A stretch of DNA of 64,000 bases, from assembly GCA_003856375.1 (NCBI GenBank), contig CP034120.1, positions 4,273,501 through 4,337,500 of the forward strand, written 5' to 3'. Made by a program: the position numbers and the translations under genes. A model generated the notes under the pieces. The model was not told the origin of the DNA. It saw nothing but the letters and a program-made list of their open reading frames with translations, and searched no databases. The DNA is from Glaciecola amylolytica. Its GTDB lineage: Bacteria > Bacteroidota > Bacteroidia > Flavobacteriales_D > Crocinitomicaceae. Positions 1 through 64,000 of this stretch are shown here, one piece after another. The first letter of the stretch is position 1, and the number at the start of each line of letters is the position of its first letter.

Positions 1-1131
1 TTGCAGCGCATCTATAATTTGTTGCCACCTTCCATTGAACCTACGGCAACCGGACACATTCAGGAGCAAATCGAAGTAATCGAGAAGATCATTGAGAACG
101 GATTTGCTTATGTCGTAAACGGATCAGTGTATTTTGATGTACGTGCTTACAGTGAAAAGTTTGAGTACGGAATTCTGAGTGGCCGCAAGGTAGATGAACT
201 CGAAGAAGAAACACGCGAATTGAATGCGCAGGAAGAGAAAAGATTCTTCGCTGATTTCGCTTTGTGGAAGAAAGCCAATCCGGATGATATGCAAATCTGG
301 CGTTCACCCTGGGGAGACGGAAATCCGGGCTGGCATATTGAATGTACGGCTATGAGTACGAAATACCTGGGAGATCAGTTCGATATTCACGGTGGAGGAA
401 TGGACTTGAAATTTCCGCATCACGAAGATGAAATCGCACAAAGTTGTGGTTCTGTTGGCTGCAATCCGGCGAATTACTGGATGCATGCAAACATGCTGAA
501 CGTGAACGGAAAGAAAATGTCCAAATCTTTGGGGAATTACTTTTTACCGAAGGAAATTGTTGAAGGAACAACGAATGTATTCGATAAACCATATTCACCG
601 CAAGTAATTCGTTTTTGCATGATGCAGGCGCATTATCGCAGTACGCTGGATTTCACTCCGGATTCTCTGAATGCGGCTGAAAAAGGATTCGAGCGCTTGT
701 CGGAAGCATACGGAAAATTGGGTTCTCTGGAAACAAAGGAAACCTCTTCTCAGGATGTAAAAGCCTTGGTTGATTCGTTCTACAAAGCAATGAATGACGA
801 TTTCAATGCACCGATGCTCATTGCAAGCTTGTTTGAAGCAGTGAAATACATCAATACCATTTCAGAAGGAAAAGCGGCTATTTCGGCGAGTGATCTGGAG
901 TTGTTAACCGGTGAATTTACTGCATTTGTGTTCGATGTACTTGGACTGACGATCGAAAAAGCATCTTCGGACGGCGCTTTGACGGCAGCAATGGATTTGG
1001 TATTGGATATGCGCAAAGCAGCACGCGAAAATAAAGATTGGAGCACATCAGATAAAATCAGAGACCGCTTGACAGAAGCCGGAATTGTTGTAAAAGACGG
1101 CAAGGATGGTGTGACCTGGACTGTAAAGTAG
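1..1131 (+). CDS. cysS: Cysteine--tRNA ligase, C-terminal part (5' end outside window)
   Basis: Class I aminoacyl-tRNA synthetase that charges tRNA-Cys in the cytoplasm. The 376 visible residues carry the zinc-site/catalytic segment [19 protein letters not shown] and the KMSKS loop (KMSKSLGN), followed by the helical anticodon-binding DALR-type region and a C-terminal tail ([12 protein letters not shown]) typical of CysRS. Family members are roughly 460-500 residues, so about 110 N-terminal residues including the HIGH motif lie before base 1. The frame is open at base 1, so the TTG there is not the real start. A strong hairpin lies just after the stop, before rnpA. Confidence 0.97.
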
Positions 1132-1170
1132 ACTTCAAGACATCAGGATATTGAGATTTTAGGACTTAGA
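1131..1170 (+). repeat. Intergenic repeat family 1, copy A
   Basis: Starts on the last base of the cysS stop codon. It reads GACTTCAAGACATCAGGATA followed by TTGAGATTTTAGGACTTA. The minus-strand copy at 7443-7478 matches over about 33 bases with roughly five differences, again directly after a stop codon. Its 3' half overlaps the left arm of the 1155-1205 hairpin. Confidence 0.6.
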
Positions 1171-1205
1171 TTTCCTTAAGGGAGCAAAATCTAAGTCTTA
1201 AAATC
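1155..1205 (+). terminator. Long hairpin downstream of cysS
   Basis: Arms 1155-1173 and 1187-1205 form a 19-bp stem with one G-U pair and a 13-nt loop. No clear U-run follows and the right arm continues into similar words (TCTTAAAATCCTAA). It may therefore be part of a repeat element that stops or stabilises the cysS transcript rather than a classical terminator. Confidence 0.5.
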
Positions 1206-1235
1206 CTAAATTCTTAAAATCCTAATATCCACTCA

Positions 1236-1622
1236 ATGGAACATTTCGGAAAATCATACAAGCTTTGCAGTCGAAAAACCATCGACCGTCTCTTCAAGGA
1301 GGGAAAACAGCTGCGTGCCTTTCCGTTAACGGTTTATTATCTGGAAACCGAAACGACCGAAAAAGTTCCCTTTCAAGTGGTGCTTTCTGCTCCGAAACGA
1401 CAATTCAAACGGGCGCATGACCGCAATTATGTGAAGCGTTTGATGAAAGAGGTTTTGCGCAGGGAAAAACAACCTTTGGAAGATCTTTTGAATGCCCGGG
1501 AAAAACAATTATCACTCTTCATCGTTTATGGAAACAAGGAAGTCCTGAGTTACCCGGAATTGGAAAAGAGCGTGCGGAAACTGTTGGGGAAACTGATTGC
1601 GGAATTCGCTGATAAAGAGTAA
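1236..1622 (+). CDS. rnpA: Ribonuclease P protein component
   Basis: Basic 128-residue protein subunit of RNase P, which with the RNA subunit removes 5' leaders from pre-tRNAs. It starts with the typical FGKSYKLCSRKTIDRLFKEG segment. The conserved RNR-type helix is present as KRAHDRNYVKRLMKEVLR (about residues 63-80; the usual R-N-R-x-K-R is here D-R-N-Y-V-K-R). Length fits the family. As is common in Bacteroidota it is not next to rpmH/dnaA here. It follows cysS by about 100 bp and precedes the S41 protease. Confidence 0.93.
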   Translation: MEHFGKSYKLCSRKTIDRLFKEGKQLRAFPLTVYYLETETTEKVPFQVVLSAPKRQFKRAHDRNYVKRLMKEVLRREKQPLEDLLNAREKQLSLFIVYGNKEVLSYPELEKSVRKLLGKLIAEFADKE

Positions 1623-1798
1623 TCCGTTTGCCATTCATCAAAAAACCTAAAAAATCAAGTACCTTTTCCAATCTTTCGGTATTTTTACCCAATTAGAAGT
1701 CGGTTTTACGGAACGATTTTTGAAAGTCACGAAATAAGAGAAAGCACTGCTTTCAATAAAAAAACAAGCGTTAGCGCAGTTAAAGAAAAATAATAAAT

Positions 1799-3436
1799 AT
1801 GAAGCAATTCCTGCATGTTTTCGTCCTGATAACCATCGTTTTTGGTTTTAATTCTCAGGTAAAAGCGCAATCCAACGGGTTCGAGGAGATTAAATCCATG
1901 GAATTGATGGATCTCATTTTCCAGCAATTGGAAATGAATTACGTAGATGAGATCAAGCCGGGTGAAATGAGCAAAACCGCTATTGATGCGATGTTGAAGC
2001 AATTGGATCCGTACACGGTTTATTATCATGAATCGAATATGGAGGATTACCGCATGATGACCACCGGACAATACGGAGGAATCGGAGCTTTGATCCGGAA
2101 AATGGGAGATTATACTTTTATCGCTGAACCATATGAAGGAAAACCGGCACAGTTGGCTGGTGCAATGGCAGGAGATAAAATTCTTTCCATCGAAGGAAAA
2201 GACATGAAAGGGAAGCCGAGTGATGAGGTTTCAGATGCTTTGCGCGGCCCGAAAGGTTCTACCATTCAATTGCGTGTAGAACGTGCGGGAGAAGAAAAGA
2301 CGATCTCAATTACACGTGATGAAATTAAACTGGCAGATGTTCCTTACTTCGGAATGTTGAATTCCACAAGCGGTTATATCCGTTTAAACAGTTTTACCCA
2401 AACAGCTTCCGCTGAAGTAATTGCTGCATACGGAAAATTGAAACAGCAGGGAATGACCTCTTTGGTCCTGGATCTGCGCGGAAATGGTGGAGGTTTGCTG
2501 ATCGAAGCGGTGAAAATCGTCAATATGTTCGTGAAGAAAGGACAAACTGTTGTAACAACGAAAGGCCGTATTCCGGAAGAAAACAGAGTATATACAACTT
2601 CAACTGATCCGATCGATTTGAATATTCCATTGGTAGTTTTGGTGGATGGTGGGTCTGCGTCTGCATCCGAAATTGTTGCGGGAAGCTTGCAGGATCTGGA
2701 TCGTGCGGTAATCATCGGAACAAATTCCTACGGAAAAGGGTTGGTACAGCGCACGTTTGATCTGAAATACGGATCCAAAATCAAAGTAACCATTTCAAAA
2801 TACTATACTCCTTCAGGACGTTGTGTTCAGCGTTTGGAATATTACGACAAAGAGCTTGGTGATAAGCCGAAAGCCATTGCAGATTCCTTGCTGAAGACCT
2901 TCAAAACGGTTAATGGCCGTAAAGTAATCGACGGACGTGGAATTGAGCCGGATATCGTGGTGGAACAAAACGATTATTCCCGCTTGTTGCTGATGTTGGT
3001 GAGCAATCACGTTATTTTCAATTATGCAACGGATTTCAAACGTTCACATGAAACCATCGGGCCTGCTAAAACCTTCAAGCTGACTCCGGAAGAATACGCT
3101 GCGTTTAAAACCTATGCTCTGAAACAAACGTTTACTTATTCCACGGCTTCTGAAGAGCAACTGGAACGAATGAAGAAAACAGCAGAAGACGAAGGATATT
3201 TTGAAGACATCAAAGCGGATTATGAGCAATTATTGTCGAAGGTAACTCCGTCGAAAGAACGTGATCTGGACAAGTTTAAGGATGAAATTGATGATATTCT
3301 TTCAAGTGAGATCGTATCTCGTTACTATTATCAAAACGGTCGTGCAGAACAGGCATTTCAGGCCGACAAAGATGTGCAGAAAGCACTGGAGATTCTTTCA
3401 GATTCAAAACAGCTAAATACTATTCTCGGGAAATAA
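1799..3436 (+). CDS. S41 family C-terminal processing peptidase (CtpA/Prc-like)
   Basis: A 545-residue exported serine protease of the carboxyl-terminal processing family, expected in the periplasm. An N-terminal signal peptide ends near QVKAQ (residue about 24). A PDZ domain spans about residues 90-165 and the S41 fold follows: LDLRGNGGG (about 223-231), GGSASASEI with the nucleophilic serine (about 283-291), and SYGKGLVQ with the catalytic lysine (about 310-317). A roughly 150-residue charged helical C-terminal extension follows, as in many Bacteroidota CtpA proteins. The next gene begins 29 bp later on the same strand, so the two are probably co-transcribed. Confidence 0.93.
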   Translation: MKQFLHVFVLITIVFGFNSQVKAQSNGFEEIKSMELMDLIFQQLEMNYVDEIKPGEMSKTAIDAMLKQLDPYTVYYHESNMEDYRMMTTGQYGGIGALIRKMGDYTFIAEPYEGKPAQLAGAMAGDKILSIEGKDMKGKPSDEVSDALRGPKGSTIQLRVERAGEEKTISITRDEIKLADVPYFGMLNSTSGYIRLNSFTQTASAEVIAAYGKLKQQGMTSLVLDLRGNGGGLLIEAVKIVNMFVKKGQTVVTTKGRIPEENRVYTTSTDPIDLNIPLVVLVDGGSASASEIVAGSLQDLDRAVIIGTNSYGKGLVQRTFDLKYGSKIKVTISKYYTPSGRCVQRLEYYDKELGDKPKAIADSLLKTFKTVNGRKVIDGRGIEPDIVVEQNDYSRLLLMLVSNHVIFNYATDFKRSHETIGPAKTFKLTPEEYAAFKTYALKQTFTYSTASEEQLERMKKTAEDEGYFEDIKADYEQLLSKVTPSKERDLDKFKDEIDDILSSEIVSRYYYQNGRAEQAFQADKDVQKALEILSDSKQLNTILGK

Positions 3437-3465
3437 GCGTTATCGATTTTATATAGCGATTACTT

Positions 3466-5046
3466 ATGCTGGATAAACTCACCGGTAAGCCTGTGCATTA
3501 CTATATTCAATTGGTAGCAATGATGGGAATTGCAGCCGGATTGCCTTATAGTAAAATTCCATTGTCGCTTGGCACCATGCTTTTGGGTTTGAATGTCATT
3601 TTACTCTGGGACTGGAGAACAGTTTGGAAGAACTGGATTTCCAACAAGTGGCTTTGGTTATTGTTTGCATACATCGGAATGGAGATCATTTCCATTTTAT
3701 GGTCAAACGATAAAAAAGAAGCGCTCGATATGATCCGGAAAGAAATGCCGCTTTATACGATTCCTTTGGCTGTCGTTGCCATTCCTCTTACAAATGTGAA
3801 ACATTACATGTGGGTAGCACTCAGTTTCCTGCTTGCAGTTTTCGTAATCAGTTTTATCAACGTAGGAACGTATTTCCATTGGTGGGGCTCAAAGGTTTAT
3901 GACGATATCAGAAGTCTTTCCCTGTTCGTTTCTCACCTGCGTTTTGCCATGATGATTGTTCTGGCATTGGTATTCTGCGCAGCCTGGTGGATTCGGAAAT
4001 TCCCTTATCGATGGATTGCTTTGATTCTGGCTTTGTGGTTTGTCTATTACACGAACCTGTCTCAGATCGGAATGGGATTTTTCACTCTTTCAGGAATCAT
4101 TCTGATGATGTTTTACTTCAAGGTGAAATCCGTTAAACGTCCATGGGTCAAACGAAGTTTTATCGGATTGTTTGCCATTTGTATGCTGACTTCCATTGTT
4201 TTTATCTGTGTGAAACTTCAACCCGTTGCACCCAAGATTGAAATCAATACGGATGATTACGGATTAAGAACAGCGAATGGAAATCTCTACACGTTTGACA
4301 TGCCTCAAAACATGAACTGGGAGAACGGATATCCGGTTCAGTATTTTGTTTCCGAAGATGAATTGGAAAAGGAATGGGCGAAGGTTTCCGATGTCCCTTA
4401 TCGGGATGGAACTGATTTGAAGGGCAATCCGATCCGGAATATTTTGCTGCGATACATGACTTCGAAAGGATTTCGCAAGGACTCGGTTGATTTTCAAAAA
4501 ATGACGGAAGAAGATATCCGGAATGTGGAGCGCGGATTTGCTTCCATCGAAATGTCGAAAGGAGGTTTGCCTGCACAGATTTACCGCATGCGAAACCAAC
4601 TGTACAATGTGCAGGATCCGAATGGAAAATCACTTCTGGAGAAAATAGAATCGAACAAGGCAGGTTTAACGATTGTGAAAAAACACCTTGTATTGGGTGT
4701 CGGAGTGGGAGATATGAAAGAATCATTCAAAGAAACCTATCGCCTGAATCATTCGAAATTGACTCTGGAGAATCAGCATTTAACGCACAATCAATACATC
4801 ACGAGTTGGGTAGCCGGGGGAATTTTTTGCTTCATCGCCTTTGGCCTTTTATGGTTGCTTCAACTCATCACAGCATTGAGAATAAACGCTTTTGAATGGA
4901 CAGGATTTCTGGTGATTACCATGCTTTCCTTCCTGATCGAAGACACGCTTCAGACACAAACCGGAGTTACTTTTGTTGCTTTCTTTTTTGTGTATTTCAT
5001 TACCGGAAGGCGGGTTTTGTATCCACAAAGGATCGGAAAAGAATAA
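3466..5046 (+). CDS. O-antigen ligase/polymerase-like membrane protein
   Basis: A 526-residue polytopic inner-membrane protein. Hydrophobic segments fill residues 15-245. A large polar, presumably periplasmic loop spans about 248-428, followed by the motif LTHNQYITSW and further membrane segments near the C-terminus. The large late loop followed by an H-N-Q-Y motif is the pattern of the Wzy/WaaL O-antigen polymerase-ligase superfamily, which transfers undecaprenyl-linked glycans. The specific substrate cannot be told. There are no glycosyltransferase neighbours; it sits 29 bp behind the S41 protease gene. Confidence 0.72.
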   Translation: MLDKLTGKPVHYYIQLVAMMGIAAGLPYSKIPLSLGTMLLGLNVILLWDWRTVWKNWISNKWLWLLFAYIGMEIISILWSNDKKEALDMIRKEMPLYTIPLAVVAIPLTNVKHYMWVALSFLLAVFVISFINVGTYFHWWGSKVYDDIRSLSLFVSHLRFAMMIVLALVFCAAWWIRKFPYRWIALILALWFVYYTNLSQIGMGFFTLSGIILMMFYFKVKSVKRPWVKRSFIGLFAICMLTSIVFICVKLQPVAPKIEINTDDYGLRTANGNLYTFDMPQNMNWENGYPVQYFVSEDELEKEWAKVSDVPYRDGTDLKGNPIRNILLRYMTSKGFRKDSVDFQKMTEEDIRNVERGFASIEMSKGGLPAQIYRMRNQLYNVQDPNGKSLLEKIESNKAGLTIVKKHLVLGVGVGDMKESFKETYRLNHSKLTLENQHLTHNQYITSWVAGGIFCFIAFGLLWLLQLITALRINAFEWTGFLVITMLSFLIEDTLQTQTGVTFVAFFFVYFITGRRVLYPQRIGKE

Positions 5047-5132
5047 GAATTTACATTAGAAGCTTCTTTTTGAAGGGTTTAAACCGTATCTTCAGATAAA
5101 TTGAAATTTAATACTTTGTAAATGCAAATCGG

Positions 5133-5163
5133 TTGTTTCTTGATTTTGAAAGGCCTACTTTTG
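5133..5163 (+). promoter_or_regulatory. Bacteroidota-type promoter for mgtE
   Basis: TACTTTTG (5156-5163) matches the -7 consensus TAnnTTTG. A TTG at 5133-5135, 20 nt upstream, fits the -33 element. Transcription would begin near 5170, about a dozen bases before the mgtE ATG at 5182. Confidence 0.65.
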
Positions 5164-5181
5164 CACTCAAATTGAGAATCC

Positions 5182-6531
5182 ATGCGTTTTGAGCTGACCA
5201 AAGACTTTCTTGAGCGCATCCGGCAAGCCATTTTGTCGGAGGATAGGCTATGGATCATAGAGCACATCACTGATCTTCACTTTGCCGATATTGCTGAGAT
5301 CATGGATGAATTGTCTATTGATCAGGCAAGATACCTGTATTATCAACTCGATGAAGAACTTCAGGCAGATGTCCTGATGGAATTGGAGGAAGAGGTTCGT
5401 GATCGTTTCTTAGCATCTTTGTCTGTCAAAGAAATGGCAGAACAATTGGAGAATCTGGATTCCGATGATGCTGCCGATATCCTTGGAGAACTTCCGGATG
5501 ATAAAATTCAGGAGGTTATTTCTCAAATGGAAGACGACGATGCCGCAGATGATATCGTTGATCTCCTTAACTATGACGAAGACACGGCCGGAGGACTCAT
5601 GCAGAAAGAGTTTATCCAGGCAAGATTGGATTGGCCGGTAAATCGTGCCTTGGTTGAGCTTCGAAGACAAGCAGAGGACGTTGAACAGGTTTATACGATA
5701 TATGTCATTGATGACCTGAACAAATTAGTCGGGGTTCTTTCATTGAAAAGACTGCTCTTTGCAAGTCCTAAAACACCGATCCGTGATTTATACGAAGGCA
5801 AAAACCTGATTTTTGTCACTACGAGTGATTCTTCCGAAAAGGTTGCCAAAGTGATGGAGAAATACGATTTGGTTTCCGTACCGGTTGTCGACTTACAGGG
5901 AAAACTGGTTGGACGCATTACTATCGATGACGTTGTAGATGTAATCAAGGAGGAAGCAGATAAAGATTTCCAGTTGGCTTCGGGTATCTCGGAGAAAGTA
6001 GAATCCAATTCGAGTGTATTCCGGATTTCCAGAGCGCGTTTGCCCTGGCTTCTGATCGGAATGCTGGGTGGAATTTTGAGTGCGCAGGTTATTTCGCGTT
6101 TTGAAACGAACATTACACATCTTCCGGCATTGGCCTTTTTTATTCCCTTAATTACAGCGATGGGTGGAAATGTGGGAGTACAATCTTCCGCAATTATCGT
6201 ACAATCGCTGGCGCGTGGAAATGACCCTTTTGACAGTATTTTTTCAAAAGTAGGGAAAGAAGCCATTGTTGGTCTGGTGAACGGATTGCTTTGTTCTTCG
6301 TTGATTTTTGGAATTTCTTATTTCTTCAATGACTACCGTCTGGCTTTAGTTGTAAGTATTTCTTTGCTTACAGTGACGATCTTTGCCGCTATTTTCGGAA
6401 CGATGATCCCTTTGATCCTGAATCGCTATAAGATTGATCCTGCTTTGGCTACGGGGCCTTTCGTTACCACTACGAATGATGTCCTGGGCTTGTTTATCTA
6501 TTTCACAGTCGGATTGCTGCTGCTGAAGTAA
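5182..6531 (+). CDS. mgtE: Magnesium transporter MgtE
   Basis: A 449-residue magnesium channel/transporter of the inner membrane. It has an N-terminal superhelical MgtE_N domain (about 30-135, with LDSDDAADILGELPDDKIQE and acidic repeats), then a pair of CBS domains (about 140-255, including DDLNKLVGVLSLKRLL and DLQGKLVGRITIDDVVDVI). Five hydrophobic segments occupy about 285-449 (PWLLIGMLGG; ITAMGGNVGVQSSAIIVQSL). MgtE proteins gate on cytosolic Mg2+ bound between the N and CBS domains. Length and order are canonical. The gene has its own promoter at 5133-5163. Confidence 0.96.
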   Translation: MRFELTKDFLERIRQAILSEDRLWIIEHITDLHFADIAEIMDELSIDQARYLYYQLDEELQADVLMELEEEVRDRFLASLSVKEMAEQLENLDSDDAADILGELPDDKIQEVISQMEDDDAADDIVDLLNYDEDTAGGLMQKEFIQARLDWPVNRALVELRRQAEDVEQVYTIYVIDDLNKLVGVLSLKRLLFASPKTPIRDLYEGKNLIFVTTSDSSEKVAKVMEKYDLVSVPVVDLQGKLVGRITIDDVVDVIKEEADKDFQLASGISEKVESNSSVFRISRARLPWLLIGMLGGILSAQVISRFETNITHLPALAFFIPLITAMGGNVGVQSSAIIVQSLARGNDPFDSIFSKVGKEAIVGLVNGLLCSSLIFGISYFFNDYRLALVVSISLLTVTIFAAIFGTMIPLILNRYKIDPALATGPFVTTTNDVLGLFIYFTVGLLLLK

Positions 6532-6696
6532 TTTCTCTTTTTCATTAATAGAAAAATAATTTAATGTCAATCTATTGATTTTCAATGGTTAAACTATTTC
6601 TATTGAAATTATTTTCAACTTTTTTTCATGTTTGAAAATCCAAAACTTTTTGATGGTCGTAACTGAGTCAAATTTTTAATTCAAAACTTAACGATT

Positions 6697-7257
6697 ATGA
6701 AAAAGGGATTATTATCAATCGCATTAATTGCTTCCACAGCATTATTTTCTAACTCATTTGCTCAGGGAGTAAACGTAATGGTTGGCGGAGAGTCAATGTA
6801 TCCGGCAAAAAACATTATAGAGAATGCAGTTAACTCTAAAGATCATACAACATTAGTTGCAGCGGTAAAAGCTGGCGGATTGGTTGAAACATTACAAGGA
6901 AAAGGTCCTTTCACGGTTTTTGCTCCGGTAAATGATGCTTTTGAAAACCTTCCTGCAGGAACGGTAGAAACATTGTTGAAACCTGAAAACAAAGCAACGT
7001 TGGTGAAAGTGTTGACCTATCACGTAGTTGCCGGAAAAATGGACTTCAATACGATTGCAGCAGCTATTAAGAAAGGTGGCGGTAAGGCAGAAATGACAAC
7101 TGTTTCGGGAGGTAAATTGTGGGCAATGATGAACGGAGACCACAACATTACGATCAAAGACGAAGCGGGAAATGTCGCAAATATCTCTACATACGATGTG
7201 TATCAGTCAAATGGTGTGATTCACGTAATTGACAAAGTGTTGATGCCAAAAATGTAA
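6697..7257 (+). CDS. Secreted fasciclin (FAS1) domain protein
   Basis: A 186-residue exported protein. The signal peptide MKKGLLSIALIASTALFSNS ends at FAQ, and one FAS1 domain covers about residues 38-186. Landmarks are LVAAVKAGGLVETLQGKGPF, TVFAPVNDAFENLP, LTYHVVAGKM and the closing YQSNGVIHVIDKVLMP. FAS1 domains mediate adhesion or surface interactions; the ligand is unknown. It is monocistronic, with mgtE upstream ending 165 bp away and a strong terminator downstream. Confidence 0.92.
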   Translation: MKKGLLSIALIASTALFSNSFAQGVNVMVGGESMYPAKNIIENAVNSKDHTTLVAAVKAGGLVETLQGKGPFTVFAPVNDAFENLPAGTVETLLKPENKATLVKVLTYHVVAGKMDFNTIAAAIKKGGGKAEMTTVSGGKLWAMMNGDHNITIKDEAGNVANISTYDVYQSNGVIHVIDKVLMPKM

Positions 7258-7352
7258 ATTTCCACGGGAAATAATCCTGAATATCCTCAATGCTGAAAAG
7301 CTTGAACTACAACATTCGGGATTGCTTACCCAACAAACTCGTAGCAAGGGTG

Positions 7353-7397
7353 AACCCTGACTCCGGATAATTTTATCTGGATGTCAGGGTTTTTTTA
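7353..7397 (+). terminator. Rho-independent terminator after the fasciclin gene
   Basis: Outer stem AACCCTGAC (7353-7361) with GTCAGGGTT (7383-7391), continued by an inner stem TCCGGATA/TATCTGGA with one G-U pair, then a run of T. A clear intrinsic terminator for the plus strand. Confidence 0.9.
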
Positions 7398-7442
7398 TAT
7401 CAGAATTTCAAGACCTGGATTTTCCATATTACTTCAATTCGG

Positions 7443-7478
7443 GTCCTGAAATCTTAATATCCTGCTGTCTTAAAGTCT
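7443..7478 (-). repeat. Intergenic repeat family 1, copy C
   Basis: On the minus strand it reads GACTTTAAGACAGCAGGATA then TTAAGATTTCAGGAC. This closely matches copy A at 1131-1170 and lies about seven bases after the stop codon of the minus-strand T9SS gene at 7485. The plus-strand reading aligns without gaps to the reverse complement of 62371-62405 at about three in four bases. Confidence 0.6.
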
Positions 7479-7484
7479 TTTATA

Positions 7485-9707
7485 CTATTCCACTACAAAT
7501 TTCTCCTGGAACTCCGTTTTTTCATTGCTGGCACGAATCAGGTAAGTTCCCTTCAGTAAAGTCACTTTATTCATTGGCAGCACGTGATGTCCGCTTTCCA
7601 ATAAATGATTGTTCTGATAAAGCACTTTTCCGTCCAAAGAAACAATTTGCAACGTATAATTTCCTGTTTTTGGAATGTTTAATTCGAGACTGAATTGTCC
7701 GTTATTCGGATTTGGTGAAACGGAAATAGTTTTTTCGGAGCGTTTCGTTTCAATTGAACGAATATCCGATAAAGCAGCCTGTCCATTGATATCCACATTC
7801 TTCAATTGGTAGTAGCTGATTCCTTCAAGCGGATCTCTGTCCGTGAAAGTATAGAATTGAGGTGTTTCAGAATTTCCATAACTCAAAACCTGTCCGATTT
7901 CTTCGAAATTCAAATCACTTCCCGCTCTCATAATGGCAAAATGCCGGTTTTCTTTTTCGTAATTTGTCGACCAGCTTAGTTGCACATCTTCCCCGGAATG
8001 AGCCGCTTCAAAATCTCCCATATCAAGGGCCAGCGGACAAGTAATGATAAAAGTTGCAGTTCTCACCGTTCCACACGCATCCGTCACAGTAGCTGTATAA
8101 GTTGCCGGCCCGTTTGTAACATTTAGGGTACTTGAAGTTGCTCCGGTATTCCAGGAGTAAGTATATCCCGGAACTCCATACAATGCTGCCGGATTTAAAA
8201 GAGTTGTTCCCGAAGCGCAAGTTGGAGCTGCAATTGTTGAAGATCCATTTCCGGTGGTTGTGTTGCCAAGCGTTTCAGCATTTCTACCTTGTACGGTTAC
8301 TCTCCAGGAATACATATAGTTGCAATTGTTCGTAGCGAAACTACAGTTGTCGACAGATATATTATTACAGTAAGACCGGTTGCTGTTAATCGTAAAGATC
8401 AGATTTTGATTGGAACAGGAAGGTGTATAGCATTGAGCAAGGGATTGTGTTCCTGAGCTGTTAAAAGGCAAGGTCGGATTCCATGTTCCGTAATTGTTGC
8501 ATCCGGCAGCAGAACAAGTCCAGATTGTTCCCGGAGCACCAACCGGTGAGATTCCGCCGCAAGAAGATGTGATCCAAATCTGGGCTTCAGACATCCAGCA
8601 GTCGAGTCCATTACTGGAGCAGTAGTTTGTTTCGACATCCCAATAGGTAGAAACATCCCAGGGCTTTGTTCCTCCGGGAAAAGTGACAGTTAAGTTATTC
8701 GAACAAAAGGATGGACTTGGTAATGAACCCAGAATCCCACTTATTGAAGAGATCGGCCCGACTACAGTTACGAGCGGATCAATCGTAACAGGATAGATCA
8801 AAGAACTGTTATTCAGATTGGCCGAATCACATACGATTTGAAGCGTGTTTCCATTCAGAATATATGGACTGATCCAGGAGTTTTTACCACCGGATGCATC
8901 ATAAGATTTTGCAGAACTGAATTTGATTTCTGCCTCACCGGTATGAATATTTTCGAAAATCACCATTCCGTTTGGCGAAGACTCGCCGGTATAAATGTAC
9001 CCGTTCAGGTTTGCCGGAACATCCAGTTGATCTGTGAAAACAAGTCGTTTCACATGCAGGTTTTCACGAACCACAAAATCTGATTTGATTCTTCCTTCCC
9101 GGAAAACAATTTTCATGTCTATTCCCGGAAAAACATTTGTGACATAAGCGCCTTCATTCCCCACAACAATTTGCGACCAGTTTGCCTGATAAATACTCTC
9201 CGAGTTGTCATTATGGACGACTTTCAGGGAATAATTGTTGAATCTGAACTCAGATTCTCCCAGCAAAAAGGAAGTGGATCTGTTTGAAAGATCCAGAGTA
9301 GTCGGCCAGTTCTGAACTCCTGATTGATATTTTTGAGCTGAAACCGGATGAAGGGTCGGATCAATAGCACGCCAAATACCGTTTTGATACAAATTGATCG
9401 GGTTACTGGCTTTTTCAATATAGAAGAAAGTCGGATTATCCGAATCAACGTAGTAACGCGAATCATACGTTCGTTTACTGATGTCTTCCACGACATTTTT
9501 CCCGTATGGAGCACCGAAAGTGAGCTTTCCGAAGTCGGGATGTGCATAATAAGAATCGGAATTATATTTCCTTCCGATATCGGCTGAATATGTGCGCGAA
9601 TGAATGAATTCGATTTCGGGTGACATTGGCTCAAAATTGGTTACCTGGGCAATCAAATTAACGCATAGAGCAAATGCAAGTAGTGTCGTAAACAGGTACT
9701 TTAACAT
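7485..9707 (-). CDS. T9SS type A sorting domain-containing secreted protein
   Basis: A 740-residue secreted protein. Signal peptide MLKYLFTTLLAFALCVNLIAQ. A long N-terminal beta-rich region (about 30-315) has no fold I can name. A Cys-rich middle follows (about 330-480, many CS/CN pairs), then Ig-like segments ending near residue 555. The C-terminal sorting domain spans about 665-740, opening with SVSPNPNNGQFSLEL and containing YTLQIVSLDGKVLY. T9SS moves such proteins across the outer membrane and removes the CTD for surface attachment or release. Function is unknown; adhesin or matrix protein is plausible. It is flanked by the repeat at 7443-7478 and a long AT-rich upstream region. Confidence 0.88.
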   Translation of the reverse strand: MLKYLFTTLLAFALCVNLIAQVTNFEPMSPEIEFIHSRTYSADIGRKYNSDSYYAHPDFGKLTFGAPYGKNVVEDISKRTYDSRYYVDSDNPTFFYIEKASNPINLYQNGIWRAIDPTLHPVSAQKYQSGVQNWPTTLDLSNRSTSFLLGESEFRFNNYSLKVVHNDNSESIYQANWSQIVVGNEGAYVTNVFPGIDMKIVFREGRIKSDFVVRENLHVKRLVFTDQLDVPANLNGYIYTGESSPNGMVIFENIHTGEAEIKFSSAKSYDASGGKNSWISPYILNGNTLQIVCDSANLNNSSLIYPVTIDPLVTVVGPISSISGILGSLPSPSFCSNNLTVTFPGGTKPWDVSTYWDVETNYCSSNGLDCWMSEAQIWITSSCGGISPVGAPGTIWTCSAAGCNNYGTWNPTLPFNSSGTQSLAQCYTPSCSNQNLIFTINSNRSYCNNISVDNCSFATNNCNYMYSWRVTVQGRNAETLGNTTTGNGSSTIAAPTCASGTTLLNPAALYGVPGYTYSWNTGATSSTLNVTNGPATYTATVTDACGTVRTATFIITCPLALDMGDFEAAHSGEDVQLSWSTNYEKENRHFAIMRAGSDLNFEEIGQVLSYGNSETPQFYTFTDRDPLEGISYYQLKNVDINGQAALSDIRSIETKRSEKTISVSPNPNNGQFSLELNIPKTGNYTLQIVSLDGKVLYQNNHLLESGHHVLPMNKVTLLKGTYLIRASNEKTEFQEKFVVE

Positions 9708-9975
9708 AGCAAGAGTATTAGCAGGTTTCAGGCTTTTACGCCTAAAGTTGTAGTTATATTTATTTTCTTGAGCCCTAAATATAACTATTTTTTTACGTAC
9801 GATTGTTAATTTTTACGTCAAACAAATGATTTAACAATCTGACTTTTAGGGTAATTGATCTATCAACTATTTTTGAATGGCTTTTTTTTCGAGGGAAAAC
9901 CCGGATTTGAAAGAAAGTGATCAGCTTCTAAAACCCGACAAAAATGGATTGATTACCTTTGTGAAAAATTTCCGC

Positions 9976-11304
9976 ATGACATTTCACGATTTAAATATTA
10001 AAAAGCCAATCCTAAATGCGTTGGATGAGCTTGAATATACTGTTCCAACAACGATCCAGTCGGCAGGGTTTTCTGTGATGATGTCCGGAAAGGATGTGAT
10101 AGGACTTGCACAAACCGGAACAGGAAAAACATTGGCCTATTTACTGCCTTGCCTTTCTATGTGGAAGTTCTCCAAAGAACCGCATCCGCAGATTCTGATC
10201 ATCGTTCCGACACGTGAATTGGTGGTTCAGGTAGTACGTGAAGTAGAAAAGCTAACACCTTACATGAATGTGGTTGTTGGCGGAGTTTATGGTGGAGCAA
10301 ATATCAGTACTCAATCTGCAATGGTTTTGCAGGGATTGGATATTTTGGTTGGAACACCGGGTCGTATTTTCGATCTGGCTGCTAACGGATCTTTGCAATT
10401 TAAGCATATCAAGAAAGTAGTGATCGATGAGGTGGATGAAACCCTGAATCTGGGATTCAGACCGCAGTTGATGCGCATTTTTGAACTGCTTCCTCTTAAA
10501 AGACAGAATTTGCTTTTTTCTGCAACTCTTTCCGAAGAAGTAGCAACATTTATTGAAGCATACTTTGAAAATCCGATTAAGGTGGAAGCTGCAAGAGCGG
10601 GAACACCACTTGAAAAGATCAAACAGGAAGCTATTTCTGTTCCGAATTTTACTTCCAAGGTGAATTTATTGAACCATTTGCTGGAAGAAAACAAGGATAT
10701 GACGAAAGTGCTTGTCTTCGTTTCTTCCCGTGTTCTGGCAGAAAAATTATTCGATGAACTGGAGCCGGTCTTCAACGTTGAATTGGGAATCATTCACTCC
10801 CAAAAAGCGCAAAACTTCCGTTTCAATGCTGTAAATCATTTTCAAAACGGGATCTACAGAGTGTTGATCGCTACGGATTTGATCGCCCGCGGGATTGATG
10901 TTACGGACGTAACGCATGTAATCAACTTTGATATTCCGGATAACACGGAAAATTACATTCACCGTATTGGTAGAACCGGCCGACAGGATAAAGACGGACA
11001 TGCAATTACTTTCTTAGCTGAAAAGGATAAGGAATTCTTCGGGAAGATTGAAGAATTCATGAACAAGCAAGTGGATATTCAGGATTTCCCGGAAGAAGCA
11101 GAACTTTCAGAATTGGTTTTGGAATTCGAGAAACCACAGGTGGCAATGAAAAACACCTTGGTTAAAACACCGAAAGATCAAACCGGACCTGCATTTCACG
11201 AAAAGAAGGATAAGAACAAAAAAGTGAATGTTCGCTACAATCATAAGAAAGCCATGCAGGACAAGTATGGAAAACCGAAAAAACGAGGAAGTAAGAAAAA
11301 GTAG
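9976..11304 (+). CDS. DEAD-box family ATP-dependent RNA helicase
   Basis: A cytoplasmic RNA helicase with the full motif set: Q motif region (TVPTTIQ), motif I AQTGTGKT, Ia PTRELV, motif II VIDEVDE (DEVD instead of DEAD), motif III SAT, and motif VI HRIGRTGR. It ends in a basic tail (KKRGSKKK) likely to bind RNA. The frame is open further upstream to an ATG at 9877. I prefer ATG 9976 because MTFHDLNIKKPILNALDELE is the usual beginning of this family, and a promoter-like TACCTTTG (9954-9961) lies just before it. The 33-residue extension from 9877 looks non-conserved. Expected role: ribosome assembly or RNA turnover; the exact paralogue (RhlE/CsdA type) is unresolved. Confidence 0.9.
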   Translation: MTFHDLNIKKPILNALDELEYTVPTTIQSAGFSVMMSGKDVIGLAQTGTGKTLAYLLPCLSMWKFSKEPHPQILIIVPTRELVVQVVREVEKLTPYMNVVVGGVYGGANISTQSAMVLQGLDILVGTPGRIFDLAANGSLQFKHIKKVVIDEVDETLNLGFRPQLMRIFELLPLKRQNLLFSATLSEEVATFIEAYFENPIKVEAARAGTPLEKIKQEAISVPNFTSKVNLLNHLLEENKDMTKVLVFVSSRVLAEKLFDELEPVFNVELGIIHSQKAQNFRFNAVNHFQNGIYRVLIATDLIARGIDVTDVTHVINFDIPDNTENYIHRIGRTGRQDKDGHAITFLAEKDKEFFGKIEEFMNKQVDIQDFPEEAELSELVLEFEKPQVAMKNTLVKTPKDQTGPAFHEKKDKNKKVNVRYNHKKAMQDKYGKPKKRGSKKK

Positions 11305-11308
11305 CTTT

Positions 11309-11397
11309 AATGGAGGATTGAGAATTGAAAAGTTAACAAAAGAATGAATTCAAGCAATAACCTTTTCAATTGTACATTTTCCATTCTCAATTTAATT
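11309..11397. repeat. Intergenic repeat family 2, inverted pair
   Basis: Left half (11309-11337) contains TGGAGGATTGAGAATTGAAA and AGTTAAC. The right half (11361-11397) is roughly its inverse (CCTTTTCAATTGTACATTTT, CCATTCTCAATT). The same words in the same inverted arrangement recur at 22027-22126. It begins five bases after the helicase stop codon. Confidence 0.55.
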
Positions 11398-11470
11398 GAT
11401 TGCGTATCTTCATAAAAAACGTTAAGTGAATGGTTGATTTTAACATTTCACCTACATTCGTTATTCGCAT

Positions 11471-13087
11471 ATGATTAAGATTCGGATCAATCTCGTAATT
11501 ACTGCAGTATGGATTGCCATGCTGGCCCTTTTGTTGATTCAAATCTTTCAGACTTTACAGCTTTACGACCGGAAATCAGACGATTTCAAAAGCAAGGTGA
11601 ATACCGCTATGGAACGCATCGCCATTCGTTATGAAAAGGTGGAAGACGTGAGAAGGTATTCTTCCTTAATGAGCAAAGATGTTTCGGGTCAATACAAAGA
11701 CGTTCTGAAAGAAGAATTCCAGAACTTGTTTGAGGTCAAAGAATCGATCTCCATTCGGGATACGGTGCTGACGGTGAACGGAAGACTGGAAAATTACCTG
11801 ATCGTCACCGGAAACAGCTACGATTCGATTTCCGGATTGTATTCCAAGCAGGAAGTACTTGCAAGAGATGTCCGCCAGATTCATGAGTTGTTTGACGGTT
11901 CCAATCCGAGTTTGTTTCACAAAGATTCCGTCAGAGCGGCATATCACCTCGATCAGCGTGTGATGCACAAGATTGTCAAGAAGGCCAAATACATCAATGA
12001 ATTGATGGTCGAAACGTTCCGCGACAATATGTATCTCGATCCTGAGAAACGAATCAATTTGAAGATTCTGGATTCGATTATCCGAAAAGAACTGGTAGCG
12101 GATAAATTGCCGGACGAGTTCGATTTCGTGGTCGTAGAAGAAAATAACGAACCGGTGAAGTTTAAAATCGGGTTAAGCAATTACGATGTCAAACTGGATA
12201 CGGTCAAGGCACAATCAACAATGCTTTTCCCGAATAAAATTCTGGAAGATAAATTGACCTTGCATGTGAATTTTCCGCACAGTCGCTTTTTCGTATTGAA
12301 ATCAATGGGGAGCTTGCTGGTTGTGAGTTTGATTCTGGCAGTATTGATTATTATCACTATTTCGTACATGTTTCGTACCATTTTAACTCAAAAGAAGTTA
12401 TTCGAACTGAAAAATGACTTTATTTCGAATATGACGCATGAGTTTAAAACACCTATTTCAACCATTTCATTGGCTTGCGAGGCAATGCATGATCCGGCGA
12501 TGATGGGTGGTCAAACAGAAAATGCGGCTCCTTTTGTGAAGATGATTCAGGAGGAAAATAAACGACTGGGAATTTTAGTTGAATCGATCCTGCAAAGTGC
12601 GGTGATCGACCGTGGAGAACTGAAAGTGAAAATGGAAAAGGTTCCTGTGATTGAAGTCATACAGTCTGTGGCAAAAACAGCGTCCTTCCGGATTGCGGGT
12701 TCTGACGGGGAATTGATTCTCCAACTTCCTAAGGAAGAGGTCTATATCGAAGGAGATCGGATGCACTTTACCAACATGGTGAATAACCTGGTAGACAATG
12801 CAATTAAATACAGCAAAGACAAAATTCACGTAACGGTAAAACTGGAAGTATTCGCCGAACGATTGGAATTGTCCGTGATAGATAAAGGAATTGGTATTAA
12901 ACGTGAACATATCTCGAAAATATTTGATAAATTGTACCGTGTTCCAACCGGAAATGTTCACAATGTGAAAGGCTTCGGTTTGGGCTTGAGTTATGTGAAA
13001 GCGCTCGCAGATATGTTCGGATGGAGCCTTCATGTAACCAGTCAGGTGGGAGAAGGTTCAGAATTTCGTGTAACAATAAAAAGATAA
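11471..13087 (+). CDS. Sensor histidine kinase (two-component system)
   Basis: A 538-residue membrane-bound kinase. One TM helix lies at about 7-27 and a second at about 277-302, enclosing a roughly 250-residue periplasmic sensor with no recognisable fold. The HisKA phosphoacceptor is H323 in NMTHEFKTPISTIS. The HATPase_c domain shows the N box NNLVDNAIKY, G1 DKGIGIK and G2 GFGLGLSYVK. It autophosphorylates and passes phosphate to a response regulator, almost certainly the next gene, whose ATG is two bases after this stop. The stimulus is unknown. A TACATTCG box about 20 nt upstream is a weak match to TAnnTTTG. Confidence 0.93.
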   Translation: MIKIRINLVITAVWIAMLALLLIQIFQTLQLYDRKSDDFKSKVNTAMERIAIRYEKVEDVRRYSSLMSKDVSGQYKDVLKEEFQNLFEVKESISIRDTVLTVNGRLENYLIVTGNSYDSISGLYSKQEVLARDVRQIHELFDGSNPSLFHKDSVRAAYHLDQRVMHKIVKKAKYINELMVETFRDNMYLDPEKRINLKILDSIIRKELVADKLPDEFDFVVVEENNEPVKFKIGLSNYDVKLDTVKAQSTMLFPNKILEDKLTLHVNFPHSRFFVLKSMGSLLVVSLILAVLIIITISYMFRTILTQKKLFELKNDFISNMTHEFKTPISTISLACEAMHDPAMMGGQTENAAPFVKMIQEENKRLGILVESILQSAVIDRGELKVKMEKVPVIEVIQSVAKTASFRIAGSDGELILQLPKEEVYIEGDRMHFTNMVNNLVDNAIKYSKDKIHVTVKLEVFAERLELSVIDKGIGIKREHISKIFDKLYRVPTGNVHNVKGFGLGLSYVKALADMFGWSLHVTSQVGEGSEFRVTIKR

Positions 13088-13089
13088 TT

Positions 13090-13782
13090 ATGGCTAAGCA
13101 AAAATCAATTTTATTAGCAGAAGACGACGACAACTTGGGTCAATTATTACAGACTTTTTTAAAAGCTAAGGGTTATCAGGTTGAGCTTGCGCGCAATGGG
13201 AAACACGCATATGAAAAATACACAGACGGACATTTCGACTTCTGTATTTTTGATGTGATGATGCCGGAGATGGATGGGTTTACATTGGCGAAAGAAGTAC
13301 GCTTAATCGATCCGAAGGTTCCGATTCTTTTCCTGACGGCGAAAGCAATGAAGGAAGATAAGCTGGAAGGCTTTGAAAGTGGTGCGGATGATTACATGAC
13401 CAAACCCTTCACAATGGAGGAATTGCTGGCGCGTATCGAAGCAATTTTGAGAAGAACAGGAACTCCGGATACGGATGAAAGTGAAATTCAGCAAATCGGA
13501 ACCATCCAGTATGAACCGGTTTCAAGAATCCTTCATTTGAAAGAAGAACAAAAGAAATTGACAACCAAGGAAGGACAATTGCTTCACCTGTTGTGTAAGA
13601 ACCGCAATGAGGTTTTGGACAGACAAGCCGCTTTACGCGCTATCTGGGGTGATGACAATTACTTTAACGGTCGTTCGATGGACGTGTATATCGCAAAATT
13701 GCGTAAGCTTTTGAAAGAAGATGAGCGTATCGAGATTTTGAATATTCACGGAAAAGGATTTAAACTCATTGTTCACGAATAA
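13090..13782 (+). CDS. Response regulator, OmpR/PhoB type
   Basis: A 230-residue DNA-binding response regulator. The receiver domain (1-120) has the acidic pocket AEDDD (10-14), phosphoacceptor D55 in IFDVMMPEMDGF, and the conserved lysine in DDYMTKPF. The C-terminal winged helix (about 135-230, with LTTKEGQLLHLLCKNRNEVL, RSMDVYIAKLRKLL and IHGKGFKL) is of OmpR/PhoB type. The frame extends upstream to 13021 inside the kinase gene, but MAKQKSILLAEDD at 13090 is the natural start. It forms an operon with the kinase at 11471. Confidence 0.95.
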   Translation: MAKQKSILLAEDDDNLGQLLQTFLKAKGYQVELARNGKHAYEKYTDGHFDFCIFDVMMPEMDGFTLAKEVRLIDPKVPILFLTAKAMKEDKLEGFESGADDYMTKPFTMEELLARIEAILRRTGTPDTDESEIQQIGTIQYEPVSRILHLKEEQKKLTTKEGQLLHLLCKNRNEVLDRQAALRAIWGDDNYFNGRSMDVYIAKLRKLLKEDERIEILNIHGKGFKLIVHE

Positions 13783-13864
13783 ACCCGGATTCCGTTATTG
13801 CTGAATTCGCGATAAGAACTATATTCGCTTCCGTGATACGGAAAAGAAACCTGAAGACTCGTCA

Positions 13865-13880
13865 TCCCGATAATTATCGG
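13865..13880. repeat. Palindromic element TCCCGAT-N4-ATCGG
   Basis: The sequence TCCCGATAATTATCGG contains a perfect 14-bp palindrome (13867-13880) ending three bases before the preferred ATG of the next gene. A sister element with the same arms and a different 4-nt centre (TCCCGAT-TGAT-ATCGGGA) is inserted in the broken tRNA at 49868-49885. Confidence 0.5.
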
Positions 13881-13883
13881 AAG

Positions 13884-15476
13884 ATGGGTCTTTTTTCGTT
13901 TAAGACAAGTCTGTTCTTGCTGCTGCTTTTTGCAATGAACGGCACACATCTGTCTGCACAGGAAGTGTTTTCCATTTATTATCCAAGCGGCGATTCCAAG
14001 CTCCTGGAAGAGAATAAACAGCAAATTCAGAAATACATTTTTTCCTACAATCTCAGGAAAATAGACAGCCTTCAGGTCATCGGTTTTGCGGATTCAACAG
14101 GAAAGAAAAAGCTCAATTTTCGGCTTTCGAAGAAACGGGCAGATCGGGTGAAAGAATATCTGGAAAAAATTCTTCCTGCGAAAGCTATTGTTTCGAGTTA
14201 TGCGAAAGGGGAGGAAAATGCGTTCAGGAATCCCAATGAAAACCACCGGAGAGTTGAAATTCACTTGTTTTATGCCGGTAAAAGGCTTCTTCAGGACACT
14301 GCGGATCAATACGAATATTTCGGAAACACTAAAGTATGTTTTGTGCTTTCGGATTCGATCATGAAGAATTGCAATATCATCCGGATCAATGACGGAAGAG
14401 CCAATTATGTGATTCTGGAAATGGAACCGCATTTGTTTTCCAAAAACCAAACATATTACACCCTTACGAAGAATTCGCAATATGCGAAGATTGTGAAATG
14501 GAAATTGGAACTCAGCGGAGAAGGGTGGTGGAAACACGAACGGTATCGGGCGAAAGTCAAAGAAGCGGATTTCGAATCGTATGGGATTCTGACCAAAAAG
14601 CGGATTCGGGAAGATGCCGCAGAATGCGTTGTTTGTGATAAAGACATGAGTGCTCCGATGAAACTGAAATCGGAATTGCTTCCGGAAGTTTATGTGATGC
14701 AGCATTTACAGCTCCGGAAAAAAACGCTGGAAGGAGAATACCTGTTGATTGTTCCCAAGGACTACGTTTCCCCTTCGAGAAGCTATTATTTCGACCGGAA
14801 TTACGATTTGCCCGTTACCTGGCATACCAAATTCGGAATGCGCAACAGGCCGTACTATTTTGCATCCGTTCCGGCTGAGTATTTGAAAAAAAATGATTGG
14901 AATATTTACTCCAATCGGGCTGCCTGCATTCCTTCCGGAGATTCTGCAAAGATCAGCTATCCGTTGGATACCATGAATGCGCATACTTGTTTTCCGGAAT
15001 CACGCGGAGGATTGAATGCCTTGGAATATGGCCTGGAAGCAGGTTTTTGGAATATCGATTATCAATCGGCTTTTGTGTCGGCGTATCTTCTGTACGCTGG
15101 AACGCGATTCGAATACAGTGTCAATGTCGGAGTGGATCTGAAAGCGCGGATTCTGGGAATAGTGAAAGCGGATTATTTACTTTTTTCAATTGATCCGTTT
15201 AAGCAAAGTTATATCGGAAACGCAAACCGGTCGGCGATTCATGATTTTCATCCCACTTTGGCGGCTTACGCAGGAAGTAATCTGAATTTGATCACTGGCC
15301 GCGTTACTTCAGGATTGTTTCATGCTTTGTATTTAGGAGCAGCTTACAAGAACAATCCTTTTGCTTTCGGTTTTGACCGTTTTTATACCAATGTGGGGAT
15401 TTCCACGAATTATCTTCGCACAGGAGGATTGAATTTTTCGTTGTACCTCCAGATTGGGGTTAAATTTAAAATATGA
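13884..15476 (+). CDS. OmpA-domain protein with large C-terminal region
   Basis: About 530 residues. With ATG at 13884 it has a clean signal peptide (MGLFSFKTSLFLLLLFAMNG to LSAQ); the in-frame ATG at 13833 would add 17 basic residues. Residues about 30-115 form an OmpA-like peptidoglycan-binding domain (QVIGFADSTGKKKLNFRLSK, RADRVKEYL, NRRVEIHLF-like NHRRVEIHLF). This is unusual because the domain is normally C-terminal. About 400 residues without a fold I know follow. The last 130 residues alternate hydrophobic and polar positions and end in LYLQIGVKFKI, like an outer-membrane barrel. Probably an envelope protein linking outer membrane and peptidoglycan. Confidence 0.72.
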   Translation: MGLFSFKTSLFLLLLFAMNGTHLSAQEVFSIYYPSGDSKLLEENKQQIQKYIFSYNLRKIDSLQVIGFADSTGKKKLNFRLSKKRADRVKEYLEKILPAKAIVSSYAKGEENAFRNPNENHRRVEIHLFYAGKRLLQDTADQYEYFGNTKVCFVLSDSIMKNCNIIRINDGRANYVILEMEPHLFSKNQTYYTLTKNSQYAKIVKWKLELSGEGWWKHERYRAKVKEADFESYGILTKKRIREDAAECVVCDKDMSAPMKLKSELLPEVYVMQHLQLRKKTLEGEYLLIVPKDYVSPSRSYYFDRNYDLPVTWHTKFGMRNRPYYFASVPAEYLKKNDWNIYSNRAACIPSGDSAKISYPLDTMNAHTCFPESRGGLNALEYGLEAGFWNIDYQSAFVSAYLLYAGTRFEYSVNVGVDLKARILGIVKADYLLFSIDPFKQSYIGNANRSAIHDFHPTLAAYAGSNLNLITGRVTSGLFHALYLGAAYKNNPFAFGFDRFYTNVGISTNYLRTGGLNFSLYLQIGVKFKI

Positions 15477-15523
15477 TACGATAGTGATGAAAAATTTTTC
15501 ACCACTACTGAAATAATCAATCT

Positions 15524-15531
15524 TATCTTTG
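15524..15531 (+). promoter_or_regulatory. -7 promoter box of the aldehyde dehydrogenase gene
   Basis: TATCTTTG exactly fits TAnnTTTG and lies 20 bp upstream of the ATG at 15552. The -33 TTG is not obvious at the usual spacing. Confidence 0.55.
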
Positions 15532-15551
15532 TACGTGAAAAAAAGAAATCC

Positions 15552-16994
15552 ATGATACGCATTCAGAATTTGATCAACGGCGAATTAGTTGCACCAGTTA
15601 AAGGACAATACATCGATAATTACGAACCTGCAACAGGTAAAGTTTACGGTGAGATTCCGAATTCTACGGAAGAAGATGTGGAATTGGCAGTTGCAGCGGC
15701 AGAAAAAGCGTTTCCCGTTTGGTCGAATATGACAAATGAAGAAAGAGGTGCGATTATGATGCGCATCAGTCTCGGAATTGAAAAGCGCATGGATGAATTT
15801 GTAGCTGCAGAATCGCGTGATAATGGAAAGCCGCTTTCATTGGCTGCACACGTGGATATTCCACGAGCTGTCTCCAATTTTCATTTTTTCGCAACGGCTG
15901 TTGAGCATTTTGCTTCCGAATCGCATTACATGGAAGGAATGGGGATTAATTACACGACCCGCAAACCGATTGGAGTGGTGGGATGTATTTCTCCGTGGAA
16001 TTTGCCTTTGTACTTGTTTTCATGGAAAATAGCACCTGCATTGGCATCCGGAAACTGTGTGATTGCAAAACCTTCCGAAATTACACCTTACACAGCCTAT
16101 TTGTTGAGTGAAGTAGTGCGGGAAAGCGGCATGCCGGCCGGAGTATTGAATATTATCCACGGTTTGGGACAACATGCAGGAGACGCGATTGTCAAACATC
16201 CGAAAATCAAAGCGATCTCTTTTACCGGAGGAACAAAAACGGGAGAATACATTGCCCGAACTGCCGGCCCGATGTTTAAAAAACTTTCCCTGGAATTGGG
16301 AGGAAAGAACCCGAATATCATTTTTGCAGATTGTGATTTCGATGAAATGATCAAAACAACGGTTCGTTCTTCGTTTGCAAATCAAGGTCAGATCTGTCTT
16401 TGCGGATCTCGGATCTTTATTGAACGCAGCATTTACGACCGATTCAAAGCTGCATTTATCGAACGCGTTGAAAAACTCACTGTTTCCAATCCGACGGACC
16501 CGAATGCGAAGATGGGAGCGGTGGTTTCCAAACCTCATATGGAAAAAGTACTTTCCTATATCGAATTGGCAAAAGAAGAAGGAGGAACCGTTTTAACAGG
16601 TGGACACCGCGTAATTCTGGAAGTTCCGTATGATGAAGGATATTACATCGCGCCAACGGTTATCGAAGGACTTTCTTACGATTGCAGAACGAATCAGGAA
16701 GAGATTTTCGGACCTGTGGTAACACTAACACCATTTGACACCGAAGAAGAGGTACTTATGATGGCGAATAGCACACAATACGGCTTGAGTGCGACTATTT
16801 GGACTTCTGACCTGAAAAGAGCTCACAGAACGGCTGATAAAGTGCAGGCGGGAATCGTTTGGATCAACTCCTGGCTTGTAAGAGATTTGCGGACACCATT
16901 CGGAGGAGTAAAAGCATCCGGAGTTGGAAGAGAAGGCGGCTGGGAAGCATTGCGCTTTTTCACCGAAGCAAAGAATGTGTTTATTCCGTACTAG
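15552..16994 (+). CDS. Aldehyde dehydrogenase, 2-aminomuconate semialdehyde dehydrogenase-like
   Basis: A 480-residue NAD(P)-dependent aldehyde dehydrogenase. It shows the cofactor segment ISPWNLPLYLFSWKIAPALA, ISFTGGTKTGEYIA, the general-base glutamate in LELGGKNPN, and catalytic C282 in NQGQICLCGSR. The C-L-C pattern and the N-Y-T-T-R-K-P-I-G-V stretch resemble animal ALDH8A1 and bacterial 2-aminomuconic/2-hydroxymuconic semialdehyde dehydrogenases more than generic ALDHs. That suggests a role in tryptophan-kynurenine or aromatic meta-cleavage degradation. The substrate is inferred from resemblance only; no other kynurenine pathway gene is in the window. Confidence 0.85.
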   Translation: MIRIQNLINGELVAPVKGQYIDNYEPATGKVYGEIPNSTEEDVELAVAAAEKAFPVWSNMTNEERGAIMMRISLGIEKRMDEFVAAESRDNGKPLSLAAHVDIPRAVSNFHFFATAVEHFASESHYMEGMGINYTTRKPIGVVGCISPWNLPLYLFSWKIAPALASGNCVIAKPSEITPYTAYLLSEVVRESGMPAGVLNIIHGLGQHAGDAIVKHPKIKAISFTGGTKTGEYIARTAGPMFKKLSLELGGKNPNIIFADCDFDEMIKTTVRSSFANQGQICLCGSRIFIERSIYDRFKAAFIERVEKLTVSNPTDPNAKMGAVVSKPHMEKVLSYIELAKEEGGTVLTGGHRVILEVPYDEGYYIAPTVIEGLSYDCRTNQEEIFGPVVTLTPFDTEEEVLMMANSTQYGLSATIWTSDLKRAHRTADKVQAGIVWINSWLVRDLRTPFGGVKASGVGREGGWEALRFFTEAKNVFIPY

Positions 16995-17012
16995 TTAATC
17001 GTAATTCGCAAT

Positions 17013-18359
17013 CTATTTTTTAAACTTTCTCTTCTTGATCAGGCTTGCAACTTCGAACTCCAGTGAGCCGTAGACTTCTTTTTTCTTCAAAGAATCAATG
17101 TGGAAAAGCACGTCGGTTCCTTTGTATTTCCATAAACCGTTACAAGTAGAACCCGTCGTTACTTTCGGAGGTCTTTTGGAGGTGTAAGCGCCGATACTTT
17201 TCGGAAGAAGGTTTAAGTTCAATGGCGGCGAGAACAGGAAATGATAGTATTTTCCCTGTTTGGTGATGATTCCTTTGGCAAAGAGCGATGAAACCAGTTT
17301 GTTTCCGTTTTCATTGACAGAGAATAACAGCGAATATGCAGGAACTGCAACTCTCTTGATTTTCCGGGTTTCAACCGGATTGAATTCTTCGTCATAGCCC
17401 ATTTCTACCACTTCTTCGTCGATGAGCTGCGTGCCGCCTTCCTGAAAACACAGATCGCCTTCCCAGGCATCAAAGAAAACATCTGTAGGAAAACTAACTT
17501 TTTTCCCCAATGCCGTGATCCACTGATAAAGCGGATTTTTCTTGTCTTTTTTGAATTCTGAAACATCCAGATGGATTTCCAATGCCTTTGTTGAGATCTG
17601 ATTGCGTTCGAAAGTAATTCCGGCTTGTTTCTCTTTGATTTTCAAATTTTTTCCGGAATGAAGATAGGTTTTCAGCTTGACGTTTAGCGAGTCGCTGTCG
17701 TGTGCAAACATCGCATAATCAAACCCGAATTTTTTGAGTCGCGGTGAATTGGAATAAAGCACGATTTTTTCGTCCCGGAAAGTCTGTTTCTTCAGGAATT
17801 TCTCCCAGGATTTTTCGATATCTCCTTCATGAGCAAAAATAGCCTTTCCGATACGACGCTTGATTTTCGACCCTTTGTAAACCAGCAGGTAATCTTTTTC
17901 GTAGAAAATGTAGAGTCCCAGATCTTCAATTTTTTTGACTCTCCGGTTATATACGATCGTGTCCGAAACCTTCATGTACTGTTCCAAACGGTTAAACCCG
18001 TTCTGAATCTTCGTACTGTCGAGAACGCTTACAAAAGTTCCCCATTCATCTCTTCCGTTCGAGAAGAAATAAGCGGTGCTTTGAATATCAATTCCGATTC
18101 CTTTGGCCTGACTCAACAAGAAATCATACGTCAGGTATTCTCTGAAAGGAACTTTGTTTTTAAACATCAATGAGTTGGTCTCTTTCGCGATGTCTAAAAG
18201 ATTGTACCGGCCTACAATTTCACTTTCAGGTAAACGATCCAGAAGACTTGGAGGCGGATCCGGAGCAAACAGTCGGGGACGGATATAAAGAAACAATGCC
18301 AATGCTGCGCATAGCAATGCGATTAACACAACTTTATTTCCAACACCTTCTGTTCTCAT
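17013..18359 (-). CDS. Membrane-anchored protein of unknown function, DUF4836-like
   Basis: A 448-residue protein with one N-terminal TM segment (about 9-28, VVLIALLCAALALFLYIRP) and a soluble exported remainder. The opening of the mature part (LPESEIVGRYNLLDIAKE, YLTYDFL, GIGIDIQSTAYFF) resembles that of the gene immediately upstream (IPKDAVTVFSLNNIS, VSYDFMTEL, AGIDFNQKMNIFY), so the two look like diverged paralogues. The ATG directly follows the upstream stop codon (TAAATG), implying translational coupling. The fold recalls the Bacteroidota DUF4836 lipoprotein family, but this is a by-eye guess. No catalytic motif seen. Confidence 0.65.
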   Translation of the reverse strand: MRTEGVGNKVVLIALLCAALALFLYIRPRLFAPDPPPSLLDRLPESEIVGRYNLLDIAKETNSLMFKNKVPFREYLTYDFLLSQAKGIGIDIQSTAYFFSNGRDEWGTFVSVLDSTKIQNGFNRLEQYMKVSDTIVYNRRVKKIEDLGLYIFYEKDYLLVYKGSKIKRRIGKAIFAHEGDIEKSWEKFLKKQTFRDEKIVLYSNSPRLKKFGFDYAMFAHDSDSLNVKLKTYLHSGKNLKIKEKQAGITFERNQISTKALEIHLDVSEFKKDKKNPLYQWITALGKKVSFPTDVFFDAWEGDLCFQEGGTQLIDEEVVEMGYDEEFNPVETRKIKRVAVPAYSLLFSVNENGNKLVSSLFAKGIITKQGKYYHFLFSPPLNLNLLPKSIGAYTSKRPPKVTTGSTCNGLWKYKGTDVLFHIDSLKKKEVYGSLEFEVASLIKKRKFKK

Positions 18360-20258
18360 TTAACGTTCTGTAGATACCAGATAGGCTGTGTTTACCAAAT
18401 CAAGCAGGTATTTTCCTGCATTGTCAAAAGTTCCTTCAAAACTGTAAGTCAGATTGTAAGTTGTTTTCTGACGGCTTGTTTTTGAAGAAATCACTTCGAT
18501 TTCCCCTTTTTTTCCACGCATGGAAGCAAGTACATTGAATCGGTGATCATTCAGAATAGATTCCGGCAGACGGTTGATCATGTCTCCCAAATTCATATAT
18601 CCGTAAATAGAACCGCTTTTTGCAGCATTTTTAGCCTGTTTCCCGCTCAAAGCGTCAACACCGTAACCATTTGAATGATTCTTCGCCAGATCTTCGTCAT
18701 TGGTGAAAATGAACAATCCGTTTTTGTTGATCATATAAAGCGGAACAGAGTTCAAAATAGCTTCTTCGTAAACCCAGTAATCTCCCATATTTTTGAATTG
18801 GGTCGTGATTCGGGACATGTGCTTCAGAATTTTATTCGGGATATCCGGACGGGCAGTTGTGAAACCTAAAGTAAAGATCGGCATATCTTCTTCCGATTCA
18901 ATCTCTTTTTCTCCGTATTCAAACGTTTCTTCATCATAGAAAAACTCGATTCGCTTTGTTTTCACGCGTTTGATTCCGTTGAAAGTACCGAACATACTTC
19001 CTTTGTAAGTATTGAAAAGCTCATCTGTGTTGATGAAATCATTTAACAATTCGATGGTCAGAACGTTCGCGGAAATACGCGCATTCTTCTCCTCACTCAG
19101 GATCGGCATAATTACCTCATATGCTTTTTCGTAACCTTTTTTCAAGTCGATTTGGTATGTGAAGAAACCGGTATTGTTTTTCGGAATGTATTTCAACACA
19201 TTCTTGTCGAATTTAGCACTGTTCAATTCCTGGTAAATGCTTCCCAATCCTTCACCGTAGTTTGCTTCTACTTTTAGATCAATGGTTTTCTGGTTAAGAA
19301 CAATGTCGCCCAACATGACGTTTCCGGTATACAATTCATTCAAATCGCGGTATAAATCCGGGAACATTGCCTGCAAATAGAAAAGACTGTTGGTGTTTTT
19401 GAAGTTGCGGCTGTTGTCCAGATAGAAAATCGCATCGGACGTATGTGTCAGCTGTGTTGCCAAACGATTGTCGATCGCTTTCAGATTGGTTTTTTTGACG
19501 AACAATTCTTCCGTAATCAAAAACAAACGCTTGCGGGAATATTCGGATTCGATACTATCGCGTAACTCGTAGTAGTTTTTGAACAAATCGTTCATTTCAT
19601 CTACTGCTACAGGAGTTTCCTCCACATCTTCTTCGATAATTTCTTCTACTTCATCTCCGTCTTCGTTCATTGCAGGATCGTCGATGGACATTTCTTCCTC
19701 ATCATAGGTATCCATTTCCTCGTCGTAGTATTCATCTTCCGAAGACCAGGGCAATTCAAATCCTCTGGCAACCCAGATGGAATCTGTGATTTCAGTCAGT
19801 TTTTCCTGATCGGTATCCACACGGATAAGTAAACCTACATTTCCCTGAATCATCAGGTGATTGAAGTAATTGTTGTAGTATTCCGTTCCGGGAACCAAAC
19901 TCTCCTTGCGGTCAAAATCATCGAATACAGTGAAGAGTTTTTCTTTATCCGTAATTCCGAACGTAAATCCGGAGATTTCGAATTCAGGATTCTTTCCGTA
20001 AAAGATATTCATCTTCTGGTTGAAATCAATTCCCGCATCTTTCAGGGTTTTTCCCTGAGTTGATCCGTCAAACAATTCGGATTGCAATTCGGTCATGAAA
20101 TCATAGGAAACCAATTCATCCATGGATACTTTCTGAAGAATGGAAATATTATTCAGACTAAAGACAGTAACTGCATCTTTAGGGATAATATCTTCGGATT
20201 TTTGTCCCCAGGAAATAGCTCCTAAAAGGCTTATCGGAATTAAAATTTTAATCTTCAT
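18360..20258 (-). CDS. Exported protein of unknown function, DUF4836-like
   Basis: 632 residues from ATG 20258, which gives the signal peptide MKIKILIPISLLGAISWGQ; an in-frame upstream ATG at 20300 would add 14 unlikely residues. The mature protein begins EDIIPKDAVTVFSLNN, in the style of DUF4836 proteins. It contains a very acidic low-complexity linker at about 195-240 (many E and D, including EEVEEIIEEDVEE-type runs) and long beta-rich stretches. It is coupled (TAAATG) to the smaller paralogue downstream. Function is unknown; a periplasmic or outer-membrane location is likely. Confidence 0.7.
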   Translation of the reverse strand: MKIKILIPISLLGAISWGQKSEDIIPKDAVTVFSLNNISILQKVSMDELVSYDFMTELQSELFDGSTQGKTLKDAGIDFNQKMNIFYGKNPEFEISGFTFGITDKEKLFTVFDDFDRKESLVPGTEYYNNYFNHLMIQGNVGLLIRVDTDQEKLTEITDSIWVARGFELPWSSEDEYYDEEMDTYDEEEMSIDDPAMNEDGDEVEEIIEEDVEETPVAVDEMNDLFKNYYELRDSIESEYSRKRLFLITEELFVKKTNLKAIDNRLATQLTHTSDAIFYLDNSRNFKNTNSLFYLQAMFPDLYRDLNELYTGNVMLGDIVLNQKTIDLKVEANYGEGLGSIYQELNSAKFDKNVLKYIPKNNTGFFTYQIDLKKGYEKAYEVIMPILSEEKNARISANVLTIELLNDFINTDELFNTYKGSMFGTFNGIKRVKTKRIEFFYDEETFEYGEKEIESEEDMPIFTLGFTTARPDIPNKILKHMSRITTQFKNMGDYWVYEEAILNSVPLYMINKNGLFIFTNDEDLAKNHSNGYGVDALSGKQAKNAAKSGSIYGYMNLGDMINRLPESILNDHRFNVLASMRGKKGEIEVISSKTSRQKTTYNLTYSFEGTFDNAGKYLLDLVNTAYLVSTER

Positions 20259-20392
20259 ATGAGGAATGAATGAACGGATTCTACACGAAAGTAAAATCAT
20301 TTTTTGAATTGATTATGCTATTTCGTTTATCAACCGTTATTTGGTTGATAACTTGTGTTAAAATAAAAAGAAATAAGGTGTTTTCCCGAAAA

Positions 20393-21052
20393 CTAATTGG
20401 AAATTGTAATGGTATTCTTAAGAATTAAGGGATTTGTTGCAACGGAATAAGTGCTTGATTTGATCAAAACTGCAGTTTTAGTTGGGGAAATCTGAGCCTG
20501 ACCGTTATCACATTTTAAGATTGCTTTGTCGAAACGGGAAACCGAAATGTATTTGCCTTCTTTCAGTTTTTCCTGATCTTCTGCTTTGAGTTTGTGAATC
20601 ACACTTTGAAAATTCGGATTGATGCGTGTAAGGGTTTTTCCGTCCCAGGTCAACCAGTTTTCATCAAAGTCCGAATTGTTCTTATCCTTGCTTTCTTCTT
20701 TTACTATTTCGCGGATTCCGTTTTGCAGATCGGCAACATTGTCAAAATCACAGGAAATTTTAAAGATGAAATCGTCGTAATTGGCTTCGACTTTCACGTT
20801 TGAGATTCCTTCTTTTTCTTCCAGTTTGCTTCTGTAAAACTCAATTTTTTCCTTGATTTCAGGAAGTTTCGGAACGCGTTTTCCTTCCACGCTGTCGAGG
20901 GCAAGAATGGAATTAATTCGCACTTTACTGGCGCTCATATTGACGGTGTATTTGTATGTGCCGCTTCCGTCAGCATGAAGAATAATTTCATCAAAGATAT
21001 CTACACAAGAGGACAGTGTAAGGATCAGAAAACCAATTAGAAAAATACGCAT
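20393..21052 (-). CDS. Lipoprotein of unknown function
   Basis: A 219-residue lipoprotein. The signal sequence MRIFLIGFLILTLSSC has a good lipobox (LSSC, Cys16). The mature part begins with VDIFDEIILHADGSGTYKYT, a beta-hairpin opening often seen in small Bacteroidota lipoproteins. It then has a long helical, charged segment and ends TNPLILKNTITISN. It lies 134 bp upstream of the two DUF4836-like genes on the same strand and may belong to the same transcription unit. No enzymatic motif seen. Confidence 0.7.
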   Translation of the reverse strand: MRIFLIGFLILTLSSCVDIFDEIILHADGSGTYKYTVNMSASKVRINSILALDSVEGKRVPKLPEIKEKIEFYRSKLEEKEGISNVKVEANYDDFIFKISCDFDNVADLQNGIREIVKEESKDKNNSDFDENWLTWDGKTLTRINPNFQSVIHKLKAEDQEKLKEGKYISVSRFDKAILKCDNGQAQISPTKTAVLIKSSTYSVATNPLILKNTITISN

Positions 21053-21121
21053 AAGTCAATTTCAAGTACAAAAATACGGAACTACCCGAATCAAAAACAG
21101 TACCAGAACAATATTTATTTT

Positions 21122-22015
21122 CTATTGGAAGAAATAACTTTGGTTTTCAGTGACGGTAAAAGTGGCTTTCCGACCGCAGATAAAGGCTCTGTTGTCGGGA
21201 ATATGACCAACCGGAGCTTGGAATGCTATTGGAAAAGAGCGGAACTGCGTGTGCTCCGAGATCAATTCTTCCATTGTCCATTCGGTTGCTTTGGCCGTGT
21301 CTTTTAGTTCGGTCATTCCTCCGATAATCAATCCTGAAATCCGGTCGAAAACACCTGCCAGTTTGAAGGCGCTTAACATTCTGTCGATATGATACATCTG
21401 CTCTCCCAGATCTTCGATAAATAAAATGGCGTTTTCATAATCCGGGGAATAGGGTGTTCCGAGTAAGGAATAAAGAATAGACAAATTTCCGCCAACAACT
21501 GTTCCTTCAGCCATTCCGGGTTTATTCGACGGATGTGCTTCCCAGATGTATTCATTCTCTGTTCCGCTCAAAACATGCATCATGGATTCCAACGATTCCG
21601 GAGAGTTTTCCTGAAAATTAAGCGGCATAGTCGTATGAGCGGTTTCGATTCCCAATCGTAGTCCCAGGCAGTTAAAATTGGTGATGTCGGAAAAACCCAG
21701 AATCCATTTTGGTTCGCGGAGCAGATTTGCCCAGTTCACCAGGTCGAACAAACGAATGGTTCCGTAACCACCGCGATTGCAAACAATGGCTTTTACATCC
21801 GGATGATCAATCGCCCATTGCAGATCGCCGGCTCTTTGTTGATCGGTTCCTGAAAAATAACGGAATTCACCCGAAGCATTCGGACTTACCAACACAACAA
21901 ATCCTTGCTTTTCGAAATACGCTTTGGCAAAATCAATGTAAGAAGCATCAATTGCTTTTGCGGGAGAAACCAATGCAATTGTATCGCCGGGAACCAATTT
22001 TGGAGGACAAATCAT
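21122..22015 (-). CDS. ldcA: Muramoyltetrapeptide carboxypeptidase (LD-carboxypeptidase, S66)
   Basis: A 297-residue cytoplasmic serine peptidase that removes the terminal D-Ala from murein tetrapeptides during cell-wall recycling. Family landmarks are LVPGDTIALVSPA at the N-terminus, NRGGYGTIRLFD (about 80-91), nucleophile S109 in GFSDITNF, the catalytic Glu in LFIEDLGEQMYHIDRML, and the catalytic His in APVGHIPDN. Length matches the family. It has no obvious operon partner: the anti-sigma gene upstream ends 109 bp away across a repeat. Confidence 0.92.
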   Translation of the reverse strand: MICPPKLVPGDTIALVSPAKAIDASYIDFAKAYFEKQGFVVLVSPNASGEFRYFSGTDQQRAGDLQWAIDHPDVKAIVCNRGGYGTIRLFDLVNWANLLREPKWILGFSDITNFNCLGLRLGIETAHTTMPLNFQENSPESLESMMHVLSGTENEYIWEAHPSNKPGMAEGTVVGGNLSILYSLLGTPYSPDYENAILFIEDLGEQMYHIDRMLSAFKLAGVFDRISGLIIGGMTELKDTAKATEWTMEELISEHTQFRSFPIAFQAPVGHIPDNRAFICGRKATFTVTENQSYFFQ

Positions 22016-22026
22016 GACCTAAAGGT

Positions 22027-22126
22027 AATTCAAAATGGAGAATGTAAAATTGAAAAGTTAAAAGCAAAAGGATAAATCGAAGGAAAATTTTGTTTTTTTT
22101 CGATTCTCAATTTTACGTTTTGAATT
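22027..22126. repeat. Intergenic repeat family 2, inverted pair
   Basis: Left part AATTCAAAATGGAGAATGTA plus AAATTGAAAAGTTAAAAG (22027-22064). The right part (22101-22126), read on the minus strand, is AATTCAAAACGTAAAATTGA GAATCG: the same words inverted. The right arm abuts the stop codon of the anti-sigma gene. Same family as 11309-11397. Confidence 0.55.
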
Positions 22127-23006
22127 AACCATTGATCGGTCCCATCACCACCATTTTTTCCATAGTTGGCGTTGGGCTTCCGCCCATTTTTTCAAGCGTA
22201 ATGGCAAATGCGGTAATGTTCTGAGCATTTACATCAAATGGTTCGGTCATTTGCTCCACTTCATCGTAATTGAAAAGACCAACCGAAACCGGCTTTCCGT
22301 CTGCAATTACCCAAAGTTGATATTGCATGTTTGCCGGTGGCGGAGTGATTTTTTCTGCATGCATCACCGCTTTTTTCATGTCTGTGCTCCACATCACTTT
22401 TACGGTGGCATTCGGTTCCATAGCTGTTCCGGTCATCATAACCGTGCGGGTGCTTTGATTGGCCAATACTTCCTGAACTTGCTGCAAATGGTCTTTTTCC
22501 AGAATCATTGCCTGTAAAACCTGATCATTTTTCAAACGGTCTTTTTCCGAAGAAGCTAAAGCTGAATCCAGACGTTTTGCTTCGCGATTCGATACAAACC
22601 AAAGTCCTCCGATTCCGATCGTTAAAATCAACGAGGCTGCAGCCATCATTTTCCACATCGGACTCACTCCTTTGATTTCCTGAGCTGTATTCATCGGGAT
22701 AATCTTCGCTTGCTGCTTTGTTTCATGATTTGAGTTGGCACTTTCCGGCTTTTCCTGCGGAATTTGAGCAATTGCTTCTAAGATCGAATTGCGAACAGCA
22801 GGATTCGGAGCTTGCGCGTTTTCAAGCATCATTTCTTCACAACGCTTTTGAACACGAACAAATTCCTCCCGGATTTCCGGATAGATTTTGGAAAGACACG
22901 CCACTTCCTGCATTTCCTGTGGGGAAGCAAGACCGAGTGTTACCGACTCCAAAATTCCTGACGCTATGTATTCGTTTATATCCACAATATCAATAATGTA
23001 AACCAT
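22125..23006 (-). CDS. Anti-sigma factor, RskA/anti-sigma-K type
   Basis: A 293-residue single-pass membrane protein. The N-terminal cytosolic part (about 1-110; YIASGILESVTLGLASPQE and YPEIREEF) resembles the zinc-less anti-sigma domain. A TM helix lies at about 118-138 (MAAASLILTIGIGGLWFV), then a coiled segment, and a periplasmic RskA-type C-terminal domain (QYQLWVIADGKPVSVGLF; AFAITLEKMGGSPTPT). It should sequester the ECF sigma factor encoded just upstream, whose gene overlaps this one by 31 bp, a strong sign of coupled expression. The start at 23006 is the first ATG in frame. Confidence 0.87.
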   Translation of the reverse strand: MVYIIDIVDINEYIASGILESVTLGLASPQEMQEVACLSKIYPEIREEFVRVQKRCEEMMLENAQAPNPAVRNSILEAIAQIPQEKPESANSNHETKQQAKIIPMNTAQEIKGVSPMWKMMAAASLILTIGIGGLWFVSNREAKRLDSALASSEKDRLKNDQVLQAMILEKDHLQQVQEVLANQSTRTVMMTGTAMEPNATVKVMWSTDMKKAVMHAEKITPPPANMQYQLWVIADGKPVSVGLFNYDEVEQMTEPFDVNAQNITAFAITLEKMGGSPTPTMEKMVVMGPING

Positions 23007-23530
23007 TTTCTCAACTCCATCATGGCCATCCGCGAGCGGGTTTTCACAGTTCCGAGCGGCAAATCAAGCTCGTCTGCTACTTCTTGCTGCGTATACCCTC
23101 TGAAGTATAAGTATTCAATCATTGTCTGTTGTTCTGCAGGAAGGCGGTCCACCAATTGTTTCAATCCGATGGTTCCAACATTCTGCTGAACTGTTACAGA
23201 GCTATTTACGCTTGTTTCCAGAATTTGGATTTCGGACTTGGCTTCTTTTTTCAGTTTTCTCAGTGCATCGATAGACGTATTGCGTGCTATATTGAGCATC
23301 CAGGTAAAAAAACTGCCTTTGGTATCATCATACATCTGAATGTTTTTCCAGACTTTGATGAACGTGTCCTGAAGGACGTCCTGAGCAATGTCTTCATCAT
23401 TGATAAATCGGGCAATAACGCCATTGATTGCGCCACAGTACCGATCATAGACTTCGCCGAAAGCATTTTGGTTTCCGGCTTTTACCTTGTGAACGAGGTC
23501 ATTAATTTCTATGCTATTCAATGAATCCAA
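22976..23530 (-). CDS. ECF-type RNA polymerase sigma factor (sigma-70 family)
   Basis: A 184-residue two-domain sigma factor. Region 2 includes AFGEVYDRYCGAINGVIARF, DEDIAQDVLQDTFIKVWKN and SFFTWMLNIARNTSIDALR. Region 4 carries the helix-turn-helix YTQQEVADELDLPLGTVKTR. It is paired with the overlapping anti-sigma gene. There is no in-frame ATG at the 5' end: the best starts are TTG at 23530 or TTG at 23521. A TACATTCG box on the minus strand (23543-23536) would put the transcript start almost on the first codon, so the mRNA may be leaderless or begin at the second TTG. Confidence 0.9.
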   Translation of the reverse strand: MDSLNSIEINDLVHKVKAGNQNAFGEVYDRYCGAINGVIARFINDEDIAQDVLQDTFIKVWKNIQMYDDTKGSFFTWMLNIARNTSIDALRKLKKEAKSEIQILETSVNSSVTVQQNVGTIGLKQLVDRLPAEQQTMIEYLYFRGYTQQEVADELDLPLGTVKTRSRMAMMELRKWFTLLILWI

Positions 23531-23580
23531 CGAAACGAATGTAGCGAAATAATTTTAGAATGAGAATGCTGAAAACAGAA

Positions 23581-25059
23581 TTAACTAACACTTCTGTATT
23601 TTAAAACCGGCCCGAATGCAAATCCTGTCAAAGTAGCGGCAATAAGTTTCTGGTATTCTAAAAATCCGGATAAAGAACCAATTATAAGTGCAAAAACCAG
23701 AAATGAAATTCCAATAAATTTCCAGGAAGAAAACCCAATCCGGCGCTGAAATCCAGTGAAGAGGTAGTAAGCTGAATAACCGAATGTAAAAACTGTCAGG
23801 CCGCAGTTTAGCGATGGGCTGAAGAAAGCAGCACTTAGACCTCCGGTAATGAGTATGCAAAAGCTGAATAGCGCAAACCCGGCAGATGAGGTATTTTTTT
23901 CAATGCTATAGGCAATAACTGCGAAAGCCATTACATCTGTTATTCGTAATATCAGTTGGATATTTACAAAAGGATAGGTAAAGAGACGATACCATTCTCC
24001 GGTTTTCCAAACAGAGTTTGAAACAGCCCAGTGAAAAACATAGGGCTCTTGCTTTACCGTAAAAATATTAGGGTCATGCGCAATTTCAACGAAAAAGAAG
24101 ATCAATATCAGGGTAAGTAAAAAGGCTGTTACAGGAGTTTCCCGGATGTGGGCCAGCGTTTCAGCCAAAAAGGAAATGTCAAGCATTCCAGTCTGATGCA
24201 ACTCATACGAACTAACATTTCTTCTGAAAAGACAAAAAATAAAAAAGTAGATGATGTTCAGCGAAACGGCGATACCCAGAAGCCATTGATGTGCTGTATT
24301 AAGTCCAGGCTGAAAGGAAGATTCCAGTTTGAAAATTTTCTTCGGAACAGGGCCTTTGTAATCAACATCTTCCAGTGTTTTGTGAGCATATTCCAGATCT
24401 TCGGATTGTTCCAGAGGGATGAGGTATCTTGTTCCCGGACTTAGATTTAATGTGTTGTTGACTTCGGTCATACAATCTTCGTGTACCTTATTGAATACCC
24501 GGCCTTTTTCTGAATCGCTTTCGTCGGTATCGATCATTTCAGATTCCGAAAACAGAATCCAGAGATCTTCTTTTTCAAAATTCACCAGCGCATAAGACAG
24601 AAAATCCACTTTTGGATTTTTTCCGGAAGTATATTCATAGAAATCTCCCAAATAGGTCATCGTTGCCTGCGGAATCGGTCCGGTATATTTCCAAACGGTG
24701 TTTTTTGCAGAGAAATCAATTTCAGAGAAATCGTGTATTTCCTGCTGATTCATTTTCAGGTTCTCGTATGCGATCTGAAAGGCAACAGCGGGAAACGTAA
24801 TGAATACGATTGCAAAAAGAGCAAACACGTAGTTGTTTTCGTAGCGTTTGTTGAAGAATAACTTCAAGCGATGGTGAATGATCAGAAAATAGGCGCTGAT
24901 TCCCAGAAACAAGGGAATCCAACCGATCAAAATTCCATGATTGATATCAAGCTCTGTTTTGTTTAATAACCAGCTGATCAGAAAACTGATAAAAAGCACG
25001 ACTGCTGACGCAAGTAAGGTCGGAACAAGTAAAAAAAGAAGTGCTTTTTTGAATTTCAT
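23581..25059 (-). CDS. Rhomboid-like polytopic membrane protein, probably catalytically inactive
   Basis: A 492-residue membrane protein. It has three N-terminal TM segments (to about residue 100), a soluble middle (about 110-260) and at least six C-terminal TM segments. The C-terminal part reads like a rhomboid core: GEWYRLFTYPFVNIQLILRI corresponds to the W-R-x-x-T-x-x-F opening, then TGGLSAAFF and SLNCGLTVFTFGYSAYYLFT where GxSG should be. There is no G-x-S-G serine and no histidine in the last helix (KLIAATLTGFAFG), so the Ser-His dyad appears to be lost. A TAGCTTTG promoter box lies at 25079-25086. Either a pseudo-rhomboid or an unrelated membrane protein with a similar pattern. Confidence 0.6.
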   Translation of the reverse strand: MKFKKALLFLLVPTLLASAVVLFISFLISWLLNKTELDINHGILIGWIPLFLGISAYFLIIHHRLKLFFNKRYENNYVFALFAIVFITFPAVAFQIAYENLKMNQQEIHDFSEIDFSAKNTVWKYTGPIPQATMTYLGDFYEYTSGKNPKVDFLSYALVNFEKEDLWILFSESEMIDTDESDSEKGRVFNKVHEDCMTEVNNTLNLSPGTRYLIPLEQSEDLEYAHKTLEDVDYKGPVPKKIFKLESSFQPGLNTAHQWLLGIAVSLNIIYFFIFCLFRRNVSSYELHQTGMLDISFLAETLAHIRETPVTAFLLTLILIFFFVEIAHDPNIFTVKQEPYVFHWAVSNSVWKTGEWYRLFTYPFVNIQLILRITDVMAFAVIAYSIEKNTSSAGFALFSFCILITGGLSAAFFSPSLNCGLTVFTFGYSAYYLFTGFQRRIGFSSWKFIGISFLVFALIIGSLSGFLEYQKLIAATLTGFAFGPVLKYRSVS

Positions 25060-25078
25060 GAAACAGGACTTAGGATCA

Positions 25079-25086
25079 CAAAGCTA
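25079..25086 (-). promoter_or_regulatory. -7 promoter box of the rhomboid-like gene
   Basis: On the minus strand TAGCTTTG fits TAnnTTTG exactly, 20 bases before the ATG at 25059. Confidence 0.5.
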
Positions 25087-25180
25087 ATCTTTAATTGAAA
25101 GATAAAAAACGATCTGTATATTACCCATAAGTGCTTGCAAGAACAAAGTATTAATGTCCTGAATTCAGTCAATAAATTAG

Positions 25181-25188
25181 TACCTTTG
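25181..25188 (+). promoter_or_regulatory. -7 promoter box of ileS
   Basis: TACCTTTG, exact TAnnTTTG match, 40 bp before the ileS ATG, implying a leader of about 35 nt. No leader peptide or T-box-like structure was seen in it. Confidence 0.6.
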
Positions 25189-25227
25189 CATTTGTTTTGA
25201 AATTCCCTTTTAATTGATTTAAGGTTT

Positions 25228-28200
25228 ATGAGTCAGAAGTATAGCGAGTATTCAGGATTGAATTTGCCGAATGTAGCGCAAGCAGTTCTTGAAAAGTGGA
25301 AAAATGAGCGTGTTTTTGAAGCTTCCATCACTTCACGTGAAGGAGCGGAGCCGTTTGTTTTCTTTGAAGGTCCTCCATCTGCGAATGGATTACCAGGTAT
25401 TCACCACGTAATGGCTCGTTCGATTAAAGATATTTTTTGCCGTTACCAAACCTTAAAAGGAAAACAAGTGAAGCGTAAAGCCGGATGGGATACGCATGGC
25501 TTGCCTGTGGAATTAGGTGTTGAAAAAGAACTTGGAATTACAAAAGAAGATATCGGGAAGAAAATCTCTGTTGATGATTACAACAAAGCATGTCGTGAAG
25601 CGGTAATGCGTTACACGGACATTTGGAATCGTTTGACGGAACAAATGGGATATTGGGTGGATATGGAAAATCCATATATCACATACGACCCGAAATACAT
25701 GGAATCTGTTTGGTGGCTGCTTGGACAATTGTATAACAAAGATTTGTTGTATAAGGGTTATACGATTCAGCCATATTCTCCTGCAGCAGGAACAGGACTT
25801 TCCTCTCACGAATTGAATATGCCGGGTTGTTACCGAGATGTGAAAGACACGACGGTAGTTGCGCAGTTTAAAATTGCTGACGGATCCAATTCCCCCTTTG
25901 GAGGAGGAAAATTTTCTGAAAATTCTTTCTTCCTGGCTTGGACTACCACGCCATGGACGCTTTCTTCCAACACGGCATTGTGTGTCGGACCAAACATTGA
26001 ATACGTTTTGGTTTCAACATTCAACCCGTATACGCATGAAGCTGTTCAGGTTGTTTTGGCAAAAGACTTGGTGAAGAGCCATTTCGGGAAAGGATTTGTT
26101 GAAGCTGAAGATGCTTCTGCTTTGAATAATTACGATCAATCAGGAAAGAACATTCCGTTTATGGTTTTGGGTTCTTGTAAAGGTTCTGACTTGGTCGGAA
26201 TCCGTTACGAGCAACTTTTGAAAGGTGCTTTACCGCATGAACATGCAGATCAGGCGTTCCGGGTAATCTCCGGAGATTTCGTAACCACTTCAGACGGTAC
26301 GGGAATTGTGCATATCGCTCCGACTTTCGGTGCAGATGATGCGCGTGTTGCCACAGAATCAGGTGTTCCTGCAATGCTTGTTCTGGATGATAAAGGAAAT
26401 CCGGTTCCATTAGTGGATTTGCGTGGTCGTTTCCGCATGGAAGTTTCGGATGCAGTTTTCGGTTTGGGAGGAGAATTCGTGAAAGCAGATTACCTCACTG
26501 AAGCTGAAAAGCAAACTGAATTGGAGAAGCAGAAAGAAAATCTGAAATCCATTATTCCGGATCTGAAAGCATACATGTCCGTGGATGAGCGTATTGCTTT
26601 GAAACTGAAAATCGAGAACAGAGCATTTAAAATTGAGAAATACGAACACAGTTATCCGCATTGCTGGAGAACTGATAAACCGGTCTTGTACTATCCGTTG
26701 GATTCCTGGTTTATCAAAGTGACCAACGTGAAGGAGCGCATGATCGAATTGAATAATACGATCAACTGGAAACCCGCTTCAACAGGAAGCGGACGTTTCG
26801 GAGAATGGTTGAAAAATGCGAACGACTGGAACTTGTCGCGTTCCCGTTATTGGGGAATTCCGATCCCGATCTGGTCTACGGAAGATGGTGACGAACGCAT
26901 TTGCATTTCTTCTGTTGAACAATTGAAAGCAGAATGCGATAAAGCGGTTTCGGCAGGTTTGATGACTGAAAACCCGTTGAAAGTATTTGTTCCGAACGAT
27001 TTTTCGAAAGAAAACTACAATCAGATTGATTTACATAAAAACTATGTAGACGAGATCGTTTTGGTTTCTGCTTCCGGGAAACCGATGAAGCGTGAAAGCG
27101 ATTTGATCGACGTTTGGTTTGATTCCGGTGCGATGCCTTATGCACAATGGCATTATCCGTTTGAGAACAAAGAATTGATCGATAACAACAAATCTTATCC
27201 GGCTGATTTCATTGCAGAAGGAGTGGATCAAACCCGTGGATGGTTCTATACTTTGCATGCAATTGCTACGATGTGTTTTGATTCGGTTGCTTACAAGAAT
27301 GTGATTTCAAACGGCCTGGTTCTGGATAAGAACGGTTTGAAAATGTCGAAAAGCAAAGGAAATACGGTTGATCCGTTTGAGACATTGTCAAAATACGGAC
27401 CGGATGCAACGCGCTGGTATATGGTTACCAATGCGCAGCCTTGGGACAACCTGAAATTCGACGTTGACGGAATTACGGAAGTTCAGCGCAAGTTCTTCGG
27501 AACGCTTTACAACACGTATTCGTTCTTTGCCTTGTATGCAAATATCGATGGATTCTCTTATGCTGAAGCAGAAATTGCTTTGGAAGAGCGTCCGGAAATT
27601 GATAGATGGATTTTGTCGAAATTGAATTCCCTGATTGCGCAGGTGGATGAAGCTTATACTTCTTTCGAACCTACAAAAGCAGGGCGTTTGATCCAGGATT
27701 TCGTTTCCGATCAGTTATCAAACTGGTATGTGCGTCTTTGCCGCAGACGTTTCTGGAAAGGTGATTACACGACAGATAAAATCTCTGCTTACCAGACCTT
27801 GTATACCTGTTTGGAAGCAGTTGCAATCATGGGTTCACCAATTGCGCCGTTCTATTTGGATCAGTTATTCTCCGATCTGAATGCGATTTCAGGCCGACAT
27901 TCTGTGAATTCGGTGCATTTGGCTTTGTTCCCGAAATCAGACGCTGCTTTGATTGATTTGGAACTGGAAGCACAGATGGAGATTGCTCAGAATGTGTCTT
28001 CGTTGGTTTTGGCTTTGCGTAAAAAAGAGAAAATCCGTGTGAGACAACCTTTGCAAAAGATCATGGTTCCGGTATTGGATGAGCATTTTTCGAAAAATAT
28101 TCAGCATGTTCAGGACTTGATCTTGTCGGAAGTGAATGTGAAAGAACTGGAGCTTCTGGATGCATCAAATAATGTGTTTGTGAAATCCATCAAACCGAAT

Positions 28201-28704
28201 TTCAAAACGATCGGTCCGAAATACGGTAAGCAAATGAAAGCAATTGCTGCTTTGGTTGCTCAGTTGGATCAGCATGGCATTGCAGAAGTGGAGCAAAAGC
28301 AAGGTTGGACAGGAATCATTGACGGTGATGAGGTTGTTCTGGATATGAATGATTTTGAAATCCGAGCAGAAGATATTCCGGGCTGGCTGGTTGCATCCGA
28401 AAACGGATTGACGGTTGCTTTGGACAGCACAATTACGGAAGCATTGCGTATGGAAGGAGTGGCGCGCGAGTTGGTAAACAGAATCCAGAATCTGAGAAAG
28501 GATTCCGGATTGGAAGTAACCGATCGCATCAATCTGACTTTGAAATCTTCCGAATTCATCCAGTTAGCGGCTGAAGCGAATAAGCAATTCATTTGCGAAG
28601 AGGTATTGGCTTCTGATTTGAAGATTAGTTCCGAACCCTTTGAAGGTTTGACAACCGATATCGAAGAAGATGCGGATACTGTGATCAGAGTTGATAAAGT
28701 ATAA
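25228..28704 (+). CDS. ileS: Isoleucine--tRNA ligase
   Basis: A 1158-residue class I synthetase that charges tRNA-Ile. The HIGH-equivalent lies in FEGPPSANGLPGIHHVMARS (about 45-65). A large CP1 editing domain includes the WTTTPWTL motif and the TGIVHIAPTFG segment. The KMSKS loop is at about residue 705 (KMSKSKGNTVDPFE), followed by the anticodon-binding domain. The long C-terminal part without a Cys4 zinc finger indicates the eukaryote-like IleS2 type, which has greater natural resistance to mupirocin in characterised members. Length fits that type. Followed by a strong terminator. Confidence 0.97.
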   Translation: MSQKYSEYSGLNLPNVAQAVLEKWKNERVFEASITSREGAEPFVFFEGPPSANGLPGIHHVMARSIKDIFCRYQTLKGKQVKRKAGWDTHGLPVELGVEKELGITKEDIGKKISVDDYNKACREAVMRYTDIWNRLTEQMGYWVDMENPYITYDPKYMESVWWLLGQLYNKDLLYKGYTIQPYSPAAGTGLSSHELNMPGCYRDVKDTTVVAQFKIADGSNSPFGGGKFSENSFFLAWTTTPWTLSSNTALCVGPNIEYVLVSTFNPYTHEAVQVVLAKDLVKSHFGKGFVEAEDASALNNYDQSGKNIPFMVLGSCKGSDLVGIRYEQLLKGALPHEHADQAFRVISGDFVTTSDGTGIVHIAPTFGADDARVATESGVPAMLVLDDKGNPVPLVDLRGRFRMEVSDAVFGLGGEFVKADYLTEAEKQTELEKQKENLKSIIPDLKAYMSVDERIALKLKIENRAFKIEKYEHSYPHCWRTDKPVLYYPLDSWFIKVTNVKERMIELNNTINWKPASTGSGRFGEWLKNANDWNLSRSRYWGIPIPIWSTEDGDERICISSVEQLKAECDKAVSAGLMTENPLKVFVPNDFSKENYNQIDLHKNYVDEIVLVSASGKPMKRESDLIDVWFDSGAMPYAQWHYPFENKELIDNNKSYPADFIAEGVDQTRGWFYTLHAIATMCFDSVAYKNVISNGLVLDKNGLKMSKSKGNTVDPFETLSKYGPDATRWYMVTNAQPWDNLKFDVDGITEVQRKFFGTLYNTYSFFALYANIDGFSYAEAEIALEERPEIDRWILSKLNSLIAQVDEAYTSFEPTKAGRLIQDFVSDQLSNWYVRLCRRRFWKGDYTTDKISAYQTLYTCLEAVAIMGSPIAPFYLDQLFSDLNAISGRHSVNSVHLALFPKSDAALIDLELEAQMEIAQNVSSLVLALRKKEKIRVRQPLQKIMVPVLDEHFSKNIQHVQDLILSEVNVKELELLDASNNVFVKSIKPNFKTIGPKYGKQMKAIAALVAQLDQHGIAEVEQKQGWTGIIDGDEVVLDMNDFEIRAEDIPGWLVASENGLTVALDSTITEALRMEGVARELVNRIQNLRKDSGLEVTDRINLTLKSSEFIQLAAEANKQFICEEVLASDLKISSEPFEGLTTDIEEDADTVIRVDKV

Positions 28705-28709
28705 AAGCA

Positions 28710-28731
28710 GACTGAGCGTAGTCGAAGTCTG
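28710..28731. repeat. Short hairpin word downstream of ileS
   Basis: CAGACTGAGCGTAGTCGAAG followed by TCTG forms a 6-bp stem (CAGACT/AGTCTG). Words like CTGAGCGTAGTCGAAGTC are common dispersed sequences in Flavobacteriia (recollection, not checked). Confidence 0.35.
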
Positions 28732-28746
28732 CATATGCAACATAAT

Positions 28747-28774
28747 AAATGCCGGAGAAATCCGGCATTTTTCG
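28747..28774 (+). terminator. Rho-independent terminator after ileS
   Basis: Perfect 10-bp stem AAATGCCGGA/TCCGGCATTT around a GAAA tetraloop, followed by T residues. Classic intrinsic terminator. Confidence 0.92.
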
Positions 28775-28855
28775 TTTAAATCCTACTTTTCCGGAAAATT
28801 CAGCCACTTTTTTAGCGGGTCTTCTTATTTTTAAGGAAAAGTGAGATCGGGAGAT

Positions 28856-30880
28856 ATGCAGTTGTTCAGAAAAACGAAGAAGAAGGAATTGGAAGAGTTG
28901 TTCGAAGACTTTTACCATTCTGCTGATTATACTTCCGACAACCTGGAATTTCTGGTCGATCTGGTGGCCTATTTTCGTCCGCAGGAAATCGGGAAAGGAA
29001 GAACAGTCAGCATTCGCCCGTTGATTGAGTATCTGGAGCAGAATTCCGTCAAGCGTTACGCAATGACCGTCTATTTGCGAAATCTCTTTCAGAACCGCAA
29101 ATTCACATCTATTTTAACGGATTCGGGAATCATCCGGGATGCATACTTCATTCGGGAAGTAAGGGAACGTTTGGCTTCCAAAATTCTACCCGAACAACCT
29201 GAACCGGATACTTTGCAGTTCTTATTGAACCAGGTTTTCTACAAGCAAAAAGATATTGAATGGATTCAGGAAATTTCGCTGGAGGAAGTCAATGATCTCG
29301 TGACCTTGCTCGAATTACCGACGATTTATGACGGAACAGAAAGTAATTTCGCCATTACGGAGGTTGTGAACGGAATCAGTTTGTTGATTCAGCGAATCAG
29401 CGGACGGGCTTTGGAACAAGATGTTCTGATCATGGTTCCGGAGTATGAAAATGTGCAAAGTCCGTTTGAACTGTTCGAAAAGAAACTGGATGTGATTGTT
29501 TCGAAAATCATCCACGAGAAAGATTTTTCCGTTTCCCTTATTGACCCAGATTACCGGGATTTGGTTTCCTTGCTTCAGGGTTGTCATGATATCATCAACA
29601 ATGCATTTAACAACAGTGCCCGATTCGGGATTTCCATTCGGGTCAACCAAAGTTTACTTCGGATCAGGCAGCAGTTATATCGCATAGAAGCACTTTTACC
29701 TCTTTTAGCTGCGGATACCGAACAAGATAAACGGGAAAATTCGATTTATCTGGCAATCAAGCTGATTAAATACAACTGTAAAAAGAACAATATCCGTCGG
29801 TTGATGCTCGACAGCACGCAGACGATTGCTTATGAGGTGACGCAGCATACGGCAAAAACGGGTGAACATTATATCACACATTCGAAGAAGGAATATTACA
29901 ACATGCTGTTGACCGCCATGGGAGCAGGTTTGGTCGTCGGATTTCTATGTGTTTTCAAAGTCCTGCTCGGAAAATTTCATGTGAGCGATTTCGGTCATGC
30001 GCTTTTGTATAGCTTGAATTATGCATTCGGATTTATCCTGATTTACCTTTTGGGCTTCACATTGGCAACCAAGCAACCCGCGATGACCGCTGCGGCAATT
30101 GTCAAGTCGATTGAAGCCGGAATGTCCGGTTTGGTCAATGAAGCGGATCGTCACCGCTCTTTTGCCATTCTGTTTGCTCAATTGTTCCGTTCTCAGTTTA
30201 TCGCCTTCGTGGGGAATGTCTTTGTGGCCTTTCCGGTTTCCCTGATTTTAATTTGGTTATTGCAGGGAATGGCCGGTTTCAATATTGTTGATTCACATAA
30301 GAGCCAGAATTTACTCACGGATATCAACCCGATTGAATCAATGGCAATCTTTCACGCATCGATTGCCGGAGTGTTTTTATTCCTGTCGGGGATTATTTCA
30401 GGTTCCATTTCAAACAAGATCAAGCATAAAAGGATCTACAACCGGATCAAAGAACATCCCGTATTAAAGATTTCGATCGGAAAGGAAAATGCAGCGCGTT
30501 TTGCCGGTTGGATTGAACGGAAATGGGCAGGAGTTGCTTCGAATTTTTGGTTTGGTGTTTTTATGGGATCAACAGCTTCGGTAGGAATTTTCCTTGGTTT
30601 GAACCTGGATATCCGCCACATTACCTTTGTTTCGGGGAATTTAGCTATCGGTTTATTCGGAGAGAACTTCCACACAGGTTGGTATCCGATCCTGATGGGA
30701 ATTATCGGAATCGGGGTGATCGGCTTCTTCAACTTCATTGTCAGCTTTTCACTCTCTTTGTGGCTGGCTCTGCGTTCCCGTGATATTCCCCTTTCGGAAG
30801 TGAAGTATCTGTTCCACTCAGTCTGGTTGTATTTCAGATACAAACCCCTTTCCTTTTTCTTCCCTGTGAAAGATTCTTAA
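28856..30880 (+). CDS. Membrane protein of the PF10136 'site-specific recombinase' family
   Basis: About 674 residues from ATG 28856; an in-frame GTG at 28841 would add five residues. The N-terminal half (1-345) is soluble and helical. The C-terminal half holds about seven TM segments, starting YNMLLTAMGAGLVVGFLCVF and including LLYSLNYAFGFILIYLLGFTLATKQPAMTAA. This matches the family called SpecificRecomb (Neisseria Gcr-like). That name is misleading: no recombinase catalytic motif (Tyr or Ser type) is visible and the topology is that of an integral membrane protein. Actual function unknown. No operon partner. Confidence 0.75.
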   Translation: MQLFRKTKKKELEELFEDFYHSADYTSDNLEFLVDLVAYFRPQEIGKGRTVSIRPLIEYLEQNSVKRYAMTVYLRNLFQNRKFTSILTDSGIIRDAYFIREVRERLASKILPEQPEPDTLQFLLNQVFYKQKDIEWIQEISLEEVNDLVTLLELPTIYDGTESNFAITEVVNGISLLIQRISGRALEQDVLIMVPEYENVQSPFELFEKKLDVIVSKIIHEKDFSVSLIDPDYRDLVSLLQGCHDIINNAFNNSARFGISIRVNQSLLRIRQQLYRIEALLPLLAADTEQDKRENSIYLAIKLIKYNCKKNNIRRLMLDSTQTIAYEVTQHTAKTGEHYITHSKKEYYNMLLTAMGAGLVVGFLCVFKVLLGKFHVSDFGHALLYSLNYAFGFILIYLLGFTLATKQPAMTAAAIVKSIEAGMSGLVNEADRHRSFAILFAQLFRSQFIAFVGNVFVAFPVSLILIWLLQGMAGFNIVDSHKSQNLLTDINPIESMAIFHASIAGVFLFLSGIISGSISNKIKHKRIYNRIKEHPVLKISIGKENAARFAGWIERKWAGVASNFWFGVFMGSTASVGIFLGLNLDIRHITFVSGNLAIGLFGENFHTGWYPILMGIIGIGVIGFFNFIVSFSLSLWLALRSRDIPLSEVKYLFHSVWLYFRYKPLSFFFPVKDS

Positions 30881-31003
30881 ACGTATCATTTATTGATATG
30901 TCATTTTATTAAAATGCTAATGAATTAAGGTTTAAAGTGTTAAATAATTAAGAAGTAAGGAGGTGATTCCTTATTTTCGTCTTTCATTAATTATTAACTT
31001 ACT

Positions 31004-33703
31004 ATGAAAAAAAGAATACTGCTAATGTGTTCGTTTACGGCCGCCTTGTCGATTACATCGTGGGGACAGAATCCGCTGAAATCTTTACAGAACGCTCCCA
31101 CGGTAGCATTTACAGAAGTACTGCCGAATCATTCACCAAGTCTTGAAAAGACAATATTATGTCAAGACACCCTATTGTATTCCTATGCAAAAGAAGTATT
31201 GCTGAGCACAACACCTGCGCCTGTCCTGAATGCCCTGGCGTTGTGGCAATCCGATAATGAAGGAATTACTCAGACCTATCTGTTGAACGGTGGATCAGTC
31301 AATGTTTCAGGTGCGCGATTCTATGCTCGCCGAAATGCTGGCAGCCCGGCTGCAACAGCTACTGTTTCGATCTCTGTATACAACGTAAACGGAACGTATA
31401 TGCCTACAACGTTGATTACATCGACTACAATTAACATTTCAAGTACTACTGCTGCATGGTATAATGTAAACTTCCCTACACCTGCAACAGTGACTTCCAA
31501 TTATGCAATTGTAATCGAGTTAACAAATGCAAACCCGAATGCACGACTGGATATTGTAACGAACAATCAGACTGGCGGACAAGCTTATGATGAGAATATC
31601 TGTGCTTTCCGTTCTGCAGATGCTGCAAGTTATCCTGCAAGTGCGGGTAACTGGGTTCCGATTCCTACTGCAACACCGGGATTCAATTTTGAGCCTATTG
31701 TAGGAGCAATTGTTAATTACAACATTACTGCAAGCTACACGGCTCCTACAAGCGCCTGTGCAGGAACTCCCGTAACATTTACAAGTACAAGTACTCCTGC
31801 TGCTGCATTAGCAAGTCGTATGTTTAACTTTAATGTATTCAATACGTTCTTTGGTCTTGCACCAACCGACTCAACTTATGTTTTTAACCTCGATAACGCG
31901 CAGCCATTCCTTTATGGAAACGCATCCACTACCTATACTTATAACACACCTGCTACTTATGATCCTGAACTAGGAATATTCAGTGGTTTCTGGTATGGAT
32001 GTGTAGATGTTGCGAGTACACCTCTTACGATTAATGCATTACCGGCTGCTCCAACAGTTACACCTGGTGGTCCAACGACTTTTTGCCCTGGTGGATCTGT
32101 AACGTTAACTTCTTCCGCTGCTAGTGGAAATACCTGGTCGAATGGGGCAACATCGCAAGCTATTACTGTAAGCGCTGTTGGTTCATACACCGTTACTACG
32201 ACAGCTGCGGGATGTACATCTACAGCATCTGCTGCACAAACTGTTACGGTCAATGCTTTGGATAACGCAACATTTACCTATCCGACAAACTCTATTTGTG
32301 ATGCTGCTCCGAACCAAACTCCTACAACTTCTGTTGCGGGTACATTCTCTGCAACACCTGCAGGATTGAGTTTTGTGAGTACAGCAACAGGTGAAATCAA
32401 CGTTGGAACAAGTACTTCAGGATCTTACTCCATAACATATACGACTTCCGGTGCTTGTCCGAACACAAGCACACAAACAGTTGTGATTTCAGGAGCACCG
32501 GATGCGACCTTTACATACGCCCAGGGAACTTATTGTTCTTCTGCTACAAACCCAAGTCCTGTATTTGGTGCAGGTGCAAGTGCAGGAGCATTCAGCTCAA
32601 CAGCAGGTTTGGTCATCAATACTTCTACAGGTGTAATTAACCTGGCTTCAAGTACTCCGGGAACTTATACAGTAACAAATTCAATTGCTGCAAACGGTTC
32701 TTGCCCAGCTTCTTTGGAAGTATTCAACGTAACAATTACAGCTTCACCAACAGCAGTTGTTTCAGGTGGCGGACAATTATGTGGTACGGGAACTATTCCT
32801 GTAACGATTACTTTATCGGGGACAGGTCCTTGGGATCTTACTTACACAAACGGTACAACACCAACTACGGTTAACGGAGTTGTTACTTCCCCTTATACTG
32901 TAAATGCTACTGCAAACGGAACATTTACGGTTTCGAATGTAACAGCGGGAGCTTGTTCCAATGCAGGAACAGGTTCTGCTACTGTAACTTTTAACGCAAA
33001 TCCGACAGTAACATTCTCGCCGGTTGGTAACGTATGTGACAATGCTAGTCCTGTGACTTTGGTCGGATTGCCGGCAGGAGGAACTTTTTCAGGATCGACA
33101 GGAATTTCAGGATCTACATTTAATCCATCTGGATTGACTCCGGGTTCTGTTACTTTGACATATACTTATACTGATGCAAACAACTGTAGTGGAACAGCAA
33201 ATTCTACATTTACATTGAATGCAGCACCGAATGCAACACTTGGAACATTTACGGATGTTTGTTTACAAACTGCTTCATTTGGTTTAACAGGTGGTTTGCC
33301 AGCTGGAGGAACTTACTCAGGTGCAGGTGTAACTGGTGGAAACTTCAATCCTGCAACAGCTGGAGTTGGTTCAGAAATAATTACTTATACGGTAACTGCT
33401 AACGGATGTACAGATGCAGCAACTCAAACGATCGTAGTAGAAGATTGTGCAGGAATTGAAGAAACAATTGATTTCGGATTGGAAATTTATCCGAATCCTG
33501 CTAGTTCCGCTATCACGATCAAAGCTGGAAAAGATGTTACCTTCTCTATGATTTCTGAGGACGGTAAAATGGTTTATCCGCTTTCTTCTTTAAGCATGAA
33601 TTCAGAAACACAATTGCAGGTTTCTCATTTGGCAAAAGGAGTTTATTTCCTACACTTTAACAGTGCTCAAGGTGCTTTGGTACAAAAAGTACTTGTGAAG
33701 TAA
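31004..33703 (+). CDS. T9SS-sorted repetitive cell-surface protein (adhesin-like)
   Basis: An 899-residue protein with signal peptide MKKRILLMCSFTAALSITSWGQ. It then has a galactose-binding-like beta region (about 60-240) and many Ser/Thr/Gly/Ala-rich Ig-like repeats (about 245-815) with recurring motifs such as TFCPGGSVTLTSS, GTYTVTNS and LPAGGTFSG. The C-terminal sorting domain (about 825-899) begins EIYPNPASSAITIKAG. Such proteins are exported by T9SS and work as adhesins or surface-layer components. Binding target unknown. Codon choice is ACA/GCA-rich, probably reflecting composition. Monocistronic, with a clear terminator. Confidence 0.88.
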   Translation: MKKRILLMCSFTAALSITSWGQNPLKSLQNAPTVAFTEVLPNHSPSLEKTILCQDTLLYSYAKEVLLSTTPAPVLNALALWQSDNEGITQTYLLNGGSVNVSGARFYARRNAGSPAATATVSISVYNVNGTYMPTTLITSTTINISSTTAAWYNVNFPTPATVTSNYAIVIELTNANPNARLDIVTNNQTGGQAYDENICAFRSADAASYPASAGNWVPIPTATPGFNFEPIVGAIVNYNITASYTAPTSACAGTPVTFTSTSTPAAALASRMFNFNVFNTFFGLAPTDSTYVFNLDNAQPFLYGNASTTYTYNTPATYDPELGIFSGFWYGCVDVASTPLTINALPAAPTVTPGGPTTFCPGGSVTLTSSAASGNTWSNGATSQAITVSAVGSYTVTTTAAGCTSTASAAQTVTVNALDNATFTYPTNSICDAAPNQTPTTSVAGTFSATPAGLSFVSTATGEINVGTSTSGSYSITYTTSGACPNTSTQTVVISGAPDATFTYAQGTYCSSATNPSPVFGAGASAGAFSSTAGLVINTSTGVINLASSTPGTYTVTNSIAANGSCPASLEVFNVTITASPTAVVSGGGQLCGTGTIPVTITLSGTGPWDLTYTNGTTPTTVNGVVTSPYTVNATANGTFTVSNVTAGACSNAGTGSATVTFNANPTVTFSPVGNVCDNASPVTLVGLPAGGTFSGSTGISGSTFNPSGLTPGSVTLTYTYTDANNCSGTANSTFTLNAAPNATLGTFTDVCLQTASFGLTGGLPAGGTYSGAGVTGGNFNPATAGVGSEIITYTVTANGCTDAATQTIVVEDCAGIEETIDFGLEIYPNPASSAITIKAGKDVTFSMISEDGKMVYPLSSLSMNSETQLQVSHLAKGVYFLHFNSAQGALVQKVLVK

Positions 33704-33723
33704 GAGAATCGTTGATTTATTAT

Positions 33724-33757
33724 AAAATGCCGTCTTCGAAAGAGGACGGCATTTTTT
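33724..33757 (+). terminator. Rho-independent terminator after the adhesin-like gene
   Basis: Perfect 11-bp stem AAAATGCCGTC/GACGGCATTTT with a 10-nt loop, followed by T residues. Confidence 0.92.
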
Positions 33758-33814
33758 GTTTCAAAGAATAGATCGGGTTAATTCTTTATTGCTAATTTCG
33801 GAACAATTGAAGTT

Positions 33815-34693
33815 ATGCCGAAAAAATACGCTGCTATAGACATCGGATCGAATGCTGCTCGATTGCTGATTGGAGAGATTGCCAAGGAAAACGGGCATCC
33901 GTATGTGAAGAAAATATCTTACACGCGTTTACCTTTACGTTTGGGTGAGGAGGTTTTTGATACAGGAGAAATCAGTATCAAAAAGGCAGATGATTTCATC
34001 AAAACCATGAAAGCATTTCGTTTGATTGCAGACATTTTTAATGTTTCCGCAATTCGTGCCTGTGCAACGAGTGCCATGCGGGATGCGAAAAACGGTCCGG
34101 AAATCATTCAGCAGATTAAACGAAGTACCGGAATTCAGATTGAAACGATTTCCGGTGACGAAGAAGCCCGTTTGATTTTCGGAACATTTGCTTTACTGGA
34201 TATCGAACGCTCGGAATCCTATTTGGTGATTGATGTTGGAGGAGGTTCTACGGAAATCAATGTGTTTGAGCACGGAAAACGCGTAGCAGCAAAAAGCTTT
34301 GATATCGGAACTGTCCGGATGTTGAAAGATAAAGTAGACAAAAGAGGCTGGAAAGAGATGAAACTTTGGATCAAGGAACATGTGGAAGATAATCCGCATT
34401 TGGTCTATGCTACCGGAGGAAATATCAATAAAATCCACAAATTGCTGGGAGTGAAAGAGAAATCTCCTGTCACTCTGAGAGCAATGAATAAGTTGTACAA
34501 TGAACTGCAGCCATTGAGTGTTGGTCAGCGAATGGACCGGTATCAATTGAAACCTGACAGAGCCGACGTAATCGTTCCTGCTTTGGAAATTTTCCGCTTT
34601 TGCATGATCGCACTCAAATGCAAGGAAATGTATGTCCCGAAGATTGGATTATCGGATGGAATCGTTTACGATCTGCATAAGAAACGGGTTTGA
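33815..34693 (+). CDS. Ppx/GppA-type exopolyphosphatase
   Basis: A 292-residue protein of the actin-like ASKHA fold. The phosphate-1 motif KYAAIDIGSNAARLLIGEI is N-terminal, the phosphate-2 motif LVIDVGGGSTEINVF is mid-protein, and VYATGGNINKI follows. These enzymes hydrolyse polyphosphate and/or pppGpp. It has only the two core domains and lacks the C-terminal HD/extension of E. coli GppA, which is usual for short Bacteroidota members. TAATTTCG about 20 bp upstream is a near match to the -7 box. Confidence 0.88.
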   Translation: MPKKYAAIDIGSNAARLLIGEIAKENGHPYVKKISYTRLPLRLGEEVFDTGEISIKKADDFIKTMKAFRLIADIFNVSAIRACATSAMRDAKNGPEIIQQIKRSTGIQIETISGDEEARLIFGTFALLDIERSESYLVIDVGGGSTEINVFEHGKRVAAKSFDIGTVRMLKDKVDKRGWKEMKLWIKEHVEDNPHLVYATGGNINKIHKLLGVKEKSPVTLRAMNKLYNELQPLSVGQRMDRYQLKPDRADVIVPALEIFRFCMIALKCKEMYVPKIGLSDGIVYDLHKKRV

Positions 34694-34828
34694 TTGCTTT
34701 ACTTTATTGATTAGTGTATCTGAAAAAATCGTTTCAATAAATAATAATATCCAGTAATGAGTTTAGATAACTGATTACCAATAATTACAACCCATCAAAT
34801 ATCTTCCGCTTTCTTTCGTTTCAGAAGC

Positions 34829-35461
34829 ATGAACCCTTTCTTTTCCATCCTTACTGCTGCAATCTTGCTGTCTGCCTGTTGTGACGAGCAAAGTAAAACC
34901 AAGACTCAGCCAAATGGGTATCTTTCCTTAAAAGACACATTGGAACTACCTTTCGACACGGCTCGTGTGTTGGCATTGTACGATATGCCGGTTCATGTAT
35001 TCGCGCAAAATGCTCCCGATGATCTGGATACTTTTGTATTGAGCAATCTGATGTATGCCTGCGATTGTCCTTCCTGGGCAAGTGAGAAAGAATTGAAACA
35101 GATTGATGATTACACGATTCTCGATCAGGAAAGTAAAAAGCAGCACGATGTGTTCTACCTTGAAAAAGGAACTGCTAAAATTCAATTACCGGACGAGTTC
35201 ATGGGTTTTGGGAATAAGATCCGGTTTTACGGAAAGATCAGAACCCGGAATGGTTTGCCAAGAGATGGATCACTTATGGATCCCGATCCTCCGTCCGGTC
35301 CGGTTCTAACCGTTTACGGATACGAAGTGATTCTTCCGGCTTTCGTTTACGGACCGGAGGTTCATGTTCCCGATACAACAGGAAAAATGCCTGATTGGGC
35401 ACAATATGAAATGAGTGTCTTAAAAGTAACCGGACATAACTATTTTCCGCGGAAGAATTGA
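34829..35461 (+). CDS. Lipoprotein of unknown function
   Basis: A 210-residue lipoprotein. Signal sequence MNPFFSILTAAILLSAC with Cys17 at the lipobox (a second Cys follows). The mature protein has a Cys pair in YACDCPSWAS and a long beta-rich middle (FMGFGNKIRFYGKI), closing with VLTVYGYEVILPAFV. No family recognised; the C-D-C motif could bind a metal or be a disulfide. It stands alone between ppx and the 429-bp non-coding stretch. Confidence 0.6.
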   Translation: MNPFFSILTAAILLSACCDEQSKTKTQPNGYLSLKDTLELPFDTARVLALYDMPVHVFAQNAPDDLDTFVLSNLMYACDCPSWASEKELKQIDDYTILDQESKKQHDVFYLEKGTAKIQLPDEFMGFGNKIRFYGKIRTRNGLPRDGSLMDPDPPSGPVLTVYGYEVILPAFVYGPEVHVPDTTGKMPDWAQYEMSVLKVTGHNYFPRKN

Positions 35462-35890
35462 TTACAGCACATTTTAGGTGAATCGCAGATTTAATTGATC
35501 AATCAAACCGCATTTAAAGAAGTAGTCTTGATCCCGATGCCTATTTAGGGAAACAAAAAAAAATCAATGCTTTGTATCTGTTAATCAGAATGATATGAAT
35601 CTTAATTTCTGGTGTCAAATATTAAATTCAGATCAAGATTGCATTTTCTTTTGGCAGTTCGATACAGGTATAAAAGATTTTATCTATCATTGTCCTTCTC
35701 TTACCAATCGCTATTTATGAATAAAGTTTACGCAGAAGCGGTAACATTCTTAAATTCAAATACAAAAAACGTATTCAACGATGCTTTTTCCTTACTCTGG
35801 TAAGGGAATGATGCTGTCATGCTTCGATTTTAGATTCATTGATTCTGAGCGGTAGAGAAACTGAATTAGAAACAATTAAAAACAGCAAAC
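35462..35890. other. 429-bp non-coding stretch before the M43 protease gene
   Basis: AT-rich. It holds one 28-codon plus-strand reading frame (35717-35803, beginning MNKVYAEAVTFLNS) ending in a small hairpin (CCTTAC-TCTG-GTAAGG). I see no conserved RNA, no exact TAnnTTTG box and no repeat shared with the rest of the window. It probably holds the protease promoter plus a decayed sequence. Confidence 0.4.
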
Positions 35891-38800
35891 ATGAAAAGAC
35901 CACTGTTCAAGAGGGTTTGTCTGTCCGTATTGCTTGCCATGAATATGGTTTTCGCTTACGGACAGCAGGAGCAAAACCGAGCCAAAACTCCTTGTTATTT
36001 TGATGAAATGATGCTCGATCAGATCAAAAAAAATCCGGAACTACAGAACCGGATGAATGAGCGAGAGTTTTTGATCAACGATTTTATCCGGGAAAAATAC
36101 AAAGACCAGAATCCCGGAACTCCAAAGAATCTAAGCGCCAACCTGATTATTCCGGTGGTTGTTTACGTGGTTCATGAGTTTGGACCGGAGAATATTACGG
36201 ACCTTCAGGTAACCAGTCAGATTGACGCCTTGAACGACTACTTTGATCCATATGGAATTCAATTTTGTCTGGCTACTAAAAAAGGAACACAAAACCTGAC
36301 TTCGATCAGTACTCCATCAGGGATTACAAGTACGACTCCGGGGATTTTCCATTACGGGAATTCAGTTTTGACGAATCACAATGTGAATCAGCAGGCTGCA
36401 TTAACAGCTATCGGAAGCACTTTACCGGCAGATCAGTATTTGAAAATCTGGGTCGTGAAAGGAATTACATCCAGTACTTTGCCTCCGGGACAGAAAATAT
36501 TGGGTTACTCCATGCTGCCTGAATTTGCTGTGAGCACGACAGACGGAATCGTTATGTCGCATGATGCATTCGGGGATGTGGCAACTTGTTCTTGTACTAC
36601 TTTGGAACCTTATAGCCAGTTTGGTAAAATATTGGTTCATGAAGTAGGACATTACCTGGGGCTTTACCATACATTTCACGGTGGTTGTCAGGGAATGAAC
36701 GCTTCAAACTGTTCTACGGACGGAGACAGAGTGTGTGATACACCGCCTGTAAATGCGCCGAATTCCGGTTGCCCGTCCAGTTCATGGAATACGTGTAATG
36801 AATCTCCGAATTTACCGGATGATATTCACAATTACATGGACTACGTTTCTGAAGCCTGCATGACAGGTTTTACAAATGGTCAGAATGACCGGATTTTGGC
36901 GCAGATCAATTTGTTCCGTTCCAATCTGGTTAGTTCAAGCAACTTAACATATACCGGGGTGAGCTGTACAGGAGGACTTCTTTCAGACTTTACAGCCAGC
37001 AATTACAATCCATGTATCAATACATCCGTTACTTTTACTGCTATTCCAAGCCCGGGAGCAACATACTCCTGGAATTTCGGAGATGGTACAACAGGTACCG
37101 GAGTAACAACGACACATACGTATACAGGAGTTTATCAACCTGCAAGCGTTGTTTTAACGATTACTAACGGAACAAATTCCGTATCGTCTACTCGAATGGT
37201 TTTCGTTTCTCCGTGTGATCCTCTAAACAAAGATCAGGGAATCTGGTATTATGGTCAGAGAGGAGGAATGAATTTTGGTTCAGGAGCACCTGTATACAGC
37301 AATGCATCTTATATTAACAACAACTATATCGATGAAGCTTGTGCTGTACAAAGCACTACGTCAAACACCTTGTTGTTTTATACGAACGGAAGCGAAGTAT
37401 GGGACGTAAACCACAATACAATCAATACAGGAAATTTACTTAAATCAGATCTTTCTGCTCACCGCGGAGCTGTTATTGTTCAGAATCCCGGAAATGCGAA
37501 CCAATATTACCTTTTCACAAGAGACGGTGGAGCTTATGCTCCGGGTATGGCAACTACAGTACCTGGTGACGATGGATTCAGATACAACATCGTTCAGATA
37601 AATGCAGGTTTGGCAACAACAACTGCAAGCTGGAACGTTCCAATTGCACCGCCATCTGGTTTGGGTTACATGTTAGGTAACGACGGAGCAGTTATGGGAG
37701 GTGAAGGAATTGTCGCTGCAAAATCGTGCAACGGATATTGGATCATTACAACCAGTAAAAAAGGCAGTCAGTATTACATTACTATTTTCAGCCTTACTGC
37801 AAGCGGTTTAACATTCCATTCGGAAACATTATGTCCGTTCAATACTTCACAGCAATCTCTTGAAGTATCACCTGACGGAACGAAATTGGCTGTCGGATCG
37901 GGAACAAACGGTACATCTGAAACAACAGGATTGGCCGTATTCGATTTCAATATTTTTACGGGAGCACTTTCCAATCAGTTGATTTTGAATAACCACAAGT
38001 CTTACGGATTCTCTTTCAGCCCGGATTCTAAATTGGTTTATTCCAGTGGTTGGAGCAGCAGTAATTTGTACCAGTATGATTTGACAGATCCTTCACCGGG
38101 AACATCCGGAATCATTGTGTCGAATTCGGCTTCTTACGCTTGTGAAATGCAGCTTGGACCAGATAATAAATTATATCTTTCAAGCGGAACAACTTACGTT
38201 CAGGTGGTTCACCAACCAAATGTAAGAAGTTCAGTATCTAATCCGAATGCTTGTCTTTATACTCCGACAGGACCGGTTATGCAGACAACGCTTACGCACA
38301 GTATGCCTAATTTGATCGACGCGACAGGAAACTCAGCATTCTCAAACAACCTGGTTGCTACGCGTATCAACTGTTCGCAGTATTCATTTACTACGGATAT
38401 TTGTTCCAATACGTTTAGCTGGAATTTTGGTGATCCTGCATCAGGAGCATCCAACACGTCGACTTTGCAAAATCCAACGCATACTTTTTCTGCTCCGGGA
38501 ACATATACGGTTACAGTAAATGGCGGTGGAACAATCCTTTCGGTAACGGTTCAGGTTGGAGCTTCTTCAGCAATTTCCGGATCTCCTACCATTTGTTTGG
38601 CAACGAATTCTACTGGAAACTATGCATCGAACCTGCAGGCTGGACAAACAGCGTTGTGGTCGGTTTCAGGAGGCGGAATTTCAGGTCTTAACAACCAGCC
38701 GGATGTAAATGTGATCTGGACATCTTTGCCGGGAACAGTTACTTTAACGGTTACTGATGTCAATACGGGTTGTACTTCAACTTCTACGTTTGTGGTTACG

Positions 38801-40240
38801 GAAGTATGCAATACCTGTACTTGTAACTTAAATCCTGCATTTAATTACAGTATCAACACGACTACTTGTCAGGTTTCATTCAATGCTCAGCACGGCGGAA
38901 GCTCTTGCTTGCAAAATGTAACTTACAACTGGACGTTTGACGGAGCACCTGCAAGTGGAAGTAATGCAACATATACTTTCCCAACAGCAGGAGCACATGT
39001 TGTTTGTTTGACTGTGACTGCTATTGCAAATGGTCAGCTATGCTCACAACAGATTTGCCAGACGGTGGTAACAAATTGCGAACCTCCTTGTGAGTGCAAA
39101 TTGAAGCCGGAATTTAAATATTCGGTAGATGAAAAATTGTGTCTTTACTCTTTTGATGGTGCTACCGGAGGACCAAGCTGTTTGCAAAATGTAGAATACC
39201 ATTGGGATTTTGGTGATGGAACTACAGGAACCGGACAAATGCCGGATCACATTTTCACTGCAGCGGCGGTTTACAATGTTTGTTTGACGGTGATTGTTCG
39301 CAACAGTAAAGGTGACATCCTTTGCCAGGATACTTACTGCGAGGAAATTGATGTGAAATGTGCAGGTACGTGTGAGTGTAAATTGAAACCGAATTTCAAA
39401 TACACGGTAGACGAGAAAGAATGTATCTACAATTTTGAAGGATTCACCGGAGGACCGAATTGTTTGCAGTTTGTAGAATACTACTGGAGCTTTGGTGATG
39501 GTACAACTTCAGTTGGACAAAATCCGGGTCATGTTTACAGCTCACCGGGCAGCTACGAAGTATGTCTTACAGTTGTTGTTCGCGATGCTAAAGGAAAAGT
39601 AATCTGCGAAGATAAATTCTGTGATAAAGTAGACGTAAAATGTGCCGGCAGATGTGATTGTAAATTGGAGCCGGTTTACACGATGACTAAAATCGGTAGT
39701 TGTGAATTCGTCTTTACAGCTTTCTCAGGTTCTCCTTGTGTGAATATCGACGAAATCAAATGGATTGTGAATGACATCGAGGTTGGATCCGGACAGAATT
39801 TCATCTTCCAGTTCCAGGTTAATACCAGCTATACGATCTGTATGGTTGTGATCGGCAGCTTGAATACTGGTGAGAAATGTGAAGAGAAATATTGTCAGGA
39901 ATTCTTCTATACGGATTGCTATCCATTCCCGTTCTTCGGACTTAAATCAGCAGCTGTAAACGGAGAAGGAGTTTCTTCTGCACAGCAATTGGAATTGTAT
40001 CCGAACCCGACAAATAACCAGTTCCAGTTGAAATTCAAAGATTCTTTTGAAGGTGACGTAAACGTTACACTGAAATCGATGGATGGAAAAGTAATCGGAC
40101 ATTCGGTTTACAGTCGATTGGATGCAGGAAATGAACTGATTGTTCAACTTCCGGCTTCTGTTTCAGACGGATTCATCATGGTTGAAGTGAAAGCAGGAAA
40201 CCAGGTTTATACCGAAAAACTGATGATTTTGAAAAAGTAA
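35891..40240 (+). CDS. Giant T9SS-sorted M43 (pappalysin-like) metalloprotease with PKD and Cys-rich repeats
   Basis: 1449 residues. A signal peptide ending near FAYGQ; an M43 metalloprotease domain (about 75-350) with zinc motif HEVGHYLGLYH at 250-260, a downstream Cys-rich loop and the Met-turn region NYMDYVSEACM. A PKD domain (about 365-440, YSWNFGDGTTGTG) is followed by a beta-propeller-like region (about 450-830) and a second PKD (about 830-900). Four tandem 90-95-residue repeats begin at about 975, 1067, 1160 and 1254, each opening C-x-C-K/N-L-x-P. The T9SS sorting domain starts at about 1366 (LELYPNPTNNQFQLKF). Probably a surface or released protease. Ends at a strong terminator. Confidence 0.9.
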   Translation: MKRPLFKRVCLSVLLAMNMVFAYGQQEQNRAKTPCYFDEMMLDQIKKNPELQNRMNEREFLINDFIREKYKDQNPGTPKNLSANLIIPVVVYVVHEFGPENITDLQVTSQIDALNDYFDPYGIQFCLATKKGTQNLTSISTPSGITSTTPGIFHYGNSVLTNHNVNQQAALTAIGSTLPADQYLKIWVVKGITSSTLPPGQKILGYSMLPEFAVSTTDGIVMSHDAFGDVATCSCTTLEPYSQFGKILVHEVGHYLGLYHTFHGGCQGMNASNCSTDGDRVCDTPPVNAPNSGCPSSSWNTCNESPNLPDDIHNYMDYVSEACMTGFTNGQNDRILAQINLFRSNLVSSSNLTYTGVSCTGGLLSDFTASNYNPCINTSVTFTAIPSPGATYSWNFGDGTTGTGVTTTHTYTGVYQPASVVLTITNGTNSVSSTRMVFVSPCDPLNKDQGIWYYGQRGGMNFGSGAPVYSNASYINNNYIDEACAVQSTTSNTLLFYTNGSEVWDVNHNTINTGNLLKSDLSAHRGAVIVQNPGNANQYYLFTRDGGAYAPGMATTVPGDDGFRYNIVQINAGLATTTASWNVPIAPPSGLGYMLGNDGAVMGGEGIVAAKSCNGYWIITTSKKGSQYYITIFSLTASGLTFHSETLCPFNTSQQSLEVSPDGTKLAVGSGTNGTSETTGLAVFDFNIFTGALSNQLILNNHKSYGFSFSPDSKLVYSSGWSSSNLYQYDLTDPSPGTSGIIVSNSASYACEMQLGPDNKLYLSSGTTYVQVVHQPNVRSSVSNPNACLYTPTGPVMQTTLTHSMPNLIDATGNSAFSNNLVATRINCSQYSFTTDICSNTFSWNFGDPASGASNTSTLQNPTHTFSAPGTYTVTVNGGGTILSVTVQVGASSAISGSPTICLATNSTGNYASNLQAGQTALWSVSGGGISGLNNQPDVNVIWTSLPGTVTLTVTDVNTGCTSTSTFVVTEVCNTCTCNLNPAFNYSINTTTCQVSFNAQHGGSSCLQNVTYNWTFDGAPASGSNATYTFPTAGAHVVCLTVTAIANGQLCSQQICQTVVTNCEPPCECKLKPEFKYSVDEKLCLYSFDGATGGPSCLQNVEYHWDFGDGTTGTGQMPDHIFTAAAVYNVCLTVIVRNSKGDILCQDTYCEEIDVKCAGTCECKLKPNFKYTVDEKECIYNFEGFTGGPNCLQFVEYYWSFGDGTTSVGQNPGHVYSSPGSYEVCLTVVVRDAKGKVICEDKFCDKVDVKCAGRCDCKLEPVYTMTKIGSCEFVFTAFSGSPCVNIDEIKWIVNDIEVGSGQNFIFQFQVNTSYTICMVVIGSLNTGEKCEEKYCQEFFYTDCYPFPFFGLKSAAVNGEGVSSAQQLELYPNPTNNQFQLKFKDSFEGDVNVTLKSMDGKVIGHSVYSRLDAGNELIVQLPASVSDGFIMVEVKAGNQVYTEKLMILKK

Positions 40241-40267
40241 ATCAGACAGATTGATTATTGATAATCA

Positions 40268-40299
40268 GAACGCCCGCTTTATGCGGGCGTTCGTTTTTT
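40268..40299 (+). terminator. Rho-independent terminator after the M43 protease gene
   Basis: Perfect 10-bp GC-rich stem GAACGCCCGC/GCGGGCGTTC with loop TTTAT, followed by GTTTTTT. Confidence 0.94.
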
Positions 40300-40391
40300 A
40301 GACTCTGAGGTAAGGTTTCCAATTCTATCAGAGATTTGATAAGTTTATCGCAATTCCTTAAATTCGAAAAGTATTTGCATTTTAGAATTCT

Positions 40392-40754
40392 ATGAGCACA
40401 TCTCCCACACACGACGCGCGCATTGCAAAAATGATCTTTGCTTCCGTTTATCCGCATTATGTCACAAAAGTTGAAAAAAAGGGTAGAACAGTGCAGGAAT
40501 TGCAGCAAGTCATTCAATGGCTTACCGGATTTGATGCAGCGAAACTGCAGGATTTGATCGATCAAAAAGTCACTTTTGAATCATTTTTTGAGCAGGCTGA
40601 CCTGAATCCGAATGCTGAACTGATCACAGGAGTAATTTGCGGTTACCGGATCGAGGAAATTGAAAATCCACTGACCAAAAAAGCGCGCTACCTCGATAAA
40701 TTGGTTGATGAACTTGCCAAAGGCAGAAAAATGGAGAAGATCCTGCGGGCTTAG
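40392..40754 (+). CDS. DUF2200 family protein
   Basis: A 120-residue cytoplasmic protein. It matches the DUF2200 pattern: [22 protein letters not shown] near the N-terminus, VIQWLTGFD, then [20 protein letters not shown] and a basic C-terminus with [17 protein letters not shown]. The family has no established function. A 57-bp gap separates it from the LRR gene on the same strand. Confidence 0.82.
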
Positions 40755-40811
40755 TCATTTGTACTCCTCATCTCAATAAATAAGCTATTTTGGTACTTAA
40801 AATGGCTGCTC

Positions 40812-41498
40812 ATGATCGACGCGGAATTAAAGAAGAAATTGCAAAGCTCCAATCCGGAGGAAGTTGAGCTGGGTTTGCTGCAGGGAAGCAATTCTCCGGA
40901 TATTGCGCCAATCATTGATTTGTTCGAATCCATCTGGAGCATGACTTATGCCGGTAGTTCTGACCCTGAATTCAGCGATATCCAAAAAGGCAGTTTATCC
41001 GGGAAAATAGCGCTCATGAACGAGCAGGAGGATTTGATTCCGGGAGAATTGTCTGAAGTAGGAGAAGTGACTGAATTGGATTTGGGTGGTTTTCCGGAAG
41101 CCATACTTTTTCCGGAACTCTTACGATACAGGAAACTACAAAAACTTCAGCTTTGGGAGAATGAGGTGAAAGTTTTACCGGCTGCATTTTTTGAATTAGC
41201 TCATTTGAACCAACTCTATCTGTCTTGCAACCTGGAAGAACTTCCACCCCTTGTGGAGAAACTGCAGCAATTAAGGATTCTGTCATTACCGGGGAATAAA
41301 ATCAGGCAAATTCCGTCAAGTATTCAAACATTGAGCAAACTGGAAGAACTGGATCTGAGCAATAATCAATTGACAGATCTACCTGTTTTTTTATCCGAAT
41401 TACCGAGTTTAAAGAAGCTATTCGTTCATGGAAACCCGGAGTTGGTATTGACTGAAACAGAAATCTATCGGAAAAAAGGAATTGAGTTGATGGTTTGA
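40812..41498 (+). CDS. Leucine-rich repeat protein
   Basis: A 228-residue cytoplasmic protein without a signal peptide. The first 90 residues are helical and unrecognised. About five LRRs follow (about 95-215), e.g. LQKLQLWENEVKVLP, LRILSLPGNKIRQIPSSI and LEELDLSNNQLTDLP, the short bacterial type with L-P ends. LRRs serve as protein-binding scaffolds; partner unknown. Possibly co-transcribed with the DUF2200 gene. It converges on the acetyltransferase gene with only 20 bp between stops. Confidence 0.8.
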   Translation: MIDAELKKKLQSSNPEEVELGLLQGSNSPDIAPIIDLFESIWSMTYAGSSDPEFSDIQKGSLSGKIALMNEQEDLIPGELSEVGEVTELDLGGFPEAILFPELLRYRKLQKLQLWENEVKVLPAAFFELAHLNQLYLSCNLEELPPLVEKLQQLRILSLPGNKIRQIPSSIQTLSKLEELDLSNNQLTDLPVFLSELPSLKKLFVHGNPELVLTETEIYRKKGIELMV

Positions 41499-41518
41499 TT
41501 ATTTCGAATGTCGTCTGT

Positions 41519-42145
41519 TTAATAAGCATTCATGAGTTCCTGAAATTTGCTGACGAAAAGCCCTACATGATAACCATCCATTAAACCATGATGCGCATGA
41601 ATGGAAACGGGCATAATCGCTTTTCCGTTTTCCCAAAGTACTTTCCCGAAGGAGATTTTGGGAGAACTATCCGCAAATGAAAAACTTCGGGCATGTGAAA
41701 GTGCTGTGAAATGTAACCACGGAACAGCCGAAAAATGAATCACATTTTCCCCTGAAACAGCAGGAACTAAACCTTTTTCACTTCTGACACGGGCAATTAC
41801 CTCGGTTGCCTTGGCATAAAACAAGTGCTCGTCTTCTTCATAATCCATGTAGGCAAAACCAAAAGTTCCGTCTTCTCTGTTAATGGTCGGTGAAGCATTT
41901 ATCCGGTCAAAAACGAATACTTTTCCATTAATAATCCGATAGCGGAATTCCTCTGTTTCGTTCGCCGCTTTCAATGCTTTGTGGAGATAGAGCAAGAAAA
42001 AGGAAAGAGAACTGTTTTTTGCAAAGTTATAGGCCTTTGTAACCTCAATATTCACAGTCACACCGAAGAATGGTTCTTCAAATTGACAAAAGAACTCAAA
42101 ATGTTCCTTTCTTTTCCAGTCAGCTATAGCTAGTTCTCTTTTCAT
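41519..42145 (-). CDS. Chloramphenicol acetyltransferase-like protein (type A CAT fold)
   Basis: A 208-residue acyl-CoA acetyltransferase of the CAT/E2p fold. The catalytic motif HHxxxDG is present as HAHHGLMDGYH near residue 186, and the N-terminus (DWKRKEHFEFFCQFEEPFFG) is typical of the family. Many chromosomal members have not been shown to confer drug resistance, so the substrate is left open. The ATG overlaps the stop of the upstream HAD gene (ATGA), a two-gene operon divergent from a Crp/Fnr regulator. Confidence 0.85.
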   Translation of the reverse strand: MKRELAIADWKRKEHFEFFCQFEEPFFGVTVNIEVTKAYNFAKNSSLSFFLLYLHKALKAANETEEFRYRIINGKVFVFDRINASPTINREDGTFGFAYMDYEEDEHLFYAKATEVIARVRSEKGLVPAVSGENVIHFSAVPWLHFTALSHARSFSFADSSPKISFGKVLWENGKAIMPVSIHAHHGLMDGYHVGLFVSKFQELMNAY

Positions 42146-42834
42146 ATTAAGTGTTTTATGATTTCTTCTATGGAGTTCAATTTCAGGAACCTTTCGTGTT
42201 TCAAATCTGTCGGATGTTCCTCATGCGACCAGGTTATATGATAAGGGATGTGTGCGGCCAATGCGCCTGTTTCCAATACCGGCAAAACATCCGACTTTAG
42301 TGAATTACCCAGCATTAGGAAATGTTCCGGTGCGCAATCCAGCTGCTTCATTAGTTTTTCATAATCAGACACTTTCTTGTCGCTCATGATTTCGATGTGA
42401 TGAAAATAAGTGAGCAACCCTGATTTTTTGAGCTTGCGTTCCTGATCCAGTAAGTCGCCTTTCGTAGCAATAACCAAGCGGTATTTTCCATTTAAGCTTT
42501 TCAATGTTTCTTCTACTCCGGGCAATAACTCAATGGGTTTTTCAAGCAATTCATGCCCGAGTTCAAGAACTTTGGTGATCAATTTCAGAGAAGCCGTTCC
42601 ATCACTTACCCTCACAATTGTTTCCATCATGCACAACATAAATCCTTTGATTCCATAACCATAAAGATTCAGATTCTTCATTTCAGTTTTGAATAGTTCC
42701 TGAGAAACACTGTGCTGTGGCAAATAATCTTCCAATAATCTGCAAAATTGCTTTTCTGCCTCCTGAAAATAGGGCTCATTCATCCACAAAGTGTCATCAG
42801 CATCAAAAGCAATTGTTTTTATGTTTTCAATCAT
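42142..42834 (-). CDS. HAD superfamily hydrolase
   Basis: A 230-residue phosphatase-type HAD protein. Motif I is FDADDTLW (nucleophile D11, acid D13), motif II LVIATKG, a lysine in SDKKVSDYEKL, and motif IV in FLMLGNSLKSDV. The helical cap lies between about 20 and 90. The frame is open upstream to 42915, but MIENIKTIAFDADDTLW at 42834 is the natural start and leaves a proper divergent promoter region. Substrate unknown. Coupled by ATGA overlap to the CAT-like gene. Confidence 0.88.
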   Translation of the reverse strand: MIENIKTIAFDADDTLWMNEPYFQEAEKQFCRLLEDYLPQHSVSQELFKTEMKNLNLYGYGIKGFMLCMMETIVRVSDGTASLKLITKVLELGHELLEKPIELLPGVEETLKSLNGKYRLVIATKGDLLDQERKLKKSGLLTYFHHIEIMSDKKVSDYEKLMKQLDCAPEHFLMLGNSLKSDVLPVLETGALAAHIPYHITWSHEEHPTDLKHERFLKLNSIEEIIKHLI

Positions 42835-42881
42835 TTTATCTAATTTTCTGCAAATTTGAGATTGAATATTTATTTGATAAA

Positions 42882-42893
42882 GGACATTTGTCC
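42882..42893. promoter_or_regulatory. Candidate operator GGACA-TT-TGTCC
   Basis: A perfect 5+5 inverted repeat between the divergent HAD and Crp/Fnr genes, 10 bp before the Crp/Fnr ATG at 42903. Position and symmetry fit autoregulation by the adjacent dimeric regulator. Only two bases separate the arms and no second copy was found, so this is tentative. Confidence 0.3.
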
Positions 42894-42902
42894 CGGGAAA
42901 GC

Positions 42903-43469
42903 ATGTTAAGAACAAATCAATCCTTTTTGGCTTACATTGAACAGCTCTATGAGCAGCAAAACTCCGTGGGCGAAATCTCGGTAAAATCGTTTCGTGCCGG
43001 GCAGAGATTGCTCAATCAGGGAGAACAATCGTATCACATTATGCTCATAAAGGAAGGAGTTGCCAAATGTTTTCTGACGGAAGAAAATGATAAGGAATAC
43101 ATCCTTGAATTTTTAGGAAGTGGTGAGATTATCGGTGAAATTGAAGCTATTCGAAACATTTCATGCCTGTGTAACATCGAAGCGATGACTGCTGTTTCTG
43201 TCTATTCTTTTCACAAAGAAACCTTTTCCCGATTGCTGAAAAAGGATATTCAGTTAAACAACCTGCTCATTGAAGCATTTGCCGAACGGATTATCAATAC
43301 TTCGAGCCGGGCATCCTTTCAGCAATTGTATACGATAGAACACAGTTTGTCGAAATTACTGGAACTTCAATCCAGGCAGGATTTGAGCTTATCTAAAGAG
43401 GATATGGCTTCCTATCTGGGAATTACATTGAGAAGCCTTAACCGGGCTCTGGAGAACTTAAAACACTAG
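42903..43469 (+). CDS. Crp/Fnr family transcriptional regulator
   Basis: 188 residues from ATG 42903; the frame extends upstream across the divergent gene, but that part is a shadow. The cyclic-nucleotide-binding-like beta barrel is at about 22-115 (FRAGQRLLNQGEQSYHIMLI, GSGEIIGEIEAI), then a dimerisation helix and a C-terminal HTH (LSKEDMASYLGITLRSLNRALENL). No Fe-S cysteines as in FNR, and the cAMP-contact residues are not conserved, so the ligand is unknown. Divergent to HAD-CAT across 68 bp, it is likely to regulate them. Confidence 0.9.
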   Translation: MLRTNQSFLAYIEQLYEQQNSVGEISVKSFRAGQRLLNQGEQSYHIMLIKEGVAKCFLTEENDKEYILEFLGSGEIIGEIEAIRNISCLCNIEAMTAVSVYSFHKETFSRLLKKDIQLNNLLIEAFAERIINTSSRASFQQLYTIEHSLSKLLELQSRQDLSLSKEDMASYLGITLRSLNRALENLKH

Positions 43470-43483
43470 AAAAAGTGCGACAT

Positions 43484-43521
43484 AAAAAGAGGGGACGCGA
43501 TGCATCGTGTCCCCTCTTTTT
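43484..43521. terminator. Bidirectional terminator between crp-like and SIMPL genes
   Basis: A 38-bp near-perfect palindrome: arms AAAAAGAGGGGACGCGATG and its complement with one G-U pair. Flanking A and T runs allow termination on both strands, for the two convergent genes. Confidence 0.9.
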
Positions 43522-43546
43522 AGAATGTATTGTATCAACTATTTTC

Positions 43547-44263
43547 TTAATCAATAAACCAAACCAGTGTTACTGACTCCTGTAGTTCGATTTCCTGTGG
43601 AGCAAAACGCAAATCCGCACCATCTGAAAGTCCAGCCTCTGCAAACATTCTGTTGTCTGCTGATTTGTAGTAAACCGGTGGTCCGTAACTTTCACTTCCG
43701 TAAATGATTGACTTAACTGCTCCCATTTTCACGCCTGCCGCTGTAGAAAGGTTAGTCGCTTTTTTACGTGCATCAGCTACCGCTTTAGCCTGAAGTTCAG
43801 CTTCTGTTTTTTCACGTAGTGCATCAGAAAGGTAAAAACCAATGTTGAAATCGATCGGATCTTTTGCCTCTGAGAAACGTGCTGCAATTTTCTGCAAAGT
43901 TGCCTGACTGTAAGCAAATTTAACCGTCAGGTTTTGAGAAACCACGTAACCGCTGTCAATTGCACCATTCTGACGGTAAACTCTGTTTTTAGAAGCAGAA
44001 TAGTTGGTTGTTTTCACATCTGATTCCTGAAACCCGAGCTGCTTCAGAATTTTCAAAAATTGCTGAGTTTGATCACCGATTGCTTTCGTGGCATCTGCCA
44101 TGTTCATTTTCACAGACGAAAGATGAATGTTCAGCTCTGTCATATCGGGAACAATAGAACCTTTGGAAGTTCCATTTACAGTAACTGTAGGTTTCGAAGC
44201 GTTTTCTGTCTGTCCGAACAATGTTCCTGAAGTCAGGAATAAAAATAAAATGAGCTTTTTCAT
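43547..44263 (-). CDS. SIMPL domain (DUF541) exported protein
   Basis: 238 residues from ATG 44263 (an upstream in-frame TTG adds two). Signal peptide MKKLILFLFLTSGTLFGQ. The remainder is one SIMPL/DUF541 domain: VTVNGTSKGSIVPDMTELNI at the start, VVSQNLTVKFAY, KAVADARKKATNLSTAAGVK and the closing VTLVWFID. Members are periplasmic or outer-membrane proteins; E. coli YggE is linked to oxidative stress, though no mechanism is settled. Single gene. Confidence 0.9.
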   Translation of the reverse strand: MKKLILFLFLTSGTLFGQTENASKPTVTVNGTSKGSIVPDMTELNIHLSSVKMNMADATKAIGDQTQQFLKILKQLGFQESDVKTTNYSASKNRVYRQNGAIDSGYVVSQNLTVKFAYSQATLQKIAARFSEAKDPIDFNIGFYLSDALREKTEAELQAKAVADARKKATNLSTAAGVKMGAVKSIIYGSESYGPPVYYKSADNRMFAEAGLSDGADLRFAPQEIELQESVTLVWFID

Positions 44264-44555
44264 GATCAATTTTTGTTTGTGTTAATATAAATGTACTGAT
44301 CAATAAGCAAGACCTGTGCCAATTCAGGCGGAAACTTTGAGGATAAAAAACAAAAAAACTTAAAAAAAGCTTTTCAATCAGGGTAAAAAGCAGAGTATCA
44401 GAGTATCAGTGATGAGCGAAATTTTCCAATTTTTGGAGGAGAATCCGGAGGAAATTGTGAGGATTTCCTTTGTTTCTTCTTTCAATACGCTTTTGTGAAC
44501 CTAATGTCAGAGATTTCTAACTATTTGATGGAGGATTTAAATTCACTAGAAAACT

Positions 44556-45161
44556 TTATTTCTTTGGTTTAGGTGCTTTGGATAAGTACATCTTGATATC
44601 CTGCCGTAAAATTTTCATTGCTGTCTCTCTTGTTATAAGAAGTTTGCTATCCTGTGGAATAGAAGTATACTGAAACCAATAATTATTTTCATTTAAGGGA
44701 AATATATTTTCAGGAAGCTCATTTATTCTAACAAAATTCGGATGCCCGCTTGGTGTCTCTTCACATGATATATACGATACGCCATTATTACTTTTCATAG
44801 TCATATCTTTTCTGTGATTAATTGATGGAAACAAATCATGCCCCTCAATGTATAGAAATCCAAAGTTTGACTTTCTGGAATAGGCGGAAAGAACAATATA
44901 ATGTACAGAATCTACTTTGAACAAACAGTTATCATATAACCAATCATATCCTGCATTTTTCAACTCCTCCATAATGATAGGTACAACATCATTTAATCTA
45001 AGCCAGTCAGTTGATACAAATGGAGTTCCCAAATTTGGATTCTTTCCTTTTGAATAATAATCATAATAATTGCTAGTATCAACTTTAAGATTGATGTCCT
45101 CCTGTCCAAAAGCTATGTTCCTAATAAAAAGAAGTATAAAAATGATAGTGTTTTTCATCAT
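44556..45161 (-). CDS. Exported protein of unknown function
   Basis: About 201 residues. Starts at one of two adjacent ATGs (45161 or 45158). A signal peptide (MKNTIIFILLFIRNIAFGQ) is followed by a mixed alpha/beta protein with YDWLYDNCLFKVDSVHYIVL and an aromatic-rich C-terminal half. No known family recognised. It is more AT-rich than genes left of 44 kb, like the NACHT gene next to it, and may be part of the same acquired segment. Its signal peptide argues against it being a cytoplasmic partner of that protein. Confidence 0.6.
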   Translation of the reverse strand: MMKNTIIFILLFIRNIAFGQEDINLKVDTSNYYDYYSKGKNPNLGTPFVSTDWLRLNDVVPIIMEELKNAGYDWLYDNCLFKVDSVHYIVLSAYSRKSNFGFLYIEGHDLFPSINHRKDMTMKSNNGVSYISCEETPSGHPNFVRINELPENIFPLNENNYWFQYTSIPQDSKLLITRETAMKILRQDIKMYLSKAPKPKK

Positions 45162-45164
45162 CAA

Positions 45165-45509
45165 AAGATTTAAAGATAACAGTTAGTTTATTAAACTATT
45201 TAAACAGCTTAATAGAATTTCTCATGATTCTCATTCTCCGCTCTCATTCTTAAAAAGAAAAGTCAGGTAGAATGAGACTGAGAACGAAGTACAAAAAGAA
45301 AGCCTCAACGAAAAAATCGTCAAGGCTTTTCTTTTAGTGATGATCCTAATGAGAGATATTTCGAACTGTTTAATAGAAGATTTGAGAAGAATCCAGTAGC
45401 AACTTTATTCTAAGTCTGGGAGTGTTCAACGGTTTTGCGTTCAGGTGAGTTTCGGAGTACCAAGCTGTCAAGTTACAATTGAATTTGAATCCCCCTTTGT
45501 TGGGCGTAA
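45165..45509. other. 345-bp non-coding stretch downstream of the SIR2-NACHT gene
   Basis: AT-rich. It contains an imperfect inverted repeat of CATTCT words (around 45225-45285), a terminator-like hairpin at 45295-45334, and about 90 bp of less AT-rich sequence just before the NACHT stop codon. No gene is supportable here. Confidence 0.4.
45295..45334 (-). terminator. Terminator-like hairpin downstream of the SIR2-NACHT gene
   Basis: Arms AAAGAAAGCCTCAACG and CGTCAAGGCTTTTCTTT pair with a small mismatch/bulge around an A-rich loop. On the minus strand the stem is followed by TTTCTTTTTG. It lies about 175 bp beyond the stop at 45510, so it could end that transcript. Confidence 0.5.
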
Positions 45510-48500
45510 TTATTTATTTATTAATCTCTTATTTATACTTTTTTCAATTTCTTCAATAGCTACGTATGCATTATTTCTTAATATTAAGTTTTCACTTTTC
45601 AACAAAGGTATCAACTTCTCTATCGCAAACTCTTCGTCTCCAATTTTTCCTATTATTGATGTAGCGTAATTCCTATAGTTAACTTTTTCTTTGGTCATTT
45701 CTTCAAATAACCAATTTATAGTTTGATCTGTAAAGTCCTTCTTCTTTATTTCTAGTAAAGATACTATAGACAAGATTTTATGCCTCAACTCATATTTACT
45801 ATCATTAACTTTATCTAAAATAATGGACTTAGTATGTTTCGTGCATAAACTTAAAAATCTAGGAACAGAGTAATACCAGTAAAAAATATCATTTCTTTCT
45901 ATTGATTCCTTTTTCATAAGTGTTTCCCAATTTACTAGTAAAAACCTGCATACGTCTTCATCTATATAGTTTGAGATATTGTCCGATTCATTTGAATAAT
46001 TTTCAATAATGAATCTATTACGCAATTCATCATTTTTGTTTATGAGTGGAATTATTTCTTTGCTAAAATCTGAAATATTTAAAAAGAGACTTTGATGCAG
46101 TGCTATTTCATATTCAGGCCTAAAATCAACTAAATGCTCTAGAATTACTTCTTTAGCAGATTCGTAATATCTTTCGAAAACAATATTTGCTAAATTTATT
46201 TTCAAAGAACCATTTTGAACTGTTTTCATTAACTCATAAGCTTTTTCAATAACCTTATCTGACTTTAAATCTTTAAGATAACTTGCAAAGTAAGAACCAA
46301 TCGAATTACTTTCAAGGTTACTAAATGATTTATCAATAATTTCTTGTGATGAAATAGTTTCCTTATTATAAGGCCAACTTTTACCACCAAGACAGTGAAT
46401 AGCTTCTTTTTTTAAATCATCATTAGAGTCATCAAGCAAACTAGATAATATACTAACGACTTCAGGAGAATCTTTTCCTTCTAAAAGTTTGACTGCAATT
46501 AGCTTATCTTTTTTAATATCAGAAGCTAACATTTCTTTAATTTGAAATAAATAAAAAATTGTATCAAAACAACTTAATATATATGCAACATTAGATATTA
46601 ACAGCTCCTTAGAATCTACATCTTGGATTTCTTTTGTTTTATTTATTAATATATGTAAAATTGTATTGTCCTTATATTCGATAAGAGCTTTAGCATACCC
46701 ACTTGGGTAGCTATTCCCTTTTTCGAACAAGCACTCTATGATTTTTGCTATACTTTCTTTGTGATTAGTTTTAGCAATACAGTAAGCTACTTCTCCACCA
46801 ATGTCATCATCATCAATAAAATCAATAAGATTAAGCAAGTATTGCTGATCAGAAATGATTTTACTTATCAACCAACCTAAACGGCTTTTCTTATTCAATA
46901 TTAAATTTGTGTCATTGAGACGTAAAAACAATTGCTCTATAAGAATTTCCTTTATAGATAAATCTTTTATCGAGGCAAATTCATAAATTGAATAAGCATA
47001 GAATATATCTTTTATTACAATCTCTTCAATTACTTTTTTAGCTTTTTCCACATCTAATAGAGATACAAACAACATCATTGTTTCGTCCCATCTAGAATCA
47101 ATAATTTTTTCGTCAATAATAGATTTATCAGCAGCATATAGTTTTGTAAGATGATACGCAGATAGAAATTCCAAAATAGTCTGATGTACAAATCCTATTT
47201 TACCTTCTCCATCAGGTAAAAGAACTTTCTTTGAAACCAAAATGTTAAATAGTTCATTTTTATTATATCCTGATGATTCAATTTGTTTAAGGATTTGATT
47301 AGGATCAATATTTATCTCCCCTAAATTGGTGAGTTTATAACCAATACTTGCAAATAACTCTAAAAAGTTAATATTATACCCATACTCTCTATTTATGCTG
47401 TCATCTATGGAAACAAAATATTTATTAATTAAAAGTTTAGCTGTTACTTGACTTAAGTCCTCTTTTGTTATATAGTCAATAAATAACTTAAAAAAGAAAG
47501 GACTAGATAAGTTATATAGGAGCTGAGTCGAAATTTCCTCAGTTTTTAAATTCTTTTCTTCTAAAGCATTAGTTAAGTAACTGCGGTTAAGTCTTTCTAT
47601 TTCAAAAACTGGAAAATCTAAAAATGACAAATAATTTAAACTTCTTGTCGATAAAAGTATCTTATTTAATGAATACTGTTCAATAAATTCTTTAAGATTT
47701 TGTTCAAAGAATTTTGTTTCATGATATTCTTTAGGTATTTCATTAACTGCATCAATTACAATAGTATACAATCCACCTTTCAAAGTTTCTTCTTTGTCAA
47801 CTGTGATCGGTAAAGAAGATTTAATTAAATCTATTATACTACCACTATATTCTTTACATTGTATAAATACAGGAATTGAATTTTTTGCAAAATCATCATC
47901 AACAATATCTCTTGATTCAATAGCAATTTGCGATGTAAAATATTCTAAAGATGTCGATTTTCCTGAACCTGGTTCTCCAACAATTATTAACCTATTATTA
48001 GATTTTAATGCTTCACCGATAGGGATATATTTTTTTATTTTTGGTTCATCTAATTTATTGTTTGGACTAATTAAGACTCCATCTAGGTTAAAGATTTTTA
48101 CATTTCTAGATTGGAAACCAAATACTTTCGTATCACAATACCTCAATAGAGCCAATTTGCTTGAGCTAGACAGTTCAATATTCAAATTATCTTTTTGATT
48201 TTTGACATATTCATTTAAATCATTTAAGAGTTCAATTAAATTATGGTGCTTGTGTCCTTCCTCTTTCTTGGTTGGATAAGAAACTAGCGTTATACCATAA
48301 TTCTTGTGCCAAAACTTTCTTTCTAGATCAGTAACATCAGACATAACTGCAAAATGTTGTCTATTCCCTCCTTTATAAGTTTCAGCGATAAAGTCTTTAA
48401 TCAAGAGAAATGTCGGGTCCGTCAAACCAAACCCAAGGTATAAAACAGGTCTTTGAATTAACAAATGCTTAAGTGTTTCAATAGTCGATTCCATATTATA

Positions 48501-49052
48501 TCTAATTCTTCTATAGTCCTCTTGGGTGAGAATTATTGAGTCTACATTATTCATGTCTCCATGCGGTTTAAATATAAATTTGGAAGAAGAATGTTTTTGA
48601 ATGGAGGCTTGCTCAATGGGCTGATCATTATTGACCTGTCTTAGCATTAAACCATTATTTAACTTCTGGTATGTGATTTCAATAAGAGAATCATAGTTTG
48701 TTGTAATATAGCAATCAGAGCCTAATGATATTATTAATTCATGTACTTTATGTGGTTTAAGATTTCTGTCAAAAAATTCTTCTCTAATGAATTCTGCAAA
48801 ATCACCATCTGTTGATAAAGATTTACAATAGCTTGCAGCAATAAGCAAATCTCCGTTATTAATTACGCTAAGAATCTCTTCTTTTTCTTTTTCGTCACAT
48901 AAACCTCTATTTTCAAGAAACTTGGAATAGTCTTTTAGAAGTTCGTACCATGATGGAGCTCCAGACCATGTAGATATACCTGAACCGATAAAAAGTACAC
49001 ACTCCTTTGAGTTTATTGATTCAATCAGAGATTTTGGGAATTGATATTTCAT
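45510..49052 (-). CDS. SIR2-NACHT-HEAT STAND ATPase, probable antiphage NLR-like protein
   Basis: 1180 residues, cytoplasmic. (i) SIR2-type domain (about 1-290): nucleotide loop VLFIGSGIS (19-27), TTNYDSL with N119 and D121, catalytic-type His164 in FKPHGD, and LGFGLTD. (ii) NACHT/STAND ATPase (about 310-560): Walker A GEPGSGKST with K365, Walker B TIVIDAVNE near 425-433, sensor ILLSTRS, and a winged-helix/helical end with FVHQTILEFLSAYH. (iii) HEAT-like alpha repeats (about 640-1180), e.g. KEAIHCLGG and IVSLLEIKKKD. Related architectures (Avs5-type SIR2-STAND proteins, bacterial NACHTs) sense phage proteins and deplete NAD+. That role is inferred here. It is conspicuously AT-rich against its neighbours, with no obvious TAnnTTTG promoter. 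Confidence 0.88.
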   Translation of the reverse strand: MKYQFPKSLIESINSKECVLFIGSGISTWSGAPSWYELLKDYSKFLENRGLCDEKEKEEILSVINNGDLLIAASYCKSLSTDGDFAEFIREEFFDRNLKPHKVHELIISLGSDCYITTNYDSLIEITYQKLNNGLMLRQVNNDQPIEQASIQKHSSSKFIFKPHGDMNNVDSIILTQEDYRRIRYNMESTIETLKHLLIQRPVLYLGFGLTDPTFLLIKDFIAETYKGGNRQHFAVMSDVTDLERKFWHKNYGITLVSYPTKKEEGHKHHNLIELLNDLNEYVKNQKDNLNIELSSSSKLALLRYCDTKVFGFQSRNVKIFNLDGVLISPNNKLDEPKIKKYIPIGEALKSNNRLIIVGEPGSGKSTSLEYFTSQIAIESRDIVDDDFAKNSIPVFIQCKEYSGSIIDLIKSSLPITVDKEETLKGGLYTIVIDAVNEIPKEYHETKFFEQNLKEFIEQYSLNKILLSTRSLNYLSFLDFPVFEIERLNRSYLTNALEEKNLKTEEISTQLLYNLSSPFFFKLFIDYITKEDLSQVTAKLLINKYFVSIDDSINREYGYNINFLELFASIGYKLTNLGEINIDPNQILKQIESSGYNKNELFNILVSKKVLLPDGEGKIGFVHQTILEFLSAYHLTKLYAADKSIIDEKIIDSRWDETMMLFVSLLDVEKAKKVIEEIVIKDIFYAYSIYEFASIKDLSIKEILIEQLFLRLNDTNLILNKKSRLGWLISKIISDQQYLLNLIDFIDDDDIGGEVAYCIAKTNHKESIAKIIECLFEKGNSYPSGYAKALIEYKDNTILHILINKTKEIQDVDSKELLISNVAYILSCFDTIFYLFQIKEMLASDIKKDKLIAVKLLEGKDSPEVVSILSSLLDDSNDDLKKEAIHCLGGKSWPYNKETISSQEIIDKSFSNLESNSIGSYFASYLKDLKSDKVIEKAYELMKTVQNGSLKINLANIVFERYYESAKEVILEHLVDFRPEYEIALHQSLFLNISDFSKEIIPLINKNDELRNRFIIENYSNESDNISNYIDEDVCRFLLVNWETLMKKESIERNDIFYWYYSVPRFLSLCTKHTKSIILDKVNDSKYELRHKILSIVSLLEIKKKDFTDQTINWLFEEMTKEKVNYRNYATSIIGKIGDEEFAIEKLIPLLKSENLILRNNAYVAIEEIEKSINKRLINK

Positions 49053-49430
49053 AGTATTTAGTATAGATTCTTGAATTTCTATCTCGATTAATTAAGCCCA
49101 ACTTACATATAAGCGCAAGTTTAATTACTTACGACTAAGTAAATTCGATTTTCAAACGGATTCTAAGAAATCTTTGTGAAAAGTTTTAGTTACGTTATTG
49201 CTCCAATACTACACAATAATTCTGAAAAACAATTCACTGTTTAAAAATTCCCAAAAAGAAATTTTACCTGAAACCCAATTGGATTCGAACGACTTTGATT
49301 AGATCAAAAAACACAATAAAATCAACGGTTTTCAACAGATTTTGCTTTGCCACCTTCCCTCTCAGGGAGGAAACAGAATTGAAGCTTCGAACACCTTAAT
49401 TTACTCCTCGGAACAAAAATTGATACCTGT

Positions 49431-49649
49431 TTAACGAATTTCTCCAGCGGACACTCGCCCAATTACACGATCCGAAGATCTCAAAGAGTACTCGAAGTTG
49501 TCACCCGTCCTTCCAAACGGTTCTAAGAAGCGATAAGTTGCTAGTGCGGCTGCCAATCCCGGAAAGTGCTTGTCATTTGGGATCCTGATCCCTTCTTTCC
49601 TGGGATAGGCCCGCACAGGCAACTTAGCTGAACGCCGTAATTGGGCCAA
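49431..49649 (-). pseudogene. Short open frame in a GC-richer relic-like segment
   Basis: A 72-codon frame with only a TTG start (MAQLRRSAKLPVRAYPRKEG...). It stays open upstream through the hairpins towards the tRNA terminator, reading LLFAKAEKVGKTALAQLRRS. The peptide is basic and Arg/Pro-rich and resembles no known domain. It could be a decayed gene end or the translated part of a dispersed repeat; I doubt it is a functional gene. Confidence 0.3.
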
Positions 49650-49689
49650 GGCAGTTTTGCCTACTTTTTCTGCCTTGGCAAAAAGTAGG
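49645..49689. repeat. Two mutually exclusive perfect hairpins
   Basis: Hairpin 1 pairs GCCAAGGCAG (49645-49654) with CTGCCTTGGC (49670-49679). Hairpin 2 pairs CCTACTTTTT (49660-49669) with AAAAAGTAGG (49680-49689). The loop of hairpin 1 contains the left arm of hairpin 2, and the loop of hairpin 2 is exactly the right arm of hairpin 1, so only one can form (or a pseudoknot). Confidence 0.6.
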
Positions 49690-49716
49690 AGAATATGGGA
49701 TGAAATCTTTTGGAAA

Positions 49717-49743
49717 TAAAAAAGGGAAGCGAAAGCTTCCCTT
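49717..49743 (-). terminator. Rho-independent terminator of tRNA-Arg
   Basis: Stem AAGGGAAGC/GCTTCCCTT with a four-base loop. On the minus strand it is followed by a T-run and begins one base after the tRNA discriminator base. Confidence 0.9.
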
Positions 49744-49744
49744 G

Positions 49745-49818
49745 TGACCCCGGAGGGATTCTAACCCCCGACCGCTGGAGCCGAAATCCAGTGCTCTATA
49801 CAGCTGAGCTACGGAGCC
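49745..49818 (-). tRNA. tRNA-Arg (anticodon TCG)
   Basis: A 74-nt cloverleaf on the minus strand. Acceptor GGCTCCG pairs with CGGGGTC (two wobbles), discriminator A. D arm AGCTCAGCTGTATAGAGC. Anticodon stem CTGGA/TCCAG around loop TTTCGGC, giving anticodon TCG for CGA/CGG codons. T arm GGGGG/CCCTC with loop TTAGAAT (TTCGAAT is the usual form). The 3' CCA is not encoded. It is followed directly by a terminator. Confidence 0.93.
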
Positions 49819-49853
49819 GGTACAACTAAAAATAGCTGTTCTTTTATTTTGGT

Positions 49854-49899
49854 CCGGTGCTTTATACTCCCGATTGATATCGGGATGAGCTACGGAGCC
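49854..49899 (-). pseudogene. Broken tRNA-Arg 5' half with palindromic insertion
   Basis: On the minus strand it reads GGCTCCGTAGCTCA, then 18 inserted bases, then GTATAAAGCACCGG. This equals the 5' half of the intact tRNA (GGCTCCGTAGCTCA-GCT-GTATAGAGCACTGG) with two changes and GCT of the D-loop replaced by TCCCGATATCAATCGGGA, a 7-bp-stem palindrome. The 14 bases 49886-49899 are identical to the tRNA 5' end. It ends 35 bp upstream of the intact gene. Confidence 0.75.
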
Positions 49900-49972
49900 T
49901 TTTAAACCGCTTATTTAACGGTTCAGATCCCAAAAATAGTTCCTTTTTTTACTTCTCTTGCGAATTTTCCAA

Positions 49973-49980
49973 TAATTTTG
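49973..49980 (+). promoter_or_regulatory. -7 promoter-like box before porZ
   Basis: TAATTTTG fits TAnnTTTG. It abuts an ATG at 49981, so if used the transcript would start after that ATG and translation would begin at ATG 50014. Confidence 0.4.
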
Positions 49981-50013
49981 ATGAGTTTGCGTTTATACAC
50001 CAAAACAATTTTC

Positions 50014-52332
50014 ATGCGAAACGCTCTTTTAATAGCTTCAATCGTTTTTTCTTCTTCCGCATTTTCCCAACTTGGAATGGGACAATGGCGCATGCATGTT
50101 TCAGCGGCACAAGCCGTTGATGTGGCTTATGGTAATGGTTTGGCAATGGCTGCCCTGAAAACCGGAGTAATAGAATACGATGAAGCGGCAGGAGAGAGCA
50201 AAATTTACAATGATCAAAACGGACTTTCCGATATCCTGGCTTCCTGTATCATTTACGAACCGGGAACGAAATCCTTTTTTATCGGGTATGACAATGGAAA
50301 CATTGATCAATTGTATGCCGATGGAACGATTGTAAATATTCCGGCGGTTAAATTGGCAACAGTTACGGGAAATAAGCGGATCAACAGCTTTACGATCAGA
50401 AACGGGAAGGTTTTTGCGGCAACAGGATTCGCGGTCATTGTTCTGGATCCGGTAAAACATGAAGTAAAGGATACGTATAATCCGTTTTCAATGCCTAAAA
50501 ACTATCAGTCCGTATTGTTTCTGAATGATTCGATTTATGCGTTGCATAATGACGGGATGGTAAAAGCACTTGAAAACAACTTCCTGTTGGGAAATCCGAA
50601 TAACTGGTATGTTGATGCACGCGTGGACGTTCCTGCATTGGATGTGTCGTATCACAGTGCCGCGATTTACAATAATGAGTTTTATGTTCTGGTAAAAAAG
50701 GAGGCTTATGGTGGAGATTCCATTATGAAAGTAACTCCAACAGGTTTGCAGACATTTATCGGAGCTGATTTTAGTATGGAAATTCAGAAATTCCAGGTCG
50801 TGAACAACAAATTCGGAGTCAGCTTTTCGGATACTTACATGCTTTTTAACGAAGATTTATCCATTTTCTTCGGGATTTCCAGTTATTCGAACCCTGCTCC
50901 TGAAATTCGTTCGGTTGTCTACGACGGAACGAGCTATTGGGTCGCAGATTATAAGAATGGTCTGGTGAAGTATGATGTTTTTGGAAATGCAAAGATTATT
51001 TCCACGGAAGGCCCTCCGAAAAATGATTTCTTCAGTATTACCGGTCAGGATGGGAAAATAGTCGTTACCGGTGGTACGATTGACCGAATCCAATTGAATT
51101 ACAGTCTTGCCGGAGCGTATACCATGAAAGACGAAACCTGGACCTTGTTTGACAAGGCAACTCAGGCGCCCAAATGGGATAATAATACCTGGGCAATCGG
51201 ATCTGCAGCAATTAATCCGAAGGATATAGAAGAAATTGCTCTGGGAGGATACTGCGCAAATGGTTTGAGTATTGCCCACGGAAATCAGATTACGGATGTG
51301 TACAATGCTTCTAACTCCATTCTTGAAAATACAACGGTCGGGAACAATCAGATGTGTATTACCTCATTGGAATATGACGAAGATGGAAATCTTTGGATCG
51401 GAAATGCCTATTCCATGAAACCGTTGAAAGTAAGAATGGCCGACGGAACCTGGTATGAAATGGCTACTCCGAATACTGCTTCTTCCGTTTTCATAACGAA
51501 GCTGGCAATTGACTATAACGGAAATAAATGGATGGGTGTTTATGGAAAAGGTTTGATGGGATACAACGACAACGGATCGATTTCCAATACGGCTGATGAC
51601 CAGACGAAACTCATGCAGCCCGGAGCAGGTTCCGGAAATATGCCTTCCAATAATGTAACGGCTTTGGCTGTTGATTTTGACAATGAAATCTGGATCGGTA
51701 CGGACAACGGATTAGCTGTTCTCTACAACAGTGCCGGTATTTTCAATGCTTCCGGAACGACAGATGTTTCGCGCATTCTGGTAACGTATGACGGAAACGT
51801 GGAAATCCTTTTGGGGAATTCATACATTTCCGATATTGAGGTTGACGGAGGAAACAGAAAATGGATCGGAACTGCAGAGTCAGGAGTGTTTTTGGTTTCT
51901 GCCGACGGACAGGAAGTGATTGCAAATTTCAACAAAGACAATTCACCGATGATTTCCAACAACGTATTGGACATGGAATTCAATCATTTGACCGGAGAGT
52001 TATTCATTATTACAGACAACGGAATGGTTTCTTACCGTGCAGATGCCACTTATGAAGACAAGGAATACGCTTCAACGGTTGTTTTCCCGAATCCTGTTAA
52101 ACCGGATTATTTCGGACCGGTTACCATTCAGGGAATCAAGTACGGAAGTGACGTGAAAATTACGGATGCAGCAGGAAATCTGGTCTACAAGACAACTTCC
52201 AATGGTGGAACAGCTACCTGGAACGGAAAAAGATTGACAGGCGAAGACGTGAGCTCCGGAGTTTACTTCATTTGGACCGCTCCTACAGAAGGAAAAGGGA
52301 AAAAAGTAGGTAAAGTGGTTGTCATTCGATGA
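50014..52332 (+). CDS. porZ: PorZ-like T9SS protein (two beta-propellers plus sorting domain)
   Basis: About 772 residues. I chose ATG 50014 because MRNALLIASIVFSSSAFSQ is a compact signal peptide; ATG 49981 would add 11 residues. After LGMGQWRMHVS come two-component-regulator-type propeller blades (GLAMAALKTGVIEYD, LWIGNAYSMK, IWIGTDNGLAVLYN, KWIGTAESGVFLVS). The C-terminal sorting domain starts at about 690 (VVFPNPVKPDYFGPVTIQG). Architecture and direct overlap with recO are those of PorZ, the component of the T9SS attachment complex (with PorU/V/Q) that handles A-LPS for anchoring cargo. The ATGA overlap couples it to recO. Confidence 0.82.
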   Translation: MRNALLIASIVFSSSAFSQLGMGQWRMHVSAAQAVDVAYGNGLAMAALKTGVIEYDEAAGESKIYNDQNGLSDILASCIIYEPGTKSFFIGYDNGNIDQLYADGTIVNIPAVKLATVTGNKRINSFTIRNGKVFAATGFAVIVLDPVKHEVKDTYNPFSMPKNYQSVLFLNDSIYALHNDGMVKALENNFLLGNPNNWYVDARVDVPALDVSYHSAAIYNNEFYVLVKKEAYGGDSIMKVTPTGLQTFIGADFSMEIQKFQVVNNKFGVSFSDTYMLFNEDLSIFFGISSYSNPAPEIRSVVYDGTSYWVADYKNGLVKYDVFGNAKIISTEGPPKNDFFSITGQDGKIVVTGGTIDRIQLNYSLAGAYTMKDETWTLFDKATQAPKWDNNTWAIGSAAINPKDIEEIALGGYCANGLSIAHGNQITDVYNASNSILENTTVGNNQMCITSLEYDEDGNLWIGNAYSMKPLKVRMADGTWYEMATPNTASSVFITKLAIDYNGNKWMGVYGKGLMGYNDNGSISNTADDQTKLMQPGAGSGNMPSNNVTALAVDFDNEIWIGTDNGLAVLYNSAGIFNASGTTDVSRILVTYDGNVEILLGNSYISDIEVDGGNRKWIGTAESGVFLVSADGQEVIANFNKDNSPMISNNVLDMEFNHLTGELFIITDNGMVSYRADATYEDKEYASTVVFPNPVKPDYFGPVTIQGIKYGSDVKITDAAGNLVYKTTSNGGTATWNGKRLTGEDVSSGVYFIWTAPTEGKGKKVGKVVVIR

Positions 52333-53036
52333 AAACGACAGACAAAGCCATTGTTTTATCGCGTTTGTCTTATTCGGAATCAAGCCTGATCGTCAATTTA
52401 TTTACCCTTGAAGCAGGTCTTCAGACCTTTCTTTTTCAGGGAGCCAAAAAGAAAAAAGGATTGATTTTGTTTCCTCTGGAATTGGTTGAAATCGCCTATT
52501 ACAAACGAAACGACAGCAGTTTAATGAAATTGACGGAGATGCAGGCTTTGGAGCCTTTGCATCATTTGCTGGACAATCCTTTGAAATCGAGTATCGCTTT
52601 TTTCATATCAGAGTTAATGATGAACTGCCTGCGCGACAATCATCAGGACAAACGTCTGTTTCAATTTTTAAGTGAAGAAATTCAGTGGTTGAATCTCAGT
52701 GAAGAATTGAGTAACTACCTGATTTGGTTTCTGGCTCAGATCTCTAAACTGGAAGGTTTTCAGCCGGAAATTCAGAATGTAAATCCGCGTTATTTTGAAT
52801 TGCAGGAAGGGAAATTCACAAACGAATTGCCTTTTTTGCCTTCTTATCTGGAAGAATCCTGGCTGCATTGGCTCACAGATAGTTTACGTTTGGAGAAAAC
52901 GGATTTTCTGGCAGTTTCTATCCCGAAAGAAGAACGCGTAAAATTGATCGATGCCTGGTTGGAATATTACCAGTTTCACGTCAGCGGAATGAGGAAAATG
53001 AAGTCTTTGGAAGTGATCCGGACAGTCTTCAATTAA
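52329..53036 (+). CDS. recO: DNA repair protein RecO
   Basis: A 235-residue recombination mediator that helps load RecA with RecF/RecR. The N-terminal OB fold begins KTTDKAIVLSRLSYSESSLIVNLFT and includes GAKKKKGLILFPLELVEI. The C-terminal helical domain has no four-Cys zinc finger, as in other short Bacteroidota RecO. The ATG overlaps the porZ stop (ATGA). Its stop overlaps that of the convergent ABC-F gene by four bases. Confidence 0.93.
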   Translation: MKTTDKAIVLSRLSYSESSLIVNLFTLEAGLQTFLFQGAKKKKGLILFPLELVEIAYYKRNDSSLMKLTEMQALEPLHHLLDNPLKSSIAFFISELMMNCLRDNHQDKRLFQFLSEEIQWLNLSEELSNYLIWFLAQISKLEGFQPEIQNVNPRYFELQEGKFTNELPFLPSYLEESWLHWLTDSLRLEKTDFLAVSIPKEERVKLIDAWLEYYQFHVSGMRKMKSLEVIRTVFN

Positions 53037-54670
53037 TTCTTCCTTTCAATTTCCTTCAGATTTTCCATCTTTTTAGCAGCAAGGAATCCGTTGATATCGT
53101 CAAAGTGAGTTTTTACCCGCTTGTTCCCGAATTCATATACTTTGGTAGCCAGTCCGTCTAGGAAATCACGGTCATGTGAAACCAGAATCAACGTTCCGTC
53201 AAAAGCATTCAGGGCATCTTTGATAATATCCTTGGTTTTCATGTCCAAGTGGTTCGTAGGCTCATCGAGAATCAGCAAATTGACAGGTTCAAGCAATAAC
53301 TTGATCAGAGCCAAACGCGTTTTTTCTCCCCCTGACAGTACTTTTACCTTTTTGGTGGAAGAATCCCCACCAAACATGAAAGCGCCCAGCAAATCCTTTA
53401 TTTTGGTGCGTACGTCGCCTTCTGCAATGCGGTCGATGGTTTCGAAAATGGTCAATTCCTCATCAAGCAAAGAAGCCTGATTTTGGGCAAAATATCCGAT
53501 TTGAATGTTGTGTCCCAATTCCAGGTTGCCGTCAAAACCGATTTCTTTCATGATTGCTTTCACCAACGTCGATTTTCCTTCACCGTTTCTTCCAACGAAA
53601 GCAACCTTTTCACCGCGCTCAATGGTCACATTCACATCGTTGAAAACAACATGATCTCCGTATTTCTTACTCATTTCAGTAATAACCACTGGATAGGAAC
53701 CGGAACGTGGAGCAGGAGGGAACTTCAGGCGCAAAGCAGAATTGTCCACTTCATCCACTTCAATGATTTCCAGTTTCTCCAGCATTTTCACACGCGATTG
53801 AACTTGAAGCGTTTTGGAATAAGTTCCTTTGAAGCGCTCAATGAATTCGGTTGTTTCAGCAATGAATTTTTGCTGTTCTTCGTATTGCTTCTGCTGCTGG
53901 GTTCTGCGGTCTTTACGCAGTTCCAGATAATGCGAATATTTGGCTTTGTAATCGTAAATACGGCCCATCGTCACTTCAATAGTCCGGTTGGTAATCGCAT
54001 CTACAAACGCACGGTCGTGGGAAATGACCACCACGGCTTTCGCGCTGTTGATTAAGAAATCTTCCAGCCACTGAATGGATTCGATATCCATGTGGTTGGT
54101 AGGCTCATCGAGTAGAATCAGATCGGGTTTTTGAAGAAGGATTTTTGCCAGTTCGATCCGCATTCTCCATCCACCGCTGAATTCCGACGTGGGTCTTGTG
54201 AAATCTTCCCGTTCGAAGCCCATTCCTTTCAGTACTTTTTCAACTTCGCCGTCGTAGTTGATCTCTTCGATGGAATAGAATTTTTCGCTCAGTTCGGAAA
54301 CGCGCTCGATGAGCTTCATGTAATCATCCGTGTCATAATCCGTTCGAACGGTAAGTTCCTGATTCAATGCTTCAATTTCATCGCGCATAGCGAAAATTCC
54401 GGCAAAAGCTTTGCTGGTTTCTTCAAAAACAGTGCAATTATCTTCAGTCAATAAATGCTGCGGTAAATAAGCAATCACGGCATCTTTCGGAGCCGAAACG
54501 CCTCCTTTGGTTGCTTTGTTCACTCCGGCCAGAATTTTGAGCAAAGTAGATTTCCCCGCACCATTTTTCCCCATCAGTGCAATTTTGTCCGTGTCATTGA
54601 TCACAAAAGACACATCGCTGAACAAAACTTTACCACTAAACTCTACCGTTACACTATCAACTGAAATCAT
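53033..54670 (-). CDS. ABC-F family ATPase (ribosome-associated)
   Basis: 545 residues with two ABC domains and no TM segments. Walker A motifs GKNGAGKSTLL (about 35) and GRNGEGKSTLV (about 355). Signatures SGGWRMRIELAKILL and LSGGEKTRLALIKLL. Walker B/D-loops LILLDEPTNHMDI and LLILDEPTNHLDM. A basic linker of about 80 residues (RTQQQKQYEEQQKFIAE) joins the domains. ABC-F proteins bind the ribosomal E site and tune translation or give antibiotic tolerance; this one resembles the YbiT type most, a weak assignment. It has a good TACCTTTG promoter. Confidence 0.92.
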   Translation of the reverse strand: MISVDSVTVEFSGKVLFSDVSFVINDTDKIALMGKNGAGKSTLLKILAGVNKATKGGVSAPKDAVIAYLPQHLLTEDNCTVFEETSKAFAGIFAMRDEIEALNQELTVRTDYDTDDYMKLIERVSELSEKFYSIEEINYDGEVEKVLKGMGFEREDFTRPTSEFSGGWRMRIELAKILLQKPDLILLDEPTNHMDIESIQWLEDFLINSAKAVVVISHDRAFVDAITNRTIEVTMGRIYDYKAKYSHYLELRKDRRTQQQKQYEEQQKFIAETTEFIERFKGTYSKTLQVQSRVKMLEKLEIIEVDEVDNSALRLKFPPAPRSGSYPVVITEMSKKYGDHVVFNDVNVTIERGEKVAFVGRNGEGKSTLVKAIMKEIGFDGNLELGHNIQIGYFAQNQASLLDEELTIFETIDRIAEGDVRTKIKDLLGAFMFGGDSSTKKVKVLSGGEKTRLALIKLLLEPVNLLILDEPTNHLDMKTKDIIKDALNAFDGTLILVSHDRDFLDGLATKVYEFGNKRVKTHFDDINGFLAAKKMENLKEIERKN

Positions 54671-54690
54671 ATTTTCCGATTTTGGAAGTG

Positions 54691-54698
54691 CAAAGGTA
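54691..54698 (-). promoter_or_regulatory. -7 promoter box of the ABC-F gene
   Basis: On the minus strand TACCTTTG exactly fits TAnnTTTG, 20 bases before the ATG at 54670. Confidence 0.6.
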
Positions 54699-54735
54699 CT
54701 GACAACTTTGGACTTCGCAGAATTTCAGAATACAA

Positions 54736-54769
54736 AAAAGGTTACCCGGCGAAAGAAGAGTAACCTTTT
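54736..54769 (-). terminator. Terminator after the small membrane protein gene
   Basis: 10-bp stem AAAAGGTTAC/GTAACCTTTT with a 14-nt loop. On the minus strand it is followed by a T-run. It lies 47 bp past the stop at 54816. Confidence 0.85.
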
Positions 54770-54815
54770 GGTTATTGGTGTAAAGGTGATCAAGTAGGAG
54801 CAGGCTTTGGAATTG

Positions 54816-55097
54816 TTATACGAGGAAGACGACGATGAGGTCAACCAAAACCGTTACAATGAATAGGTTCATGATCCATTTCATAGGTGCCACGGCCAAT
54901 AGCAAACTAAGAGTTGTCATGGTTGGTATTACAACTGCAATCAAAGACCATGTATGGAGTGCAGCGCCGTAACTCATAGTAACACCGCCCAAACAACCTA
55001 TAATTAGTAAAGTGATTGCAATAACACCAAATCGATATTCACTTGCCAGATTCTCCAGCTTCATCCAGGTGCTTTGTTTTATTTCCTGTGTTTTCAT
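54816..55097 (-). CDS. Small membrane protein of unknown function
   Basis: 93 residues from ATG 55097 (an in-frame TTG at 55121 would add eight). A 25-residue amphipathic N-terminus (MKTQEIKQSTWMKLENLASE) is followed by three hydrophobic segments: VIAITLLIIGCLGGVTM, WSLIAVVIPTMTTLSLLLAV and WIMNLFIVTVLVDLIVVFL. No family I can name. It has its own terminator, and a GAACTTTG box (one mismatch to TAnnTTTG) lies just upstream, so it is probably a real monocistronic gene. Confidence 0.68.
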   Translation of the reverse strand: MKTQEIKQSTWMKLENLASEYRFGVIAITLLIIGCLGGVTMSYGAALHTWSLIAVVIPTMTTLSLLLAVAPMKWIMNLFIVTVLVDLIVVFLV

Positions 55098-55222
55098 AAC
55101 TTTCTGATTTTGATACTTCAAAGTTCCGGATTAAACAGGGGATGAAAAATGAGCCGAATCACGAAAAAAACTGATTTATGTTAGGATTTGTTATGAAATG
55201 AATCTTTTTTCATCGACTTGCT

Positions 55223-55230
55223 TATATTTG
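55223..55230 (+). promoter_or_regulatory. -7 promoter box of the barrel protein gene
   Basis: TATATTTG exactly fits TAnnTTTG, 28 bp before the ATG at 55259. Confidence 0.55.
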
Positions 55231-55258
55231 ATTTAATAATAAGAGTAAAAATTAGGTT

Positions 55259-55879
55259 ATGAAAAAGGTAAAAATGATGTTGCTGTTAACAACTTTGGGG
55301 TTGTTTTCAAGCAATGTGCAAGCTCAGGGGTTTGGGGGAAGTGGAAGCAAGTATTTGCAATTGGGCTTAGGTTTGAACCAGCATTATTCCAATTATTCTG
55401 ATTATGACAGAGCGTACAACACGAATTACGGAGCATTCAATCTTCAAATGGAGTTTGGTGTTCACAAATACGTCGGGTTGGGATTTGTAGTCGGAGCAGA
55501 AATTGCTGTTAGAAATGCTGGTTATTACTACGGTGGACCGCTTTATGCTCCGGCATCCTCACCTTATTGGAGTGTTGGTGTTCCGATCGGATTTATTGCA
55601 AACTTCCATTTCCTGCAGTTGATTGCAGACAAAGCCGGAAAGGATTTTGCGAATAAAATGGACGTATACGGTGGTTTAAACATCGGTAGTGGGCCTGTTT
55701 TCCGAAATGTGCGTAAAAAGTATGATGGTGATCCATACTATGATTCTAACGTCGGAGCCTTGTTCTTTATCGGGCCGCATGTCGGATTCCGTTATTTCCC
55801 AAGTGAAAAAGTGGGAGTATACGCAGAGGCAGGTTATGGAAAATCATTGATTACAGGAGGAGTAGTTTTCAAAATGTAA
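55259..55879 (+). CDS. Outer-membrane beta-barrel-like protein
   Basis: 206 residues. Signal peptide MKKVKMMLLLTTLGLFSSNV to QAQG. The remainder alternates polar and hydrophobic residues with many Gly/Tyr/Phe (KYLQLGLGLNQHYSNYSDYD, YVGLGFVVGAEIAV, VGFRYFPSEKVGVYAEAGYG) and ends in VVFKM. This fits a small 8-stranded outer-membrane barrel or similar porin-like fold. No enzyme motif. Monocistronic between its own promoter and a perfect bidirectional terminator. Confidence 0.78.
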   Translation: MKKVKMMLLLTTLGLFSSNVQAQGFGGSGSKYLQLGLGLNQHYSNYSDYDRAYNTNYGAFNLQMEFGVHKYVGLGFVVGAEIAVRNAGYYYGGPLYAPASSPYWSVGVPIGFIANFHFLQLIADKAGKDFANKMDVYGGLNIGSGPVFRNVRKKYDGDPYYDSNVGALFFIGPHVGFRYFPSEKVGVYAEAGYGKSLITGGVVFKM

Positions 55880-55888
55880 TTTTGAACA

Positions 55889-55930
55889 AAAAAAGTAGGG
55901 GGCGAAAAATTTTTCGCCCCCTACTTTTTT
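55889..55930. terminator. Perfect 42-bp palindromic bidirectional terminator
   Basis: Arms 55889-55909 and 55910-55930 are exactly complementary over 21 bases. The GC core GTAGGGGGCG is flanked by A and T runs on both sides, ideal for terminating the convergent genes on both strands. Confidence 0.93.
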
Positions 55931-55945
55931 ATACGATTTTTTAAA

Positions 55946-57964
55946 TTACATCTTTATAAAAGACTCCGAATACTTTTTGCCATCCTTCGTTTGAATCACT
56001 AAAAAGTAGCGTCCTGAAGCCAATCCCGAAATAGAGATTTTAGAATCCTTTTTCTCTGTTTCAATCACTTTTTCACCCAATTGTGTAAATACCTGAATGT
56101 TTGAAGCATCTACCAGGTTAAAGTTCTCGATTGCCAGAAAATCTGTAGCCGGAACCGGATACAAAGCGATCTTTTTACCATCAATTTCCAACAAGCTTAA
56201 AGGATGTGCTCCTTCTACGATTGTAATCGGCTCGTTGATGTTCGGATTGTTCACCTGATCAATATGACCGGAAGGCCATTTAATCAACATTGAATCGATC
56301 ACAGTTGCAGTTCCAAGACCAAAATGAGCGTTGAGTGTATTCATGTATCTGAAACCGTCACCACTTCTGATATCACGGATTTGTTTTCCCCATGCACCGT
56401 AAATTTCCACCCGTGCACCAATTGCATTTGAATTACTTTGAATTCCCTGAAGGTTAATGGTAATCCAGTTGTTGTCGTTTTTGTCACTCATGTAAACCGT
56501 GTTTCCATTTCGGATATCCAGGAAACCATCGTTGTTCAAATCACCGATAGCTCCGTTCGAAAATGCAAAAACGTGCGGAGTAAAAGTCATATCGCCATTT
56601 CCGAACATGATTTTATTTCCTCCTCCCAATACATCAGTGAAACCGTCGTTGTCAAAGTCGAAAGAAACATGCTCGATACTTAAGCTTGGATTCAAATCCC
56701 ATCCGGAACCGGTAGTTATATCGGTAAACGTTCCGTTACCATTGTTTTTCATCAATGAGTGTCCTCCGTCATCTGTTGAACTTGCTCCGACCAAAGCATC
56801 CATCCAGCCATCGTTGTTGAAATCATTCCACGCGGAAGACCATGATTGGCTTGGATTTGCCATACCTGCTGCTACGGAAACATCGGTGAAAGTTCCATTA
56901 CCATTGTTCTGATGCAATTCATCGATTTTAGCTGTTGAAGCTCCACCACGACATTTTGCGATGTATAAATCCTGATCTCCGTCGTTATCGTAATCCATCC
57001 AGATAGAACCGTAGTTTCCACCTTCCGAGTGATCTCCCAATCCTCCCTGATGGTAGGTAAGGTTTCCATTTCCGTCATTCAGGTAATATACGTTCGGATC
57101 CACATCGTGACAAGAAAAGGCATCCAGATTCCCATCATTATTGATATCTACGAAATTGGTTCGCTGGCAGAAAACATACTCAGGACCTGAAATTTCCGTA
57201 AAAGCTGTTCCCGTTGCATTGGCTTTCATGAATGTTACCCCGGAACCACTTCCGTAAAGCATATCATTGAAACCGTTTTTATCGATATCTCCGATTGCCA
57301 TACTCCAGGACGGTTGAAACGCCGTAGCTGAAGTTGTAATATTTGTTGTGACAAAAGCACCGCTGATTTGTTGATAGAGAATCTGAACGCTGGATGTGGA
57401 TACCGTTACGATATCATCCAGGTGATCTCCGTTCATATCCGTTACTGCTAATCCATAATTTCCGCTGATTGCTGGAAACGTATTTGCGGTAAAAGTGATC
57501 GGAGGAGTAGTAGGGACAACAATCGGGCTTTCAGTTAATTTAAAACTGAAACCAGCGGAAGACCATCTGTTATCGAAAGCAATGGTATACGTTGTTCCGT
57601 TCGTGACGTTGAAAGTAGCTGTGGAAGTAAGCCCTGATCCGGTATCATCATCACCGGAAACGCAGGTAAATGCTCCACAGGCTCCTGCATAAACATGAAA
57701 GCGTGTATCAATTCCACTGGAAGCAGGTAGATCGGTAGTCAACTGAACTGTATAATCGGCAGTTGGGGTATAGGTATACCATTCTGCAGCAGTCACATTG
57801 GTAAGCCCGTTCAGCGCGCAAGGGAGGGTTGTAGCCTCGGTTCCGTCAACTGCGGTAACAACATGAGTTCCTGCAGTAATAGGAAGAGCGCTGGCGCAGG
57901 TGTTTTGTGCTTGCGATAGTAGCGGTAATCCAAGCAAAAAGCATAAAGTAACATTTGTTTTCAT
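55946..57964 (-). CDS. T9SS-sorted FG-GAP/VCBS and ASPIC/UnbV repeat protein
   Basis: 672 residues. Signal peptide ending near LLSQAQ. A beta-sandwich domain (about 25-150) is followed by at least seven VCBS/FG-GAP calcium-binding repeats (about 165-490) with motifs like DINNDGNLDAF, DYDNDGDQDLY, DFDNDGFTDVL and DLNNDGFLDI. An ASPIC/UnbV domain follows (about 505-590: NSNAIGARVEIYG, MLIKWPSGHIDQV). A T9SS sorting domain (about 600-672) ends the protein. Likely a calcium-stabilised surface propeller. It lies 30 bp downstream of the diheme cytochrome gene on the same strand, so probably in one operon. Confidence 0.9.
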   Translation of the reverse strand: MKTNVTLCFLLGLPLLSQAQNTCASALPITAGTHVVTAVDGTEATTLPCALNGLTNVTAAEWYTYTPTADYTVQLTTDLPASSGIDTRFHVYAGACGAFTCVSGDDDTGSGLTSTATFNVTNGTTYTIAFDNRWSSAGFSFKLTESPIVVPTTPPITFTANTFPAISGNYGLAVTDMNGDHLDDIVTVSTSSVQILYQQISGAFVTTNITTSATAFQPSWSMAIGDIDKNGFNDMLYGSGSGVTFMKANATGTAFTEISGPEYVFCQRTNFVDINNDGNLDAFSCHDVDPNVYYLNDGNGNLTYHQGGLGDHSEGGNYGSIWMDYDNDGDQDLYIAKCRGGASTAKIDELHQNNGNGTFTDVSVAAGMANPSQSWSSAWNDFNNDGWMDALVGASSTDDGGHSLMKNNGNGTFTDITTGSGWDLNPSLSIEHVSFDFDNDGFTDVLGGGNKIMFGNGDMTFTPHVFAFSNGAIGDLNNDGFLDIRNGNTVYMSDKNDNNWITINLQGIQSNSNAIGARVEIYGAWGKQIRDIRSGDGFRYMNTLNAHFGLGTATVIDSMLIKWPSGHIDQVNNPNINEPITIVEGAHPLSLLEIDGKKIALYPVPATDFLAIENFNLVDASNIQVFTQLGEKVIETEKKDSKISISGLASGRYFLVIQTKDGKKYSESFIKM

Positions 57965-57994
57965 CTTGTAGGATTTTAGTTTATAAATAGCGGG

Positions 57995-59119
57995 TCAGTT
58001 ACAAGTTTGTTTCCAATTGATCCAGTCTTCCAGAAGTTGTAAGCCTTCTTCGTGAACAATACTTCTGCCCAATAGCGGCATTCGTTCACTTTGAACAATG
58101 GATCCTAAGCGATAATACATCATAGAACGGTCTTTATCGCTCGGTTTGATGATATAAGCCAATGAGGAATTAATAAATTCTTCCGGTTCGACACACAATC
58201 CCAAATTAATCGGATCTGCAGTCTCGGAAAAAGCTAGACGCATCGGTCTGTAATCACAGTGTTTTCCTTCACTGTGGCAATGTGCGCAGTTGATATCTAC
58301 ATAGGAACGGAAGCGCTCATCAATGCTTTTCGTCTGATCCATGTAGTTTACGGTGGAAACGATATTACCCGGAAGCGTATTTTCAAGATAATCAACTGAA
58401 ATAAGCTTCTGCAATTGATTTTGAACGCCTTCATTATAGGCATAATTGATATTCATGTTCTGAGGTTTCACACCAATCGGAATGGGCTGATCATTTAGTT
58501 TATGGCAGGTATGACACTCGGTTCCGGAAGGAATCCGGTAAGAAGTGCTTTTGGATTGCCCATCCTGAATCCAGCTGATACTGGTATAGCTCCCGTTTAA
58601 ATCCAGATAAGCTTCGGTTTGCTCCGTATTCCAGACATAATTGGCAAAAATCCAGCCTGAAGCTTTTCGGATCATGATGCGTGTTTCGATAATGCGCGTT
58701 CCACCGCCGGGTTGAACATTGTCGTAGTAAAAAGACTTAATAAGTGCTGATCCGACAGGAAAATCCAACACTTCCTTATCGCTTACGTAGCTTGCTTTTG
58801 TACCGGCCGGCATCCAGATAAAACGCTTTTTGTGTGCATAATCCGTAAACAAGGCAGAAGCAGGCTCGTAGGGAATGACTTTATCTGCAGGATTCTGATC
58901 CTTCAACGCACCTTCAAAGAAACGGTAATCGGAAAGTTTTGTATACGGAACAGTGGTTAAATCTACAGAAACACCGGTTTCCTCTTCGACAGGGGGTGTA
59001 ACAGGTTCAACTTTTGCCTTCTTTTTGCAAGACGGAAATAGAAATAAAAGAAGGGTAAATGCACCGATAGCGCAAAACCAGACAATGAATCGATTCGAAT
59101 TCGTCTTGCGTAGTTTCAT
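57995..59119 (-). CDS. Diheme c-type cytochrome lipoprotein, SO_2930-like
   Basis: 374 residues. The lipoprotein signal ends FLFPSC (Cys about 31). It has two heme c attachment motifs, CHTCH (about residue 200) and CAHCH (about 278), and conserved stretches YRFFEGALKDQNP, VIPYEPASALFTDYAHKKRF and FPVGSALIKSFYYD. These match the SO_2930-type diheme cytochrome family. It should be an envelope electron carrier; redox partner unknown. It leads the pair with the FG-GAP/UnbV protein 30 bp downstream. The C-terminal half has a conserved finish (SERMPLLGRSIVHEEGLQLL). Confidence 0.85.
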   Translation of the reverse strand: MKLRKTNSNRFIVWFCAIGAFTLLLFLFPSCKKKAKVEPVTPPVEEETGVSVDLTTVPYTKLSDYRFFEGALKDQNPADKVIPYEPASALFTDYAHKKRFIWMPAGTKASYVSDKEVLDFPVGSALIKSFYYDNVQPGGGTRIIETRIMIRKASGWIFANYVWNTEQTEAYLDLNGSYTSISWIQDGQSKSTSYRIPSGTECHTCHKLNDQPIPIGVKPQNMNINYAYNEGVQNQLQKLISVDYLENTLPGNIVSTVNYMDQTKSIDERFRSYVDINCAHCHSEGKHCDYRPMRLAFSETADPINLGLCVEPEEFINSSLAYIIKPSDKDRSMMYYRLGSIVQSERMPLLGRSIVHEEGLQLLEDWINWKQTCN

Positions 59120-59398
59120 AAGGAGTGATAGTCTTTTGTTAGTTAAAGTAACATTAGAAGGAAGTTAGCATTTATTTTAAATGCATCAGCATTCTCTTAA
59201 CAATTGTTTCACAATACTATAGATAACTATTTGATAAATATAGTTGCTTGAAAAGACGGTTTTGTGAAAATTTTGTTGAATTTTTAGGTGTTCTTTTGAA
59301 TTTTAACAAAATAAACTGGTTACCTGGGTAAGTTGTGGATAAGTGCACACTTATCCACGAATTGAAAATTTTAAAACCTGAATAAAGGTGAGACCCGA
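59120..59398. other. 279-bp AT-rich intergenic region with a DnaA-box palindrome
   Basis: Strongly AT-rich DNA between two minus-strand genes. Its right third holds the 24-bp perfect inverted repeat at 59335-59358. The region must also contain the cytochrome gene promoter. No ORF is supportable. Confidence 0.5.
59334..59359. promoter_or_regulatory. Inverted pair of DnaA-box-like sequences
   Basis: Arms GTGGATAAGTG (59335-59345) and CACTTATCCAC (59348-59358) are exact inverse complements around CA. With flanks, 59334-59342 is a perfect DnaA box read on the minus strand (TTATCCACA), and 59351-59359 is TTATCCACG (one mismatch) on the plus strand. Confidence 0.5.
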
Positions 59399-60580
59399 TC
59401 AGTCTTTTGGAAAAGCGTAAGGGAACTCTTTACTTTTAAATGGTTGCAGCTTGTCAAATGAAATCAGGAAACCTTCTGTTTCACATGCTCTCGCAGCTCT
59501 GAAAACGGACGCATAGAATACGATTCCTTTTGCTGTAAATTCCCAATCCGCGAAAGTCCAGCTATCGGGCTGCAGGTACAAATCATTACACGAATCATCT
59601 TCTTCGGTATCATTTTCTGCCGGGTAAATTTGTTTGCCGGCCAACAATAGTTCGATGATTTTGGGCGCAAAATAAGTTGTACGATAAGTTGTAAATTTTG
59701 AAAACTGTTCAGAATTTGCGTTTTCTTCATATTTCACAACAGAAGAATCAAATGCCAGGATATCTTCCAATGAATAACTCTTCCCGGTATTCAGGTCAAA
59801 TAAATAACCGGTTTTTCCGAAATCAGGATGAGCGCCACCGCAGTAATAGGATGACCAAATAGTGAAACTAAGCAGGTTTTTATCCAGGAAATCCGGTGTG
59901 ATTGTATATTCGATATTTCCCCCGGAGCTGTAGTCAAAGCTTGAAGAGCAACTCAACTGATCCATGGCGTTACGAATCAGGATTTCTTCCAGTTTGGGAT
60001 TGATGCGTTTCTGAACTGCCGGGTCGAAATCGGAGCTCAGATAGAATCCATAAGTATTGCCGTGTTTTTCGTGGACCCAGCGCAGGTTTTTTCCTGATAA
60101 CAAACTAGTGGAATCATCCTGAAACTGAAGATATCCGGAACGTACATATTCGTATAAATCCGTTTTCCGGTATTCTTTTATCCATGGGATATGGCTGTAG
60201 GGATTGGTATTGTCTTCAGGAACAATTGGAAACAATTTCACCGGAATCTTTTTGCCTTTTCCGTTTTCCCAGGTCCCGCTGAATGTATTGTTTGATTTGA
60301 TCAGTGTGAATTTTTCCTTGAAACCGGTATCATTTTTATCAAAATAGAAAACAAAGGTGTTCTTGTTCCGAAAACCTTCCAAAACAATGTCTTTTAAGGA
60401 AGAATGGTAAAAATAACGCATATCCGTAATTCGTGGTTCATCTGTAGGATAATCCATCGTATAATCTTCAAATTTCATACAGATTTTTGCTTTTCCGATT
60501 GTGCCCTGCAAGGTATATTGAACGGAAGCAAAAGAACTGAACCCGATAAGAAGAAAGAGAAGGAAGATACGTGTTTGCAT
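59399..60580 (-). CDS. Exported protein with DUF3298/RsiV-like C-terminal domain
   Basis: 393 residues. Signal peptide MQTRIFLLFLLIGFSSFASV. The N-terminal half is beta-rich (LQGTIGKAKICMKFEDY; LIKSNNTFSGTWENGKG) without a family I know. The C-terminal half has the DUF3298 pattern: SSYYCGGAHPDFGKTGYLFDLNTGKSYSLEDI-type sequence at about 245-275, with the G-G-A-H-P hallmark, also found in RsiV and PdaC. In RsiV this domain binds lysozyme; here the ligand is unknown. Single gene; lysS lies downstream in the same direction only after a terminator and its own start. Confidence 0.75.
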   Translation of the reverse strand: MQTRIFLLFLLIGFSSFASVQYTLQGTIGKAKICMKFEDYTMDYPTDEPRITDMRYFYHSSLKDIVLEGFRNKNTFVFYFDKNDTGFKEKFTLIKSNNTFSGTWENGKGKKIPVKLFPIVPEDNTNPYSHIPWIKEYRKTDLYEYVRSGYLQFQDDSTSLLSGKNLRWVHEKHGNTYGFYLSSDFDPAVQKRINPKLEEILIRNAMDQLSCSSSFDYSSGGNIEYTITPDFLDKNLLSFTIWSSYYCGGAHPDFGKTGYLFDLNTGKSYSLEDILAFDSSVVKYEENANSEQFSKFTTYRTTYFAPKIIELLLAGKQIYPAENDTEEDDSCNDLYLQPDSWTFADWEFTAKGIVFYASVFRAARACETEGFLISFDKLQPFKSKEFPYAFPKD

Positions 60581-60610
60581 GTGTAGCTTGTTTTAATGTT
60601 ATCATAAAAC

Positions 60611-60646
60611 AAAAACCGTTCCCTGATTTTTCGGAGAACGGTTTTT
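60611..60646 (-). terminator. Terminator of lysS
   Basis: 11-bp perfect stem AAAAACCGTTC/GAACGGTTTTT with a 14-nt loop. On the minus strand it is followed by TTTTTG. It lies just past the lysS stop at 60656. Confidence 0.88.
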
Positions 60647-60655
60647 CAAATGCGA

Positions 60656-62359
60656 TTAGCCAACCAGGTCAACAATCAGAATGTCATCAGTTTTGGTGAC
60701 TTTCAGAAGACTGTTTTTAGTTAGTCCTTTGATACTGGTATCCCATTGCTTATTGCTTAAATTCGTAAGGGTTTTCAATGCATTCAAATCCATTGATTTT
60801 TCGCGTTTCATGATATCGAAAATCAATTGCTCATTCTCATTCAAAACAACCTTAGCTGTTTTTTCAGGACGCATCTGAGGGAAGAACAATACTTCCTGAA
60901 TGGAAGGATTATTTGTCAGATACATGATCAAACGATCCATTCCGATTCCCAACCCGGAAGTAGGAGGCATTCCGTATTCCAAAGCACGCAGGAAATCCTG
61001 GTCGATCAATCCGTTTGCCTCATCATCTCCTTTTTCGGAAAGTCTCACTTGCTCCTCAAAACGTTCACGCTGATCGATCGGATCATTCAATTCCGAATAA
61101 GCATTTGCGATTTCTTTTCCGCAAACCATCAATTCGAAACGTTCCGTCAATTCAGGATTATCGCGGTGTGTTTTACACAATGGCGACATTTCCTTCGGAT
61201 AATCCGTAATAAAGGTCGGCTGAATGTAATTTCCTTCACACTTTTCACCGAAGATCTCATCGATCAATTTTCCTTTGCCCATGGTTTCATCCACAGCAAT
61301 TCCCATTCCTTTAGCTGCCGCTCTCAATTCGTCTTCCGATTTTCCGGCGATATCAAAACCGGTGAAATCAATAATCGATTGGCGCATGGTTATACGCTTG
61401 TAAGGAGCTTTGAAGCTGATATGGTGTTCTCCGAAAGTACATTCCGGTGTTCCGTTTACGCTGGTTGCACAATGTTCCAACAAACGCTCGGTGAAATCCA
61501 TCATCCAGTTGTAATCTTTGTAGGAAACGTAAATTTCCATTGCAGTAAATTCCGGATTGTGCGTACGGTCCATTCCTTCGTTGCGGAAGTTTTTGGAAAA
61601 TTCGTAAACACCGTCAAAACCACCGACGATCAATCGTTTCAAATACAATTCGTTCGCAATACGCATGTAAAGCGGAATATCCAAAGCGTTGTGATGTGTA
61701 ATGAAGGGACGGGCAGAAGCTCCACCGGGAATTGCTTGCAAAACCGGAGTCTCCACTTCCATGTAGCCTGCATCATTGAAGAAATTACGCATTGCCGAGT
61801 ACAATTTCGTGCGTTTTACGAAAATCTCTTTCACTTGCGGATTCACCACTAAGTCAACATAACGCTGGCGGTAGCGTGTTTCAGGATCTGTTAATGCATC
61901 GTGTATTTTCCCGTCTGCATCGGTTTTAGGAAGCGGAAGCGGTTTCAAAGATTTACTCAATAATTGAAACTCTTTCACGTTTACGGAAACTTCTCCGACC
62001 TGTGTTTTGAAAACTTCTCCTTTCACTCCGATGAAATCACCCAGATCCAACCACTTTTTGAATACATCGTTGTAAAGTGATTTGTCTTCTCCCGGGCAAA
62101 TTTCGTCGCGGTTAAAGTATACCTGAATTCTTCCTTCCGAATCTTGTATTTCAGCAAAAGAAGCTTTTCCCATTACGCGCTGACTCATCATTCGACCTGC
62201 CAGACAAACCGTCTTCCCCTCTTCAAAATTGTTCTTGATAGAAGCAGAGTAATCTGTTACAGGATAAAGTGCCGCTGGATACGGATCAATTCCCGCATCG
62301 CGTAAATGTTGCAACGTTTGACGTCGCTGAATTTCTTGTTCTGATAATTCTTGTGACAT
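60656..62359 (-). CDS. lysS: Lysine--tRNA ligase (class II)
   Basis: 567 residues. An N-terminal OB-fold tRNA-binding domain (about 50-150, CLAGRMMSQRVMGKASFAEI, IQVYFNRDE). The class II core has motif 1 (YMEVETPVLQAIPGGASARPF), motif 2 (FRNEGMDRTHNPEFTAMEIY) and motif 3 (GLGIGMDRLIMYLTN). After the usual end (LFFPQMRPE) it carries a roughly 65-residue extension (LNENEQLIFDIMKREKSMDL, ending DDILIVDLVG) that looks like a small winged helix. Such tails occur in Bacteroidota LysRS; their role is unclear. Confidence 0.97.
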   Translation of the reverse strand: MSQELSEQEIQRRQTLQHLRDAGIDPYPAALYPVTDYSASIKNNFEEGKTVCLAGRMMSQRVMGKASFAEIQDSEGRIQVYFNRDEICPGEDKSLYNDVFKKWLDLGDFIGVKGEVFKTQVGEVSVNVKEFQLLSKSLKPLPLPKTDADGKIHDALTDPETRYRQRYVDLVVNPQVKEIFVKRTKLYSAMRNFFNDAGYMEVETPVLQAIPGGASARPFITHHNALDIPLYMRIANELYLKRLIVGGFDGVYEFSKNFRNEGMDRTHNPEFTAMEIYVSYKDYNWMMDFTERLLEHCATSVNGTPECTFGEHHISFKAPYKRITMRQSIIDFTGFDIAGKSEDELRAAAKGMGIAVDETMGKGKLIDEIFGEKCEGNYIQPTFITDYPKEMSPLCKTHRDNPELTERFELMVCGKEIANAYSELNDPIDQRERFEEQVRLSEKGDDEANGLIDQDFLRALEYGMPPTSGLGIGMDRLIMYLTNNPSIQEVLFFPQMRPEKTAKVVLNENEQLIFDIMKREKSMDLNALKTLTNLSNKQWDTSIKGLTKNSLLKVTKTDDILIVDLVG

Positions 62360-62370
62360 TTTTAATCGAT

Positions 62371-62405
62371 ATTGAGACTTCGGGATTTTAAGATATCAGG
62401 ACTTG
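62371..62405 (-). repeat. Intergenic repeat family 1, copy B (diverged)
   Basis: On the minus strand GTCCTGATATCTTAAAATCC then CGAAGTCTCAATATC aligns without gaps to the plus-strand reading of 7443-7478 with about eight differences in 35 bases. It lies 12 bp upstream of the lysS start, not after a stop codon as in the other copies. Confidence 0.5.
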
Positions 62406-62507
62406 CCCAATCTTTGAATCTTACGTCTATTTTATTTTTTGTTTCGTTAATTTAAAATACATTTTTGACAGCTGATTCCACCACATGATGGAGTGAACTT
62501 TGTCGAA

Positions 62508-63383
62508 CTACCAGTGCGGACAGCTGTCACAACCGTTCTTCGTCTTGATGTAGAACAACAATCCCAAAGATACATTGTAAGTGGCTAATCCGAATGCTTG
62601 TTTTGCCCGTTGATTCCTGTCATTTAATCGCGTTTTGACTCCCGGAAGATGTGCGAAAGCTAATCCGCCTTCTCCCTGAATGAACAAATGTTTGAAAAAC
62701 TCCAGACGAACACTGGCATTGGCTCCGATTCCGTAACCGGAAAGAGCTGTTGACCTGTTGGATTGCTCGTTTGAGAATCTGAAATTGGTTGTTGTCAGCA
62801 TCGGACCCAGGTTCAAACCAACATTTCCCGTAATGGCAAATTGTCTGCGGTCTCCTGCTTCCCAGATATCGTAGGAACGCAGCAATTCGATTCGCATGTA
62901 ATTCAATCCTCCCGAATGTTCGTAATGAAAATGATTCGGATCAATAACAGTTGATTCCTGATGATAATTTCCTTCCCAAAGCGAATCAGCTCCCATTGCA
63001 AAATGACCGTCGAGAACCACTTCATTATTCGGCGCCATGACGTAATTGAAATGATCTACTCCCAATGAAATAGCCCACTTTTCCGTGAAATAATAACCGA
63101 TCCGGAAGTTGTATTGCGGAATGGTCATATTCATCGGATTCAAATACAGATTGGCACCAAACTTTGGCTGTCTGTCTGTTGCTTTCACGCCTTTCATTTC
63201 AAAATCGTAATCCGACCCGATAAAGTGGATATTGGATTTTGTATAAGCGGTTCTGTTGTATCCCCAATAGAAAAAAAGTGTACCTGCATTAGTACTTCTT
63301 TTTCGTTGATGCTTTCGAACCTGAGCATTAGCCGGAATGGCAATAATTGCTAAAAGTAATAGAACAAACAGCCTTTTGTGCAT
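62508..63383 (-). CDS. Outer-membrane beta-barrel-like protein
   Basis: 291 residues. Signal peptide MHKRLFVLLLLAIIAIPANA. A basic linker (RKHQRKRSTNA) is followed by alternating strands rich in Tyr, Phe and Gly (TLFFYWGYNRTAYTKSNIHF, NFRIGYYFTEKWAISLGVDH, GLNYMRIELL, YNVSLGLLFYIK) consistent with an 8-12-strand barrel. It ends GCDSCPHW with a Cys pair. Function unknown. The ATG is seven bases after the stop of the pseudouridine synthase gene, so the two are probably co-transcribed. Confidence 0.75.
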   Translation of the reverse strand: MHKRLFVLLLLAIIAIPANAQVRKHQRKRSTNAGTLFFYWGYNRTAYTKSNIHFIGSDYDFEMKGVKATDRQPKFGANLYLNPMNMTIPQYNFRIGYYFTEKWAISLGVDHFNYVMAPNNEVVLDGHFAMGADSLWEGNYHQESTVIDPNHFHYEHSGGLNYMRIELLRSYDIWEAGDRRQFAITGNVGLNLGPMLTTTNFRFSNEQSNRSTALSGYGIGANASVRLEFFKHLFIQGEGGLAFAHLPGVKTRLNDRNQRAKQAFGLATYNVSLGLLFYIKTKNGCDSCPHW

Positions 63384-63390
63384 GGTTGAA

Positions 63391-64000
63391 TTATTTAGTC
63401 ATTTTTAAAAAATGAACCTCTTGTTCAGTCAAATGTCTGTAATAACCTCTTGGTAAATCTTTCTTCGTTAAACTCGCAAATTGCACGCGGTCTAATTTAA
63501 CAACCTCGTAGCCCAATTTCTCAAACATACGACGTACAATGCGGTTCTTTCCGGAGTGAATTTCGATTCCGACTTCACGGGAAGATTTACTGTCTTTTAC
63601 ATATTCGGCTTTATCAGCCTGAATGCGGCCGTCTTCCAGATCAATTCCACGCATCAACAACTCCAAATGTTCAGCTTGAACAGGTTTGTCTGTTTCAACA
63701 TGATAGATCTTCGTTGCCTCATAGCGTGGGTGAGTCAGCTTTTTAGCCATATCTCCGTCGTTCGTGAAAAGCAACAAACCGGTTGTTTCACGATCCAGAC
63801 GCCCAACGGGGTAAATTCGTTCCTTACAAGCATTGAATACCAAACGCATCACTGTTTTTCTTCCAAGAGGATCATCCATTGTAGTAATAAATCCTTTTGG
63901 CTTATTTAGTAACACATAACGTTTGATTTCTGCGTTAATTGTTTCACCGTCGTATTGTACGCGGTCATCTTTTTTGACCTTGTATCCCAGTTCTGTGATG
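63391..64000 (-). CDS. Pseudouridine synthase, RsuA/RluB family (5' end outside window)
   Basis: The frame runs off the right edge; about 203 residues are visible. The first visible residues (ITELGYKVKKDDRVQYDGET) are the end of an S4 RNA-binding domain. The catalytic domain follows, with VLLNKPKGFITTMDDP, the catalytic Asp in YPVGRLDRETTGLLLF, KIYHVETD and the closing IVRRMFEKLGYEVVKLDRVQ. This fits RsuA/RluB/RluE/RluF-type enzymes that modify one uridine in rRNA. RluB is the best guess since the catalytic sequence is complete. Internal GTG at 63915 is not the real start. Confidence 0.92.
   Translation of the reverse strand, partial: ITELGYKVKKDDRVQYDGETINAEIKRYVLLNKPKGFITTMDDPLGRKTVMRLVFNACKERIYPVGRLDRETTGLLLFTNDGDMAKKLTHPRYEATKIYHVETDKPVQAEHLELLMRGIDLEDGRIQADKAEYVKDSKSSREVGIEIHSGKNRIVRRMFEKLGYEVVKLDRVQFASLTKKDLPRGYYRHLTEQEVHFLKMTK

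Follow-up and report, generated by a model that had tools for sequence, protein, structure and literature searches.

A SIR2-NACHT-HEAT protein with the architecture of an NLR-like defence receptor in Bacteroidota

The gene described here encodes a single protein of 1180 residues with the build of an immune receptor of animals: it joins a SIR2-type domain, a NACHT-type ATPase and a HEAT-type solenoid. We consider it likely to be an NLR-like defence receptor, complete in one protein, whose arm recognises a protein of an invader and which then depletes NAD+. The gene lies on the minus strand at 45510..49052 of the window (the whole stretch of DNA analysed, 64,000 nucleotides from Glaciecola amylolytica), with an ATG start at 49052 and a stop at 45510-45512. 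The 1180-residue frame of the original prediction was exact and intact, to which we add the strand, absent from it. On the plus strand, stops occur throughout frame 1 of this interval and the longest listed frame has 134 codons. The gene is single copy in its own genome by an own-genome search, and two orthologues, in Saonia and Bizionia, are each 1180 residues long with 67-68% identity and no gaps. Because these are gap-free and of the same length, and no computable dN/dS among the three orthologues exceeds 0.29, which indicates purifying selection, the interval is not a chance frame.

Domain architecture and active-site residues

The SIR2-like NADase domain (residues 1-290; 48183..49052, minus strand) was delimited with Pfam and with phmmer against solved structures. 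SIR2_2 (PF13289) covers residues 114-255 with E 6.5e-26, exceeding the Pfam cut-off, and phmmer matches include 7uxt (1.6e-18), ThsA 6lhx (7.5e-16) and the DSR2 chain 8k98 (8.1e-14). All three NADase residues of ThsA and DSR2 that had been predicted for this domain (N119, D121 and H164) are present where they were placed and are invariant in the three orthologues. N119 (T-T-N119-Y-D121; codon 48696..48698, minus strand) aligns with ThsA N112, and H164 (H164-G-D; codon 48561..48563, minus strand) with ThsA H152. The catalytic N and H form the catalytic dyad of ThsA and match N133/H171 of DSR2, according to excerpts of PMC11263360. Judged by these comparisons it is a SIR2_2-type domain, closest to ThsA-like NADases, and by analogy it probably destroys cellular NAD+.

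The ATPase comprises a NACHT-type P-loop core (residues about 341-500; 47553..48032), bounded by hhalign to NACHT proteins, and a helical/winged-helix segment (residues about 501-660; 47073..47552), bounded by hhalign and motifs, that contains FVHQTILEFLSA (621-632). Alignment of the orthologues places the Walker A motif GEPGSGKS, with K365, at residues 359-366 (47955..47978) and the Walker B motif TIVIDAVNE at residues 430-438 (47739..47765), all on the minus strand. NACHT relatives have an invariant D-G-x-D-E at the Walker B position, and the winged-helix motif F-x-H-x-x-F-x-E-Y is invariant among them and shared. In hhalign the ATPase reached 98.4% over 150 columns against four proteins, all of them above the cut-off of Pfam NACHT, and, with the winged-helix motif included, 96.5% over 321 columns against NACHT proteins, these rows having been selected as matches of searches with the protein or its profile. 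Against three SIR2-nSTAND5 proteins it reached 9.8% over 23 columns of the P-loop only, and a STAND ATPase like theirs was rejected. By profile-profile comparison and motifs, the ATPase groups with NACHT and apart from the nSTAND5 found in other SIR2 proteins. Pfam NACHT itself gave 12.9 bits (E 0.099), under its curated cut-off of 26.7 bits, with a best E of 4.4e-5 among the three orthologues; nSTAND3 (PF20720) gave 19.7 bits vs a cut-off of 27.2, over just 30 residues around the P-loop, and matched two of the three orthologues (best E 6.9e-5). The predicted NACHT/STAND ATPase was thus upheld by K365, located as predicted and invariant across the orthologues, and by hhalign, but not by the Pfam NACHT model. 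Models built with AlphaFold were of poor quality (mean pLDDT 45.1 over the full length and 47.3 for residues 296-701) and did not confirm the SIR2 and ATPase folds.

The C-terminal HEAT-type solenoid (residues about 661-1170; 45543..47072, minus strand) agrees with the HEAT-like repeats predicted earlier: HEAT_2 matches with E 2e-8, over the Pfam cut-off, and HEAT_2 and HEAT_EZ are the only repeat models that Pfam lists to E 1. Chains of alphaRep match residues about 1110-1169 (phmmer to solved structures). A fold search over about residues 619-1004 only, in which the absence of other families is uninformative, returned HEAT/ARM solenoids with Z up to 16.8. The solenoid is probably the sensor arm, and a HEAT arm could, as the original prediction suggested, imply another trigger than the commoner TPR tail. 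The HMM search proposed in the original prediction gave SIR2_2 and HEAT_2 over their Pfam cut-offs but NACHT below its own. The sequence evidence supports a three-part NLR-like architecture, with the domain order established and the active-site residues intact.

Conservation and distribution

SIR2 is under the strongest purifying selection and the repeats are under the weakest. Invariant residues make up 77% of SIR2 vs 50% of repeats 661-1100 (Fisher p 2.4e-13, on three sequences only), the family sample being our own, the Saonia and the Bizionia sequence, drawn from a contig scan that detects close relatives only. A conserved SIR2 domain with divergent repeats is the pattern expected of a fixed effector and a changing sensor, and orthologues at this identity that differ most in their repeats are suited to testing what the arm recognises by sensor swaps.

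The family appears rare. Four samples of related genomes, in three of which at most two candidates were scored per genome, contained no full-length relative outside the gene's own genome. Viral contigs held no relative, phage records gave one partial match, and none of the 194 plasmid records with a match contained 80% of the query at a single location. Of 30 SIR2_2 loci, 3 showed a strict Walker A pattern (our gene, L153 and L157), with no frame picked in 3/30; this count is too low, because L138 has NB-ARC by Pfam, L140 has weak STAND matches and the loci extend no more than 1500 bases beyond the SIR2 match. L140, the locus with weak STAND matches in Pfam, is the same gene as L066.

Comparison with known defence systems

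SIR2-NACHT defence proteins are, as a kind, already covered in a review (excerpts of PMC10952713), and we place the SIR2-NACHT-HEAT proteins as a rare receptor family within that kind. In the same excerpts, bacterial NACHT defence proteins carry in many cases a TIR or Sir2 effector, and those with Sir2 share with our protein an N-terminal effector, a central NACHT and a C-terminal sensor. Here the central module is identified by hhalign (98.4% and 96.5%) and motifs, and the flanking parts by SIR2_2, HEAT_2 and the solenoid fold, with sensing as the presumed role of the last; the differences are the HEAT-type sensor and a NACHT score below the Pfam cut-off. What is added is a rare receptor family that would link a SIR2 NADase and an NLR-like NACHT switch to a DSR2-like HEAT arm, and that could help to answer how sensor type sets the trigger.

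The likeness to Avs5 in the original prediction holds as an analogy, but not as family membership. Both are single proteins with a SIR2_2 effector, a STAND ATPase and C-terminal helical repeats (excerpts of PMC12931631), but Avs5 has nSTAND3 with TPR, Sel1-like or PPR repeats where our protein has an ATPase that aligns with NACHT proteins, and HEAT repeats. With nSTAND3 below cut-off and no TPR, Sel1-like or PPR model listed to E 1, Avs5 was rejected as the family.

Thoeris ThsA is the closest PADLOC match, through the SIR2 domain (1.5e-33, residues 4-244), and was also rejected, since this match covers only profile positions 8-230 of 478 and is confined to SIR2 in what is one large protein. 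ThsA itself is an effector and acts together with a partner, ThsB. DSR1 was rejected because its profile matches residues 5-286 only (2.4e-20); on the comparison locus L069 the match extends over residues 1-1216. Mrr-NACHT and SMEK-NACHT proteins of Bacteroidota (L072, L135, L065 and L134) are relatives in the ATPase module and differ in their N-terminal effector. No PADLOC or NCBIfam model matches the whole protein.

Among the literature matches listed (titles and abstract openings, with the primary bNACHT survey outside them) none describes the SIR2-NACHT-HEAT architecture, and we do not claim its absence from print. EruA and NACHT occur together in none of the papers searched. The term 'SIR2-STAND' occurs in the Avs5 paper, and neither 'SIR2-NACHT' nor 'NACHT-HEAT' in the papers searched.

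Proposed function and alternatives

We propose that at rest the HEAT solenoid keeps the NACHT switch closed, and that it binds a protein made by the invader, most likely a phage. Binding would cause the ATPase to exchange its nucleotide and the protein to oligomerise; the SIR2 domains would then meet and hydrolyse NAD+, and the cell would shut down or die, which would stop phage growth. NADase activity, nucleotide-driven oligomerisation, phage sensing and the abortive outcome are all proposed from ThsA, DSR2, Avs5 and bacterial NACHT proteins, and by the same analogy an anti-phage function is reasonably inferred.

DSR2 too combines SIR2 with HEAT repeats, and has partner-binding cavities built from its HEAT and C-terminal domains (excerpts of PMC11263360). 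Our protein could act likewise, its HEAT arm binding a phage structural protein in a preformed oligomer and freeing SIR2 directly, with the ATPase a mere checkpoint, which the match of the SIR2 domain to DSR2 chains (8k98) would favour. We hold this to be unlikely: the domains of DSR2 described in these excerpts include HTH and helix-bundle domains, and no ATPase, where our protein has a conserved one, and the Dsr1 match stops at residue 286. PADLOC lists no Dsr2 match up to E 1, and DSR2 was rejected as the family; on the comparison locus L068 the Dsr2 profile matches over nearly the whole length (8.1e-235).

The sequence names no trigger and the gene has itself moved between genomes, so that plasmids, other mobile elements or host stress might be sensed in place of phages. 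This, too, seems improbable to us, as the defence proteins with a related SIR2 (ThsA, DSR1, DSR2 and Avs5) act on phages in excerpts of PMC10952713 and PMC12931631.

The placement of the domain in SIR2_2, nearest the ThsA-like NADases, makes it quite improbable that SIR2 produces a signal or modifies proteins rather than depleting NAD+, as might be supposed from the classical sirtuins, which are protein deacetylases. That the gene is a decaying remnant without function, which its rarity in the related-genome samples could suggest, is scarcely credible given a full frame, intact motifs, a length equal to that of two orthologues and the low dN/dS.

Genomic setting and complementary 7-base ends

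The gene has 28.2% G+C vs 40.5% for the window and adjoins a tRNA-Arg (TCG) gene (49744..49818, minus strand), left of which the sequence varies between congeners. Between the window flanks (40001-55000) and the orthologue loci nothing else is common but a 44-base match at the tRNA-Arg genes; the receptor gene has moved singly, and horizontal transfer between genomes as a single gene is the best reading. No recognisable defence genes adjoin it, the neighbouring frames having been judged by eye. Directly upstream lies a dispersed repeat (49091..49358) with nine own-genome matches, this one included, in a scan that scored 40 of 61 candidates; in the genus its copies immediately precede genes and keep one orientation towards them, and the 3' side of our gene has no copy.

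A 7-base end GTTGGGC (49096..49102, minus strand), 50 bases before the ATG, is the exact complement of GCCCAAC downstream of the gene (45499..45505, minus strand). Exactly complementary GTT-/-AAC ends (GTTGGGC/GCCCAAC or GTTGTGC/GCACAAC), resembling the core sites of integron gene cassettes, flank all three orthologues; these cases are not independent, because the Saonia and Bizionia ends may have one ancestry. Such ends also occur on other accessory genes in Saonia and in congeners. Summed over five sets, 15 of 345 frames have exact complementary ends, against an expectation of 3.2 from random mispairing of upstream with downstream ends (control about 1% of frames). When one mismatch is tolerated, the own genome shows no excess (5/103 vs 4.8 expected) and the congeners show little (9/89 vs 6.1).

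One tentative reading is that the receptor gene is a one-gene cassette that moves within an integron-like Bacteroidota system without a recognised integrase that stocks immune receptors, one of them 3.5 kb. If true, it would show how Bacteroidota pass on large immune receptors gene by gene. It is also possible that the 7-base ends are a short inverted repeat of other origin. The integron integrase model TIGR02249 exceeded its cut-off in none of 14 genomes of the genus and in neither Saonia nor Bizionia, and no defence cassettes of Bacteroidota are described among the best 12 of 175 literature matches. Candidate attC hairpins were unconvincing at the window gene, where none is clear, and at Bizionia; the candidate upstream of the Saonia gene has a good fold (z -6.1, 40 shuffles) and cores of 6/7.

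Domain composition of the putative receptor

The receptor gene predicted at 45510-49052 is a real open frame with exact boundaries: it reads on the minus strand from an ATG at 49052 to a stop at 45510-45512 (1180 codons), frame 1 of the plus strand contains stops throughout, and the gene is present in a single copy in its own genome (one contig of 4.6 Mb). The SIR2-NACHT-HEAT build claimed in the original prediction was confirmed by Pfam profiles at both ends, with SIR2_2 (residues 114-255, E 6.5e-26) and HEAT_2 (two stretches, the best at residues 843-889, E 2e-8) over their cut-offs, but not in the middle, where NACHT (residues 355-471) scored 12.9 bits for a cut-off of 26.7. Also under its cut-off was nSTAND3, at residues 346-375 only (19.7 vs 27.2 bits). 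When the three orthologues were scanned singly (E up to 1), SIR2_2, HEAT_2 and NACHT were each matched in all three (best NACHT E 4.4e-5) and nSTAND3 in two (best E 6.9e-5). Neither PADLOC nor NCBIfam yielded a model match spanning the whole protein.

In sequence searches, the SIR2 domain matched the solved SIR2 proteins 7uxt (E 1.6e-18), ThsA (6lhx, E 7.5e-16) and DSR2 (8k98, E 8.1e-14). The predicted N119, D121 and H164 are indeed present and align opposite ThsA N112, D114 and H152, which excerpts of PMC11263360 describe as catalytic-pocket residues equivalent to DSR2 N133, D135 and H171. SIR2_2 is common in the phylum (119 of 375 genomes, own included).

Structure prediction gave a weak model of the whole protein (mean pLDDT 45.1), and a second model, of residues 296-701, was likewise weak (mean pLDDT 47.3). 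In the first model, the arm (residues 619-1004) resembled HEAT and ARM solenoids (Z up to 16.8 over 329 residues at rmsd 6.0) and the artificial alphaRep (Z 14.0 over 265 residues at rmsd 7.4), Z values of a size that is only moderately telling for helical repeats. Together with the HEAT_2 and alphaRep sequence matches, this fold match makes the HEAT assignment of the arm sound.

The ATPase carries GEPGSGKS, including the predicted K365, and IDAVNE, both invariant in the three orthologues, as are S-T-R and FVHQTILEFLSA; we take these four landmarks to be NACHT marks. Four NACHT proteins encoded in related genomes, all matched by Pfam NACHT over cut-off, have D-G-x-D-E and F-x-H-x-x-F-x-E-Y invariant. 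In profile comparisons, residues 296-701 matched these four at 98.4% over 150 columns, and two Mrr-NACHT proteins (one common to both sets) at 96.5% over 321 columns extending through the winged helix, a result that shows kind rather than independence because the NACHT proteins had been found by searches with the receptor itself. In contrast, three SIR2-nSTAND5 proteins (the two whose C-termini were read have TPR) matched this region only at the P-loop (9.8%, 23 columns), whereas their SIR2 domains matched that of the receptor at 98.1%. Thus, among the proteins fetched, effector and switch differ in their nearest relatives, and the receptor is, judging from sequence, a modular recombinant of known parts.

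Proposed mechanism and relation to known systems

STAND receptors follow an established logic: a sensory arm triggers switching and oligomerisation of the ATPase, and the effector fires. By this logic, the receptor arm would sense an invader protein, the ATPase would then switch and oligomerise, and the SIR2 effector would fire, so that NAD+ depletion would be expected upon contact with the invader protein; beyond the domain assignment, we infer all of these steps. For Avs5, parts of PMC12931631 state that immunity needs SIR2 activity and the Walker A lysine, and a section title names the C-terminal repeat domain as essential for activation. For DSR2, excerpts of PMC11263360 describe partner-binding cavities formed by the HEAT and C-terminal domains. 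The receptor was not assigned to the Avs5, DSR or ThsA families. Its kind is already known, since a review reports, in the portion available, a TIR or Sir2 effector in many cases of bacterial NACHT defence proteins (PMC10952713). A literature search whose reach did not extend to the primary bNACHT survey found, among the papers listed, none naming the protein, which we file as rare and close to bNACHT.

Distribution and selection

Screening 84,980 species genomes with a search sensitive to close relatives only yielded two orthologues over the full length, one from Saonia flava (68%) and one from Bizionia algoritergicola (67%); the three orthologues align without gaps over 1180 columns. In four samples around the own genome (included each time), 4/59, 22/395, 15/399 and 19/395 genomes had any match, and outside the own genome the matches listed covered part of the SIR2 or ATPase region only. 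None of the viral contigs searched contained a relative, none of 194 plasmid records with a match contained 80% of the query, and phage records gave one partial match. Other SIR2-STAND builds were SIR2-NB-ARC (in a congener, L063, and elsewhere, L138) and SIR2-nSTAND5-TPR (L132, L133). The best SIR2 match apart from the orthologues, among the proteins compared, was a 752-residue protein of other build (L071:3635-5893, minus; 1.1e-39), with a C-terminus that matches PADLOC PD-T4-6 (7.1e-8). A related SIR2 domain occurs at L119, L131:2275-3192, where the reported match spans two stop codons; a 305-residue open frame covers most of this match and may be a short intact gene.

Among the three orthologues, dN/dS did not exceed 0.29 in any domain for which it was computable (3 of 24 values were lost to saturation of synonymous sites). 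Invariant sites make up 77% of the SIR2 region (1-290), 65% of residues 341-500 and 50% of the repeats (661-1100); SIR2 and repeats differ with a Fisher p of 2.4e-13, taking sites as independent and with three sequences only.

Genomic context of the putative receptor gene

The receptor gene has 28.2% G+C vs 40.5% for the window (26.7% and 26.2% in the orthologues). The only DNA that window 40001-55000 has in common with either orthologue locus is the gene itself and, for the Bizionia locus (L025), 44 bases that match where each of the two carries a tRNA-Arg gene. Between the Saonia (L024) and Bizionia loci, similarity covers the gene with ~45 bases before and 20 after; three further short matches, of 98, 118 and 53 bases, fall at non-corresponding places. 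On the right, the receptor gene is flanked by a tRNA-Arg (TCG) gene and a gene for a 784-residue protein, both conserved within the genus (14/14 genomes, own included, have the protein; 6/7 congener stretches have the tRNA). On the left, window 33001-49089 is unmatched in six of seven congener stretches, the seventh matching only far away (33023-34683), and gene content there differs by eye among the stretches. With a conserved right flank and a divergent left side, single-gene acquisition at a variable site beside the tRNA gene fits.

The same low-G+C stretch holds another A+T-rich gene (44556-45164, minus, 31.5% G+C), whose 202-residue product, of no recognised kind, is probably secreted. 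Further genes presumably encode a chloramphenicol-acetyltransferase-type protein (41519-42145, minus) and an ABC-F-type ATPase (53033-54670, minus).

Complementary gene ends and a dispersed repeat

In gene orientation, GTTGGGC lies 50 bases before the receptor start and GCCCAAC 4 bases after the stop; the orthologues have GTTGTGC 45 (Saonia) and 48 (Bizionia) bases before the start and GCACAAC 7 after the stop. Each pair is exactly complementary, and the window pair differs from the other two at its upstream and downstream ends alike. Exactly complementary ends flank 15 of the 345 frames in the stretches read vs 3.2 expected from mismatched ends (own genome 2/103, congeners 3/89, Saonia 3/21, Bizionia 2/18, other Bacteroidota stretches 5/114); with one mismatch allowed, the own-genome excess vanishes (5/103 vs 4.8). 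They occur on two further Saonia accessory genes (L024:20200-20844 and 21059-21808), on two congener genes adjoining a dispersed repeat (L046:13300-14154, L111:5577-6263) and, as GTT-/-AAC ends, on each of three adjoining genes in a same-family genome (L076:4265-9796), one encoding a 429-residue SIR2 protein; the third of these pairs, a near-palindrome, may be chance. To our eyes, the 7-base cores recall integron cassette cores. No integron integrase passed the cut-off in the 14 genomes of the genus (partial matches reached 115 bits in some congeners) or in the Saonia and Bizionia genomes (0/2), and no convincing attC hairpin was seen at the receptor gene. The 53-base Saonia/Bizionia match, which joins the end of another Saonia gene (L024:21797-21847) to that of the Bizionia receptor gene (L025:13527-13579), is perhaps a common 3' end of cassettes. 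Downstream of the Saonia orthologue lies a 216-base repeat pair, 93% alike (L024:13915-14130 and 18873-19088).

The dispersed repeat lies at 49091-49358, between receptor gene and tRNA. Counting this copy, the own genome has at least 9 matches, and six congeners have 1 to 5 each. Counting frames of at least 100 codons in the stretches read (loci L106-L112), 10/11 own-genome copies, window copy included, and 12/13 congener copies stand at most 300 bases upstream of a frame pointing away, vs 20% of random positions in own-genome stretches. The repeat may be a long recombination site, a mobile leader or a regulatory region that several genes share. Between repeat and tRNA, an open stretch (49430-49650, minus) resembles by eye a coding remnant, and a congener (L043) matches 49570-49695 at 83%. 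Elsewhere in the own genome (L106:8695-16048; C1, about 930.7-938.0 kb), a type I restriction system (HsdM/HsdS/HsdR by Pfam) has a 392-residue SIR2_2 gene between hsdS and hsdR and repeat copies on both sides, with other genes intervening. In a congener, three A+T-rich genes with repeat copies between them (L111:5553-9745) resemble a cassette array, the first gene having exactly complementary ends and the middle one being small and SIR2-like (SIR2_2 E 3e-6).
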